Shown: positions 1-44,974 of the stretch, one piece after another | Position numbering within the stretch: position 1 is the stretch's first letter | Layout: each line of letters starts with the position of its first letter | NCBI GenBank assembly: GCA_902569115.1 | Contig: CACFTI010000018.1 | Span: 1-44,974, forward strand | Reading direction: 5' to 3' | Length of the DNA stretch: 44,974 nucleotides | From: an uncultured Verrucomicrobiota bacterium | GTDB taxonomy: Bacteria > Verrucomicrobiota > Verrucomicrobiia > Opitutales > Seribacteraceae | Position numbers and translations under genes: made by a program | Notes under the pieces: generated by a model | What the model was told of the DNA's origin: nothing | The model's input: the letters and a program-made list of their open reading frames with translations, nothing else | Database searches by the model: none

Positions 1-1664
1 CGGAAAGCAATATCAATTTCTTTATCGATTGGGGGAATGTTATCTGCCATTCTCCAAGCGATTCCAGTGATGGGCTCAACACCATTGTGAATGGAAAACT
101 GAAAGTGTTCGCCTGAACCAACGGATCTTGGTCTCCCGTTTAATCTGACTTTTTCAATTCCAAGTAAAGGTTGTGGATTACCCTGCCCAAAAGGTGCCAG
201 TTTTTCAATTTCATGCAGCAGATTGTCATTCAATTGATTTTGTTGAACAAATGCATCTATTTCCAAGTACTGATCGGTAGTGTGAGTTCCAATCTGAGAT
301 TTGACTGCGGTTAAAAATGCCTTGGTAAATTCTTCTAGATTTTCCTTAACGATGCTCAAGCCAACGGCCACCGGGTGCCCTCCCCAGTGTAAAAGAAGGT
401 TCTTACACTCTGCCAATGCTTGCACTAAATCCAATCCCTTTACACCTCTTCCAGATCCGCGATATTCTCCGTTTTCTGATTTTGCCAGGACGAGGCAGGG
501 TTTTCGCAAGGAATTTGCGAGTTTTCCTGCCACTATCCCTACTACTCCTGGATTCCAGTATTTTCCATCGCCATAGGCCACTAGGGCCACTTCTTCTGAA
601 AACAAGTCGCGGGCTTGCAATTTTGCTTCTTCAGTGAGTTGAGCCTCGATGAATTTTCTTTCCTCATTGTATTCATTCATCTTTTTAGCTAACTCCTTAC
701 AACGTTTTGCATCGCTTTCCAAAAATAGGGAAGTTGCTACAGTAGGATCATCCATTCTACCACACGCATTGATCATGGGGGCTAATTTAAAGGTAATATC
801 TTCACTTTGGGGATATAAATTCCTGTCGATTCGACTCTCTTGTAAAAGAGCGTTTAAGCCGATCGATGGGTTGTAGCCCAAATGTTTGAGTCCGAATTTG
901 GAGATAATTCTGTTTTCTTCTTGAAGGGGAACTAAATCCGCAATCGTACCGAGTGCGGAAAGGGGGAGGTATTCCTTAAGATCAATTCGCTCTGCAGTCT
1001 TTGAACCTTCTATTCTAATGCTTTTCACGATCGCATGCGCTAGTTTAAATGCGAGGCCTGCGGTACATAAGTTGACCCACGGAGCATTTGGACTGTCGAA
1101 TAAATGAGGGTTTAAAATAATTGGAAAGTCCGAAATATCTTCCTTAGCTTGGTGGTGATCGACCACGATGAGGTCTATGCCTGAATCTTTAAGAAAGATT
1201 GCTTCCTCCATAGAGTTGGTTCCACAGTCGAGGGCAATAACCAATGAAAGGTCTCTTTTCTTAAGCCCTCTTTTTAGGACATTCATGGTCAAACCATATC
1301 CTTCATCCTTTCTTCTTGGTATGATTAGGCTAGATACACCACCTAGTTCTGTGAGAACCTTTTGTAGGATACTTACCGATGAGATTCCATCCACATCATA
1401 ATCACCTACGAGAAGAATTCCCTCTTTCTTTTTAATAGCATCTTTGATCCGTCCAACTGCACGATCCATGTTCTTGATATCAAAAGGATCATTCAGATGT
1501 GCAAGTTTGGGACTTATGAAAGCTTCAGCATCTGCGATCGACTCTATATTTCTCTCTGCAAGAAGTTTCGCGACGAATGGAGATAAATTTGTGGAATTCG
1601 CTAGTGTGTCTGCAATCTTTTGGTCAAAAGATTTTTCCTGCCATTTAATAGCAGGCTCTTTCAT
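1..1664 (-). CDS. recJ: Single-stranded-DNA-specific exonuclease RecJ (C-terminal end cut by the window edge)
   Basis: RecJ degrades single-stranded DNA 5' to 3' in recombination and mismatch/base-excision repair; it is cytoplasmic and metal dependent. Reading the minus strand from the ATG at 1664, the DHH-family motifs are visible: GDYDVDG (about residues 87-93, motif I), VVDHH (D169-H170-H171), an APMINACGRM block typical of RecJ, and GGHPVAVG (GGH at 428-430, the DHHA1 domain). About 554 codons are in the window, ending in DIAFR, a pattern near the RecJ C-terminus (usual length 560-580), so only a short tail is missing. The start lies 21 nt after the secDF stop, so the two are probably co-transcribed. 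No Shine-Dalgarno sequence is evident before the start. The motifs leave little doubt about the family. Confidence 0.96.
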   Translation of the reverse strand, partial: MKEPAIKWQEKSFDQKIADTLANSTNLSPFVAKLLAERNIESIADAEAFISPKLAHLNDPFDIKNMDRAVGRIKDAIKKKEGILLVGDYDVDGISSVSILQKVLTELGGVSSLIIPRRKDEGYGLTMNVLKRGLKKRDLSLVIALDCGTNSMEEAIFLKDSGIDLIVVDHHQAKEDISDFPIILNPHLFDSPNAPWVNLCTAGLAFKLAHAIVKSIRIEGSKTAERIDLKEYLPLSALGTIADLVPLQEENRIISKFGLKHLGYNPSIGLNALLQESRIDRNLYPQSEDITFKLAPMINACGRMDDPTVATSLFLESDAKRCKELAKKMNEYNEERKFIEAQLTEEAKLQARDLFSEEVALVAYGDGKYWNPGVVGIVAGKLANSLRKPCLVLAKSENGEYRGSGRGVKGLDLVQALAECKNLLLHWGGHPVAVGLSIVKENLEEFTKAFLTAVKSQIGTHTTDQYLEIDAFVQQNQLNDNLLHEIEKLAPFGQGNPQPLLGIEKVRLNGRPRSVGSGEHFQFSIHNGVEPITGIAWRMADNIPPIDKEIDIAF

Positions 1665-1685
1665 GTTTGCGGACAGCTTAGAATA

Positions 1686-4364
1686 TTATTTGGAAGTGGA
1701 TGTTTGCCACTCGTATTTGGGCAAGATTTCTCCTTCTTCCACATGCTTTCTATCACCTTTGTGCCAAAAGTAGAAAATCGGACTTGCAATGAAAATAGAA
1801 GAGAAAGTTCCGGTTACGATTCCGATAACGAAAACAAAAGCAAAATCGTTGATGATCCCTGCTCCGAAAATCCAAAGTGATATGGCAGCCAGGAGCGTCG
1901 TGAAACTCGTAATGATTGATCTTGAAAGCACACGATTGATCGCAATGAGAATTATTTTTCTCAGGTTGGTCACAGGATTTAGTTCTAACTCCTCTCTTAT
2001 TCGGTCAAAGACTACGATGGTATCATTGATCGAGTATCCGACAATCATGAGAATAGATGCAATCATGGGGGCAGTGAATTGACCTGAGCAGAGCGTTCCC
2101 CCTGAAAGTGTACCCAGTAAAACAAAGAGGCCAATCGTCATCAATACATCGTGAACGGTTGCAACGACCGCACCTATCGCGTAGCCCATTTCAAAACGGA
2201 TTGCCACATAAAGAAGAATACCGATAAGAGCGACTAATACAGATGAAATTGCATCACTGGTAATTTGGTTACTTACCGATGCTCCGATATTGCTCATGCC
2301 TTCCTCGACTAAATTAGCGGAGGGGAATTTTGCTTGGAGAATAGAAAGAGCTTCACGACCTTTCCCAACTTCTGTTTGCAAGACGAGACGGGAGGCTTCA
2401 TCCCCAGATCCAACTTCCGAACGATATACATGTTGGACTTCTCCGACTTCGGGGGCACTTGCAAAAGTGCTCTCCAAGTCACCGGCATCAATCATCTCAG
2501 AAAAAGAAATGATACTTTCTTCACCGCCACGAAAATCAATTCCTAAAATCCGGTCTTTATTCGAATAAATTGATGCGATTCCCACTGCAACCACAAACCA
2601 AGAGATCAGAAAAGCAAGTTTACGATATTTATGGAAATCTATTTCAGCTCTTGGATCACTCTTTGCAATGGTGCTCAAACTAATCAAATTTTTTACCCCT
2701 GATGAAACAAGCACGGTAAGGAGAAGGCGACTTATGAAAAGTGCACAGAAGACCGAAGTAACAATACCTATGGCTAAAGTTATACCGAAGCCTTTAACTG
2801 GGCCAGTGCCAAGCCAGATTAGGATACTAGCAGTAATTAAAGTAGTGAAATTAGCATCAATAATGGTGGAGAAAGCTTTTTCATATCCTCCAAGAAGTGC
2901 ATTCTCCGAGCTTTTTCCAGCTTTTAGCTCCTCTCGGATTCTTTCAAAAATAAGGATATTTGCATCTACAGCCATGCCGATCGTGAGCACAAGTGCAGCC
3001 ATACCAGGTAGGGTAAAGGTGGCTTGGAATATTCCGGCTAAACAGGCAATAACTAAGAGAACATTGGTACCAACAGACAAAACAGCAACCAAGCCACCGG
3101 CTTTGTAATAGACAACCATAAAGGCGATAACGAGAACTGCACCCAAAATACATGCCTGGAGACTGCTACTTAAAGCACCCGATGCAAGGGTGGGGGAGAC
3201 TTCGTATTTCTCTCCAATCTCGAGGGAAACTTTGAGAGGATTGTTCAGGATGTCAGAAAGCATTTTCGCTTCTCTTTGATTAAAATTTCCTTCAATGACT
3301 GCACTTCCACCGTCAATTTTTTGTCTGACTGAAGGAGCACTTTCCAATTGACTATCCAATACAATCGCCATTCTGCCAGGTTGGCCCGTTACCGGGTCTG
3401 ACATTTCAGCCACCTGTCCTGTGAGGTCAGCAAAAATTTGAGCACCTTCAGAAGTGAAGTCTAGCCCGACTTCCCATCCTCCCATTTGATCTTGGCGCGG
3501 ATAAGCTTTTTCAATGATTTCACCGTCTGCTGACCATAAACGCCTGACCCAAATGGGTCTTTCATTTGCCTCGGCGTCACTTCGTAACATCGCAACATAT
3601 GGAATCCCTTCATCATCTGTCCATTCTTCGCCGGTTTGAGCAGGAGGTGCATTGGAATCAACATTGACAATTCGAAATTCTAGTTTGGCAGGCTTTTGTA
3701 AGTCTTCAACCATACCCGGATCTTGTTTGGTTGTACGGTCAGGAATTTGAATCTCGATGGCATTGTCCCCTTTTTTACGGACGAGTGTCTCGGCCACTCC
3801 AAATGCGTTGAGACGCTCGCTCATGATCTCCACGACTTTATCCATGGGAGAAGCACCTCCTTCCAATGAACTATCACTTTCATTAAGATCTGTTACTTCC
3901 ATCGTGAATGCAATTCCCCCGCGAAGATCTAAGCCACGCTTGATTGCCGCCTGAGAACCTCGAAGCAGAGAACGAAGAACCAATTCATTTCTTTTTTCAC
4001 GATCTTTCATGTGACTTGCACGTATACCGGGTTTAACCAGAACCGGTACAAGTCGGGAAGCAACTGTTTCTAAAACGCCTTGAGGTGCTTTGAAATAGGC
4101 GGAATAATCCAATTGATTGCTTGTTCCAAAATCACGAAGTGCACGGAAATCTATAGCCTGATCCTCAGGTAATTGTCTTCGAAGTGTTTCTATCACTTCA
4201 TCGAATGTTTCATATCCAAGGTGATTGGACGAATTTGCCTCAGATGTTACTTGGCTCTGTGCATATTCTCCGAGCTCTCTGTTTTCGAAGGGGGAGATAA
4301 GCCCAATGCTGATAAAAATTATTAAAACGACGAAAAGAAGTTTCCAAACTTGAGTCTTATTCAT
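1686..4364 (-). CDS. secDF: Fused preprotein translocase subunit SecDF
   Basis: An inner-membrane accessory of the Sec translocase that uses the proton gradient to pull secreted proteins out on the periplasmic side. The 892-residue protein joins both halves. The SecD half has an N-terminal membrane segment (about 8-24), the LDLRGG motif (145-150), a large periplasmic domain, and the VDANILIFERIREE signature (466-479). The SecF half begins near residue 575 with GIDFRGG (608-614), has the VHDVLMT segment near 737-743, and ends with the SIND-TIVVFDRIREE signature (778-792). The C-terminus is a short cytoplasmic tail. SecD and SecF are separate genes in E. coli; fusion is known from Bacillus and is common in Verrucomicrobiota and Bacteroidota. 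It follows yajC with a 49 nt gap, the classical yajC-secD-secF order. ATG start, no clear Shine-Dalgarno sequence. Confidence 0.97.
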   Translation of the reverse strand: MNKTQVWKLLFVVLIIFISIGLISPFENRELGEYAQSQVTSEANSSNHLGYETFDEVIETLRRQLPEDQAIDFRALRDFGTSNQLDYSAYFKAPQGVLETVASRLVPVLVKPGIRASHMKDREKRNELVLRSLLRGSQAAIKRGLDLRGGIAFTMEVTDLNESDSSLEGGASPMDKVVEIMSERLNAFGVAETLVRKKGDNAIEIQIPDRTTKQDPGMVEDLQKPAKLEFRIVNVDSNAPPAQTGEEWTDDEGIPYVAMLRSDAEANERPIWVRRLWSADGEIIEKAYPRQDQMGGWEVGLDFTSEGAQIFADLTGQVAEMSDPVTGQPGRMAIVLDSQLESAPSVRQKIDGGSAVIEGNFNQREAKMLSDILNNPLKVSLEIGEKYEVSPTLASGALSSSLQACILGAVLVIAFMVVYYKAGGLVAVLSVGTNVLLVIACLAGIFQATFTLPGMAALVLTIGMAVDANILIFERIREELKAGKSSENALLGGYEKAFSTIIDANFTTLITASILIWLGTGPVKGFGITLAIGIVTSVFCALFISRLLLTVLVSSGVKNLISLSTIAKSDPRAEIDFHKYRKLAFLISWFVVAVGIASIYSNKDRILGIDFRGGEESIISFSEMIDAGDLESTFASAPEVGEVQHVYRSEVGSGDEASRLVLQTEVGKGREALSILQAKFPSANLVEEGMSNIGASVSNQITSDAISSVLVALIGILLYVAIRFEMGYAIGAVVATVHDVLMTIGLFVLLGTLSGGTLCSGQFTAPMIASILMIVGYSINDTIVVFDRIREELELNPVTNLRKIILIAINRVLSRSIITSFTTLLAAISLWIFGAGIINDFAFVFVIGIVTGTFSSIFIASPIFYFWHKGDRKHVEEGEILPKYEWQTSTSK

Positions 4365-4413
4365 GGTGCTAGCAATTGAGTTCCCGAGGTAGGGAAAAGC
4401 TTTATATGATCTT

Positions 4414-4740
4414 TTATTCTACTTTTGCAGATACAGCGTCTTTGGCCACTTCCACTTTCACATTTTCTGCAATTTGTACAACAACACGATCATCTTTAAC
4501 ACCGGTAACTTTACCGAATACTCCTCCGATCGTTTTGACATTGTCCCCTTTTTCAAGAGCGTTAATCATTTTTTGGTGCTGTTTTTGTTTCTTTCTTTGC
4601 GGTGCAATCAATAAAAAATAGAAAGCAACAAAAATGAGAATCATGGGCAAAAAACCCATAAGTCCTCCTCCGCCGGATTCACCGGGTGGCGGAGCCATAG
4701 CGATAGTGTGTAAAAGTGAAGTGAGGTCAGTCTGATCCAT
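4414..4740 (-). CDS. yajC: Preprotein translocase subunit YajC
   Basis: YajC is a small single-span inner-membrane protein that associates with SecDF and the Sec holotranslocon. The 108-residue product has a Gly/Pro-rich N-terminus, one hydrophobic span (about 28-47, ending at the APQRKK junction characteristic of the family) and the cytoplasmic GDNVKTIGGVFGKV block, the most conserved YajC motif. Length is normal (about 85-120). It sits directly upstream of secDF on the same strand, as in most bacteria. The N-terminus before the membrane span is about 20 residues longer than in E. coli YajC and may start at a later codon, but the ATG at 4740 is the only in-frame ATG that keeps the Gly-rich segment. 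Confidence 0.96.
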   Translation of the reverse strand: MDQTDLTSLLHTIAMAPPPGESGGGGLMGFLPMILIFVAFYFLLIAPQRKKQKQHQKMINALEKGDNVKTIGGVFGKVTGVKDDRVVVQIAENVKVEVAKDAVSAKVE

Positions 4741-4800
4741 AGTCGAAGCGACAGAGTAAAACCTTATTCTTGAGCCTTTGCAAGCATCGATAGACTCGGT

Positions 4801-4831
4801 TGTAACGAAGTTTCGAAGAAATTCCGTTACA
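4801..4831. terminator. Strong hairpin directly after the MscS gene
   Basis: TGTAACG (4801-4807) pairs perfectly with CGTTACA (4825-4831). The stem continues inward through seven more positions with one mismatch and one G-T pair, leaving a three-base loop. It lies 5 nt past the stop codon of the mechanosensitive-channel gene. There is no run of T after the stem on the minus strand, so it is either a weak or factor-assisted terminator or a 3'-end stabilising hairpin between mscS and yajC. Confidence 0.45.
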
Positions 4832-4836
4832 TCGAA

Positions 4837-6105
4837 TTAAGATAAATCACCCTTAACTATACGAACATCACGTTGAGGAAAGGGGATATTCACTCCATTT
4901 TCCTTAAAACGATCCCAAATACCCAAAAGCACTTCGCTTCTAATATTGCCAACTCCATTGGAAGGATCATCGATCCAGAAACGCAGTTCAAGATCAATTG
5001 AGTTTTCACCAAATCCTGTTATCAAACACTTGGGCTCTGGGTTCTGTAGGGTTCTACTGGAAGCATTTGCTGAATCTAAGCAAAGCTTTATTGCCTCTCT
5101 TGGGTTTGCATCGTATGAAATCCCGACTGGTACACGCACGCGAACATTCCGGTCACTGAAAGACCAATTGATTACACGATTAGTAATTAAATCTTCATTT
5201 GGAATTAAGTGTTCTTTGCCATCACGGGTTATTACCGAGGCATAACGGGCCCGTAATGAATTAATCCATCCGTAGGTTCCCTCGATTTCGATTACATCTC
5301 CTGGTTTTATGGAGCGGTCGATGAGAAGGATTAGACCGCTCACCAAGTTAGAAACTACTTTTTGTAAACCAAATCCTATACCGACACCAATCGCACCCCC
5401 GAGAATGGCAAAAGATGAAAGATCCAAGCCGATCGTCGAGAGGGCGATGGCAAAACTCATGACAACCAAAACGGTTCGGAAAACTTTTGCTAATAATACC
5501 TGTAGAGACGGTGGGACATGTGGGAGTTGCTTGATTCTTTTTTCACCTGCTCCACCTAGAAAGGAACTTCCCCAAAGCAGAGCCAAGAGAATGCCTAAAC
5601 CATTGATCAAATCGAGAACTGAGATTTTTCTCTCTCCAAATTGAAAAGAGATCATTTCGAGTAATTCAATGGTTACTGACAGAATTCCGAAGCTTTGCAA
5701 GGCGGCTAAGCCAAATAAAACAATAGCAATGGTACGCAACCAGGTCCGGTTACTTGTAAAGATTCCAACCATTCGGTAAGCCATCCAGGCAACTGAGACA
5801 TTAAATGCGGGTCTAATAAAATCGGATGTATCGAGGTGTAAGCTCTGGAATACTGATAGACATAGTACCGACAGAAGAAGGAAAGTAGTGGGTGCTAGAA
5901 GCCTAAGGGAGCGGTTTAACCACTTTTCTGAGGTCGTTACTCCTGACTGTTGAAGGAAATTCTTCTTAATCAAACGGGTCATCAGTGACGTGAACACTGC
6001 GGTGATTGGAATGATCACCAACAAGGTCACCCATTGCAGTCTTAATTCAGTATTGCTCCACAACAATTGTACATTTTGCCATGGTATCTGATCTATAGGT
6101 AACAC
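4837..6105 (-). CDS. MscS-family mechanosensitive ion channel
   Basis: A membrane channel that opens under tension to release solutes on osmotic down-shock. The 422-residue product has about five hydrophobic segments, then the MscS core: the pore-lining Gly/Ala-rich helix GGAIGVGIGFGLQKVVSN (236-253), the SGLILLIDRSIKPGDVIEIEG turn into the beta domain (256-276), and a C-terminal alpha/beta domain with HLIPNEDL and NWSFSDR blocks. It is longer than E. coli MscS (286) because of extra N-terminal membrane helices, resembling YbdG/YnaI-like members. Start: GTG at 6105; no in-frame ATG precedes the first membrane segment. It lies between the DUF445 gene and yajC with a hairpin after its stop. Gating class cannot be read from the sequence. 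Confidence 0.93.
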   Translation of the reverse strand: MLPIDQIPWQNVQLLWSNTELRLQWVTLLVIIPITAVFTSLMTRLIKKNFLQQSGVTTSEKWLNRSLRLLAPTTFLLLSVLCLSVFQSLHLDTSDFIRPAFNVSVAWMAYRMVGIFTSNRTWLRTIAIVLFGLAALQSFGILSVTIELLEMISFQFGERKISVLDLINGLGILLALLWGSSFLGGAGEKRIKQLPHVPPSLQVLLAKVFRTVLVVMSFAIALSTIGLDLSSFAILGGAIGVGIGFGLQKVVSNLVSGLILLIDRSIKPGDVIEIEGTYGWINSLRARYASVITRDGKEHLIPNEDLITNRVINWSFSDRNVRVRVPVGISYDANPREAIKLCLDSANASSRTLQNPEPKCLITGFGENSIDLELRFWIDDPSNGVGNIRSEVLLGIWDRFKENGVNIPFPQRDVRIVKGDLS

Positions 6106-6168
6106 GATCTAATTACTTAATTCGTGGAGATAGATGGCAATTCAATTCGGTTCAAATAAATATTGGTG

Positions 6169-6846
6169 CTAGTATGCAAAGAAAGATATTCCCAATTGAA
6201 TACATCCAATAAAAAATCCGAGAAATGCCCCAACTAACTCAATGAATTTGAATTCTTTCTTCATCAATTGATTGAGGAGTTCCTCTAGTTTTTGCGATGA
6301 AAATGCATTAACTCTTTCTTTAACCAATTCTTGCACATTTAGATTCTCTTCTAGCTTTTCTCCCATGCCCTGAGATGTGGCTGATAAAAAGTCCTTTAGT
6401 TCATTCTTAAAAAGACCTGTAACTTTTTCGACCATTTCATCGCTTAAAAACATGGCAAGCATCGGAAAAGCCTGAACCAGTTTGTTCCTGATAGTCATCT
6501 CTATTCTCTTCCCCACTTCGTTCATTGCTTCTTCACTGGTGGCAAATTCCTTTATTTTTGCTGAAACATCTGAAATAGAGAAAAGCTCATCGGCAACCAA
6601 TTGACCAAGTTTTTCTGCAAGTGCGTGTTGCCGCTTAGGAAAGACCCCGTGAAAAGTAATTCCTAAGAAGTTCTTGGGCTCTTTTGGATGGAAGAGCATT
6701 TTGACTGCAATATAGTTAGTCATCCAGCCGATTAGTGCCGCGATAAATGGAAGCAAAAAGAGAATCCAATGGATTTCGTTGGATGGATGAAGCTCGGTGC
6801 AAGCCAAAAAAGCGGGAAATAAGTCAGAAAGATTGATCACAGGCAA
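6169..6846 (-). CDS. DUF445 family membrane protein
   Basis: A 225-residue protein with a membrane segment near 28-45 followed by GWMTNYIAVKMLFHP (40-54) and GVFPKRQ (67-73), both hallmarks of the DUF445 (YheB-like) family. The middle is amphipathic and helix-rich, and a second hydrophobic segment forms the C-terminus (about 205-223). The function of this family is not established; members are inner-membrane proteins often annotated as hypothetical. The start is uncertain: the reading frame is closed by a stop just upstream, and only TTG (6846) or GTG (6840) precede the conserved part. No Shine-Dalgarno sequence is seen for either. It is divergent from the tiny lipoprotein ORF at 6889 and 63 nt upstream of the MscS gene on the same strand. 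Confidence 0.88.
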   Translation of the reverse strand: MPVINLSDLFPAFLACTELHPSNEIHWILFLLPFIAALIGWMTNYIAVKMLFHPKEPKNFLGITFHGVFPKRQHALAEKLGQLVADELFSISDVSAKIKEFATSEEAMNEVGKRIEMTIRNKLVQAFPMLAMFLSDEMVEKVTGLFKNELKDFLSATSQGMGEKLEENLNVQELVKERVNAFSSQKLEELLNQLMKKEFKFIELVGAFLGFFIGCIQLGISFFAY

Positions 6847-6888
6847 AAGTTAGTTGCTAAACGGTTCGATTTAGTATCTAAAGAAAAT

Positions 6889-7065
6889 ATGTGCAAGATT
6901 CTAATGGTGACTTTATTACTAGCTTTTACCTCCTGCACTCAAGTGGTTACACTTCCCGTTCGCACCTTATTGGATATGCCCTCCAAAGTAGAACGAGTTA
7001 GAACTTCATCCACTCACGATCTTACCACAGATCCGGAGATGTCCTCCTCTTCCAACTTGGACTAA
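6889..7065 (+). CDS. Putative very small lipoprotein
   Basis: A 58-codon frame, ATG at 6889 to TAA at 7063-7065, between divergent and convergent neighbours. The first 16 residues look like a type II signal peptide: a short charged start (MCK), a hydrophobic run (LMVTLLLAF) and a lipobox-like FTSC with Cys at residue 16. The mature part would be about 43 residues, Ser/Thr-rich, with a polar C-terminus. Phe at lipobox -3 is not ideal. There is only a weak purine stretch (AAAGAAA) before the ATG. The ORF fills an otherwise empty 250-base gap, which supports it modestly. I recognise no family; it may be spurious. Confidence 0.45.
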   Translation: MCKILMVTLLLAFTSCTQVVTLPVRTLLDMPSKVERVRTSSTHDLTTDPEMSSSSNLD

Positions 7066-7075
7066 GCCTAGTTCA

Positions 7076-7103
7076 ATAAGCCAGCGGGTACTACTTGGCT
7101 TAT
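7076..7103. terminator. Possible bidirectional terminator between convergent genes
   Basis: A perfect 8 bp inverted repeat, ATAAGCCA (7076-7083) and TGGCTTAT (7096-7103), encloses a 12-base loop. It lies just past the small lipoprotein stop and includes the helicase stop codon (7100-7102). The plus-strand tail is pyrimidine-rich (TCTTCTTCTCC) rather than a pure T run. Position between convergent genes is the main support. Confidence 0.4.
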
Positions 7104-8317
7104 CTTCTTCTCCTTCCACCGAAAGACACTTGCTTACCAAACCCGCGGTTCCTTTTTTTGGATACTTGAGGACTGGCTGGTGCCAGGCTTGATGGTTCAT
7201 CCCGATAGTTGAATTCATCGACAAAATTTCTTGGTAGTGGGTTACCCAATAGTTTTTCAATTGAGTCGACCAATGACAATTCCTCCGGTTTGCATAGAGT
7301 AAAAGCTTCTCCCTCGGTTCTTGCTCTACCTGTGCGTCCGATCCGGTGCACATAGTCTTCCGAATGTTGAGGAACATCGTAATTAATCACATGGGTCACA
7401 TTGGAAATATCCAAGCCCCGGGAGGCGACATCAGTGGCACAAAGAATTTTGACATCTCCACCCTTAAACTCTTCAAGTGCCTTGGATCTATCGCGCTGTT
7501 TTAAATCGGAATGAAGCACGCGGACGGTTTCTCCATGTTCTGTGAGCCATCTGCTAATCTTATCGGTGCCGCGTCTTGTCTGGAAGAAAATGATTAGGTT
7601 CTCGAACTTAATTCTTTTTAATAAAGCGATCAGCAAATCGAATTTCTGGATCGCAGGCACCGGGTAAAGAGCGTGACTAACGGTGTCAGCAGCCGAGATT
7701 TTGATATCTATTTTTGCTTCTGCTGGTTTGTCAAGAGCCCACTTCGATAGTCTCCTGACTGAATCAGGGATAGTGGCCGAGAAGAAGAGCGTTTGTCTGG
7801 ATTTTGGGGTTTTCTGAATGATCTTGGTAACATCTTCGATAAAGCCCATATCCAGCATGCGATCAACCTCATCTAGAATCAGAATTTCAATGTTCTTAAA
7901 ATTCAGGTTTCCTTGGCTTAGATGATCCAACAGCCTGCCAGGAGTGGCTACAATAATGTCCGGCTCATTTTTCAACTGTTCCAATTGCTTGCCGTATTTT
8001 ACTCCCCCGTAGAGCAGGGCCATTCGCAGATCGAGAAATTTTCCATATTTTTTGAAATTTTCTTCTATTTGGATGGCAAGTTCGCGGGTTGGAGCCAAGG
8101 CCAAGAGACGGCAGGCTCCATGACTTTCAAGCCGGTGAAGGCTGGGTAGAGCAAAGGCGGCAGTTTTTCCGGTTCCAGTTTGGGCTGATCCGACCAAGTC
8201 ACGACCTTCTAAAATTGGGGGAATTGACATTTTTTGGATCGGCGTCGGGTCTTCATAACCCATCTCTTCGATCGCTTTAAGCAAGGGAGGGCATAAGCCC
8301 AGTTCTTTAAAATTCAT
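7100..8317 (-). CDS. DEAD-box ATP-dependent RNA helicase, RhlE-like, with DEVD in motif II
   Basis: A cytoplasmic RNA helicase remodelling RNA or RNA-protein complexes, probably in ribosome assembly or RNA decay. In the 405 residues all motifs are in order: Q motif PTPIQK (24-29), Walker A AQTGTGKT (45-52), PTRELA (76-81), GG and TPGRL (125-129), motif II DEVD (149-152), SAT (180-182), then in the second RecA domain HSDLKQRDR, ATDVASRGLDI and HRIGRTGRA. The C-terminal tail is short and basic (ending GRRRR), suited to RNA binding, as in RhlE-type proteins. Motif II reads DEVD instead of DEAD. ATG at 8317. Divergent from gluQ with a 70-base gap holding a small hairpin. Confidence 0.95.
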   Translation of the reverse strand: MNFKELGLCPPLLKAIEEMGYEDPTPIQKMSIPPILEGRDLVGSAQTGTGKTAAFALPSLHRLESHGACRLLALAPTRELAIQIEENFKKYGKFLDLRMALLYGGVKYGKQLEQLKNEPDIIVATPGRLLDHLSQGNLNFKNIEILILDEVDRMLDMGFIEDVTKIIQKTPKSRQTLFFSATIPDSVRRLSKWALDKPAEAKIDIKISAADTVSHALYPVPAIQKFDLLIALLKRIKFENLIIFFQTRRGTDKISRWLTEHGETVRVLHSDLKQRDRSKALEEFKGGDVKILCATDVASRGLDISNVTHVINYDVPQHSEDYVHRIGRTGRARTEGEAFTLCKPEELSLVDSIEKLLGNPLPRNFVDEFNYRDEPSSLAPASPQVSKKRNRGFGKQVSFGGRRRR

Positions 8318-8333
8318 TACATAACTTTCTCGT

Positions 8334-8350
8334 GAGAAGATTTTCTTCTC
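8334..8350. other. Small inverted repeat in the helicase/gluQ divergent promoter region
   Basis: GAGAAG (8334-8339) and CTTCTC (8345-8350) form a perfect 6 bp stem with an ATTTT loop. A second overlapping palindrome, TTCTC-GT-GAGAA, precedes it (8328-8338). It lies in the 70-base gap between two divergent starts, where an operator or a leader hairpin for the helicase transcript would be expected. DEAD-box genes are often cold-regulated through their leader, but nothing here proves that. Confidence 0.3.
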
Positions 8351-8387
8351 GTAATCGCAAAGGTTATCTAAATCTTAATTTTACAAA

Positions 8388-9200
8388 ATGGGCGAGGACA
8401 AAGCACAAAAACAGTATCGTGGCAGATTAGCCCCAACCCCTTCTGGTTATTTACACGAGGGTAATATCAAAACTTTTCAGGTAGCGATGCAAAGAGCAAA
8501 TAATGCCAATGGGAAACTTTTTTTACGGATCGATGACTTGGATTCTGCCAGATGTAAACAAGAGTATGTGGATGCTTGCCTCAAAGATTTAACATGTGCC
8601 GGCTTAATTTATGATAATTTGCCAAGTACGGACTTTGCTGATGGGATTTGTAGACAAAGCTACCGCATGCAGTTTTATTTGGATGCACTTCAGGAATTAA
8701 TTGAAACCGGGTTAATTTACCCGTGTAATCGAACTCGAAGTGAGATTCGGATGGCTGGAATTAAAAGCCATTCCGGGGATGAAGCTATATTTCCCGAAAA
8801 GTGGAGGAACCGTTTTTATTACCATGCAGGCGATCCTTTCCCGATTCATCAAAATTGGCGTGTCATCACGAATTGGGGCGAACGAATCAAATTTAGGGAT
8901 GGGAGACTCGGAGAAATTGATTTTGAAATGGGAAAAGACTTTTCAGATTTTTTGGTTTGGCGAAAAGATGGATTTCCCGCCTACGAACTGGCTACGGTTG
9001 TAGATGATCACTTGATGGAAATAACCGAGATAGTCAGAGGGGAAGACCTTCTTGTTTCAAGTGCGAGGCAATGCTTGCTTTTCGATTACTTGAATTGGTC
9101 CAGACCAGAATTTTACCATTGTTCATTATCTTTTGCCAAGGATGGGAAAAAATTGTCGAAGTCATCCAGGATCATTCCCCGTCTTTTCCCTTCCTGCTAA
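8388..9200 (+). CDS. gluQ: Glutamyl-Q tRNA(Asp) synthetase-like protein, C-terminally short
   Basis: GluQ-RS is a paralogue of the glutamyl-tRNA synthetase catalytic domain that attaches glutamate to queuosine in tRNA(Asp). The 270-residue product shows RGRLAPTPSG followed by HEGN (23-26, the HIGH-type ATP site), RIDDLDSAR, EIVRGEDLL, and a KKLSKS motif (254-259, KMSKS equivalent). The usual GluQ-RS Cys-rich zinc segment is reduced: only YPCNRTRSEI remains around the expected site. The protein ends 11 residues after the KKLSKS motif, whereas E. coli YadB continues for roughly 50 more. Neither other plus-strand frame downstream resumes a GluQ-like tail. Its last 39 bp overlap the end of the convergent GT2 gene at the boundary of the polysaccharide locus. 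It may be functional but trimmed, or decaying. ATG at 8388, no Shine-Dalgarno sequence. Confidence 0.82.
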   Translation: MGEDKAQKQYRGRLAPTPSGYLHEGNIKTFQVAMQRANNANGKLFLRIDDLDSARCKQEYVDACLKDLTCAGLIYDNLPSTDFADGICRQSYRMQFYLDALQELIETGLIYPCNRTRSEIRMAGIKSHSGDEAIFPEKWRNRFYYHAGDPFPIHQNWRVITNWGERIKFRDGRLGEIDFEMGKDFSDFLVWRKDGFPAYELATVVDDHLMEITEIVRGEDLLVSSARQCLLFDYLNWSRPEFYHCSLSFAKDGKKLSKSSRIIPRLFPSC

Positions 9201-10028
9201 TATTGCTTTGGCTTTCGCCATCGATAAAAATTCGTACTGAGCGTGCAACCTGGCAAAAACATATCCCCTCCATCCGTCCAGGATTCCTTTTTGCCATAGA
9301 TAGACATAGAGAAAACGGAGGGTCGGGCGAAACGGCAGTTTTCGAAAAATTTTTCTTAAACGCCTTTTCCCTTTTACTCCATCATGCTGGAGGGATGCAT
9401 CACAATCTTCTGCAGAACTTTCCACAATAGCTTCCCAATTCGAATATCGGTTATGCTTTTCCACAAAGCTATCTATCGTGGGAAAGGCATGGTGATCCAT
9501 GATCGAAGTTAATTTGCCAGTGCTACCCAGCACCACCACATGCTCATGAATCTCATTATCACCACTATCAGTATTAAGATCTGTGATTTTTTCATACCTG
9601 CCCAGCTTATGTTTGAAAAGCCGAAGATTCCAGTTTGGGAAATAGGCATATTTTAAAGGTTTATCGAGAAAGAAATACCTTCGATTTATCCAATACCCAG
9701 CATGCTTTTCATGCGGCACAGAAACAATCTTTCTAATTTCCTCTTCTGCCTCAGGAGGCAGGCACTCATCCGCATCTAGAATCAAGATCCATTGATGAGA
9801 AAAAGGCAGGTTTTCTAATGCCCAGTTTTTTTTCTTGGGCCAACCACCCTTGTATTCGAATTGCACAACTTTTGCACCATGTTCCTCTGCAATCAGGCAG
9901 GTACGATCGGTGCTTTGCGAATCGACTACAAAAATCTCATCGACCCAGTGGACCGACTGTAAGCATCTTGCTAAATTGGCTTCCTCGTTTTTACAGGGAA
10001 CAAATAAACTGATAGAAACTTTGGTCAT
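9162..10028 (-). CDS. GT2 glycosyltransferase, WaaE/KdtX-like (LPS core type)
   Basis: A 288-residue GT-A enzyme that would transfer a sugar from a nucleotide-sugar donor to an LPS core or similar acceptor at the cytoplasmic membrane face. It starts with the GT2 signature FVPCKNEEANLARCL (9-23) and VDEIFVVDSQSTDRT. The segment GGWPKKKNWAL (61-71) and the DADE metal-binding motif (85-88) are typical of the WaaE (lipopolysaccharide core beta-1,4-glucosyltransferase) subgroup. The C-terminal third has a YLWQKGILDGWRG block shared by that subgroup. It is the last gene of the locus and overlaps the gluQ end by 39 bp. ATG at 10028; a 45-base gap separates it from the preceding GT4 gene. Donor and acceptor are unknown. 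Confidence 0.88.
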   Translation of the reverse strand: MTKVSISLFVPCKNEEANLARCLQSVHWVDEIFVVDSQSTDRTCLIAEEHGAKVVQFEYKGGWPKKKNWALENLPFSHQWILILDADECLPPEAEEEIRKIVSVPHEKHAGYWINRRYFFLDKPLKYAYFPNWNLRLFKHKLGRYEKITDLNTDSGDNEIHEHVVVLGSTGKLTSIMDHHAFPTIDSFVEKHNRYSNWEAIVESSAEDCDASLQHDGVKGKRRLRKIFRKLPFRPTLRFLYVYLWQKGILDGWRGYVFARLHAQYEFLSMAKAKAILAGREKTGNDPG

Positions 10029-10073
10029 TGGATTTTAAAGCGATGTAACAAATAGAAAGAGGGAATTAAAAAC

Positions 10074-11225
10074 TCAGCCAAAAAGGACCTTTTGGTAAAG
10101 ATCGAAGTACTGCCTTCGGCAATCTTCATTGCTTGGCAATGTAATAGCTCTCTTGTTTGATCTAGCTGTTTGTAATACTTGAAGAACCTCTTGATCGATC
10201 GATTCCTGGTTTTCTGATTCAACATATTTTGCATATTTACCAAGCAAATCTGCGATTGCCCCGGTTGATGTTGTGATTACGGGACATCCCCGAATTGCTG
10301 CCTCTAAGGGGGGCCATCCAAAGCCTTCGATGAAGGAAGGGAAAACCAGGGCTTTGGCATGTTTATAGAGCTCAGTAAGAATAATATCGGGTAAGTTTTG
10401 TAATGAGGATATGGCATTCGGGTGAGATTTAATCCAATACGACAATGGTTTATCTATTTCCTCTTTTTGTGGTTCGGGACCAACCAAGATAAGCTTTAAT
10501 TCCTTGTCGGCTAAGTTTGTGTGAGCATTGATAAAGGAACGGAATACGGCCTTTCGATTCTTATACCAAGCGGCACTTCCCACATGGAGAAGGAAATTGG
10601 TTGCATGAGGGTCAAAGGGAAGGAGTTTTGAAATGTTTTTTTTATGCGAATTCGTCGTAGATAAATCGGCTTCCGTTCCCAGGTGAAAGATAGAAGATTT
10701 TTCTTTGGACATCGGGATCAACCGGTTCAGATCTTCTAAGGTTTGCCTGGAGTCGCAGGCGTAATAATCTGTCAAACGGAGTGTTTTTTTAATCCAATTC
10801 TGCAAATGTACACCCGGTTTTGATGTTTTGGGAGCCTGAGCAAAATCTCCGTTTGCGGTTCGGATGGCGATTAAATCATGGCAGGTTATGATTTTCTTTG
10901 CCTGAGTTATCCTGCTTATCTTGGGCAGGTAAATAGCATTTGAATGGTCGATAATATGGATCAAATGAAGTGGGTCTTTTCGGCTGATTAAATTCCGCTT
11001 TAATCTTTTGGGGAAGAGCAGGTATTTGTCGACATAGGCTGCCCACTTACGAAGTTTTTTAATTGGGCAAATATTCCTAAAAACGCTAGCAGGATAAATT
11101 TTCTGGATATTAAAGTTTGGATCATTTGAGTAATTGCTAACTAACAAGTCCCCAAATCGAAGCATACTTTTCTGCTGGTCTGGTCGATAATTTGTAATTA
11201 CCAAAACCTGTGGCTTTCGTTTCAA
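10074..11225 (-). CDS. GT4-family glycosyltransferase
   Basis: A GT-B fold retaining glycosyltransferase, likely adding a sugar to the lipid-linked glycan. The C-terminal half carries the donor-site pattern: FLLHVGSAAWYKNRKAV, then PSFIEGFGWPPLEA (E-x7-E region) and GCPVITTSTGAIADLLG. An HLGTE block separates the two Rossmann domains. I place the start at TTG 11225 (MKRKPQVLVITNY), which gives 383 residues and a TTGA overlap with the stop of the upstream membrane gene. An in-frame ATG at 11261 would add a Cys-rich 12-residue leader (MPCCCSF...) lying wholly inside the neighbour and is less likely. No Shine-Dalgarno sequence. Confidence 0.86.
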   Translation of the reverse strand: MKRKPQVLVITNYRPDQQKSMLRFGDLLVSNYSNDPNFNIQKIYPASVFRNICPIKKLRKWAAYVDKYLLFPKRLKRNLISRKDPLHLIHIIDHSNAIYLPKISRITQAKKIITCHDLIAIRTANGDFAQAPKTSKPGVHLQNWIKKTLRLTDYYACDSRQTLEDLNRLIPMSKEKSSIFHLGTEADLSTTNSHKKNISKLLPFDPHATNFLLHVGSAAWYKNRKAVFRSFINAHTNLADKELKLILVGPEPQKEEIDKPLSYWIKSHPNAISSLQNLPDIILTELYKHAKALVFPSFIEGFGWPPLEAAIRGCPVITTSTGAIADLLGKYAKYVESENQESIDQEVLQVLQTARSNKRAITLPSNEDCRRQYFDLYQKVLFG

Positions 11226-12559
11226 GTAGGCTTTTTTTGAGAAACTGCAGCAGCAAGGCATAAACCGCTACCAAAAGCGGCAAAGCCCAGGTTGGTTGGC
11301 TGGCCGAGTAGACCAAAGAGTAGAATCGGACCGGCTGCTCCAAATAAGAAAATGGCAAGATAACTCCCTCTTTTGACTGCCTTAATGCAAGTGATGAGCA
11401 GATCTTTGGTGATCCATAATCTCCAGAGGATAAACAGCCCACCAATAATTATGCCGTTTTCGGTAATTGGTCTTGACCATGAGTTTTCGGCACCGCCATA
11501 ACCGCCAACAAGAGCAGCGCCTGCACGAGTAGCTCCACCAAGACCACTGTTACCTAGCAAATCGGTCCACATGTTGTAATAATAGGGTGCGGTAATCATT
11601 TCGTAATACCGATTAAAGTAGGCTTCAATTGGATTCCCTTCAATATTGGCCGCTTCCTCAAATCGTAAACTCAAAAAGTCTAAGCCTTCCTTAAATAAAT
11701 CGATTTGCGAGTAAAGGATCAAGGTTAGGGTAGAGAATGCGAAGACTGAAGTAGTAATCTTCCCAAACTCCGATGGGCGGTAATAAGCAAGGAAAGCAAT
11801 GCATCCTATCACCTGTAAGGATTCAGCAATTACAGCTCGACTACCTGCGGTTACCATCGCAAGCAAAGTGGCACTGGTTCCCAAATAAATCATCCATTTG
11901 GGAAAAGAACCTTTAATAAGTAGTCCATAGATAATGAAGGCTACGGTAAAGCAGTAGTAAAAGACAATTCCACTCACAAAAGTAAAAGTACCGGATGCCC
12001 GCACTTTTCCACCAGAAGTTTCCAGTTGACTGCCTATCCCTCCTGCCGCGACGTTCATGATATCTTCCGCATCAGACTGAAATTGTTGAGCGACTACCCA
12101 GGTCATGGGCAATGCGAGCAAAAGAAAAGCTTTTCCAAAATTTATCACATCCTGCCAGGAAAGCACCCTTGCCATGATAAAAATAAGAGGGAAGTGTAGC
12201 ACATTGGTTCGGGCACCATAGGCAATGATAAAGGGATGAGTTCCGTTAACTAAAAAAGACAAAACAACAGCCAGCATTACCCACTGAAAGCATTTTTGTA
12301 GGTACTTGTTATTAAGTGGAAAGATGCCCTGCACATAGCAAAGGTAATAAATCCAAATCGCAATTGGGTCCCTAATGATTAATAAGCCCTGGGATAATCC
12401 AGGTAAGAACCATTTCCTTAGGGCTCCCTCAAAAAGTAACAGAAGAAAATAAGCCCAGATAAGTTTTTTGATGAAAGCATGGTTGGTTGCCACTGTTTTG
12501 GGGGCCACCCTTTTCTTAAGCAAATTTTTTGGCAGGGAGATGGTGTTGGTCGTGCTCAT
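11222..12559 (-). CDS. O-antigen polymerase/ligase-like multi-span membrane protein
   Basis: A 445-residue hydrophobic protein with roughly ten or more membrane spans, one large soluble loop in the second half (around residues 285-370, containing EAYFNRYYEMITAPYYYN and a Gly-rich GGATRAGAALVGGYGG stretch) and few charged residues elsewhere. That plan fits the Wzy polymerase / WaaL ligase superfamily, which joins or transfers undecaprenyl-linked repeat units at the periplasmic face. Sequence alone does not separate polymerase from ligase. It is embedded between two GT4 genes, and its stop overlaps the TTG start of the next gene. ATG at 12559, four bases after the stop of the preceding GT4 gene; no Shine-Dalgarno sequence. 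Confidence 0.72.
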   Translation of the reverse strand: MSTTNTISLPKNLLKKRVAPKTVATNHAFIKKLIWAYFLLLLFEGALRKWFLPGLSQGLLIIRDPIAIWIYYLCYVQGIFPLNNKYLQKCFQWVMLAVVLSFLVNGTHPFIIAYGARTNVLHFPLIFIMARVLSWQDVINFGKAFLLLALPMTWVVAQQFQSDAEDIMNVAAGGIGSQLETSGGKVRASGTFTFVSGIVFYYCFTVAFIIYGLLIKGSFPKWMIYLGTSATLLAMVTAGSRAVIAESLQVIGCIAFLAYYRPSEFGKITTSVFAFSTLTLILYSQIDLFKEGLDFLSLRFEEAANIEGNPIEAYFNRYYEMITAPYYYNMWTDLLGNSGLGGATRAGAALVGGYGGAENSWSRPITENGIIIGGLFILWRLWITKDLLITCIKAVKRGSYLAIFLFGAAGPILLFGLLGQPTNLGFAAFGSGLCLAAAVSQKKPT

Positions 12560-12562
12560 GGG

Positions 12563-13789
12563 TCAGGAAATTTCAACCCTTTGTTCAGAATTAGACAAAT
12601 TGAAATCAATAATGTTTTGAGCGTAGCTTGGCCATGTGTATTGCTTTGCTTTTTTTTGGCACAACTTCCGAATCTCCTCTATGTTTTTCCTCTCTGCGAT
12701 AAGGGTAAGAATGGCACTGGATATTTTTTCAGGTGATCGAATGGGAACAAGGTGTCCGGTTATCCCTTCATCGACCAAATCTTTGCCTCCGGCGTTAGGA
12801 GTCACGATAATAGGTAACCCACAGGAGAGGGCTTCCTGCTGTACTAAAGCCCGACCTTCCAAAATCGAGGGTAATACCAAGGCATCGTGTGTCTTCATAA
12901 TTTCCCTAACCTTTGAATTTGGACAAGGGGGGAAATATGCAAACTCTGAAAATTGTTTTCGGTAAAACTCCATCGGCATCGAAGGTTGTCCTAAGATCGT
13001 TAAGGAAATCGGTTCTCCATTCAGTAATTCCATTGCATCAAAAAGATCCGCAAGCCCCTTGCGTTGGCTCATAGAACCTACAAATAAAAGTCTCAGCGTA
13101 TCGCTTTGGGTGGAGCGTTCAAAATCGACCGGTTCGCACGGGGGACTACCGAACGGAGAGACTTGGCAGAGTGTTTTCTGCCTGATTTCCAAGGGGATCG
13201 AATCCAAGACAAATTGGCTTGGGCAGCTGATTCGATCCGCGAGTCTTAATTCTTCTTCTTTTTGACAAAGTTTTTCTTCCGGTTCACGGGTACTTTCGAG
13301 GGTGGGCTCCCATTCAGGGTGCCTTTCGGCTTCTTCGGCAAGCAATCTTCTGGCTGTTGCCCAGTGTGCGATCGGCAATTCGTAAGAACATTGTATGCCC
13401 TGTTGCTTGGCCCGGGCAAAAGATGATGAGCAACCGTCCTCATAAGCATGTAAAATTTGCGAGGAATGATTGCTTAATGCTAGTGAGACCTTGTGGTCCA
13501 AAGCTTGGTAGGACAGGTCGACTTTCCGTCTTTTCTTTTCCTGATCTCCTTTTGATAGCAAACGGGCAAATTCAGGCATCCATTGTCGGGAAATCATCTT
13601 ATCTGGAATAGCATACTTTCGTTTCTCTTTACAAAAGGATCTGATCAAAGGGTTTGCTCCTATCCCGACTCCAATAGTGGTGAAAAACTTTTCCAATTGG
13701 TTCTGATTGTTGAGCTGATTAAGCAGTGCACGGACGAAGGTGTTCCCAGTTGGGTGGGAAACGACAAACTTTTCTAGACTCACCATCAT
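12563..13789 (-). CDS. GT4-family glycosyltransferase
   Basis: A GT-B glycosyltransferase of about 408 residues. The C-terminal donor domain shows RLLFVGSMSQRKGLADLFDA, then the acidic signature PSILEGRALVQQEALSCGLPIIVTPNAGG (Glu residues eight apart) and a following LVDEGITGHLVP block. The N-terminal acceptor domain is Lys/Glu-rich and carries no membrane segment. I choose the start at 13789, where ATGATG overlaps the TGA of the upstream acyltransferase (ATGA); a second ATG follows at 13786. An earlier in-frame start exists 16 codons upstream but lies entirely within the acyltransferase gene and adds non-conserved residues. Substrate unknown. Confidence 0.86.
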   Translation of the reverse strand: MMVSLEKFVVSHPTGNTFVRALLNQLNNQNQLEKFFTTIGVGIGANPLIRSFCKEKRKYAIPDKMISRQWMPEFARLLSKGDQEKKRRKVDLSYQALDHKVSLALSNHSSQILHAYEDGCSSSFARAKQQGIQCSYELPIAHWATARRLLAEEAERHPEWEPTLESTREPEEKLCQKEEELRLADRISCPSQFVLDSIPLEIRQKTLCQVSPFGSPPCEPVDFERSTQSDTLRLLFVGSMSQRKGLADLFDAMELLNGEPISLTILGQPSMPMEFYRKQFSEFAYFPPCPNSKVREIMKTHDALVLPSILEGRALVQQEALSCGLPIIVTPNAGGKDLVDEGITGHLVPIRSPEKISSAILTLIAERKNIEEIRKLCQKKAKQYTWPSYAQNIIDFNLSNSEQRVEIS

Positions 13790-14892
13790 GGCTCTCTTTT
13801 TTTCTTCGACCACTGATGGATTGGGTCTTCCACCCACCTAAAGAAGAGCCAGGCAAGAAAGATAACCGGGAGTAGATAAAAAAGGGAGATGAGAAAGTTG
13901 GCAGGCTTCTCTCCAAAAATCTCACGATGCAGGTAGCCGAATAATTTAAAGAGCGGGAAATGAACCAGGTACAGGGAGAAAGAAATTTTACCAATCCATG
14001 AAATAGCTTTTGTCAGGCTATTACCGATGATTCTGTCGAGTAATCCTGTATGAGATAAGCAGAAAACAAAAAAGAAGGAGTAAAAGGCAGTCCATGCGAA
14101 ATACTGTGTCCAAGTCTCCCAGTTATGATACCTACTCATCAGGGCAACTCCCAAGCTTAGTCCGGTAAGAGTAAGTAAGTAACCAAGCTTGATTCGATTT
14201 AATTTTTGGTGGCGATAGAGCTTGGCAATCCATGCTCCAAGCAACCAACTAGGCCATAGAAAAAGAGCGGTAAAAGTCAGCCACTGGTACCCTTGGTAAC
14301 TAAGCAAAATACTTAGACCGCTTATGCCAAAAGCAAATAACCATAAAAAAGAGCTTCTGTTGGATGCGAAAAATAAAAAAGTAAGGGGGTACAGAAGATA
14401 AAATTCTATCTCTAGTGGAATAGTCCATAAGGAAGGGTTACTTAACAATTGCCCGTTCCCCGGTGGGTAGTTCTGAGTCAAGGTGGCCACCCGAAAGATT
14501 TTACTTACATCCCAAGTTTTATCTCCCCAAAGGGTTAGACAGACATAGCTTATGCATGCGGTCAAGATCAGGGCTGCAAAGTAAGCCGGATAAATCCTCC
14601 AAAATCGACCAATCAAGTAACTTTTCCAGCAAAGCTTGATGCTCCCATAAGTATTCGGATAATGGATGCAGAATCCGCTAATCAGAAAAAATAGGACTAC
14701 TGCATACCCCATGAATGGAGTGGGGATAGAAAGCCAAGCCATAGCTTTAGCAAAGGAGGAGTATTCCTGAGGGTAACTGGTAATACGCCACCACCCAATC
14801 CACAGATCTACCCGTAGATGGTAAAGAAGCACACCCAAACAGGACAATCCACGCAGAAAGTCGATCACAGGTATACGTTCCGAATTTTTCAT
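13786..14892 (-). CDS. Acyltransferase-3 (OafA/YrhL-type) O-acyltransferase
   Basis: A 368-residue integral membrane protein of the acyltransferase-3 family that usually O-acetylates polysaccharides or lipids. It begins with the family signature PVIDFLRGLSCLGVLLYHL (residues 8-26, conserved Arg and His), has a second signature around FLISGFCIHYP, and about ten membrane spans ending in FRWVEDPIHQWS, typical for the family's C-terminus. It has ATGA overlaps at both ends: its stop with the next GT4 gene and its start with the stop of the preceding GT4 gene. It likely decorates the glycan made by this locus. A paralogue lies at 16875-17912. Confidence 0.92.
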   Translation of the reverse strand: MKNSERIPVIDFLRGLSCLGVLLYHLRVDLWIGWWRITSYPQEYSSFAKAMAWLSIPTPFMGYAVVLFFLISGFCIHYPNTYGSIKLCWKSYLIGRFWRIYPAYFAALILTACISYVCLTLWGDKTWDVSKIFRVATLTQNYPPGNGQLLSNPSLWTIPLEIEFYLLYPLTFLFFASNRSSFLWLFAFGISGLSILLSYQGYQWLTFTALFLWPSWLLGAWIAKLYRHQKLNRIKLGYLLTLTGLSLGVALMSRYHNWETWTQYFAWTAFYSFFFVFCLSHTGLLDRIIGNSLTKAISWIGKISFSLYLVHFPLFKLFGYLHREIFGEKPANFLISLFYLLPVIFLAWLFFRWVEDPIHQWSKKKREP

Positions 14893-15974
14893 CCTTTATG
14901 AATCAAGCTGAGATACTCATTAGCATATTCGTTTAGTGGGCGAACATATTGTTCGAGGTCGACTTTGGCTAATCTGGATAGCTCTTGATACTGGCTGTCT
15001 TCCATTTGAATTGCTTTTCTCATACACAAAACCAGCGAGTCGATGTCTCCTGATTTACAAAAGAGGGCATGGGGGCCTGCTGTCTCTTGAACTCCACCAT
15101 CGGTGGAAGCAATACAGGGCACACCGACCGAGCGTGCTTCCAGCGGAGTCAGACCGAGGTCCTCTTGGGTATGGGGTGGGGTGACCATCCACTTGGCATA
15201 CCGGGTGTAGCGGTGCCTTTCAGATTCATTGACAAACCCAGGCAGTTGCACACCTTGAATCCTTTGATCCTGAATTTTATGCAAAACCTCCTTACGAAGA
15301 GTACCGTCCCCAACCATGGTAAGGGGCCATTCATGAGGATCCGCTTTTAGCCTGGCATATGCTTCCAGCAAAATACGAATCCCTTTATTTGGTACCCACC
15401 TACCGATAAAGAGAAATCCCTTTCTTGCGTCCGGGGCTGTTTCACCTTGGGGCATTCTGGATACCACTGGCAGGCGGGCACTTGCATGCCTTCTTTTCTT
15501 TTCCCAACTATCCCAGACAAATTCAGATATATACCATCTTCTGTCTGCTTGGCTCACTGCCCACCGCCAAGCCAAAAGCCTCGGGTGAATCCCCGCCCTT
15601 CTCCAGTTGTAAATGGTCATTACACAGGGTTTGCTAAACTTTTTGGCATACCATGTACCCTCTACCATGGGGTTGTGGAGATGGACTAAGTCGGATTCTT
15701 GAATGGCCGTTTTGATCACTGCATCTCTTGGGGAAACAAATTGGCTGGTAAATCGTTTGCTTTCTTCTTTTGTCCAAGATGAACGGATTTCGTTTTCGTT
15801 TTTTTGGATGGATCCATCGTCCTGAAATCCGGCAACTTTTTTTCTAAGTAAGCGAACTGATGCACCCTTATGGATCAGGTCCTCAATCAAGGTCAGACAA
15901 AAAGTCTCAATTCCACCAAACTTCCCCAGGCAGGGGGCGAGCATCAGGATTTTAAGGTTGGATAGATCAGTCAC
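14889..15974 (-). CDS. GT4-family glycosyltransferase
   Basis: A 361-residue GT-B transferase. The N-terminal domain opens with LMLAPCLGKFGGIETF, the GGIE/GG-type loop found in GT4 enzymes. The donor domain has FLFIGRWVPNKGIRILLEAYARL, a TMVGDG segment, and TQEDLGLTPLEARSVGVPCIASTDGG (E-x7-E type). The start is GTG at 15974, immediately after the TAG of the upstream gene; no ATG precedes the conserved N-terminal strand. Its stop overlaps the ATG of the acyltransferase. Substrate unknown. Confidence 0.87.
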   Translation of the reverse strand: MTDLSNLKILMLAPCLGKFGGIETFCLTLIEDLIHKGASVRLLRKKVAGFQDDGSIQKNENEIRSSWTKEESKRFTSQFVSPRDAVIKTAIQESDLVHLHNPMVEGTWYAKKFSKPCVMTIYNWRRAGIHPRLLAWRWAVSQADRRWYISEFVWDSWEKKRRHASARLPVVSRMPQGETAPDARKGFLFIGRWVPNKGIRILLEAYARLKADPHEWPLTMVGDGTLRKEVLHKIQDQRIQGVQLPGFVNESERHRYTRYAKWMVTPPHTQEDLGLTPLEARSVGVPCIASTDGGVQETAGPHALFCKSGDIDSLVLCMRKAIQMEDSQYQELSRLAKVDLEQYVRPLNEYANEYLSLIHKG

Positions 15975-16856
15975 CTACCAAAGATTGAGCCTTGTATTTT
16001 TCCACCTTCTCATTTGTCTCAGCGAGTAGCCCAAAACATTTTGGCTTACACATTTTTCAAAGGATGGGATCATGATTGGTACATTTTCTGTTTGATTATT
16101 TTTTCTGGTCTCAAGCTTTTCCATCCAAGACTCCCGGTATGAGCCTAGCAAGTGTACGCCAAAGGTATCTTCATGAATACAAGCGTTCGGATAAAGGTTT
16201 GTTATATGTCTTGGAGAAATCGTTTTCGCCTCGCATTTATGAGCCAGACCAGCCTGTGCGGTGGGTATAATCCATTCAGGAATTTGGTGAAGTCGATCCT
16301 CTCCCAGAAACCACTCCAGGTAATCCCAGTCGATTGCTGATTTATCCCAAAACACCAACCCTGTGGTGATTCCCTTGACTGCCTGAGGTTTACTTTTACC
16401 GGTAAGCATTTGCCAGGGGCGAAAAGAATAGGCATCCCACTGAGTGTCCTTTAGGAAAACAGCTCCATTTTTTACCTGCTCACGGTCAAATAATCCGGAG
16501 AATGGGCGAAGGAAGAGAATATCGGCATCGAGGTAAAAACTGATTGGGTCCTCTGGGAATGCGAAAATGGGGTCAAAGAACTCAATTCCCCAAATAGAAT
16601 TCTTTCTAATCTTTTGGCAGTTTGGTTTGTCTTTGAGATGGTCAAGTACACACTCTTTTGACCGACCGAAGTTTGAAACCTTAACACAGGACCCAAATTT
16701 AAGGCAGAGTGAAGTTTCATCCCTTTCGGATAAAGAGCCATCTGTATGAATCAGAAGATTGATATCATCAGTAGAATTTTTTACCAATGAATCTAAGCAA
16801 TTGATGTAAAAAGATAAATTTTTTGAACCTACTAGACTTTGAATAGTTAATTTAAT
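15975..16856 (-). CDS. DxD-motif (GT-A) glycosyltransferase with an apparent ATT start
   Basis: About 293 residues. A DADILF motif (from PISFYLDADILF) is the metal/nucleotide-sugar site of a GT-A enzyme, and the layout (strand, HTDGS, DxD, then acceptor region ending in a His/Trp-rich tail) resembles GT8-like proteins. The first ATG/GTG/TTG-type codon is TTG at 16787, but the frame stays open upstream and encodes a convincing N-terminal strand and helix: KLTIQSLVGSKNLSFYINC. Between the upstream stop and 16787 the only possible starts are ATT (16856, giving MKLTIQ...), ATC (16862) or ATT (16844). I place it at 16856, 18 bases after the preceding gene's stop. Family membership is moderately secure, substrate unknown. 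Confidence 0.72.
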   Translation of the reverse strand: MKLTIQSLVGSKNLSFYINCLDSLVKNSTDDINLLIHTDGSLSERDETSLCLKFGSCVKVSNFGRSKECVLDHLKDKPNCQKIRKNSIWGIEFFDPIFAFPEDPISFYLDADILFLRPFSGLFDREQVKNGAVFLKDTQWDAYSFRPWQMLTGKSKPQAVKGITTGLVFWDKSAIDWDYLEWFLGEDRLHQIPEWIIPTAQAGLAHKCEAKTISPRHITNLYPNACIHEDTFGVHLLGSYRESWMEKLETRKNNQTENVPIMIPSFEKCVSQNVLGYSLRQMRRWKNTRLNLW

Positions 16857-16874
16857 GCTGATTTTTTACTGAAG

Positions 16875-17912
16875 CTAAAGCTTGTAAAGAGATCGATATA
16901 AATACCTAGATAAAATATGAGTTGGTTTTTCGACTAAAAAATAAAAGATTAATACCAGCATACCCAAAATAATCCAGTAAGAGAAAAACTTTTCCATTGG
17001 GCCAATATCTTTGGTGAAAATTGAAATTAAAAAGGGAGGAAGTCCATGCATTAAGTAAATCGAGTAACTCGCTTTACCAAAATTTTCTAGGGATGAAATT
17101 GGCGTTCTATTGAAGTAAAATAAAATCTCTTTTTTTAACCAAAAAAAGGCTGCTATCGCAAAAAAATTAAGAGTAAATGGATGTCCAACGATTTCCTGAA
17201 GTGCGAAAACATGGCAGAGGAATGCGATAGAAAAAATAAAAATTCTATGGCACCATAGACTTATTCCAGTCACCTGATCATTTGTCGGTTGTTCGTCTAT
17301 GGAAAAACTCATAATCAGGCCAAGTATCCAGCAGGGAAGTCCTAGAGCAACCACCATATAAACTCCGACTCCAGGGTAATTGACCAAATTTAAAGGATAA
17401 AACCAAAAAACGAGCACAGTCGGGGTGTATGAAAAAATGAGAAACTTTAGCCACCCAGTTTTTTTATTTATCAATGATCTTAGAAAAGGGTAGAATACAT
17501 AATAAGACAGTTCGCAGACAATAGACCATCCAATCAGCAGATAAAAGAGAGATGTATTAAAGCCAATCAATTTTACGATTACAGCAGCACAAATTATTGG
17601 CGCAGATATCCTTGTCACCCGAGCCATAATGAATGGTAAGATGTTTTTTTTGTGCCAGGATTCTCTATACGGATAATGTATACAGAATCCACTTATTAAA
17701 AAGAAGATTATTACAGCAGCAGGACCACAAAATAGTGAAGTATAGATGCCGTTAATTAACCATTCGATCGTATTATCCTTATCAAATGTAATTGTTAATG
17801 GAGGGTAACCACCGTGGCTGCACGCAACCCATATCGCACAGATAAAGCGAATACTATCCAATCCCCTTACTCTTTTATTTTTTATTACAGATTTAGAATC
17901 AATGATTTTAAT
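16875..17912 (-). CDS. Acyltransferase-3 (OafA/YrhL-type) membrane protein with an apparent ATT start
   Basis: A multi-span O-acyltransferase-like protein, about 345 residues. The family signature RVRGLDSIRFICAIWVACSH lies at the N-terminus and FLISGFCIHYPYRESW follows the second span; the end is FLVEKPTHIL, as in other members. The only standard-type start, TTG at 17861, would remove the conserved RG before LDSIRF. The frame is open back to 17912, where ATTAA overlaps the stop of the upstream aminotransferase (ATT 17912-17910, TAA 17910-17908). A start there gives MKIIDSKSV...; ATT at 17903 is an alternative. It probably O-acylates the locus glycan, like its paralogue at 13786. Confidence 0.83.
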   Translation of the reverse strand: MKIIDSKSVIKNKRVRGLDSIRFICAIWVACSHGGYPPLTITFDKDNTIEWLINGIYTSLFCGPAAVIIFFLISGFCIHYPYRESWHKKNILPFIMARVTRISAPIICAAVIVKLIGFNTSLFYLLIGWSIVCELSYYVFYPFLRSLINKKTGWLKFLIFSYTPTVLVFWFYPLNLVNYPGVGVYMVVALGLPCWILGLIMSFSIDEQPTNDQVTGISLWCHRIFIFSIAFLCHVFALQEIVGHPFTLNFFAIAAFFWLKKEILFYFNRTPISSLENFGKASYSIYLMHGLPPFLISIFTKDIGPMEKFFSYWIILGMLVLIFYFLVEKPTHILSRYLYRSLYKL

Positions 17913-19008
17913 ATAAAAAGTTTGTTACAGCAGAAATGATCTTATCAACTTTTTCGGCACTCAATTCTGGAAACATTGGCAGAGTAAGATTTCTTTGGTA
18001 GAATCGGTCAGTAACTGGGAGGTTCTCCCCGCCTCGTATTCGTTTGGCATAGGCGGCGTGTTGATGAACTGCCAGTGGGTAGTGCAGACTCGCTCCAATC
18101 TGGTGAGATCTTAGGTGCTCCATCAATTCATTTCTTCGATCATGCTCAATCACATAAAGATGCATCGCATGGAGCTCATTTTCATTTAAGGCGGGTAGGG
18201 TAATGGGTAAATCTTGAAAAGCTTGATTGTACCTAAGTGCGATTGCTCTGCGTTTGGCATTATCATTCGCGAGGTGATGTAGCTTTACCCGTAAGATGGC
18301 TGCCTGAAGTTCATCGAGTCTCGAATTAAATCCGGGGATGATACTTTCTCTCGCTTCGTTCCAACCGTACTGTCGGAGAGATTTTATCTTTTCGGCAAAC
18401 TCTTTGGACCGACAAAGAATTACCCCTCCATCTCCCGTACCACCCAGGTTTTTGGTTGGATAACAGCTGTAAGCGGAGATATCGGCAAAGGTGCCTACTT
18501 TTTGTCCATTGATCTCCGCACCATGTGCCTGCGAACAATCCTCCACTACCGCTAGGTTGTAGGCTTGTGCAATCTCCAGAATCCTGCCCGTTTCAGCTGG
18601 TTGGCCATAAATATGAACTGGCATAATCGCCCGGGTATTGCCGCCTAGAATCTCCTTTATTGAATCGGGGGCAATGCATCTTGTATTCGGATCGATATCT
18701 GCAAATACCGGGGTGCAACCTGCCTGTTCAATCCCGGCAACGGTGGCCACTGCCGTGTGGGACGTGGTGATGACCTCATCCCCAGTCTCAAGCCCAAGAC
18801 CCCTTAGGCACAGGGCAATGGCATCGGTTCCATTGGCCACTCCAACAGCATGAAAATTCTTGCCATGGAAAGATGCAAATTCCTCTTCAAATGCATCGAC
18901 TTCAGTGCCTAATACATACCACCCCGAGTCGAGAACCCGCTTGATCGCCTGATCAATTTCAGACTTATGGGCTTGGTAAGAAGCCGATGGATCACCAAAA
19001 GGAATCAT
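17908..19008 (-). CDS. DegT/DnrJ/EryC1/StrS-type sugar aminotransferase
   Basis: A PLP-dependent transaminase converting a nucleotide-linked keto-sugar into an amino sugar. In the 366 residues, NGTDAIALCL (60-69) is the phosphate-binding region, VVEDCSQAHGA (154-164) holds the Asp that binds the pyridine nitrogen, and SCYPTKNLGGTGDGG contains the PLP lysine (K186). The YPTKNLG context is the pattern of 3-amino-sugar enzymes such as FdtB/QdtB, so a dTDP-3-amino-3,6-dideoxyhexose is a reasonable but unproven guess. The gene follows the SDR gene at 19018 closely (9 bases). ATG at 19008 without a Shine-Dalgarno sequence. Confidence 0.93.
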   Translation of the reverse strand: MIPFGDPSASYQAHKSEIDQAIKRVLDSGWYVLGTEVDAFEEEFASFHGKNFHAVGVANGTDAIALCLRGLGLETGDEVITTSHTAVATVAGIEQAGCTPVFADIDPNTRCIAPDSIKEILGGNTRAIMPVHIYGQPAETGRILEIAQAYNLAVVEDCSQAHGAEINGQKVGTFADISAYSCYPTKNLGGTGDGGVILCRSKEFAEKIKSLRQYGWNEARESIIPGFNSRLDELQAAILRVKLHHLANDNAKRRAIALRYNQAFQDLPITLPALNENELHAMHLYVIEHDRRNELMEHLRSHQIGASLHYPLAVHQHAAYAKRIRGGENLPVTDRFYQRNLTLPMFPELSAEKVDKIISAVTNFLY

Positions 19009-19017
19009 GGGGAATGG

Positions 19018-20004
19018 CTAGATGTAGTATTCAATGTCCCCTTGGAAATACTCAAGGGACCGTTGGATCCCATCTTCAAAACTTACTTTGGGTTCCCATC
19101 CAAATTGATCACGAAAGGCAGAGTAATCACAGATAAAATCTCCCACATCGATCGCCTTTCTGTCTTCAGGAAAAGGAATCAATTGATAATCACCACCCTC
19201 GATCTTCTGGCACATAATTTTTGCCGTGTCCTCAAGACTGAGTGGGTCGGGTGCTCCTAAATTATAAACTTTGCCGATAGCATTCTTCTCGGTGGCTCCG
19301 ATCAGCAAGGCATCCAGCACATCCTCGACATAGTTGTAGTCTCTGCGCTGCTTGCCATCGCCAAAGACCTGAATTGGTTTACCCTCGAGCAGGTTTCTTA
19401 TCCAAATGCCTAAGAAGGTTTGCCTGGCATCCCTGATTCGCATTCTCGGCCCGTAGGTATTGGTTAGACGGAGTACAGATGAGGCAATGCCATATACCTC
19501 TTGGTAGAGAATATGGTACTGCTCGCCGGCAATTTTATTAATTCCATTTACATCTACCGGATGGCGGGGGTGTTTTTCATCAACTGGCAAGTACTTGGGC
19601 TTCCCATAAATCTGGCGGGTACTGGCAAAGACAATGCGAATATCAGGGTTATATTTCCGGCAGGCCTCCAAAATAGATAGCTGAGCTTTCGCATTGATGT
19701 CCAAATCTGTAATCGGGTCGTGCATCGAGTCAAGGTGGCTGGTCTGCCCCGCTAAGTTAAATAGGTAATCGTGCCCTTTGATCAAATTCTTGATCGCTGC
19801 AACATCGCGTACATCGGATTGGCTCACTGTAATCTTGTCCTGGATGTCGTGAACATTTCTCAGGTTTCCTCCGTATTCAGGAATCAAGCTATCAATAATT
19901 TTCACATTATTACCCGATTCGACCAACCTGCGAGTTAGGTTGGACCCAATAAACCCCAGGCCCCCGGTAATGAGGATCTTCTTATTGAGTATGTTTACAC
20001 TCAA
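19018..20004 (-). CDS. NAD-dependent sugar epimerase/dehydratase (extended SDR) lacking the usual Tyr
   Basis: A 328-residue extended short-chain dehydrogenase acting on a nucleotide sugar. The Rossmann motif GGLGFIG (14-20) is intact, an FAST segment supplies the Ser/Thr, and RLTNTYGPRM plus QRRDYNYVEDV are normal substrate-side blocks. The catalytic YxxxK is NGINK (153-157): Lys157 is kept but the Tyr position is Asn153. The start is TTG at 20004 in a TTGA overlap with the acetyltransferase stop; the first residues before NKKILITGG are variable, so a later start is unlikely. With the adjacent aminotransferase it probably supplies an unusual sugar for the glycan. Exact reaction unknown. Confidence 0.88.
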   Translation of the reverse strand: MSVNILNKKILITGGLGFIGSNLTRRLVESGNNVKIIDSLIPEYGGNLRNVHDIQDKITVSQSDVRDVAAIKNLIKGHDYLFNLAGQTSHLDSMHDPITDLDINAKAQLSILEACRKYNPDIRIVFASTRQIYGKPKYLPVDEKHPRHPVDVNGINKIAGEQYHILYQEVYGIASSVLRLTNTYGPRMRIRDARQTFLGIWIRNLLEGKPIQVFGDGKQRRDYNYVEDVLDALLIGATEKNAIGKVYNLGAPDPLSLEDTAKIMCQKIEGGDYQLIPFPEDRKAIDVGDFICDYSAFRDQFGWEPKVSFEDGIQRSLEYFQGDIEYYI

Positions 20005-20549
20005 CTTATGGCCCTTTCTCCAATCTTTTTGGCGGGGTTACCCGCTATGATTTGATAATCGGGTACATCTTTGGAAACCACTGACATTGCCCCGATAATT
20101 ACCCATTCCCCAATGCAGACTCCAGGAAGAATCATTGCCCGGGCTCCGATGAAAGCATTTTTTTCAACTGTGATCGGCTTCGTGATGAGTTGTAGGCTAG
20201 GGTCATTGAAATCATGGGTGCCGGTGCATATATAGGCTTCCTGAGCGACCGTAGCCCCCTCTTGGATCTCTATTTTCCCTAGAGAGTAAGCATTAGCACG
20301 TTCGCCTAGGCAGGCACGATGCTTCATGGTTAAGTTCCATGGAATCTGGATTCTTGCCGTACTATGAATAAAAGGCATTCCCGAAAGGTTCGCCCCAAAA
20401 GTTTTAAGCACAAGAACCCGCCATGGATTGAAAAACTTGGGGGTCCACCGGCAAAAGACCAGCCAACTAAATCGCCAGCAAATCAGGAGAACCTGAGCCC
20501 ACCAAGGCCAAGGGTTTTGGTAAGGGGATTTCTGTCTTTTAGGATTCAA
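20001..20549 (-). CDS. WcaF-like left-handed beta-helix acetyltransferase
   Basis: A 182-residue hexapeptide-repeat O-acetyltransferase of the WcaF/LbetaH type, usually acetylating a sugar of an exopolysaccharide with acetyl-CoA. The N-terminus has a tryptophan-rich hydrophobic stretch (residues 13-35), then PFIHSTARIQIP, CTGTHDFNDP (catalytic His region) and a C-terminal repeat block ending DVPDYQIIAGNPAKKIG, the classic family end. The start is TTG at 20549, forming a TTGA overlap with the upstream GT4 stop, and there is the same type of overlap at its own end. It is of normal size for WcaF proteins. Confidence 0.9.
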   Translation of the reverse strand: MNPKRQKSPYQNPWPWWAQVLLICWRFSWLVFCRWTPKFFNPWRVLVLKTFGANLSGMPFIHSTARIQIPWNLTMKHRACLGERANAYSLGKIEIQEGATVAQEAYICTGTHDFNDPSLQLITKPITVEKNAFIGARAMILPGVCIGEWVIIGAMSVVSKDVPDYQIIAGNPAKKIGERAIS

Positions 20550-21565
20550 GAAACTAGCTCTAGCATTTTATTTGCGGTATGAGCAACGCCATCAAAAAAA
20601 GATTTTCTTGGTTTCTCGATGTACTGAAGCAATTCTTCTACTGAAGAATGGTCATTGATCAGAAGGATTTGGTCCTTGAATGGATCAGGAATGAACAGGC
20701 TTTCCTGCAGAGTATCTCCATCATCATAAGCCAAAACGGGTAAACCATGTTCAAACATTGCTGCCGTAGCACCACTTTTGCCTATTACATCATAGGGGGT
20801 AGTGGATACACCAAGTGAACATTTCTGGAGTAGTTCTGAAATTAAGTCGGTAGATAGCTCACCAGTTCTTTCAACTAAGAAATCATTCTTTTTGCATAGG
20901 GAATAGAGATGATTAGAACCAGCATCTTCCCTTTGTCGCCCAATCAGTATGATTTTCAATTTCTTTCCGGAGGTATTGGATAGATTTGAAAAAAAATTAC
21001 CTAGCTTATCGTAGGGAAAATCAGCGTAGGGTGTGCCAAAAAAAGCGACATTCAGGGTTTGCCCCTTAGTTGTTGCTTTGGAATTGGCTAAGAAGGGTAT
21101 ATTACCAAATAAATACAGGAATATGGCCGGAACACCTGCTTGTTTTAATCGATCAAGTGCAGCTGCATTGGACGAGGTGATCCATGCCGGTTTGCACTTA
21201 TTGATAAAACGAAGAGTAAGTTTTTTTTGAAGCCACCCGATCCCTCTTTCTTTGTAATTTGCATTAGGGTATGCTCCCACCCAAATCTCATGAAAGTTCA
21301 AATGAACTTTTTTATACTGCAGTTTTCTGGCGAGGCACTTCAGGATTTGATTAGGTAAACCGTTTCTGGCGAATGAATAAGGAGCAAATTGAACGCTGTA
21401 GAGATCTGCGTCGGGCAAGTCAGTCAATTCTACACAATCCTTGTTAATGAAATACAGTTCGGTCTGATGCTCAAGTTTCTCGAGTCTCTGGGCTAGGAGT
21501 TCCACATAATCAGTAATACCACATTGCTTGGATTCTTTTTGACCGGTGATAAAACAAATTTTCAA
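20546..21565 (-). CDS. GT4-like glycosyltransferase
   Basis: A 339-residue GT-B type protein. The N-terminus MKICFITGQKESKQCGITDYVELLAQRLEK has the loop after the first strand seen in GT4 enzymes that begin with a CGITDY or CGIADY motif. The C-terminal half contains KIILIGRQRE and a donor-site region around GKSGATAAMFEHGLPVLAYDDGD, where the usual first Glu is not obvious. The start is TTG at 21565; no ATG lies in frame before the first strand. It is followed by the acetyltransferase with a TTGA overlap. Substrate unknown; assignment rests on overall GT-B layout. Confidence 0.74.
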   Translation of the reverse strand: MKICFITGQKESKQCGITDYVELLAQRLEKLEHQTELYFINKDCVELTDLPDADLYSVQFAPYSFARNGLPNQILKCLARKLQYKKVHLNFHEIWVGAYPNANYKERGIGWLQKKLTLRFINKCKPAWITSSNAAALDRLKQAGVPAIFLYLFGNIPFLANSKATTKGQTLNVAFFGTPYADFPYDKLGNFFSNLSNTSGKKLKIILIGRQREDAGSNHLYSLCKKNDFLVERTGELSTDLISELLQKCSLGVSTTPYDVIGKSGATAAMFEHGLPVLAYDDGDTLQESLFIPDPFKDQILLINDHSSVEELLQYIEKPRKSFFDGVAHTANKMLELVS

Positions 21566-21572
21566 AAATGTC

Positions 21573-23024
21573 TTAATTACGATTAAATCGTAAAACCAAA
21601 GGATAATGGTTTATTTCCGAAATGCTGTAGCCATTTTCAATAGCCCACTCCATTGGGTTGAAATCAATATCGGAATGGGGTCCAGAATAGTAGTAATGAT
21701 ATATAAATTGATCTAATTTAGCTAAATCTTTTTTTGATCTCGGTAATAGCATCTTATTAAATTTAGGTAATTCATTGAAATCATCTATATCTGTCCTCAA
21801 TAGATATGATTGCACTCCCCAATCAGAGCGATGAATAATTTTCAAGAAGGTTTCTAAGTGACTTGTGAAAAAAGGGATTTTAGAATTCGTAATCTTGGAA
21901 TGATCAAATTCCATTGATCCGGGGTAATTTTTCTCGACAGATACTTCTTTTTTGGAAAAATTTCTAATACCCCAAGCCATTATTAGTATACAAGATATTA
22001 TTATTAATGAAATAGTTGAATTTCGTGACAAGGTAAGTGGTCGAAATAAAAATATAAACCAAATTGCTAATGCCACTATCCCAATTTGTGCAGGGATGAA
22101 ATAACGAAAATAGGTTCCTTCTCCTACAGTAACGGAAAGTGACGCGATAATTATTGATGGGCTTGCACCTAGTAAAAGTAAGCCAATGGGAACATTATTT
22201 TTGTCGTAAACTTCTTCTTTGCTAAAAAAGGAAAATATAACAAAAACTCCAAAGCAAAAGATAGCAGGAAAAGATAATGCTCGATAGTAGGAAATAATGT
22301 CTTGGAATGTAGTTCCACCATGAGTTCCAGCAAAAAAAAGAAAATTCAGTTGGTCGGGTAAAAAGTAGGAGTAAGTGAGAAAAGTAGGAGCTAATGTAAT
22401 GATGAATGCCAGCCACTTTTTCCAATTCGATAAATCACTAAATAATAAAGGTATGGAAACTAACATCCCAATAGGTAGCCCATAATAGTGGGTGTGGGTA
22501 AGAACTTGAAAGGCAGTCCAATAGAGAACAAAATTTAATTTACTTTGTTTTTTTTGGAAATTGATTGCAGCTAATGTAGTGGCCAAGGATGCACAATAAT
22601 ATAAACAATATGGCCTAACATAAATCGATTGTGTCAGAAAAGCTGACTTTATTGTAGAAATTGAGACAGTAGAGAAGATAGCAATTTGCCAATTTGTGAA
22701 ACTCCGAAACAACTTATATGAGAGCGTTACAGATATCCATAAAAAGGGTATGTGTAGCCACAATAAAATTTCATTGGGAAGTTTTAATGCATCTACCAAT
22801 AAATATGCGGTAAAGAAGTATAAAGGAGGGAATAAGTTAAGCCCTGACTTTGAAGCTGTAATCACATCATTAAGGCTTTCCTGATTAATTAAGGTTAATG
22901 TTAACAGATCATCCACATTTTCCCATGAGAACTCATAGAAGTTGTTAAATAGATAAACAGATTGAGTAATGCACAAAGTAATTAAAATTAAATATGCTGT
23001 GCTCTTATAGTGAAAACTAGTCAT
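21573..23024 (-). CDS. Multi-span membrane protein, GT39/ArnT-like (GT-C)
   Basis: About 483 residues with around ten membrane spans. The first luminal loop carries an acidic segment (ENVDDLLTLTLI) of the kind that holds the catalytic Asp in GT-C transferases using polyprenyl-phosphate sugars; a soluble C-terminal domain follows the last span. I see no motif that fixes the substrate. The start is ATG at 23024, overlapping the stop of the upstream GT9 gene by 8 bases; a TTG one codon earlier is possible. A/T-rich compared with its neighbours on the left. Confidence 0.7.
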   Translation of the reverse strand: MTSFHYKSTAYLILITLCITQSVYLFNNFYEFSWENVDDLLTLTLINQESLNDVITASKSGLNLFPPLYFFTAYLLVDALKLPNEILLWLHIPFLWISVTLSYKLFRSFTNWQIAIFSTVSISTIKSAFLTQSIYVRPYCLYYCASLATTLAAINFQKKQSKLNFVLYWTAFQVLTHTHYYGLPIGMLVSIPLLFSDLSNWKKWLAFIITLAPTFLTYSYFLPDQLNFLFFAGTHGGTTFQDIISYYRALSFPAIFCFGVFVIFSFFSKEEVYDKNNVPIGLLLLGASPSIIIASLSVTVGEGTYFRYFIPAQIGIVALAIWFIFLFRPLTLSRNSTISLIIISCILIMAWGIRNFSKKEVSVEKNYPGSMEFDHSKITNSKIPFFTSHLETFLKIIHRSDWGVQSYLLRTDIDDFNELPKFNKMLLPRSKKDLAKLDQFIYHYYYSGPHSDIDFNPMEWAIENGYSISEINHYPLVLRFNRN

Positions 23025-24081
23025 CAAAGCAGGGACTGTAGACTTTTATAAGTTTCTCAAAAAGTTTGTATGCTTCATTTACAGAAGTAATTTTCTCTTT
23101 CGCGTTACTTACATCCTTGCCTGCGATAGTCCCTTCAGGGTAACCCCATTGTTTTTGATGTAATGCTGCACTGCCGTACCACTCGCCTAGCAAAGTTAAT
23201 GCAGGTACTTTAAAGGCTCCTGCCAGATGCATGCACAAAGATGAATTGGAAATCACAAAGTCAGAAAGTGAGACCATGGAGGCAGATTGGCGTAGGCTTA
23301 ACACACCGCAATGGTTGGTGAGCTGGGCAGAGTCATTTGCCGAAATCCGGTTTCTATCCTCTTTGGACCCGATGATACAAATTTGATAATTCTTATTTTT
23401 GAGCAGAAGATTTGTTAGATGAGAGAAGTTTTGGTCACCCCAGCATTTTTCGGGGAACCCCCCCCCGGGGGCTAGAACTATACGCTTCGTGCTTGAGGAT
23501 CTTTCACCCCAAGAAACTTCAGCTTCGCTTTTCTCATTTTCGGTTAAATAAATAGTAGGTCTCGCATCAATTTCAACTTCAGTGTCCAAGAGTTTTAGAA
23601 ACTCCAAGCCAGCTTCTGCCACCTTCCTGTCTTCCTTGAAATCTATGTATTTGGTGCACCAGTTTTCCCCGCCGGCATAGCCCTTTACTCCAAACCTGTT
23701 TGGAATTTTTGCCCTTCGCATCAACCAAGAACCTTGCCTGCTACCCAAAACATCCAACCCATGAGTGAATTTTTTGGATGAAATATATCGTGATTCCTTG
23801 GAAAAAAGCACATACAGAATACCTTCCAAAAATGTTTTGGGAGAATTTGCAGGAAATCTGCAATTTTGTTTGTTATGCCAAGGGCCATTACAAGCAATAA
23901 CTTCATCCACGAATAGATTATTTTCCAGCAAAGGCTTTGCCCAATCCCCCACACCAATCGAGACTTTGGACTCAGGAAATGCTTTTTTTAATCCTTTTAG
24001 TAGAGGAGTTGCGACGAGTACATCACCTAGGTCGTTGTTTCTTAGAACAAAAAAGTTTCTTGGGTTGATGCAGTTTTTCAA
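23017..24081 (-). CDS. GT9 family (ADP-heptose:LPS heptosyltransferase-like) glycosyltransferase
   Basis: A 354-residue GT-B enzyme of the heptosyltransferase family. Early residues LRNNDLGDVLVATPLLKGLKKAFP give the GDxxxxxP motif of GT9. The C-terminal domain has APGGGFPEKCW (204-214) and a nucleotide-site block SDFVISNSSLCMHLAGAFKVPALTLLGEW; the S-C-M-H-L-A part corresponds to the usual TGxxHLA loop. The start is TTG at 24081 in a TTGA overlap with the FkbM gene. The three Gly codons 206-208 form an unbroken G9 tract. Donor may be ADP-heptose or another sugar. Confidence 0.88.
   Translation of the reverse strand: MKNCINPRNFFVLRNNDLGDVLVATPLLKGLKKAFPESKVSIGVGDWAKPLLENNLFVDEVIACNGPWHNKQNCRFPANSPKTFLEGILYVLFSKESRYISSKKFTHGLDVLGSRQGSWLMRRAKIPNRFGVKGYAGGENWCTKYIDFKEDRKVAEAGLEFLKLLDTEVEIDARPTIYLTENEKSEAEVSWGERSSSTKRIVLAPGGGFPEKCWGDQNFSHLTNLLLKNKNYQICIIGSKEDRNRISANDSAQLTNHCGVLSLRQSASMVSLSDFVISNSSLCMHLAGAFKVPALTLLGEWYGSAALHQKQWGYPEGTIAGKDVSNAKEKITSVNEAYKLFEKLIKVYSPCFDD
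23458..23466 (-). repeat. Nine-G homopolymer tract inside the GT9 gene
   Basis: On the coding strand CCCCC is followed by nine G (23466 down to 23458), encoding Ala-Pro-Gly-Gly-Gly. Gain or loss of one G would shift the frame in the middle of the protein. Tracts of this length are known contingency loci in other bacteria and are also common sequencing-error sites. Confidence 0.6.
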
Positions 24082-24950
24082 ACAGGTGCAAGTGCTAGGA
24101 CATCTGTGGCAAAATCATTTGGGTATTGTTTCGCTAAAAATCTCGAAACTAATGGTTTGAATTTACGATTTCTAATGGGTAAAAACTTCGGTTCTTGCCC
24201 AAATAAACCTAAATCTTCCTTCTTACAAAGATATAGTTTATACCCGTGTGATTCCATGTAGAGAAGGGGATCAATTGTATTTAGCCCATATCTTGATTGA
24301 TTCTCGGGAATTATTTCAAGGTAAACGGTTTTAACGATCCGTTTTGATAAACATTTATTCCATCCTTTGAGGGCAGGTACCTCATGTCCTTCAAGGTCAA
24401 TTTTTGCAAAGTCAATTTTGGAAATGTTGTTTTCAATGCAGTAATTATCCAAATTTAAGTTTGGAATTTTGACGCCGTATTCTTCGATTGTTGCAACATG
24501 TGATTGTCCTGATTGTTTATTGGAAAGACAAAATTCAGTTATGCCTTCCTCCTCCGTTACGCATGCATGCGAAAGTTTAATTGAATTAGCAGTATGATAT
24601 TTGATGGAATGACTGAGCAATTCGATCATTTTAGGGTTTGCTTCAAATAAATGATAATTACATTTTGGTTTGGCTGGTAACATACCAAAGGTGCATAGCC
24701 CCACATTTGCACCTAGGTCAAAAAAGACTCCATTATCGGGCATGAAGGCTTTTGCTATTTCAAAAAAAGCAGGTTCAAATGACCCTCTGATAAATGCATT
24801 TCTCGGCTCTGGATCCATTAAGTCAATGAATGCAATCGCATTTTGATTAAACTTAATCTTACAGATTTTCTCCTGCAGTCCCATTTTGCAAAGAAGTTGG
24901 ATAATACTGTGCTTTTTTGCAATTCTGGGTAGATATTCAGCTAGTTGCAT
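24078..24950 (-). CDS. FkbM-family methyltransferase
   Basis: A 290-residue SAM-dependent methyltransferase of the FkbM type, which O-methylates sugars in polysaccharides and natural products. The SAM motif is GVFFDLGANVGLCTFGM; the FkbM core continues through FEANPKMIELL, then IDFAKIDLEGHEVPALKG, the KIDLEGHE block being diagnostic. The first 50 residues are an N-terminal extension. ATG at 24950, within a 14-base overlap of another FkbM gene; the stop overlaps the TTG of the GT9 gene. Specificity unknown. Confidence 0.9.
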   Translation of the reverse strand: MQLAEYLPRIAKKHSIIQLLCKMGLQEKICKIKFNQNAIAFIDLMDPEPRNAFIRGSFEPAFFEIAKAFMPDNGVFFDLGANVGLCTFGMLPAKPKCNYHLFEANPKMIELLSHSIKYHTANSIKLSHACVTEEEGITEFCLSNKQSGQSHVATIEEYGVKIPNLNLDNYCIENNISKIDFAKIDLEGHEVPALKGWNKCLSKRIVKTVYLEIIPENQSRYGLNTIDPLLYMESHGYKLYLCKKEDLGLFGQEPKFLPIRNRKFKPLVSRFLAKQYPNDFATDVLALAPV

Positions 24951-25629
24951 AGAGATAAAAAAAATCTTTATCTAGTTTTGATAAGTCATTCGGATCAACT
25001 TCAGGAAAGCCACTTTCGATTTTCTTGAAAAGTTTATAACCGAGATCCTGAAGGAAATTAAAAAATATGGTTCTTTCATTCCCAGTAATAGTAACTTCGA
25101 TCGAAAGTTTTGGCTTATATTTCATCAGGGTGTTTTCAAATCCTTTAAGTGCATTAAATTCAAATCCCTCAACATCACATTTAACAAAATCTAAACTTTC
25201 CAAAGCATTTTTTCTAAAATAAGTGTCGAGCGATATCAAAGGCACCTGTACTTTTTCAAATGCATAGTTTAAAGGTTTTATAAGCGAAGCTTTTTCCGAG
25301 TCATTCGGATTATAGTGCATGTCTACTAGACCAATGTGATCCCCTACTGCCTTATTAATTGTTCGTACATTCCCAAAGCTTTCCACTGAATAAAGAAGTT
25401 TGTGAAAAGTTGAGGGTATTGGTTCAAAAGAATGAACTTCGCCGTATTTTCCACATAATTTTGAAAAAAGCATCGTGAAATAACCAATATTTGCACCAAT
25501 ATCAAAGACCACATCTCCTTTCTTGATAGTATTCAAATATAACAGCTTTTCGTGATTTATAAATTTCTGTCTTGAAAATAAGAAGGCATATATTCTTGGG
25601 AACTGAATTAACCACGAGTATTTATGCAT
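24937..25629 (-). CDS. FkbM-family methyltransferase
   Basis: A 230-residue FkbM methyltransferase. Motif GDVVFDIGANIGYFTMLF binds SAM, VHSFEPIPSTFHKL follows, and LDFVKCDVEGFEFNALKG is the family's catalytic-side block. It is shorter at the N-terminus than its neighbour at 24078 and not a simple duplicate. ATG at 25629, overlapping the stop of the upstream GT gene by 8 bases. Two FkbM genes side by side suggest two distinct methylation positions or sugars. Confidence 0.9.
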   Translation of the reverse strand: MHKYSWLIQFPRIYAFLFSRQKFINHEKLLYLNTIKKGDVVFDIGANIGYFTMLFSKLCGKYGEVHSFEPIPSTFHKLLYSVESFGNVRTINKAVGDHIGLVDMHYNPNDSEKASLIKPLNYAFEKVQVPLISLDTYFRKNALESLDFVKCDVEGFEFNALKGFENTLMKYKPKLSIEVTITGNERTIFFNFLQDLGYKLFKKIESGFPEVDPNDLSKLDKDFFYLYATS

Positions 25630-26737
25630 ATAATTTTGAGCCTTTCACGAATTGGTTTATGCAACTTTTGAATTCATCGCTTCTTTTTAATGTTGAGTGG
25701 AATGAATAGACAGCCTTGCGCCTTTCCCTAGTTTCTGAGCTTATTTCTTCACAAAGACTTTTTTGAATGGCACATTCAAATTCTTCGAAAGTTTCGCACA
25801 AGAATAATAATTCTTTATATTGGTATATGTTTAATAATTTTGAACTCACAACGGGAAGGCCAGCCGAAAAATAATCAAATAATTTCAACGGAACACAGTG
25901 GAGATTATGAGGATCTGATATGTCATAAGGCATAAAACCAACTTGGCACTGGGAGATGATGTAAAGCATTTCTTGTTTTGATACCGAGGGAATTTCGAAA
26001 AGATTTTTTTTGCGTTGAAATTCAGTTCCTCCAAAACTGATAAATGAACACGAAGGGAATCGTGATGGTATGGATTGATATATCTCACTATTCAATCTGC
26101 CTACACCCAGTCCTGCGTAGATTAGTCTCGGTTGTGGAATTTCTTCTAAGATTTTATCTAATTTTACTTTTTGATTTCTTTTTAAGGGAGAATTGAATGT
26201 AGATGTTACTGGTTGTGGCCAAAGAATGAGACTTTTTTCTGGATATCTTTGTTGGAGTAATTGATACATCGTTGGAGGTATTACGAAAATGCCATCTGCT
26301 AGATTGCAGTTAAAGAGTAGAAGGTCGTTTATTTCCGTGTAGTCAGCGCAAAGGTAAATCAAAATGTCAAAGTATGATTTAAATTTTTCGCTTAATCCTG
26401 AAAGTGACTCTAAGTTATTATAGAATAATATCTTTTTAACTCTTTTATGGCATTTGGGTTTGATTTGCTTCCAAAGAAAATAGTTTTGCATTCTACCCCC
26501 TAGGGGTAATGTTGTGATCCTGGTCGATAGGTTTAGTAGATTTTTTGCTTCAATACCATCAATAGAGGAGCAATTTTTAAAATTATTCTTTGTTTTTAGG
26601 ATACTACGAGGCTTTGAGAAGTGCCTGACTTTAAAATTATTAAAAGCTGCAGACTCGCATAATAACTCCAATACATTTGGGTTGTTCCAACTAAAATTGG
26701 ATAGGAATGTTATTTCCGTCGTAGCTTTTGTTTCCAT
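25622..26737 (-). CDS. GT-B glycosyltransferase (GT1/GT4-like)
   Basis: A 371-residue protein with two Rossmann-like halves. The second half has RLIYAGLGVGRLNSEIYQSI, then FMPYDISDPHNLHCVPLKLFDYFSAGLPVVSS, which is the donor-site region of TuaH/GT1-like transferases (KLFDYFSAGLPVV). No membrane span. ATG at 26737; its 5' end overlaps the preceding GT2 gene's 3' end by 28 bases, and its stop overlaps the FkbM start. Substrate unknown. Confidence 0.78.
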   Translation of the reverse strand: METKATTEITFLSNFSWNNPNVLELLCESAAFNNFKVRHFSKPRSILKTKNNFKNCSSIDGIEAKNLLNLSTRITTLPLGGRMQNYFLWKQIKPKCHKRVKKILFYNNLESLSGLSEKFKSYFDILIYLCADYTEINDLLLFNCNLADGIFVIPPTMYQLLQQRYPEKSLILWPQPVTSTFNSPLKRNQKVKLDKILEEIPQPRLIYAGLGVGRLNSEIYQSIPSRFPSCSFISFGGTEFQRKKNLFEIPSVSKQEMLYIISQCQVGFMPYDISDPHNLHCVPLKLFDYFSAGLPVVSSKLLNIYQYKELLFLCETFEEFECAIQKSLCEEISSETRERRKAVYSFHSTLKRSDEFKSCINQFVKGSKLYA

Positions 26738-27576
26738 TCTACTTTAAAGAGGAAATAAGTACTTAAAAAGGTTAAGTATATGTTAAACAGGTGTACCGCA
26801 TAGCCTCGGTTTCTGTAGCGGAAAATACTTTTTATTTGATCCGTGGTTAGCATGCGGAAAAGATTGCGAAAGTACAACTTCCAGTTTGTGATTTCAGTAA
26901 TTCCGTGTTTAGCGGTAAATAGCTTAATAGATTCAATTTCATACCCTTTTCTTTTCCAGTTTTTACCACCTGCTTTTAAAGATCTCCAAGGGTGACAAAC
27001 GGATGCATCGTATACAAAAACCGTTTTTTGAAATGAAGTTTTAATTCTGTAAGCAAAATCAACATCTTCAAAAGCCACTTCAAAAGTCTCGTCAAACCCT
27101 TGTAACTCTATAAAAAGAGACTTTTTTATGCATAGATTACTGGTCCAGAGCATTCCGCCCTTTTCGTTTTCTGGGCAACCTTCTGCCCAGGATCTTTTCG
27201 GTCTGTCTGGAAAGATCCTTCCTTCAAATACACTAGTGTGCTTATTCTCTATAATTGCATTTGCGTAAGACTCTAGATAGCCATTTGAAGCAATGCAGTC
27301 ATCATCGAGAAAGACAACCCATTTTCCCTTAGCTCGATTGGCTCCTGCATTTCGATTTCCAGCGGGACCATTTCTCTTGCCTCTTCCCCAAGAAACTTCA
27401 GGGAAATCCGTAGTTACCATATTTTTACAGCGATTTGTTACAGAATCGTCTGTAACAAGTATTTCATAGCTTGGGGCTCCATTTTGATTTTCTGAACTAA
27501 GTGAAAGAAGGCACTTTTTCAAGTCATCAGGTCTTTCATAGGTTGGAATTACTACACTAAAAAAAGGGGGAGTCAT
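26710..27576 (-). CDS. GT2 glycosyltransferase
   Basis: A 288-residue GT-A enzyme. FFSVVIPTYERPDDLKKCL is the N-terminal strand-helix of GT2, EILVTDDSVTN the nucleotide region, GNRNAGANRAKGKWVVFLDDDC places the DxD (DDD) motif, and AFEDVDFAYRI is the ED base region. The start is ATG at 27576 with an ATGA overlap with the upstream gene; a TTG three codons earlier is in frame but unnecessary. C-terminal residues after 230 are helical and basic. Substrate unknown. Confidence 0.9.
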   Translation of the reverse strand: MTPPFFSVVIPTYERPDDLKKCLLSLSSENQNGAPSYEILVTDDSVTNRCKNMVTTDFPEVSWGRGKRNGPAGNRNAGANRAKGKWVVFLDDDCIASNGYLESYANAIIENKHTSVFEGRIFPDRPKRSWAEGCPENEKGGMLWTSNLCIKKSLFIELQGFDETFEVAFEDVDFAYRIKTSFQKTVFVYDASVCHPWRSLKAGGKNWKRKGYEIESIKLFTAKHGITEITNWKLYFRNLFRMLTTDQIKSIFRYRNRGYAVHLFNIYLTFLSTYFLFKVEWKQKLRRK

Positions 27577-28646
27577 TTTGTGCAATGAGTAGCGATAATT
27601 CCATTAAGAGCAGAGAGAAAATTATCATTAAACCTGTTGAGAGTAAAGTGACTCTCGGCGAATTTTCGTCCTCTTTCCCCCCATAGTATTGATTGTTCTC
27701 TATTATTGAGTATTTTTTTCATCGAAACTGACCATCCATTGAAGTCCTGAGGTTGGATCAATTCTCCAAATCCACCATTTTCAGGATCTATGTGTAAACA
27801 TCCCGATTTAGTCATTAATACAGGCTTTCGCATGGCCATAGCTTCAAGCATATTTGTATAGCCTGATGTATCCTCGGAGTTGCCGGTCAAAGAAATACAA
27901 ACCGCGATGCATTGCGAATACCATTTTCGGAGGGTGGGGTAGTCAATCGCCTTGTCTGGTGGATCGATGGAAGAATCAATCCAGTTAACATTGTGAGGCA
28001 GTTGACTGGGTTTTTGACAATTGGGAGCGATGATTCTTATTTCAGCCGAGACATTGTATGCACTTTTAACGAGGGTATCATAATCTCTTTCAGTTTTTCC
28101 TGTGGCTAAAAAAAAAGGTTTTGGGTACTCCTCATGAATATCTGTTTTACCATCAAAAAGTTCCATGTCTACACACCATGGAATAAATCTAGAGGGGGCG
28201 AATTGGTTAAAGTAATTTTCGGCACTTGGAGTTAGGCAAAAAAAACCGGCAGATTTATTTAATTGATTCTTCCTGTAAGCTAGTTGATATGATTGATTAT
28301 CAGATTTTTGGGTTTTAAATGTCCATGCCAATACTTTATTTGGAAACAATAATGATGTTCCCAGTGGACCACAAACTGAATAGATGAAATCTGAGTTTTT
28401 TGAAGCAAAATAAGCTGATAATTCTGCTCTAGTACCAGGAGAATTCCTAAATATTGATCTGTCTAATAATCTTTCAAGCAAGCTTGGAAGCTTTATTTTA
28501 TTAGTTTTTATGAATTTAAATTCGAATTTATCGGATTCTTCCAATACATCAATTCCCCAAAGGTGATTTTTTGGGTATAAACCAGCATCAATCTCGGATC
28601 TTCTTGACTCGAGATAGGGATGAAGGATTGAGATTCTTTTCTTAAT
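27573..28646 (-). CDS. GT-B glycosyltransferase with an apparent ATT start
   Basis: About 357 residues. The donor half contains PFFLATGKTERDYDTLVKS and SEDTSGYTNMLEAMAMRKPVLMT, a GT4-like nucleotide-sugar site. The frame is open well upstream of the first standard-type start (TTG 28544) and encodes KKRISILHPYLES...YPKNHLWGIDVLEE, the N-terminal strand and loop (HLWG) expected for such enzymes. No ATG, GTG, TTG or CTG lies there. The only early candidate is ATT at 28646, in an ATTAA junction with the stop of the DUF5672 gene. An ATC (28634) is a weaker alternative. I therefore extend the gene by 34 codons. Confidence 0.8.
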   Translation of the reverse strand: MKKRISILHPYLESRRSEIDAGLYPKNHLWGIDVLEESDKFEFKFIKTNKIKLPSLLERLLDRSIFRNSPGTRAELSAYFASKNSDFIYSVCGPLGTSLLFPNKVLAWTFKTQKSDNQSYQLAYRKNQLNKSAGFFCLTPSAENYFNQFAPSRFIPWCVDMELFDGKTDIHEEYPKPFFLATGKTERDYDTLVKSAYNVSAEIRIIAPNCQKPSQLPHNVNWIDSSIDPPDKAIDYPTLRKWYSQCIAVCISLTGNSEDTSGYTNMLEAMAMRKPVLMTKSGCLHIDPENGGFGELIQPQDFNGWSVSMKKILNNREQSILWGERGRKFAESHFTLNRFNDNFLSALNGIIATHCTK

Positions 28647-29463
28647 ACCTAATGTAGTTTTTCCAAAAATCAGGGTTATTATTCATCCAATTATGGCAAC
28701 CCATTGGAAGGATTCCTTTGGTTACTTCACGAAATAAAAACTCTGGAAGTACCTCAAACGAGTAACTGGCTGCAGTTTGAGGATCTGCAATTTTAAATTG
28801 ATCTGCTGAGAAAATTTCGGGTATGTATGTACTCCAAAAAATATCCTCACCGGGTGCTTCTTTTATGTAGTGCTTTAAATTGTTCCTAAAACCAAATCTT
28901 TTAATAATTCCTTTCCATGTGTTTTGCTTAAACTTAAATACAGGAATTCTTCCTTTTGGTGTAGATTCAATTTGTTCTATTATAGATTTGAAGGTTTTGA
29001 CCTTGCGAAGCGAGAAACCTCCGTTTCCTACCCTCCATAATTGTTCTTTTGGTTTTCCAACAAATGCATCAACCATCCACGGTGCTCCGATATAATCAAA
29101 ATTAAGATTAGTAAAAAAATCTAATTTATCTTCAAAGACCCAGCAATCAGTTTGGATTATTTGCAGATATTGAAAATTACTGAAAGTGTCATAAAAAAAT
29201 TTGCGACAAAGTAACTTACTGTATGAAAACTTATCTGTAAAAAAATTATCATTAAAGGAAACCGATTGAAATTCATTATTATTATTCCATTCTTTTTTTA
29301 ACGATTTGGGCAAAATTAGTCTAATTTCTCTGTTTGAGAAAACGGTTTTTATTTTATTTAGAAGTCTTATTTCCGATTCATTTAATGAATTATATTCTTT
29401 ATAAATCGGGATAAGAATAACAACACGAGATGAAAAACGAGTGTCTTTATTACTCATTTTCAT
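28642..29463 (-). CDS. DUF5672 domain protein, probable glycosyltransferase-like
   Basis: About 273 residues matching the DUF5672 pattern: VVILIPIYKEYNSLNESE at the N-terminus, FQYLQIIQTDCWVF (the usual Q-T-D position), YIGAPW, and RVGNGGFSLRKVKTF, followed by a C-terminal GCHNW. The family is found in polysaccharide loci and is thought to be a GT-A-like transferase, but its activity is not established. I prefer ATG at 29463 (MKMSNKD) over the ATG at 29493, because the earlier one lies wholly inside the upstream GT2 gene and adds nonconserved residues. A second ATG follows at 29457. The stop forms the ATTAA junction with the next gene. Confidence 0.78.
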   Translation of the reverse strand: MKMSNKDTRFSSRVVILIPIYKEYNSLNESEIRLLNKIKTVFSNREIRLILPKSLKKEWNNNNEFQSVSFNDNFFTDKFSYSKLLCRKFFYDTFSNFQYLQIIQTDCWVFEDKLDFFTNLNFDYIGAPWMVDAFVGKPKEQLWRVGNGGFSLRKVKTFKSIIEQIESTPKGRIPVFKFKQNTWKGIIKRFGFRNNLKHYIKEAPGEDIFWSTYIPEIFSADQFKIADPQTAASYSFEVLPEFLFREVTKGILPMGCHNWMNNNPDFWKNYIRY

Positions 29464-30316
29464 AGAGTTGCCTACATTTAGAAAATAAATCATTTAATAA
29501 AAGAACAAAAGGTAGCAATATAGAAATTGTCATACACAAGAAGTCCCTGTTTCTTAAATCTTTGCGTGCAAAAATTAGAAAACTACTTTTAGATGTAATA
29601 AAAAATTGAGTGATTATTTTACGAGGATGTTTATAATGTGAATTCCATCTTAGATATCTCATATACAGGCTTTTCAGAGACTCTTTTCTAAGTGAGTATG
29701 TAATTAATTTAGGTTCTGATATTAATTTATAGTTGTTATCAAGTAGTTTTTCACCCATGTCTTGATCTTCACATTGTTTAAGATTTGGATCGAAATTACC
29801 AACTTTTATTATATGCTCTTTTCTTAATAAGACCGCATAGGTTATCAGACAATTAACGGTATGGGGTTCAGATTTATGATAATCATTTTGCTGAAAAAGG
29901 TGGACTGCTCTCCATTTACTTAATGTATCATCTAAACTTTCATGATTCATAATCCTACCGAAACATGCACTTACTAAATTATCATTAAAGTGTGGAAGAC
30001 TTAGTTCTAAAAAGTTTGGTTTAATTACATTCGAACTATCGCAGAATAAAACAAAAGGAGTTTTGGATTCAGAAACTCCAACCATCCGTGCGTATCCTCT
30101 TCCTGAATATTTATGAAGAGATATAATTCGACATCCAAGTTTTCTAGCAATCTCAACTGTCCTATCTGAAGAGCAATCATCAATTACAATTATTTCGGCG
30201 AGCGGTAATGTTTGTCTTTTTAGAGAAGAAATAGTGTCTTTTACCGTTTCTTGAGCATTATGGCACGGAATAACACCTGTTATTAACTCTTTTATTTTAT
30301 ATTTACTGTATCTAAT
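29450..30316 (-). CDS. GT2 glycosyltransferase with an apparent ATT start
   Basis: About 288 residues. An internal ATG at 30085 would drop the whole nucleotide-binding part. Upstream the frame is open and encodes a perfect GT2 N-terminus: ELITGVIPCHNAQETVKDTI, EIIVIDDCSSDRTVEIARKL and GYARMVGVSESKTPFVLFCDSSN, where CDSSN stands at the DxD position. A stop (TAG, 30322-30320) bounds the frame. Between it and the first conserved strand there is no ATG/GTG/TTG/CTG, only ATT (30316) and ATA codons. I place the start at 30316 (MRYSKYKIKE). The C-terminus has one hydrophobic segment. This is the clearest case of a hidden non-standard start in the window. Confidence 0.82.
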   Translation of the reverse strand: MRYSKYKIKELITGVIPCHNAQETVKDTISSLKRQTLPLAEIIVIDDCSSDRTVEIARKLGCRIISLHKYSGRGYARMVGVSESKTPFVLFCDSSNVIKPNFLELSLPHFNDNLVSACFGRIMNHESLDDTLSKWRAVHLFQQNDYHKSEPHTVNCLITYAVLLRKEHIIKVGNFDPNLKQCEDQDMGEKLLDNNYKLISEPKLITYSLRKESLKSLYMRYLRWNSHYKHPRKIITQFFITSKSSFLIFARKDLRNRDFLCMTISILLPFVLLLNDLFSKCRQLYENE

Positions 30317-30391
30317 TGTCTAAGACTAATAAGGTTTGCTCTATCAGATATAAGATCACTGGAAGTCAAATTCTTGATTTCATAATCTGGT

Positions 30392-30960
30392 TTAATACTT
30401 TTGAATTATACTTTGATAATTAATACTCTTTGTTTTAACTACCCCTATACCTACATCAAAATTTAAAGTATAAGAATCAAAATGTTTATTCAATTTTCTA
30501 AAATGATGTATTGTTTTCAGACATCACCATTACAATTTATTGCTTCTTTAGGAATTTCTGGTGATCCGCTTTCTGCTGATTTAGGATTACAGTCATGTAA
30601 AATAATATATCCATCATTTTTTAAATATTTGAGACAGTTTATGGTATCGTGTAAACTTTGCTCGTAGGTATGCATTCCATTGATAAACGCTATATCAATC
30701 TTACTGTTCTTATAAACCTGTGGAGCTTGTTCTCTAAAGAATAAATCACTTGTTTTACGATACATCTTATATTTCCAGTTATGAAATTTAAAACATGATT
30801 TAAAAAGAAATCTTTTCGAAAAAAAATAATCAGGATCGATTCCAATTTTATTTAGATACTTAATTGAAAAAAAGTTCTCACCATTACGAACGCCTATTTC
30901 AAGATAATTTTTGATGATACTATTTGGATACAGCGAATTAATGAAATTAGTTCTATTCAT
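30392..30960 (-). pseudogene. Class I SAM methyltransferase (Methyltransf_24-like) broken by a one-base frameshift
   Basis: The first 147 codons (ATG 30960) give a SAM methyltransferase: YLEIGVRNGENFFSIKYL, IGIDPDYF, IDIAFINGMHTYEQSLHDT, and GYIILHDCNPKSAES. The frame stops at TGA (30519-30517) after INCNGDV, where homologues continue with W-K. Adding a single G there (TGG instead of TG) restores W-K-T-I-H-H-F-R-K-L and an uninterrupted 42-codon tail with VGIGVV, ending at TAA 30392-30394, so the original protein was about 189 residues. The tail is a typical C-terminus for the family. It is either a real pseudogenizing deletion or a sequencing error; translation as is would lose the last fifth. 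Confidence 0.82.
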
Positions 30961-30984
30961 TCGATAATAAAATTATCATTATAA

Positions 30985-31617
30985 TTATAAATTCTTTATT
31001 AAGGATATTTTTCCATATTTCCATATTGATAGAGGAATATCTCCTAAATTTTTAAAATCATTGAAACTATAATATGATCCACCATCCATCTGTGGTTTTG
31101 AGTTAATTTGTTCTTTATTTAAAACTTTACGGAAATATTTTTTATAAAGTAACATTTCACATTTTCTAATTTTACTATGAAGTTCCTTGCCAGTAGTTCT
31201 TAAATTATATTTTAAAATAATTTGTTCAACAATCGCGCCCCTATCAATTTTTTCATTAATTTCATGTATCGTGACACCTGCAGGTTCGTTTTTGTAAAGT
31301 GCCCAAAAGGCAGGATACATCCCCCTACCATATGGAAGTGCACCTGGATGAATATTATAGATTGCTTTGTATTTGGAAATTATGCTGGGAGGAATCTTTT
31401 CTTTAAAATGCACTGAGAATGCAAAATCACATACTGTAGTATGCTTACTTAAATCACTTAAAGTAATTTTATTATTAAAACAAAACAATTTTACTTCATT
31501 TATTTCATTATTGCATGAATCGTTATTCGCAATATATACTTTATTAATAGATATTGTGGGTGTTTGTTTAAGTGCCCATAAACCAATGTCTGAACCTATA
31601 TACAAATCAATTAACAT
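30985..31617 (-). CDS. Sugar N-formyltransferase (formyl_trans_N family)
   Basis: A 210-residue protein that would transfer a formyl group from N10-formyltetrahydrofolate to an amino group on a nucleotide sugar. The segment YNIHPGALPYGRGMYPAFWAL holds the catalytic Asn88 and His90, and NEKIDRGAIVEQ the conserved Asp125, the N-H-D triad of the family. It lies 12 bases after an aminotransferase whose active-site motif is that of 4-amino-4,6-dideoxyhexose enzymes, as in VioA-VioF and WlaRD-type pairs. ATG at 31617 with no Shine-Dalgarno sequence. The length fits short sugar formyltransferases. Confidence 0.86.
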   Translation of the reverse strand: MLIDLYIGSDIGLWALKQTPTISINKVYIANNDSCNNEINEVKLFCFNNKITLSDLSKHTTVCDFAFSVHFKEKIPPSIISKYKAIYNIHPGALPYGRGMYPAFWALYKNEPAGVTIHEINEKIDRGAIVEQIILKYNLRTTGKELHSKIRKCEMLLYKKYFRKVLNKEQINSKPQMDGGSYYSFNDFKNLGDIPLSIWKYGKISLIKNL

Positions 31618-31629
31618 AAATATAATAAT

Positions 31630-32742
31630 TCAATAAATATATAAATTTAGAACTTCTGCTATACATTTAATAGTATTTGTGCTTACATTATGCCCCATGG
31701 GTAATGAAAGTATTTCATTGGACATTTTTTTTGAATTAGGGTAATAACTTCCGACTTTTTTAACTTCTCTGTAGTATAGCTGATCAGATATTAATGGGCT
31801 CCAATATTTTCGACAAAAAATATTCTTAGAATTCAATTCTTTGATAATTTGTTCTCTGATATTATACCCATCCTTTATATATACTGGAAAATAAGCGAAA
31901 TTATAATCTAGTGCATCTGGTAATTTTGGAATCACGATATTTTTAAAATTACCTAAATATTTAACATACTCATTATATCTATTCTTTCTTTCTGCAATGT
32001 TTATATTGATATATTTAAGTTGAACTAAGCCAATTGTAGATTGGAATTCACTCATTTTTCCATTTATACCAGGACCTCCAACCGTATTTTCATCAACAAT
32101 ACCAAAGTTTCGATAAAGATTAATTTTCTCATGAACATCTTTATTTTCCGAATGAACTGCTCCTCCTTCAAATGTTGTAAAAACTTTGGTTGCATGAAAA
32201 CTCAAGACTGAAGCATCACCATAACTGATCAATTGTTTGCCTTTGTATTTAACTCCCATTGCTGGTGCCGCATCAAAAATTAACGGTAAGTTAAATTCTT
32301 TGGCAATCTCATCTAATCTTTCAATTTGAGCGGGAAAACCGAAATTATGTGTTGCCAATATACCACCTGTTTTAGGAGTTATATTCTTTCTTACAAGTTC
32401 AGGGTTTATATTACCATAAATGGGGTCAACATCCGTAAATACCGGTTTTAATCCAATCCAATCAAGCACATGTGATGTAGCAATAAACGAAAAAGGTGTT
32501 GTTATTATTTCGCCTTTGAGTTCAAGAGCTTTGCATGCCAGCATTAAACCAGTAGTTGCGTTGTTGACGACGCTGATGTTCTCAACTTCAAAGTAGCAAC
32601 GGAGCTTTTTTTCAAATTCCTGAAGGAGAGGACCATTATTTGTAAGGATCTTAGATTTCCATATTTCTTGAAAATAAGGAAGACACTCTTCTAAAGGAGG
32701 GAGAAAAGGCTCAGTTACATATATGTTTTCCTGATCTTTCAA
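31630..32742 (-). CDS. DegT-type nucleotide-sugar aminotransferase (VioA-like)
   Basis: A 370-residue PLP enzyme aminating a dTDP-keto-deoxysugar. NNATTGLMLA (60-69), FDAAPAMGV (156-164, Asp157) and VLSFHATKVFTTFEGG with PLP Lys186 are all present. FHATKxFxTxEGG is the pattern of 4-aminotransferases such as VioA. With the formyltransferase that follows it suggests a dTDP-4-formamido-4,6-dideoxyhexose; the glucose-1-phosphate thymidylyltransferase and 4,6-dehydratase that would feed it are not in this window. The start is TTG at 32742, in a TTGA overlap with the upstream gene; no in-frame ATG exists near. Confidence 0.9.
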   Translation of the reverse strand: MKDQENIYVTEPFLPPLEECLPYFQEIWKSKILTNNGPLLQEFEKKLRCYFEVENISVVNNATTGLMLACKALELKGEIITTPFSFIATSHVLDWIGLKPVFTDVDPIYGNINPELVRKNITPKTGGILATHNFGFPAQIERLDEIAKEFNLPLIFDAAPAMGVKYKGKQLISYGDASVLSFHATKVFTTFEGGAVHSENKDVHEKINLYRNFGIVDENTVGGPGINGKMSEFQSTIGLVQLKYININIAERKNRYNEYVKYLGNFKNIVIPKLPDALDYNFAYFPVYIKDGYNIREQIIKELNSKNIFCRKYWSPLISDQLYYREVKKVGSYYPNSKKMSNEILSLPMGHNVSTNTIKCIAEVLNLYIY

Positions 32743-33656
32743 ATGTATGAAAATGGATTCACTTTATTGACTATCTTGTTGAAATAAACGGAACAGTAAG
32801 ATGGGCACATCTTATTAGCTAATCTTTTGTCATAAACGCGAGATCGTTCAATAACAGACGGATGCTTCAAAGGAAATGAACATTGACCTAGGGGAGATGC
32901 CATTGGGTTTTGACCTTTGGTATGGGTTGAGTCCTCACGTTCAAATCCAATGTTAAGACTCATGTTAACGGATGGGGTAACAGCCAGTGATTGGTTATTT
33001 AAAAGGTTGAATTGCCACTGATAATCACATGCCCAAGGATCCGTGTTTTCGCAGTGTAAATCGAACATTTTCTTGATGTTTTTTCTCTCTCTCACACTAA
33101 ATGCGTGTTTATTAAGGAGTTTTTTTTGATCCATCGATTTCCACACCTTCATATTAAGATCATATTTTTTCCACATTCTTCTCCATGTTCCGAATCCCCA
33201 TACATGTGTATATTCGCTAAAAAAGTAAGAATAACTAGAAGGTTCTTGGAAATCTTCAATAAAGTTTGATGCATTTATGTGACCGACTCTATTATCATTA
33301 CGATATTTTAGGAAAATTTCTTCAGCAAATTTCAAAAATGTTGGGGATAAGAGCACATCATCTTCCAAGAAGATACCAAATTCGTGTTCAGAAAACATTT
33401 TTTCCATGCTTTGAACAAACGATTGAACCAGACCAATATTGTTATCTCTAAATAACGGTACAATTTCACAATCCCATCCGGGATTGAGTGCTATTACTCT
33501 GCATTGCTCAACCAGTGATTCATCATATTTATTTCTGGGTCCATCAATAGATACATATAATATTTTTGGTTGTATAACGGATAAGTACTTAAGTGATTTT
33601 TTAAGCAAATCAGGGCGTATAAAAGCCATTAGTAAAACTGGGATTTGATCGCTCAA
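32739..33656 (-). CDS. GT2-like glycosyltransferase (HlpA-annotated type)
   Basis: A 305-residue GT-A protein. IPVLLMAFIRPDLLKKSLKYL resembles the start of GT2-like proteins, YVSIDGPRNKYDE follows, and EFGIFLEDDVLLSP provides the metal site (EDD). Similar proteins are often misannotated as hemolytic protein HlpA; their real role is a glycosyltransferase. C-terminal third is rich in Trp and aromatic residues (HVWGFGTWRRMWKKY). Start TTG at 33656 directly after the TAA of the FkbM gene; TTGA overlap at its end with the aminotransferase. Substrate unknown. Confidence 0.8.
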   Translation of the reverse strand: MSDQIPVLLMAFIRPDLLKKSLKYLSVIQPKILYVSIDGPRNKYDESLVEQCRVIALNPGWDCEIVPLFRDNNIGLVQSFVQSMEKMFSEHEFGIFLEDDVLLSPTFLKFAEEIFLKYRNDNRVGHINASNFIEDFQEPSSYSYFFSEYTHVWGFGTWRRMWKKYDLNMKVWKSMDQKKLLNKHAFSVRERKNIKKMFDLHCENTDPWACDYQWQFNLLNNQSLAVTPSVNMSLNIGFEREDSTHTKGQNPMASPLGQCSFPLKHPSVIERSRVYDKRLANKMCPSYCSVYFNKIVNKVNPFSYI

Positions 33657-34442
33657 TTATTTAATTCTTAAAAAATTTGAAAAAGGTATGAAATTCTTCT
33701 TTTGAAATAATTCTACCTTGTCTGACATCTTGTAGTGGTAAAGAATAACATCCGATTGTAAAAGTTTTCCATGGTGGAAATGATTCTGATAAAAATTAAA
33801 GATTCTGAATCCATTTTTTTCTAAAAATAATAATAATTCAGACCCATTACGTTGATTTTTATAGCTTTTTTGGAACATAACTTCACAGATGATGCATTTT
33901 ATTCTATTCTGTGTGAGTAAATTTTCAGCACCTTGAAGTGCATCGTATTCTCCACCCTGTAAATCTAATTTTAATAGATCAATCGTTTCGTTAGGAAACA
34001 AAACATCCAATGATTTACTCTCCACTCGAATGGTCTCTTTTGTTTCTAATAAATTATAGTATGGATGGTTCTTCGGGCACTCTGTATCAAGTAGGGAATT
34101 TGTTCCTTCGCTTTCATTAATTTTTAAATTTTCGAATTTGGATGTGTTTGATAACGCAAAACTACTTGGAATGATTCTTTTATGATTTTCGCAATTTTCT
34201 TTTAATACTTTATAACTTTTTGTGAAGGGTTCAAATGCATGGACTACAGAATTTGGAAAGGTTTCGGAAAATATTTTTGAAGTGTCACCAATGGAGGCTC
34301 CTCCATCGACAATTAATTTTACTTCATTGGTATCAAAAATATTGGAAACTACTTGAATCGGGTCATCAGAATTTTGAATTAATTCATTGCTAATGACAGT
34401 ATAATTTAAGTAATTTAAAATGTATTTTAAAATTTTTTTCAA
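33657..34442 (-). CDS. FkbM-family methyltransferase
   Basis: The third FkbM enzyme in the locus, 261 residues. SAM motif KLIVDGGASIGDTSKIF, VHAFEPFTKSYKVL, and IDLLKLDLQGGEYDALQG; the usual EGxE is QGGE here, a variant seen in other FkbM proteins. It is followed by KCIICEVMF. The start is TTG at 34442 after the stop of the SGNH gene by two bases. A/T-rich like its neighbours. The sugar methylated is unknown. Confidence 0.87.
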   Translation of the reverse strand: MKKILKYILNYLNYTVISNELIQNSDDPIQVVSNIFDTNEVKLIVDGGASIGDTSKIFSETFPNSVVHAFEPFTKSYKVLKENCENHKRIIPSSFALSNTSKFENLKINESEGTNSLLDTECPKNHPYYNLLETKETIRVESKSLDVLFPNETIDLLKLDLQGGEYDALQGAENLLTQNRIKCIICEVMFQKSYKNQRNGSELLLFLEKNGFRIFNFYQNHFHHGKLLQSDVILYHYKMSDKVELFQKKNFIPFSNFLRIK

Positions 34443-34444
34443 TA

Positions 34445-35608
34445 CTAGTAATTATTATTCAAAAAATTTGTTAATTCTAATTTTTCAAAAATTCTTTTAC
34501 TTATAAGATTATTAAAATAAGCAGTATAATGTACTATGTCTACATACAATCTTATGTTTATATTTTCTTGTAGATTACCCAACCACAAGAAATTAGATTT
34601 GTTCTGATCCTCAAGATACTTTTTTTCAAATTCTGAATAAGCATGAGATGAGTGTTCATGAATGCCGTATCCATTTTTTGCAAATGGATGTTTTGACTGA
34701 TCGTATTTGTAACTTGGGATAGGTTGCATAACAAATAGGCATTTAATGTTATGAAACTCGGCAAAATTCTGTATGTTTGATTTGTTGAAAAGGTAACGAT
34801 TAAGAAAGTATTTAGAATCTGTTTTATTAATTTTACTATTATAAGTTGAATTTTTTATTTTTTCAGATTCATTCAGGAATTTACTGAAGAAACGTTGTGC
34901 ACGACCAATTGAAGTTTGAGATATAAGTTCAGAAAAATGATACTTTGATTCTAATTTTTCATTTTTTAAGAAAATTTCATTTAAATGATATGTGTATATT
35001 GGTTCGTTTTCTAAGTGGATAAACTCATTTAGACCGTCTATAAATACAGCTATGTCACAATCTATATTTTGAGAAATAAGTAATTCCAGAAGGATTTTCT
35101 CCTGAGTTGAATAATAAAAGCCTCTGCCAAAATTATAGACAACAATGCGATTATTCAATTTAGATAAGTATAACTGTAGATGAGATGGTATGGTTTCATT
35201 ATCTGCTACTCCATAACCAAAAGTTGTAGATCCACCGAAGACAAAAATATTTAACTTTTCTTCGTCAGGTGGCCATACTTGAAACCTACCATTTGATCTA
35301 TATCCATCTTTGCTTACATTAACAAATTCACCTTCATATGCTCTTTCTGAGAATTGAGTGTAAGCTTCATATTTAAATCCCCGACTCCATGTTTCATGTA
35401 ACAATTGATTAATCTGCGTTTTATTTTTTTCGGGATATGATTCAGTAATTACAATTTTATCGTATTTTTCGGAAATGGGGTTTTCTCTTAGATAATCCCT
35501 TATTAAAAAGATAAAAAATAAAGTAAGGTTAATTCCTATTGTCAGAATTAAAGTTGATTGCAGAATAATAGACGAAGAAATATATATTCTTTTGATTTTT
35601 TTTATCAT
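34445..35608 (-). CDS. SGNH/GDSL-hydrolase-like membrane-anchored protein
   Basis: A 387-residue protein with one N-terminal membrane span (about 14-36) and the rest outside the cytoplasm. FVFGGSTTFGYG (123-134) is the block I region with the nucleophile Ser127, DCDIAVFIDGLNE a later block, and VDIVHYT the Asp357/His360 pair. This triad is the SGNH plan of esterases and of periplasmic O-acyltransferase partners such as AlgX/AlgJ. In this locus it could act on acyl groups of the glycan. ATG at 35608, no Shine-Dalgarno sequence. Function inferred only from fold motifs and neighbourhood. Confidence 0.72.
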   Translation of the reverse strand: MIKKIKRIYISSSIILQSTLILTIGINLTLFFIFLIRDYLRENPISEKYDKIVITESYPEKNKTQINQLLHETWSRGFKYEAYTQFSERAYEGEFVNVSKDGYRSNGRFQVWPPDEEKLNIFVFGGSTTFGYGVADNETIPSHLQLYLSKLNNRIVVYNFGRGFYYSTQEKILLELLISQNIDCDIAVFIDGLNEFIHLENEPIYTYHLNEIFLKNEKLESKYHFSELISQTSIGRAQRFFSKFLNESEKIKNSTYNSKINKTDSKYFLNRYLFNKSNIQNFAEFHNIKCLFVMQPIPSYKYDQSKHPFAKNGYGIHEHSSHAYSEFEKKYLEDQNKSNFLWLGNLQENINIRLYVDIVHYTAYFNNLISKRIFEKLELTNFLNNNY

Positions 35609-35637
35609 TTTATTTTAAAAAATACAATCAGTGTAAT

Positions 35638-36531
35638 TTAACATGTGTCACAAACTTCAAACTGCGCTAATGAAGTTATCTCTGTATTGTTGTGTACAAC
35701 AAGTCTTGGTACTTTGCCAAACCACGATACCCATGTGCCGAATGAACTAGGGGGGCCAAAGTTGTAGTTGCAAAGGGAGAGTAAATGAATATCTACCATA
35801 ATTTTATTGTTTGAATTAAAGTAGACATCTGCATGCTTAGATACCGGAGAAGGAACCACTTCATCAGAACATATGACTATCGCTACTTTCTTTTTACCTG
35901 ATTTTTCTATTATTTGTTTAGTTTGATTTGCCCAATCTAAATATGATTCCCATGAATGATAGTGAATACCGTCTAAATAAGTAGAGTAATCTCCTCGCCG
36001 AGCATGCACTCCAACTACGCAATCATATTTCGATCTGAGTTCATCGATGATCTTTTCCGCAGTAACTACAAATCTCCTATGTGGTCTTAGATAATCCCGA
36101 AGCTTGTGCTGGTGAATCTTTAAAGAATTACTGCAGCTTATTTCCCAATTTTTTATAAGATTGATTTTGTTGTGATGTATTTGTTGACTCAAAACAGATT
36201 CTAACAACGCCTCATTTTTCGTCGGTCTTATCTGATTAATGATCCATGCAAATCGTTCTAACCACTTATCGCTCAAAAGCAGAGTTCTTAGAAAGTTTCT
36301 AAATAATCTTCTCGAGAGTATTTTGAATATGAAATTTTCGTGTTGATGAAGATTTCCGGAATATTGATTTGGTGAATTCTTGAAGAAATTAGCATATTCA
36401 TTAAAGCTGAGATTGATTAAGTTGTAATTATTTTCAATACACCATGCTAGAGCATTGGCGTGAGTATGCAGACGGTTACCAAGTCTACCATAATCACAGT
36501 AGACAATTAGCAGGTTATTGATACCTAACAT
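35638..36531 (-). CDS. GT11-like alpha-1,2-fucosyltransferase-type glycosyltransferase
   Basis: A 297-residue protein with the GT11-type motifs: GRLGNRL (15-21; usual GGLGNQL/F), VGVHARRGDY (173-182, GDP-fucose-binding HxRRGDY), and GTWVSWFG near the C-terminus (the SxFSWW-like motif). The family transfers fucose (or another 6-deoxyhexose) in alpha-1,2 linkage. The first motif deviates at two positions, so donor specificity is uncertain. ATG at 36531; no Shine-Dalgarno sequence. No GDP-fucose synthesis genes lie in this window. Confidence 0.78.
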   Translation of the reverse strand: MLGINNLLIVYCDYGRLGNRLHTHANALAWCIENNYNLINLSFNEYANFFKNSPNQYSGNLHQHENFIFKILSRRLFRNFLRTLLLSDKWLERFAWIINQIRPTKNEALLESVLSQQIHHNKINLIKNWEISCSNSLKIHQHKLRDYLRPHRRFVVTAEKIIDELRSKYDCVVGVHARRGDYSTYLDGIHYHSWESYLDWANQTKQIIEKSGKKKVAIVICSDEVVPSPVSKHADVYFNSNNKIMVDIHLLSLCNYNFGPPSSFGTWVSWFGKVPRLVVHNNTEITSLAQFEVCDTC

Positions 36532-36534
36532 ATT

Positions 36535-37560
36535 TTAGCATTGGCACTTAATTCTTGTAGAATCCCAAAATTGAATAAAACCTGATAAGGCTGCTAATGA
36601 AATAACAACATTTAATTCATGGTAAACTCTTGTTTCCATTAAGTTTGCATACAAAAGTGCAGGGATCATATAAATCGGAATGAGCAATAAAAGCCTTTTG
36701 CAATCCCCTGGTATATATTTCCAAAATAAAGGAATTAGTACCCATGTGCATCCAAACAAAGTTAAGAAACATCTAGGGTTCCCTATGAATGCTTCTGTAT
36801 TAAGAAAAGGCCAACTAGGGGTCCCATTCCACATGTCAGTTATAAATACTCTCATAGAATAAGGTTTCTCATAGGATTGGCCTGGGGAATCATTTACGAG
36901 CCAAGAAATTAATAGTACAATAATAAACCAAATAACTGCTTGTGCAAGAAGATGTCTTATTAAGTTAAAGTTTCTAATAAAATTATCTTTTAATCTGAGA
37001 TCAGAATTAAATTTAGATAGCAAAAGAACAAGGCTAACTGTAATGAAACAAGTAGATTCTCGGTTAATTGTTGCAATTGCAAAAATGATATAAAAAAGAA
37101 TATACTTTTTATTCAAAAACAAAGATAGGCATACACAAAAGAAAAATAAAGAGGGGATATCATATGCATGGTAAATTGAATTTAAAAACATATAATTCCA
37201 ACCAACTGGAATTAGTAGTAATAGGCACCAAAAAAGAGAAGACATGCCATTGGAGAAAAACTCTAATGATTTTTGGAAGTAATAAAGCAGACCAAATGTA
37301 CATAGAACAGTAATAAATTTTAATGATTGATCAAAAGATAATGAAGAATTTTGTGATAAAAAACTTGCTGAAACAGGGATTAGAAATCTTTTTTGAAATA
37401 CTTTATCTGCCTCAAATTCTGCAATTTTATAGGCATATGCAGGTGGGTAGTATTCGTTGGTAAATAAAAAATAATATTTAGTAAAAACAAGCGCAACTAG
37501 AGCCAATACAACCTTGGAGGCAAACGGCGAACAAATAAATATTTTAGACCTTTTGAGCAA
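36535..37560 (-). CDS. Multi-span membrane protein (GT-C-like or polymerase-like)
   Basis: A 341-residue hydrophobic protein with about eight to ten spans. Charged residues in the first loop (KIAEFEADKVFQKRF) and an INRES segment (ATINRESTCF) resemble small hydrophobic EpsG/GT-C-type proteins in polysaccharide loci, but I see no decisive motif. The start TTG at 37560 lies 17 bases inside the upstream methyltransferase; the next possible starts would cut into the first conserved part. Low-GC, codon use typical of the A/T-rich middle region. Confidence 0.62.
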   Translation of the reverse strand: MLKRSKIFICSPFASKVVLALVALVFTKYYFLFTNEYYPPAYAYKIAEFEADKVFQKRFLIPVSASFLSQNSSLSFDQSLKFITVLCTFGLLYYFQKSLEFFSNGMSSLFWCLLLLIPVGWNYMFLNSIYHAYDIPSLFFFCVCLSLFLNKKYILFYIIFAIATINRESTCFITVSLVLLLSKFNSDLRLKDNFIRNFNLIRHLLAQAVIWFIIVLLISWLVNDSPGQSYEKPYSMRVFITDMWNGTPSWPFLNTEAFIGNPRCFLTLFGCTWVLIPLFWKYIPGDCKRLLLLIPIYMIPALLYANLMETRVYHELNVVISLAALSGFIQFWDSTRIKCQC

Positions 37561-38206
37561 TGATAAGGAATTGTTTACCGAAGAGTTTCCACAAAACTGG
37601 AAACTTTAAATATAAGGAGACCAAAAAAAATGGGCGTTCTTTTACTCGTACCATATTGTATGGTAAAAATTTTGAAAATGATCGTTCAATTCTAAAATCA
37701 TGAATTTGAAGTAATTCGCACACGGATTGGTCGGAAAGAGCAACGTGATGATCCCAAAAATCCCAGTATTTTCCTTTCAGGACACTTATATTTGGTCCCA
37801 TTGCAATTAGCCTTCCTCCAGATTTCAATGCTTTATTTATTTCATGTATTGTGCGATCCAGAGATTCTTTTTTTGGTAAATGTTCGAAGAAATTACTGGT
37901 AAAGATTAAATCTAAAGAATTTTGATCTATTTTCCATGGTTCAGAGCAATCTTGCTTATGGAAAACAATTTTATCATCTAATCGCGATTGCGATTTGGGG
38001 TTAAGATCCATCGCATGTCGAACTTTACATTTCGCATGGTTAATAAATTCACCATAACCACATCCAAGATCGAGTATATGATCAGTGTGTCTTATCCATT
38101 TGGAGAAAAATTCCTTAACTAGAATCTTCCATATGCGATTCCTGTAATTTTCATGTCCAGAAAATCTCTTTTCATAAATATGTGCTAATTGTTTTCCAGA
38201 ACTCAT
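37544..38206 (-). CDS. Class I SAM-dependent methyltransferase (type 11/25)
   Basis: A 220-residue methyltransferase. ILDLGCGYGEFINH is SAM motif I, then MDLNPKSQS, LDLIFTSNFFEHLPKKE and GGRLIAMGPN follow, the order of the Methyltransf_11 family. The C-terminus has a hydrophobic stretch that may sit at the membrane. ATG at 38206 in an ATGA overlap with the DPM1-like GT2 gene. The acceptor is unknown; in such clusters a homologue often acts on a lipid-linked intermediate. Confidence 0.88.
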   Translation of the reverse strand: MSSGKQLAHIYEKRFSGHENYRNRIWKILVKEFFSKWIRHTDHILDLGCGYGEFINHAKCKVRHAMDLNPKSQSRLDDKIVFHKQDCSEPWKIDQNSLDLIFTSNFFEHLPKKESLDRTIHEINKALKSGGRLIAMGPNISVLKGKYWDFWDHHVALSDQSVCELLQIHDFRIERSFSKFLPYNMVRVKERPFFLVSLYLKFPVLWKLFGKQFLIIAQKV

Positions 38207-38937
38207 TTTCTCCTGTAGTCGCCTCGACTAAAATATTTCTCAAGCCATACATATGCTATGATAAAAAAGTAACGTGAACCCATTTCTCGTAATTTTAATT
38301 TTGCCACCCCTTTCGTTCGGTTTTTCCACGAAATAGGTACTACGTTCCACGAGTAACCACGGACAATTGCTTTCAGTGGTATCTCAACTGTGAGGTTAAA
38401 ATGAGGAGAGATGAATGGTCTACATCCTTGAATTACTTCACGTCTGTACATTTTGAATGCATTGGTTATGTCATTACATTGTATGTTAAACGCAAGTCGA
38501 ATCATTGTATTTACTACTCTGTTAGCCAATAGTTTAAGAAGCGGATAGTTGTAAACTCTTCCTCCTCGAATGAATCGACTTCCAAAGACACAGTCATTAC
38601 CATCTTGAATACATTTCCAGTACCTAACTAAATCCTTAGGCGAATCGGAACGATCTGCCATCATGATAGCAACTGCGTCTCCGGTGAAATTGTCCAATCC
38701 GAGTCGAACTGCTCGACCGAACCCGTTTTCATCTTCGTTTGTTATACATTCAACTGAAGGAACTGATTGTCTAATTTCCTTGATAATGTCTACTGTATTA
38801 TCCGTACTTCCGTCATCTATAACTAATATTTCGAAATTAATGGAATGATAAGTTAATTCCTTACAGATTTCTGAAATACATTCATTTAAATTATCCGCCT
38901 CGTTTCTAGCCGGGATGATTACGGACAATTTTTTCAA
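38203..38937 (-). CDS. GT2 polyprenyl-phosphate sugar transferase (DPM1-like)
   Basis: A 244-residue GT2 protein of the dolichyl/polyprenyl-phosphate hexose synthase type, which makes a polyprenyl-phosphate-linked sugar for use by GT-C enzymes. LSVIIPARNEADNLNECI, ILVIDDGSTDNT, ENGFGRAVRLGLD and DCVFGSRFIRGG are family blocks; the metal site reads MMADRSDSP rather than the usual DADLSDP, so the first Asp of the DAD is missing while the second Asp and SD-P remain. No C-terminal membrane spans. Start TTG at 38937, TTGA overlap with the GT-C gene. Confidence 0.87.
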   Translation of the reverse strand: MKKLSVIIPARNEADNLNECISEICKELTYHSINFEILVIDDGSTDNTVDIIKEIRQSVPSVECITNEDENGFGRAVRLGLDNFTGDAVAIMMADRSDSPKDLVRYWKCIQDGNDCVFGSRFIRGGRVYNYPLLKLLANRVVNTMIRLAFNIQCNDITNAFKMYRREVIQGCRPFISPHFNLTVEIPLKAIVRGYSWNVVPISWKNRTKGVAKLKLREMGSRYFFIIAYVWLEKYFSRGDYRRK

Positions 38938-40886
38938 GACGCAGAAAGACTCGGAATCAATTTAATTTTTTTCACAATTATACCGCCTTTTAAAGTTGTC
39001 GCTTCTTGTATGGAATTTGGAAATTTTTCGCTTATTGCTTCGATGAATTCTGGAATTTCAGACAGTTTTTCATCATATGCGGCGTAAACATTTATCTCCT
39101 TACTAGTCTTGAAATGGGAAAGTTGAGGGAAATTATCACCTGCAAAATGCATTGCCATGTTTCTCATCTTTGTTCTTAAAACCAGATCCCCCATATCGCC
39201 TTGGGGGAGAAAATAAATGATATCTAGATCATTCTCGGAGTCATTCTCGATGTAATCAATAGCTAGTGAAAATCGACTACTAGAAAGCCCTCGTTCTTTT
39301 TCAGTAGTAGAGATAAATCCTTCATTCATATTTGTTGGTGACAAATTAACAATATTTAAGACAGGTAATGCTAATATTAGCGTTACGAATGCTTTGTAAG
39401 CTAGGTTGCTTAGTTGAGAACTTTCCCACACCAATATAATAGGGAATAGCAATAATACGGAGTATTCGATCGTATGAGTTGAATAGAGGGAGTAATTAAA
39501 CCCATGAAGATTGCTTAGTATTGCAAGTCCAAGAAATGGAATGACATAAAAAATCGAAAATATAGCCATAGATAAATTAGAAAAATTTTTTTTATTTTTT
39601 CTAATTAATAAGATTATAAAAATTAAAGTTATTATTCCGAAGATTCCACATATAAATGCGTGAGGATTTATTTTGTTAGCATTGCACCAATCAATGAAAG
39701 ATTGAAATTGGAGGCAGAAATCTCTGGCACTATGCATGAGTGCCTTTATTGGCGAAGCGTAGCCGGGACTAGCCAATGCACTTAAAAGCAGCATTTTACC
39801 TTCTGTGCTTTCTACGAAGTGCTCTCCCCACAATAGCGACTGTTGATTATAGTCAGGAGCAGTGTATAGGTCTTGTGAATCAAAACCTAAGTTTTCACTA
39901 TTGAACGAATTTTGTACTTTTGCAGGAAAAAGAATTAAAGGAGATAGTATGACTAGCGTTAGAAATAAATTATTTTTTATTAGAACAGTCTTTTTCAAAT
40001 ATACCAATAATGTAGGAACAAAGCCGATAGTTAAGGCAACTATCATACCAGACATTTTGATTAGACAAAAACAACCTAGTAAAAGATAGAAGATTGCTAT
40101 TAAAACGAAGCTTTTGAAAGTGTCTCTTTTGTTGTGGAATTTTTTTGCAGAGATTTGAATTGCCCAAAGAAGCATCCACGGGACGATTGCGAACAAAGTA
40201 GAGTTCATTGTTCCTAATCGATTAATTGTGAGTCCGATAGAAAGTGCCAGCAGTATGGAAAGATAAAAAAGGCCCTGTCTTTTAATACCTAGTTTTTCGG
40301 ATGATTTTAACCAACCCAAACCTCCCAGTAACCCGACAAATACCAAGCTGAATTTAATCGCGTGCCCAATTTGAAGTCCAATGAACATTCCTGGAAGGGC
40401 AAACCAGCTAGCCCCTGGTGGCCTTATATGCCACCTTTGCGTATTAGCACTTAAGTCTTCAGTTGATGGAACCAATACTTTATTTGGGGCATTTATTTTT
40501 CCAGTTATGAAATTTTGGGTGCTGAGAACCTGTGTTGAAATATCTTCCCCAACAACGGCACCTTTAGGGATCGTGAAAAGGGATCCTATCACAAATAGGC
40601 AGAGGAAACATAAGTACGGAGATTGTGGTGAGAAGTTAAATTTCTTGAGAAAAGCCTCCATCCATGAGGTTAACTTAGGATGTACAAATTTGATACCAAT
40701 CACGCAGATTACGAGAATGCTAATTAGACCGATTACTTTATCCCATGAATAAAGCCCTATAAAATCGGGATTTTTACTCGGTAGCATGGCTGCTTGATAA
40801 CCCTTAACGCCAAGCCACCAAAGGGGTAGAGAGCAAATAAACGATATTAAATGATTATTCTCGCTAGATGACTTCTCTGCAGTCAC
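38934..40886 (-). CDS. Large multi-span membrane protein, GT39-like (GT-C)
   Basis: A 650-residue protein with about 11-12 spans and a soluble C-terminal domain (about 540-650). The first large loop ([21 protein letters not shown], near 108-128) carries the acidic residues where GT-C enzymes keep a catalytic Asp/Glu, and is followed by [15 protein letters not shown]. It lies between two DPM1-like GT2 genes, whose products would be the donor makers. The start is GTG at 40886 in a GTGA overlap with the upstream GT2 gene. No precise substrate can be named. Confidence 0.74.
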
Positions 40887-41584
40887 TTAAAAATTGAATA
40901 TTTAACGATGGCGTAAAATGCACGAAAAGCATCTTTCATCCCGATTTTTTTTCCTTCTTCATAGGTTCTGCCAAAGTAGGCGATTCCTACTTCATAAATT
41001 CTAATATTTGGAACACGGCTAATTTTTGCAGTGATCTCGGGTTCTATACCAAAACGATTTTCCCTCAATTTAACTTTTTCCAAAATATCTTTTCTGAACA
41101 CTTTGTAGCCTGTTTCCATGTCAGTCAGGTTAAGATTGGTGAACATATTGGATAAAAGAGTCAGAATCCCGTTTGCGACTCGGTGCCAGAAGTACAAGAC
41201 TCTTGTTTCTTGATCAGATCGAAAACGTGAACCATACACTACATCTGCTTTATTTTCTATGATCGGCTTCAGAAGCTTAGGGTACTCTTTCGGGTCGTAT
41301 TCTAAATCAGCATCTTGAATAAGAACGATATCTCCTCTAGCTTTTTTGAAACCAGTTCTTAGGGCAGCACCTTTCCCTTGGTTGAATGAATGCTTGACGA
41401 CAATAAGACTTGGGTCTTCTGAGTATAATCTATACAAGATTTTTGGGGTTTTATCAGAAGAAAAGTCATCTATTAATATGATTTCATGATCTAAACCTAG
41501 CTTGTTAGCACTTTTTACCGCATAAACAAGATCATTGATAGTTCTCTCTTCATTATAGATGGGAATAACAATGGAGAGTTTCAT
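40883..41584 (-). CDS. GT2 polyprenyl-phosphate sugar transferase (DPM1-like)
   Basis: A 233-residue DPM1-type enzyme with an intact site: [44 protein letters not shown], then [19 protein letters not shown] (DAD motif) and ADVVYGSRF. The C-terminal block ([12 protein letters not shown], then [10 protein letters not shown] and [10 protein letters not shown]) is that of archaeal and bacterial dolichol-phosphate mannose/glucose synthases. ATG at 41584, no Shine-Dalgarno sequence; its stop overlaps the next GT-C gene in GTGA. It presumably supplies one of the GT-C proteins nearby. Confidence 0.92.
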
Positions 41585-41601
41585 ATGTTGGTTAAATTAA
41601 T

Positions 41602-42318
41602 TTAGACCTTGTAAGCGATTAGTAGCAGATTTTTACCTAAAGGAGGGGAGACCATCTTTTCTAAAATATTTAACCATGGAACAACAAATGTATCATAGGC
41701 GTAAGTATTTCGACTGCTTAATCCATGGCCCATTAATTTCATGAATATAAACCAAGGTATAGTACCTAGAGAATCAAAGTATTTACAGGACATAATCTTA
41801 AAATTAGCATTTTGGGCCAATCTTGTAAGTTCACTTCTATGGTATCGTCGGTAATGACCTATTTGTCGGTCAAAATTACTGTACAAAAACTGTAATGCTG
41901 GGACGAAAATAATAAGCTTTCCTCCAGGACGAATAATTCGGTATGCGTTCATAATTGCATCTAGGTCCTGTTGAATGTGCTCTAATACATTAATGAAAAT
42001 AACGGAATCGTATTTATTATCGCAACCTTTCGAAACTGATTCAAAGTTACTATTAATACATTTTACTCGAGGATTTTTAGAAAACTTGTTCTTGAGATGC
42101 ATTTTAGCACATGGTTCATATGCATCAATTCTTGCATGATCATTTCGCAGAAGAAATTCTGTAAAATTACCAACACCGCTACCAATCTCAGCTATTTTAT
42201 TACCAAGTTCCGTTTCAATATTTTCATATATCCAATTATGATAATTTTGTGCAAATGACATGGACTCTAAATCCTTTCCTTCATACACAAAAGTATCATT
42301 GTGGGAGTAATTATTCAT
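41602..42318 (-). CDS. Class I SAM-dependent methyltransferase
   Basis: A 238-residue methyltransferase of the type often found beside DPM1-like genes. KIAEIGSGVGNFTEFLL is SAM motif I, DAYEPCAKMH motif II, VIFINVLEHIQQD the acidic post-I region and GGKLIIFVPALQFLYS the motif III block, followed by IGHYRRYHR. ATG at 42318, preceded by AAGGG five bases upstream, one of the few plausible Shine-Dalgarno sites in the locus. The acceptor is unknown. Confidence 0.9.
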   Translation of the reverse strand: MNNYSHNDTFVYEGKDLESMSFAQNYHNWIYENIETELGNKIAEIGSGVGNFTEFLLRNDHARIDAYEPCAKMHLKNKFSKNPRVKCINSNFESVSKGCDNKYDSVIFINVLEHIQQDLDAIMNAYRIIRPGGKLIIFVPALQFLYSNFDRQIGHYRRYHRSELTRLAQNANFKIMSCKYFDSLGTIPWFIFMKLMGHGLSSRNTYAYDTFVVPWLNILEKMVSPPLGKNLLLIAYKV

Positions 42319-42340
42319 ACGCCCTTAAAGGTGAAATGTT

Positions 42341-43396
42341 TTAGCATAGTTTACTCCACTCCGGATTTTTCTCCGCATGGTTGGCGATCTCCTCCAAAAT
42401 TTGCTCAATTTTAGTTTTTACACTCCAATCCCAGACATTTTGAGCCGTGGTTGAGTCTAAAACAATCCAAGGGGCATCCATTGGTCGTTTGTCATGGGAT
42501 GAAAGCACTTCAATTTGACCAAACCGATCTTCGCACCAGCTACTTAATTCCTTCAGCGACATGGAGTTTTGAACACCCCCTCCAAGATTGATAATTTTAG
42601 GTGCTTCCCAATCCGGTTCAAGCATTTGCTGGGAGAGTAGGGGAACTAAATCCATAGGGTGAAGGGCATCCCTTACTTGATGGCCTTTACCATTGAAGCC
42701 TATGTATTTGAGAGGTTTTTTCTCACGGAAAGAATGAATCCAAAAAGAAAATATACCTTGGTCTGCTTTTCCAAACTGACCAGCTCCGGCAAGCACACCA
42801 CATCGATTGATCCACACAGGAAAGTCGAAGCATTCTCCATATTCCAAAATTAAGGTTTCCGAAGCCAGCTTGGACGCACCATAAAGAGAAAGGGGTGCAG
42901 TTGTGGGAAAACCTTCCGATATTCCTAAGCTAGATGCACCAATAAAATCACAATCTCGTAGATCGAAGCGATCATCGGATAGTTCAACGGGCAAAGAAGA
43001 TAGTTCAGAGGCTGAGTATACTCGGCTCGTACTTAGTAAAATGAGCCCTGCTTTATGTCTCTTGCAATATTCTAACATGTTGATGGTGCCTGAGAGATTG
43101 TGCTCCATTAATTGTCTGCTGGAGGACTGCCCATTTAGACCCGCAAGCACAGATGGGTTTGCAGCACAGTCAATCACCCAGTCGACTTTAGGCAGGGCAT
43201 CAATATCAGATTGTGAACGAATATCACCTCGGATAAGTTCTACACCAAACTTCGTTAATTCAGAAATATTTAACTCTGACCCTTTTCTGGAGAAATTATC
43301 GATTCCAACAATTTGTAAATTTGAATGGCTTTTCAAAAGCGATTTCGCAATGGAGGAGCCTGCAAAACCGCATATGCCTGTAATGAGAATTTTCAT
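42341..43396 (-). CDS. NAD-dependent epimerase, CDP-tyvelose 2-epimerase-like
   Basis: A 351-residue extended SDR. GICGFAG (7-13) is the Rossmann motif, LSTSRVYS has the Ser/Thr, and YGASK (172-176) the catalytic Tyr/Lys. RCGVLAGAGQFGKADQGIFSFWIHS, with the GxxxxGKxDQG element, is the signature of the RfbE (CDP-paratose 2-epimerase) branch; the middle insert and final helices match the size (about 340-350). CDP sugar genes are not present in this window, so another nucleotide sugar is possible. ATG at 43396, one base after the stop of the adjacent membrane gene. Confidence 0.88.
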   Translation of the reverse strand: MKILITGICGFAGSSIAKSLLKSHSNLQIVGIDNFSRKGSELNISELTKFGVELIRGDIRSQSDIDALPKVDWVIDCAANPSVLAGLNGQSSSRQLMEHNLSGTINMLEYCKRHKAGLILLSTSRVYSASELSSLPVELSDDRFDLRDCDFIGASSLGISEGFPTTAPLSLYGASKLASETLILEYGECFDFPVWINRCGVLAGAGQFGKADQGIFSFWIHSFREKKPLKYIGFNGKGHQVRDALHPMDLVPLLSQQMLEPDWEAPKIINLGGGVQNSMSLKELSSWCEDRFGQIEVLSSHDKRPMDAPWIVLDSTTAQNVWDWSVKTKIEQILEEIANHAEKNPEWSKLC

Positions 43397-44926
43397 TTAC
43401 TCTTCATCGCTTAACGATTTTATGTCAAACAACCTCCAACTGGAAAGCTCTTTTGGAGCAGGAACTTCAACTAAATCTCCGATGTATTGTTTTAGCATCG
43501 TGCTTCCGTAACCAGCTGGGGATGTTGCAAGAATTTTTGCACCCTTGGGAATATGACTGAGATCAAATTTAATTTTATCAGGTTGATTCATACCGACCCA
43601 GGTAGGTACTTCAATGCTGGTAAAATTTTCTCCTGAGTACAAAAGATGGGAAATTGGATACCACCCAAAATATATGTCTGATTTACCTGACTTGAGATAA
43701 TCAAAGGATTGCTGATGTGGTGCATTATCCATCGAGGAGGGTAGTCCTTTGGCAGTCCGTATTGAAGGCATTAAAATAAAGCAAGTTACCGAAAAGATTA
43801 TAATTTTGGAAAGTTCTTTCGATATATTATGATATGTTAAATAAATTGTTATAACCACAATCCCTAAAACTGAAAAAGAATTAGTAAAAATTAGGGCATT
43901 TTCAACAGCACCAAAGCGTGCCAAATGAGCAAGGCAAGTTGGCAAAGTAAGAACTGCGATTAGTGGTATACACCGAAATATTAATTTAAGTTGGGGATTT
44001 ACCTTAAAAGAGAGGAGAAATAAGACTAAATTTGAAAAAACTAAGTACCAGTACTCTGCTAGGTACATAACAAAAAAACGAAACAGGAGAGGAATGCCTT
44101 CGAGATAAGAATGTCTTTGTAAAAGGGCATTTGAACCATCAAATAGATTATTTCGGTAGCTCCACATACTTCCTGACGGAAATTGAATGATATAATAATA
44201 AACATCATCGAACCCATAGGCCCAAAAAATAAGTGTAGACAGACCAATAAATGTTAATGATGCGAGCAAAATAAAGTGAAAGGACTCTTTTAGTCTTCGA
44301 TTAACGAATAGGTAGATAAAAGGAAAAAATAATGCAAACAGAGTTGGCAATTTTGACCAAACTGCCAATGAAAGCGATAAGGCGGTTAAAAAAAGAAACG
44401 TATTTAATTTCTTCGATTCATAGAGTTGAAAGAAGCAAAGCCCGATCAAAATGAATGACAATGCAGGAGTGTCCGCATGAATTTTAAGAACCCCGGATGT
44501 TGTTTTTTCTAGTTGCAGGCAGAATAAAACTAAAAAAGCAGAAACTAGCGGAAGTGAGATTGAGTCTAGAGTCGAATTTTCGCGATCCTTATACAATTTT
44601 CTTAATATAAAATAAAACGGTACCATCAGACCCAATAGACTAATAAGAAATCCAATGGTAATCGCTGTGTTAGGATGGGTTGCTAAACCAGAAAAAGAAT
44701 AGAAAAAAGCCATTCCAAAGCCATACATTGTTATTAGCGGACCCTTTTGCGTTTCGTATAAATCAAATCCTTTTGCAAAAGCTAGACCGGGATAAAGGCC
44801 GCGTCCCGTCCATTCTTCGAAATGAGTATTTATTCCAAGTTTCCATAAACAGTAAATGCTAACCGCGATAACGACAAACGGAAATACTACTGAATAGAGA
44901 TTTAGATTTTTAAGTTTCAGAATCAA
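43397..44926 (-). CDS. Multi-span membrane protein, GT39-like (GT-C)
   Basis: A 509-residue protein with roughly eleven spans and a soluble C-terminal part (about 400-509) typical of GT-C enzymes. The first loop (KLGINTHFEEWTGRGLYPGLAFAKGFDLYE) has the acidic-rich motif, followed by GPLITMYGFGMAFFYSF, similar to GT-C proteins that use a polyprenyl-phosphate sugar. Start TTG at 44926, with a TTGA overlap with the stop of the truncated upstream gene. Substrate unknown. Confidence 0.73.
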   Translation of the reverse strand: MILKLKNLNLYSVVFPFVVIAVSIYCLWKLGINTHFEEWTGRGLYPGLAFAKGFDLYETQKGPLITMYGFGMAFFYSFSGLATHPNTAITIGFLISLLGLMVPFYFILRKLYKDRENSTLDSISLPLVSAFLVLFCLQLEKTTSGVLKIHADTPALSFILIGLCFFQLYESKKLNTFLFLTALSLSLAVWSKLPTLFALFFPFIYLFVNRRLKESFHFILLASLTFIGLSTLIFWAYGFDDVYYYIIQFPSGSMWSYRNNLFDGSNALLQRHSYLEGIPLLFRFFVMYLAEYWYLVFSNLVLFLLSFKVNPQLKLIFRCIPLIAVLTLPTCLAHLARFGAVENALIFTNSFSVLGIVVITIYLTYHNISKELSKIIIFSVTCFILMPSIRTAKGLPSSMDNAPHQQSFDYLKSGKSDIYFGWYPISHLLYSGENFTSIEVPTWVGMNQPDKIKFDLSHIPKGAKILATSPAGYGSTMLKQYIGDLVEVPAPKELSSWRLFDIKSLSDEE

Positions 44927-44974
44927 TAAGTGATTTTTTCCCTTGTATGATCAAGATACCACCCATGTTTTTCA
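44923..44974 (-). CDS. C-terminal end of an upstream gene (truncated by the window edge)
   Basis: The last 16 codons before a TGA (44925-44923) read EKHGWYLDHTREKITY on the minus strand. The stop overlaps the TTG start of the GT-C gene in the same TTGA pattern used seven times in this locus, which is why I believe it is a real gene end. Too short to identify. Confidence 0.5.
   Translation of the reverse strand, partial: EKHGWYLDHTREKITY

Follow-up and report, generated by a model that had tools for sequence, protein, structure and literature searches.

Our analysis points to four intact polysaccharide-biosynthesis genes that would be translated from near-cognate AUH codons in the window, i.e. 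the whole stretch of 44,974 nucleotides that was analysed. According to this reading, to which sequence comparisons lead us to give a probability of about 0.6, ribosomes finishing the preceding gene would re-initiate at a codon that either shares bases with its stop (AUUAA, AUAA) or lies no more than approximately 20 nt past it, with the ordinary CAU initiator tRNA reading the AUH codon. The codons used would be AUU in genes A and C, AUU or AUA in gene B and most likely AUA in gene D (table 1). Three circumstances may make such weak starts tolerable: the operons are compact and AT-rich, the lineage makes little use of Shine–Dalgarno (SD) motifs, and a low yield, tolerated or even wanted, would suit glycosyltransferases; an AAA or AAG second codon could partly offset the weakness of the start.

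Table 1. Genes A to D, their candidate start codons and the features that precede them in the window.
Feature	Position	Strand	Assignment	Start or stop
Gene A	15975..16856	(-)	glycosyltransferase-like by eye, no Pfam family	candidate start ATT 16856-16854, then AAA
Gene B	16875..17912	(-)	acyltransferase family 3, PF01757	candidate start ATT 17912-17910 or ATA-AAA 17885-17883
TAA stop of gene upstream of B	17908..17910	(-)		one base in common with ATT 17912-17910, AT[TAA]
Gene upstream of B	17908-19008	(-)	aminotransferase-like by eye	
Gene C	27573..28646	(-)	weak Glyco_trans_1_4 match, below cut-off	candidate start ATT 28646-28644, then AAG
TAA stop of DUF5672 gene (28642-29493)	28642..28644	(-)		one base in common with gene C ATT
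Gene D	29450..30295	(-)	glycosyltransferase family 2, PF00535	likelier start ATA 30295-30293, then AAA; alternative ATT 30316
Methyltransferase upstream of D	30292..30960	(-)	PF13578 match to the first part; split over two frames by two frame changes	last frame ends TAA 30294-30292

That the four genes have no ATG, GTG or TTG where their homologues start, as an earlier note on this DNA had proposed, is clear both from listing the codons from the upstream in-frame stop onwards (16868-16866 in gene A, 17927-17925 in B, 28685-28683 in C and 30322-30320 in D) and from a census by homology. The earliest such codon is TTG 16787 in gene A, TTG 17861 within the conserved GLDSIRF stretch in B, TTG 28544 past the HPYLESRR...HLWG stretch in C and ATG 30085, i.e. 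codon 78, in D. The proposal had extended to CTG as well, which does not apply to gene C, where an in-frame CTG at 28673 lies upstream of ATT 28646 and is an alternative candidate start. The ATT codons put forward at 16856, 17912, 28646 and 30316 are all present and are followed by AAA, AAA, AAG and AGA, i.e. by AAA or AAG in three genes.

Comparison with relatives gives these codons unequal weight. An AUU start is well supported for genes A and C: the homologue of gene A in genome G013 (64% identical) also has no ATG, GTG or TTG and, in an alignment by eye, carries an ATT at the corresponding codon, and the homologues of gene C in G007, G013 and G014 are likewise devoid of the three codons at their start. 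Gene B is ambiguous between AUU and AUA. Its G013 homologue (66% identical) has no ATG, GTG or TTG up to codon 63, and the in-frame ATA-AAA at 17885 aligns by eye with an ATA-AAA in that homologue, so that ATT 17912 and ATA 17885 are both candidate starts. For gene D, ATA 30295 is more likely than ATT 30316, since 15 mapped homologue starts span codons 1 to 16 with a median of 8, and the two candidates are codons 8 and 1, respectively. Initiation at AUU, originally suggested for all four genes, thus stands for A and C, is one of two options in B and gives way to AUA in D.

Gene A is the only one of the four without a stop overlap, its ATT lying 18 nt past the stop of gene B (TAG 16875..16877, minus strand). 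The ATA of gene D overlaps the last-frame TAA of the upstream gene as A[TAA]; coupling between the two is doubtful, because this methyltransferase is frame-broken. Overlaps of the AT[TAA] and A[TAA] type had escaped the earlier note.

The census was limited to the best-supported ORFs that do not overlap one another and demanded homologues that start upstream, stricter rules that were adopted because antisense shadow ORFs and conserved non-coding flanks had drowned the signal in an initial version. In the window it flagged 4 of 34 testable genes (4 of 33 in a later count), exactly genes A to D; a fifth flag that appeared under looser limits (5/38), on a short plus-strand ORF at 6823-7065, was judged spurious. 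In the window and the family relatives together, 25 of 474 testable genes in polysaccharide loci lack an ATG, GTG or TTG start, in comparison with 6 of 394 elsewhere (p=0.002), and four of these six belong to a single ragged gene family. This count was made by rule with no hand changes and takes in L186 15065. Polysaccharide-type stretches of other Opitutales families yielded one flagged gene in 98 (p=0.045 against 25/474). Missing starts are not confined to the one locus that had been described: besides the window genome, G000, cases also occur in the polysaccharide loci of nine others (G004, G007, G010, G013, G014, G020, G022, G041 and, with one, G058), eight of which belong to two genera of the family; a GT9-like gene, for instance, has no normal start in G007, G010 and G020. 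For nearly all relatives, the sequence compared is a draft assembly.

In some flagged genes, the first ATG, GTG or TTG lies 56-169 codons in, within or beyond conserved domains. An epimerase (L186 6294) has it at codon 169, a cytidylyltransferase (L182 4164) at codon 56 and a homologue of gene A (L185 5928) at codon 148, which makes a downstream start untenable in these genes. Ahead of the first NTG the frame is conserved, divergence by codon position following the coding pattern (0.359/0.252/0.606 over 1798 codon pairs, L185 5928). TTG starts are also commoner in polysaccharide loci of the family (146/470 versus 93/489). Within the family loci, the rate of missing starts climbs as GC content drops, from 0/148 above 42% GC to 12/99 below 34%; among genes below 38% GC, 20 of 209 were flagged in polysaccharide loci and none of 45 outside (p=0.017), where AT-rich genes are few. 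Low GC and polysaccharide function as correlates cannot be separated well. A scan for missing starts by coding potential, which has little power on short N-terminal stretches, flagged none in 445 kb of own sequence including the window.

The putative start codons were compared in a list of 27 genes, from which L186 15065 and L189 744 had been dropped by hand (homologue start far inside) and to which L182 4164 and L182 10672, found by the coding-potential scan, had been added by hand with hand-set expected starts. An ATH codon is present in frame near the homologue start in all 27; the frequency of ATH in AT-rich DNA and the ambiguity of the precise start of several genes (B, and C with its CTG) count against the favoured reading. 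The second codon is clearly biased. AAA or AAG follows the ATH nearest to the homologue start in 12 of 27 genes, compared with 20 of 561 N-terminal ATH codons of normal genes (p=7.5e-10) and 51 of 743 ATH codons deeper in the same genes (p=2e-7), and the bias persists without the two hand-added genes (11/25, p=4e-9); AAR is also frequent after serine codons close to the start (8/23). Less strong is the bias towards overlap with the upstream stop. Where the register is permissive, ATT lies on this stop in 5 of 7 cases versus 14 of 87 ordinary pairs (p=0.003) and ATA (on TAA or TAG) in 4 of 5 versus 27 of 76 non-NTG codons (p=0.07), or in 4/6 (p=0.012) and 3/4 (p=0.15), respectively, without the hand-added genes; for L175 2412 and L182 4164, two of the four genes with ATA on the stop, another ATH is closer to the homologue start. 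Four of the 27 cases are in a frame that precludes overlap, and for nine no upstream gene ends within range; stop/start closeness thus holds for part of the cases only.

As to the initiation machinery, SD motifs are rare before anchored starts (12 of 277 ATG starts in polysaccharide loci), and 2 of the 27 candidate starts are preceded by an SD-like motif. The G058 case has GGAGGAG. In G013 and G041, 16S rRNA retains an intact anti-SD end. A parallel to the autoregulation of infC by IF3, which the earlier note had drawn, finds no support, with infC starting at a conserved ATG in 25 kin loci (L075-L099). Nor do the IF3 residues compared differ, E. coli positions 75, 99, 110 and 131, which we take to be those important for start discrimination, being unchanged in 26 of 26 sequences; R129M occurs in 26/26 and R147Q in 19/26. 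Genes for ribosome recycling factor (RRF) are present in 34 of 39 genomes and in all 18 of those that are at least 90% complete. With RRF present and IF3 ordinary-looking, no machinery change that would force AUH starts was identified. In all relatives with a match (71 of 92), the initiator tRNA carries A29, and A1 is seen in the two genera that account for nearly all cases. No odd initiator tRNA that reads ATH was found among the 28 tRNA matches of G000 (70% complete) or in the 26 loci run through ARAGORN, of 37 tRNA matches in G026. It is conceivable, if on balance not probable, that surface-polysaccharide operons in two genera of one marine Opitutales family use an expanded start-codon set (AUU, AUA and AUC plus AUG, UUG and GUG) at dedicated AUUAA/AUAA overlaps followed by AAA or AAG as second codon, and that an initiator tRNA off the bacterial norm (A29-U41, A1-U72) makes this possible.

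AUU and AUA could also be used by ordinary de novo, SD-independent initiation on AT-rich unstructured mRNA, with the overlaps reflecting compact operons. With SD motifs so rare before ATG starts, most initiation here must be SD-independent, and both the distance of gene A from the preceding stop and the nine cases without an upstream gene end in range fit this explanation. Against it speaks that ATT and ATA fall exactly on the upstream stop in excess, although this excess shrinks when the two hand-added genes are left out; we regard this explanation as possible but rather unlikely. Silent genes that have lost their starts by mutation are improbable. The strong AT bias, the two frame changes in the methyltransferase upstream of D and a broken gene A homologue in G016 (2 TGA) would fit decay, but the reading frames are otherwise full length, divergence is of the coding type on both sides of the first NTG, the starts of A and B are missing likewise in a related species at 64-66% identity, and AAR second codons and stop overlaps are non-random.

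That the first inner ATG, GTG or TTG is used and the upstream frame stays untranslated is very improbable. Gene B would lose few residues if begun at TTG 17861; its G013 homologue, however, has CTT at that site and no NTG until codon 63, and inner starts would cost A, C and D their conserved N-termini and other cases N-terminal domain sequence. Base or assembly errors at the start codons, which a metagenome assembly of 70% completeness with a frame-broken neighbouring gene might suggest, are hardly credible, since the pattern is repeated in nine other assemblies, A and B are affected in two species, and cases in family loci are restricted to genes below 42% GC. Read-through of the upstream stop was considered and rejected, as the frames differ between cases.

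If AUU and AUA do start several per cent of the genes in a functional class in this lineage, start-codon stringency would not be uniform within bacteria. As the earlier note had rightly seen, several AUU starts are unusual and gene callers limited to ATG, GTG and TTG would truncate the proteins; polysaccharide genes of this marine group would be systematically truncated or lost. AUUAA and AUAA would represent a testable re-initiation signal, and the initiator tRNA variants that occur alongside would offer a concrete starting point for learning what sets stringency.

Near-cognate AUU and AUA starts in bacteria have so far been known as rare, mostly single cases, such as the naturally AUU-started infC of E. 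coli. Among the matches listed in open-licence literature, none concerned such starts in polysaccharide loci or Verrucomicrobiota, and a text search of a 2025 review on translational coupling gave no occurrence of AUU or AUA (PMC12548453). In Staphylococcus aureus, AUA/AUU starts are described for infC, cvfC1, ccpN and citZ, with extended SD motifs stated for the first three; AUU/AUA reporters reach approximately 10% of AUG in poor medium, and ccpN up to 30% in rich medium (PMC13009471, in part). Common to E. coli, S. aureus and the present genes are AUU/AUA as a natural start and an expected weak expression; there, a few single genes are concerned, whereas here numerous genes for biosynthesis lie in operons that have almost no SD motifs, and infC starts at ATG. 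A survey of start-codon switching in close relatives, which measures ATG loss, reports that 1 of 61,358 ancestral AUG codons became AUU (PMC5622118, in part), whereas approximately 5% of testable polysaccharide-locus genes in this family have no ATG, GTG or TTG start. Inactivation of RRF leads to non-canonical restarts near stop codons (PMC2268962, in part), which resembles the near-stop initiation at non-canonical codons proposed here, where RRF genes are present. Also related is termination–reinitiation at overlapping gene pairs (ATGA and TGATG in PMC6728339; also the subject of PMC10666635; both in part), in which a similar stop/start overlap in unidirectional pairs is the likely route by which ribosomes are delivered. 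The overlaps named in the accessible part of the former study carry ATG, with no mention of AUUAA or AUAA there; AT[TAA] is a register that is impossible for ATG.

The locus in the window is a long series of genes, all on the minus strand, which we read as a surface-polysaccharide locus. Acyltransferase, glycosyltransferase, DUF5672 and methyltransferase are among the Pfam families in this run, and aminotransferase-like and epimerase-like proteins were assigned by eye; GC content falls to 28% at 30-32 kb. The window is the entire contig C18 of its assembly (G000; 2.38 Mb, 97 contigs, 70% complete). An earlier note had proposed that four of these genes, here A to D, start at ATT. A frame walk confirmed that each lacks an ATG, GTG or TTG (NTG) between the upstream in-frame stop and the conserved part, and all four ATT codons are there in the sequence; that the frames also extend upstream of every CTG does not hold for C. 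A homology census, which flags genes whose homologues have a start where the query has none, singled out exactly A, B, C and D in the window (4/34 genes in one run, 4/33 in another).

Coordinates of the genes and loci discussed; candidate starts are predictions from sequence
Feature	Position	Candidate start	Observation
A (window, -)	15975..16856	ATT 16856	
B (window, -)	16875..17912	ATT 17912 or ATA 17885	
C (window, -)	27573..28646	ATT 28646 or in-frame CTG 28673	
D (window, -)	29450..30295	more likely ATA 30295 than ATT 30316	
PF13578 methyltransferase upstream of D (window, -)	30292-30960		frames 1 -> 0 -> 1, two frame changes
G016 homologue of A (L018)	G016:C3:142251-143143		broken, 2 TGA inside main match
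infC-adjacent family, ~455 codons	L077 11932; L078 9054; L080 11917; L092 11852		
Missing-start genes in L186 and L228	L186 6294; L228 10298		no homologues in the identity range used for the divergence test, hence no data

The four proteins were each searched against G000 and 91 relatives. Comparison of N-termini, which the earlier note had suggested, gave a divided answer, i.e. a plain ATG in many homologues and no NTG in several: A and B lack such a start also in relative G013, C in G007, G013 and G014, and D in G058. Further missing-start genes were found in related polysaccharide loci, such as a G013 cytidylyltransferase reading stop-K-Q-ATT-KRLAIIPARGG, with ATT at the expected Met position, a G022 epimerase with its first NTG at codon 169, and GT9-like genes in G007, G010 and G020 (mutual identity 51-56%). 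Upstream of the first NTG, divergence follows a coding pattern (codon position 3 > 1 > 2), with values at positions 1/2/3 of 0.498/0.224/0.659 for the first 26 codons of A, 0.427/0.294/0.564 for the first 46 codons of C and 0.359/0.252/0.606 for the G013 homologue of A. By this test, which twelve genes other than window B entered, the missing-start genes look translated.

How specific is this to polysaccharide loci? The census, run on draft assemblies, covered ORFs of at least 150 codons that have a homologue in two or more further genomes. Missing starts occurred in 21/441 genes of the family's polysaccharide-type stretches, which were hand-chosen for A-D homologues or other glycosyltransferase matches and include some non-polysaccharide genes, and in 4/33 genes of the window; together these 25/474 compare with 6/394 (p=0.002) in other stretches, i.e. 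the own genome, contigs of G026, G021 and G007, and infC neighbourhoods. Four of these six are one gene family downstream of infC (41-86% identical), with a ragged N-terminus and no ATG, GTG or TTG over 25-37 codons in four species; because their mapped starts scatter we take them as noise, still included in the 6/394. Single extra loci gave 0/12 flagged genes, and polysaccharide-type stretches of other Opitutales families 1/98; GC is high in most of the latter, and none of their 7 genes below 38% GC was flagged. Within the family loci, missing starts fall from 12/99 below 34% GC to 8/110 at 34-38%, 5/117 at 38-42% and 0/148 above. Below 38% GC, family loci and other stretches compare as 20/209 versus 0/45 (p=0.017); on these GC-binned counts low GC is to a large extent confounded with polysaccharide function. 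In PMC5622118 only 1 of 61,358 ancestral AUG starts had turned into AUU. Against that figure the missing starts seen here are unusually frequent, although surveys of this kind depend on start annotation.

In 27 cases, of which 25 came by rule with two rows dropped and two were added by hand, the candidate was the ATT, ATA or ATC nearest the median homologue start, picked blind to the next codon; this gave ATT 16, ATC 6 and ATA 5. AAA or AAG follows in 12/27 (11/25 without the hand-added genes), compared with 20/561 for the other such codons that normal genes have at positions 2-16, and 51/743 deeper within the same 27 genes. Among anchored starts of these loci the figures are 34/235 for ATG, 36/131 for TTG and 3/43 for GTG, so that TTG, the weaker start, also has more AAA/AAG second codons than ATG. 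When the nearest codon of each other class was taken in the same genes, AAA/AAG codons (present in 27/27) were followed by AAA/AAG in 1 and the remaining classes (present in 12-23 of 27) in 1-3, except for Ser codons with 8/23. AUU, AUA and perhaps AUC are probably genuine starts, to which we assign a probability of about 0.85.

An upstream gene ends between -60 and +150 in 18/27 cases. With the frame open across its stop in the first register, ATT overlaps this stop as AT[TAA] (bracketed bases, the stop) in 5/7, namely in window B and C, G004, G041 and G013, against 14/87 ordinary pairs (p=0.003). In the other overlapping register ATA lies on the stop in 4/5, against 27/76 non-NTG codons of ordinary pairs (p=0.07), and in two of these four a different ATT, ATA or ATC is nearer the homologue start. 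Without hand-added genes the figures are 4/6 (p=0.012) and 3/4 (p=0.15). The broken frame of the preceding methyltransferase, due to either decay or assembly indels, kept D out of these counts; the last frame of this methyltransferase closes as A[TAA] over ATA 30295-AAA. Ordinary overlapping pairs start with TTG 50 and ATG 57 times in polysaccharide loci, and 13 and 51 times elsewhere. TTG starts make up 31% in polysaccharide loci and 19% elsewhere. Termination-reinitiation is somewhat favoured as the commonest route to such starts; short distances, AT-rich RNA and an AAA/AAG second codon would help re-initiation.

Turning to the initiation machinery, SD motifs precede 12/277 anchored ATG starts in polysaccharide loci and 16/335 elsewhere; SD-like motifs stand ahead of only ~5% of anchored starts in own and relative stretches. 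Among 11 genomes two full-length 16S genes were found, and both have an intact anti-SD. The G000 IF3 is 78-92% identical to 26 records (L075-L100), chiefly metagenome assemblies of Opitutales, Opitutia or Verrucomicrobia, and IF3 is ordinary at the positions compared. In E. coli numbering the clade carries R129M (26/26) and R147Q (19/26 kin); by alignment, chain 5lmn_X, which we take to be from T. thermophilus, likewise has M at the former place. RRF is present in 34/39 genomes and in 18/18 of those at least 90% complete; its inactivation, PMC2268962 reports, leads to non-canonical starts being used downstream of stop codons.

The initiator tRNA, searched with position 29 left free, was matched in 71/92 genomes of the relatives set and 81/145 of a Verrucomicrobiota sample, with A29 in every match; U41 was read in 32 loci. 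Position 73 is C in most loci read. Every genome that gave a match in the window's genus, or in genus g2 of its family (G027, G033, G035, G037, G039, G040, G041), has A1, as does G051 of another family; the partner U72 was read in G000 and G026. Most of the order has U1 or C1, with U1 in G028 (g3), G029 (g4) and the majority of the other genomes. Missing-start genomes all lie within the two A1 genera (G020 had no tRNA match) except G058 with U1, which, because this is one clade, is a correlation only.

In S. aureus on poor medium, AUU/AUA starts were measured to give about 10% of the AUG level (PMC13009471). The parallel with infC drawn earlier does not carry over: infC of these Opitutales has a conserved ATG start (25 kin loci, L075-L099), whereas infC of E. 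coli and S. aureus starts with AUU/AUA. The initiator tRNA here has A29, in contrast to the conserved pairs G29-C41, G30-C40 and G31-C39, with the usual end pair C1-A72, described in PMC11497404.
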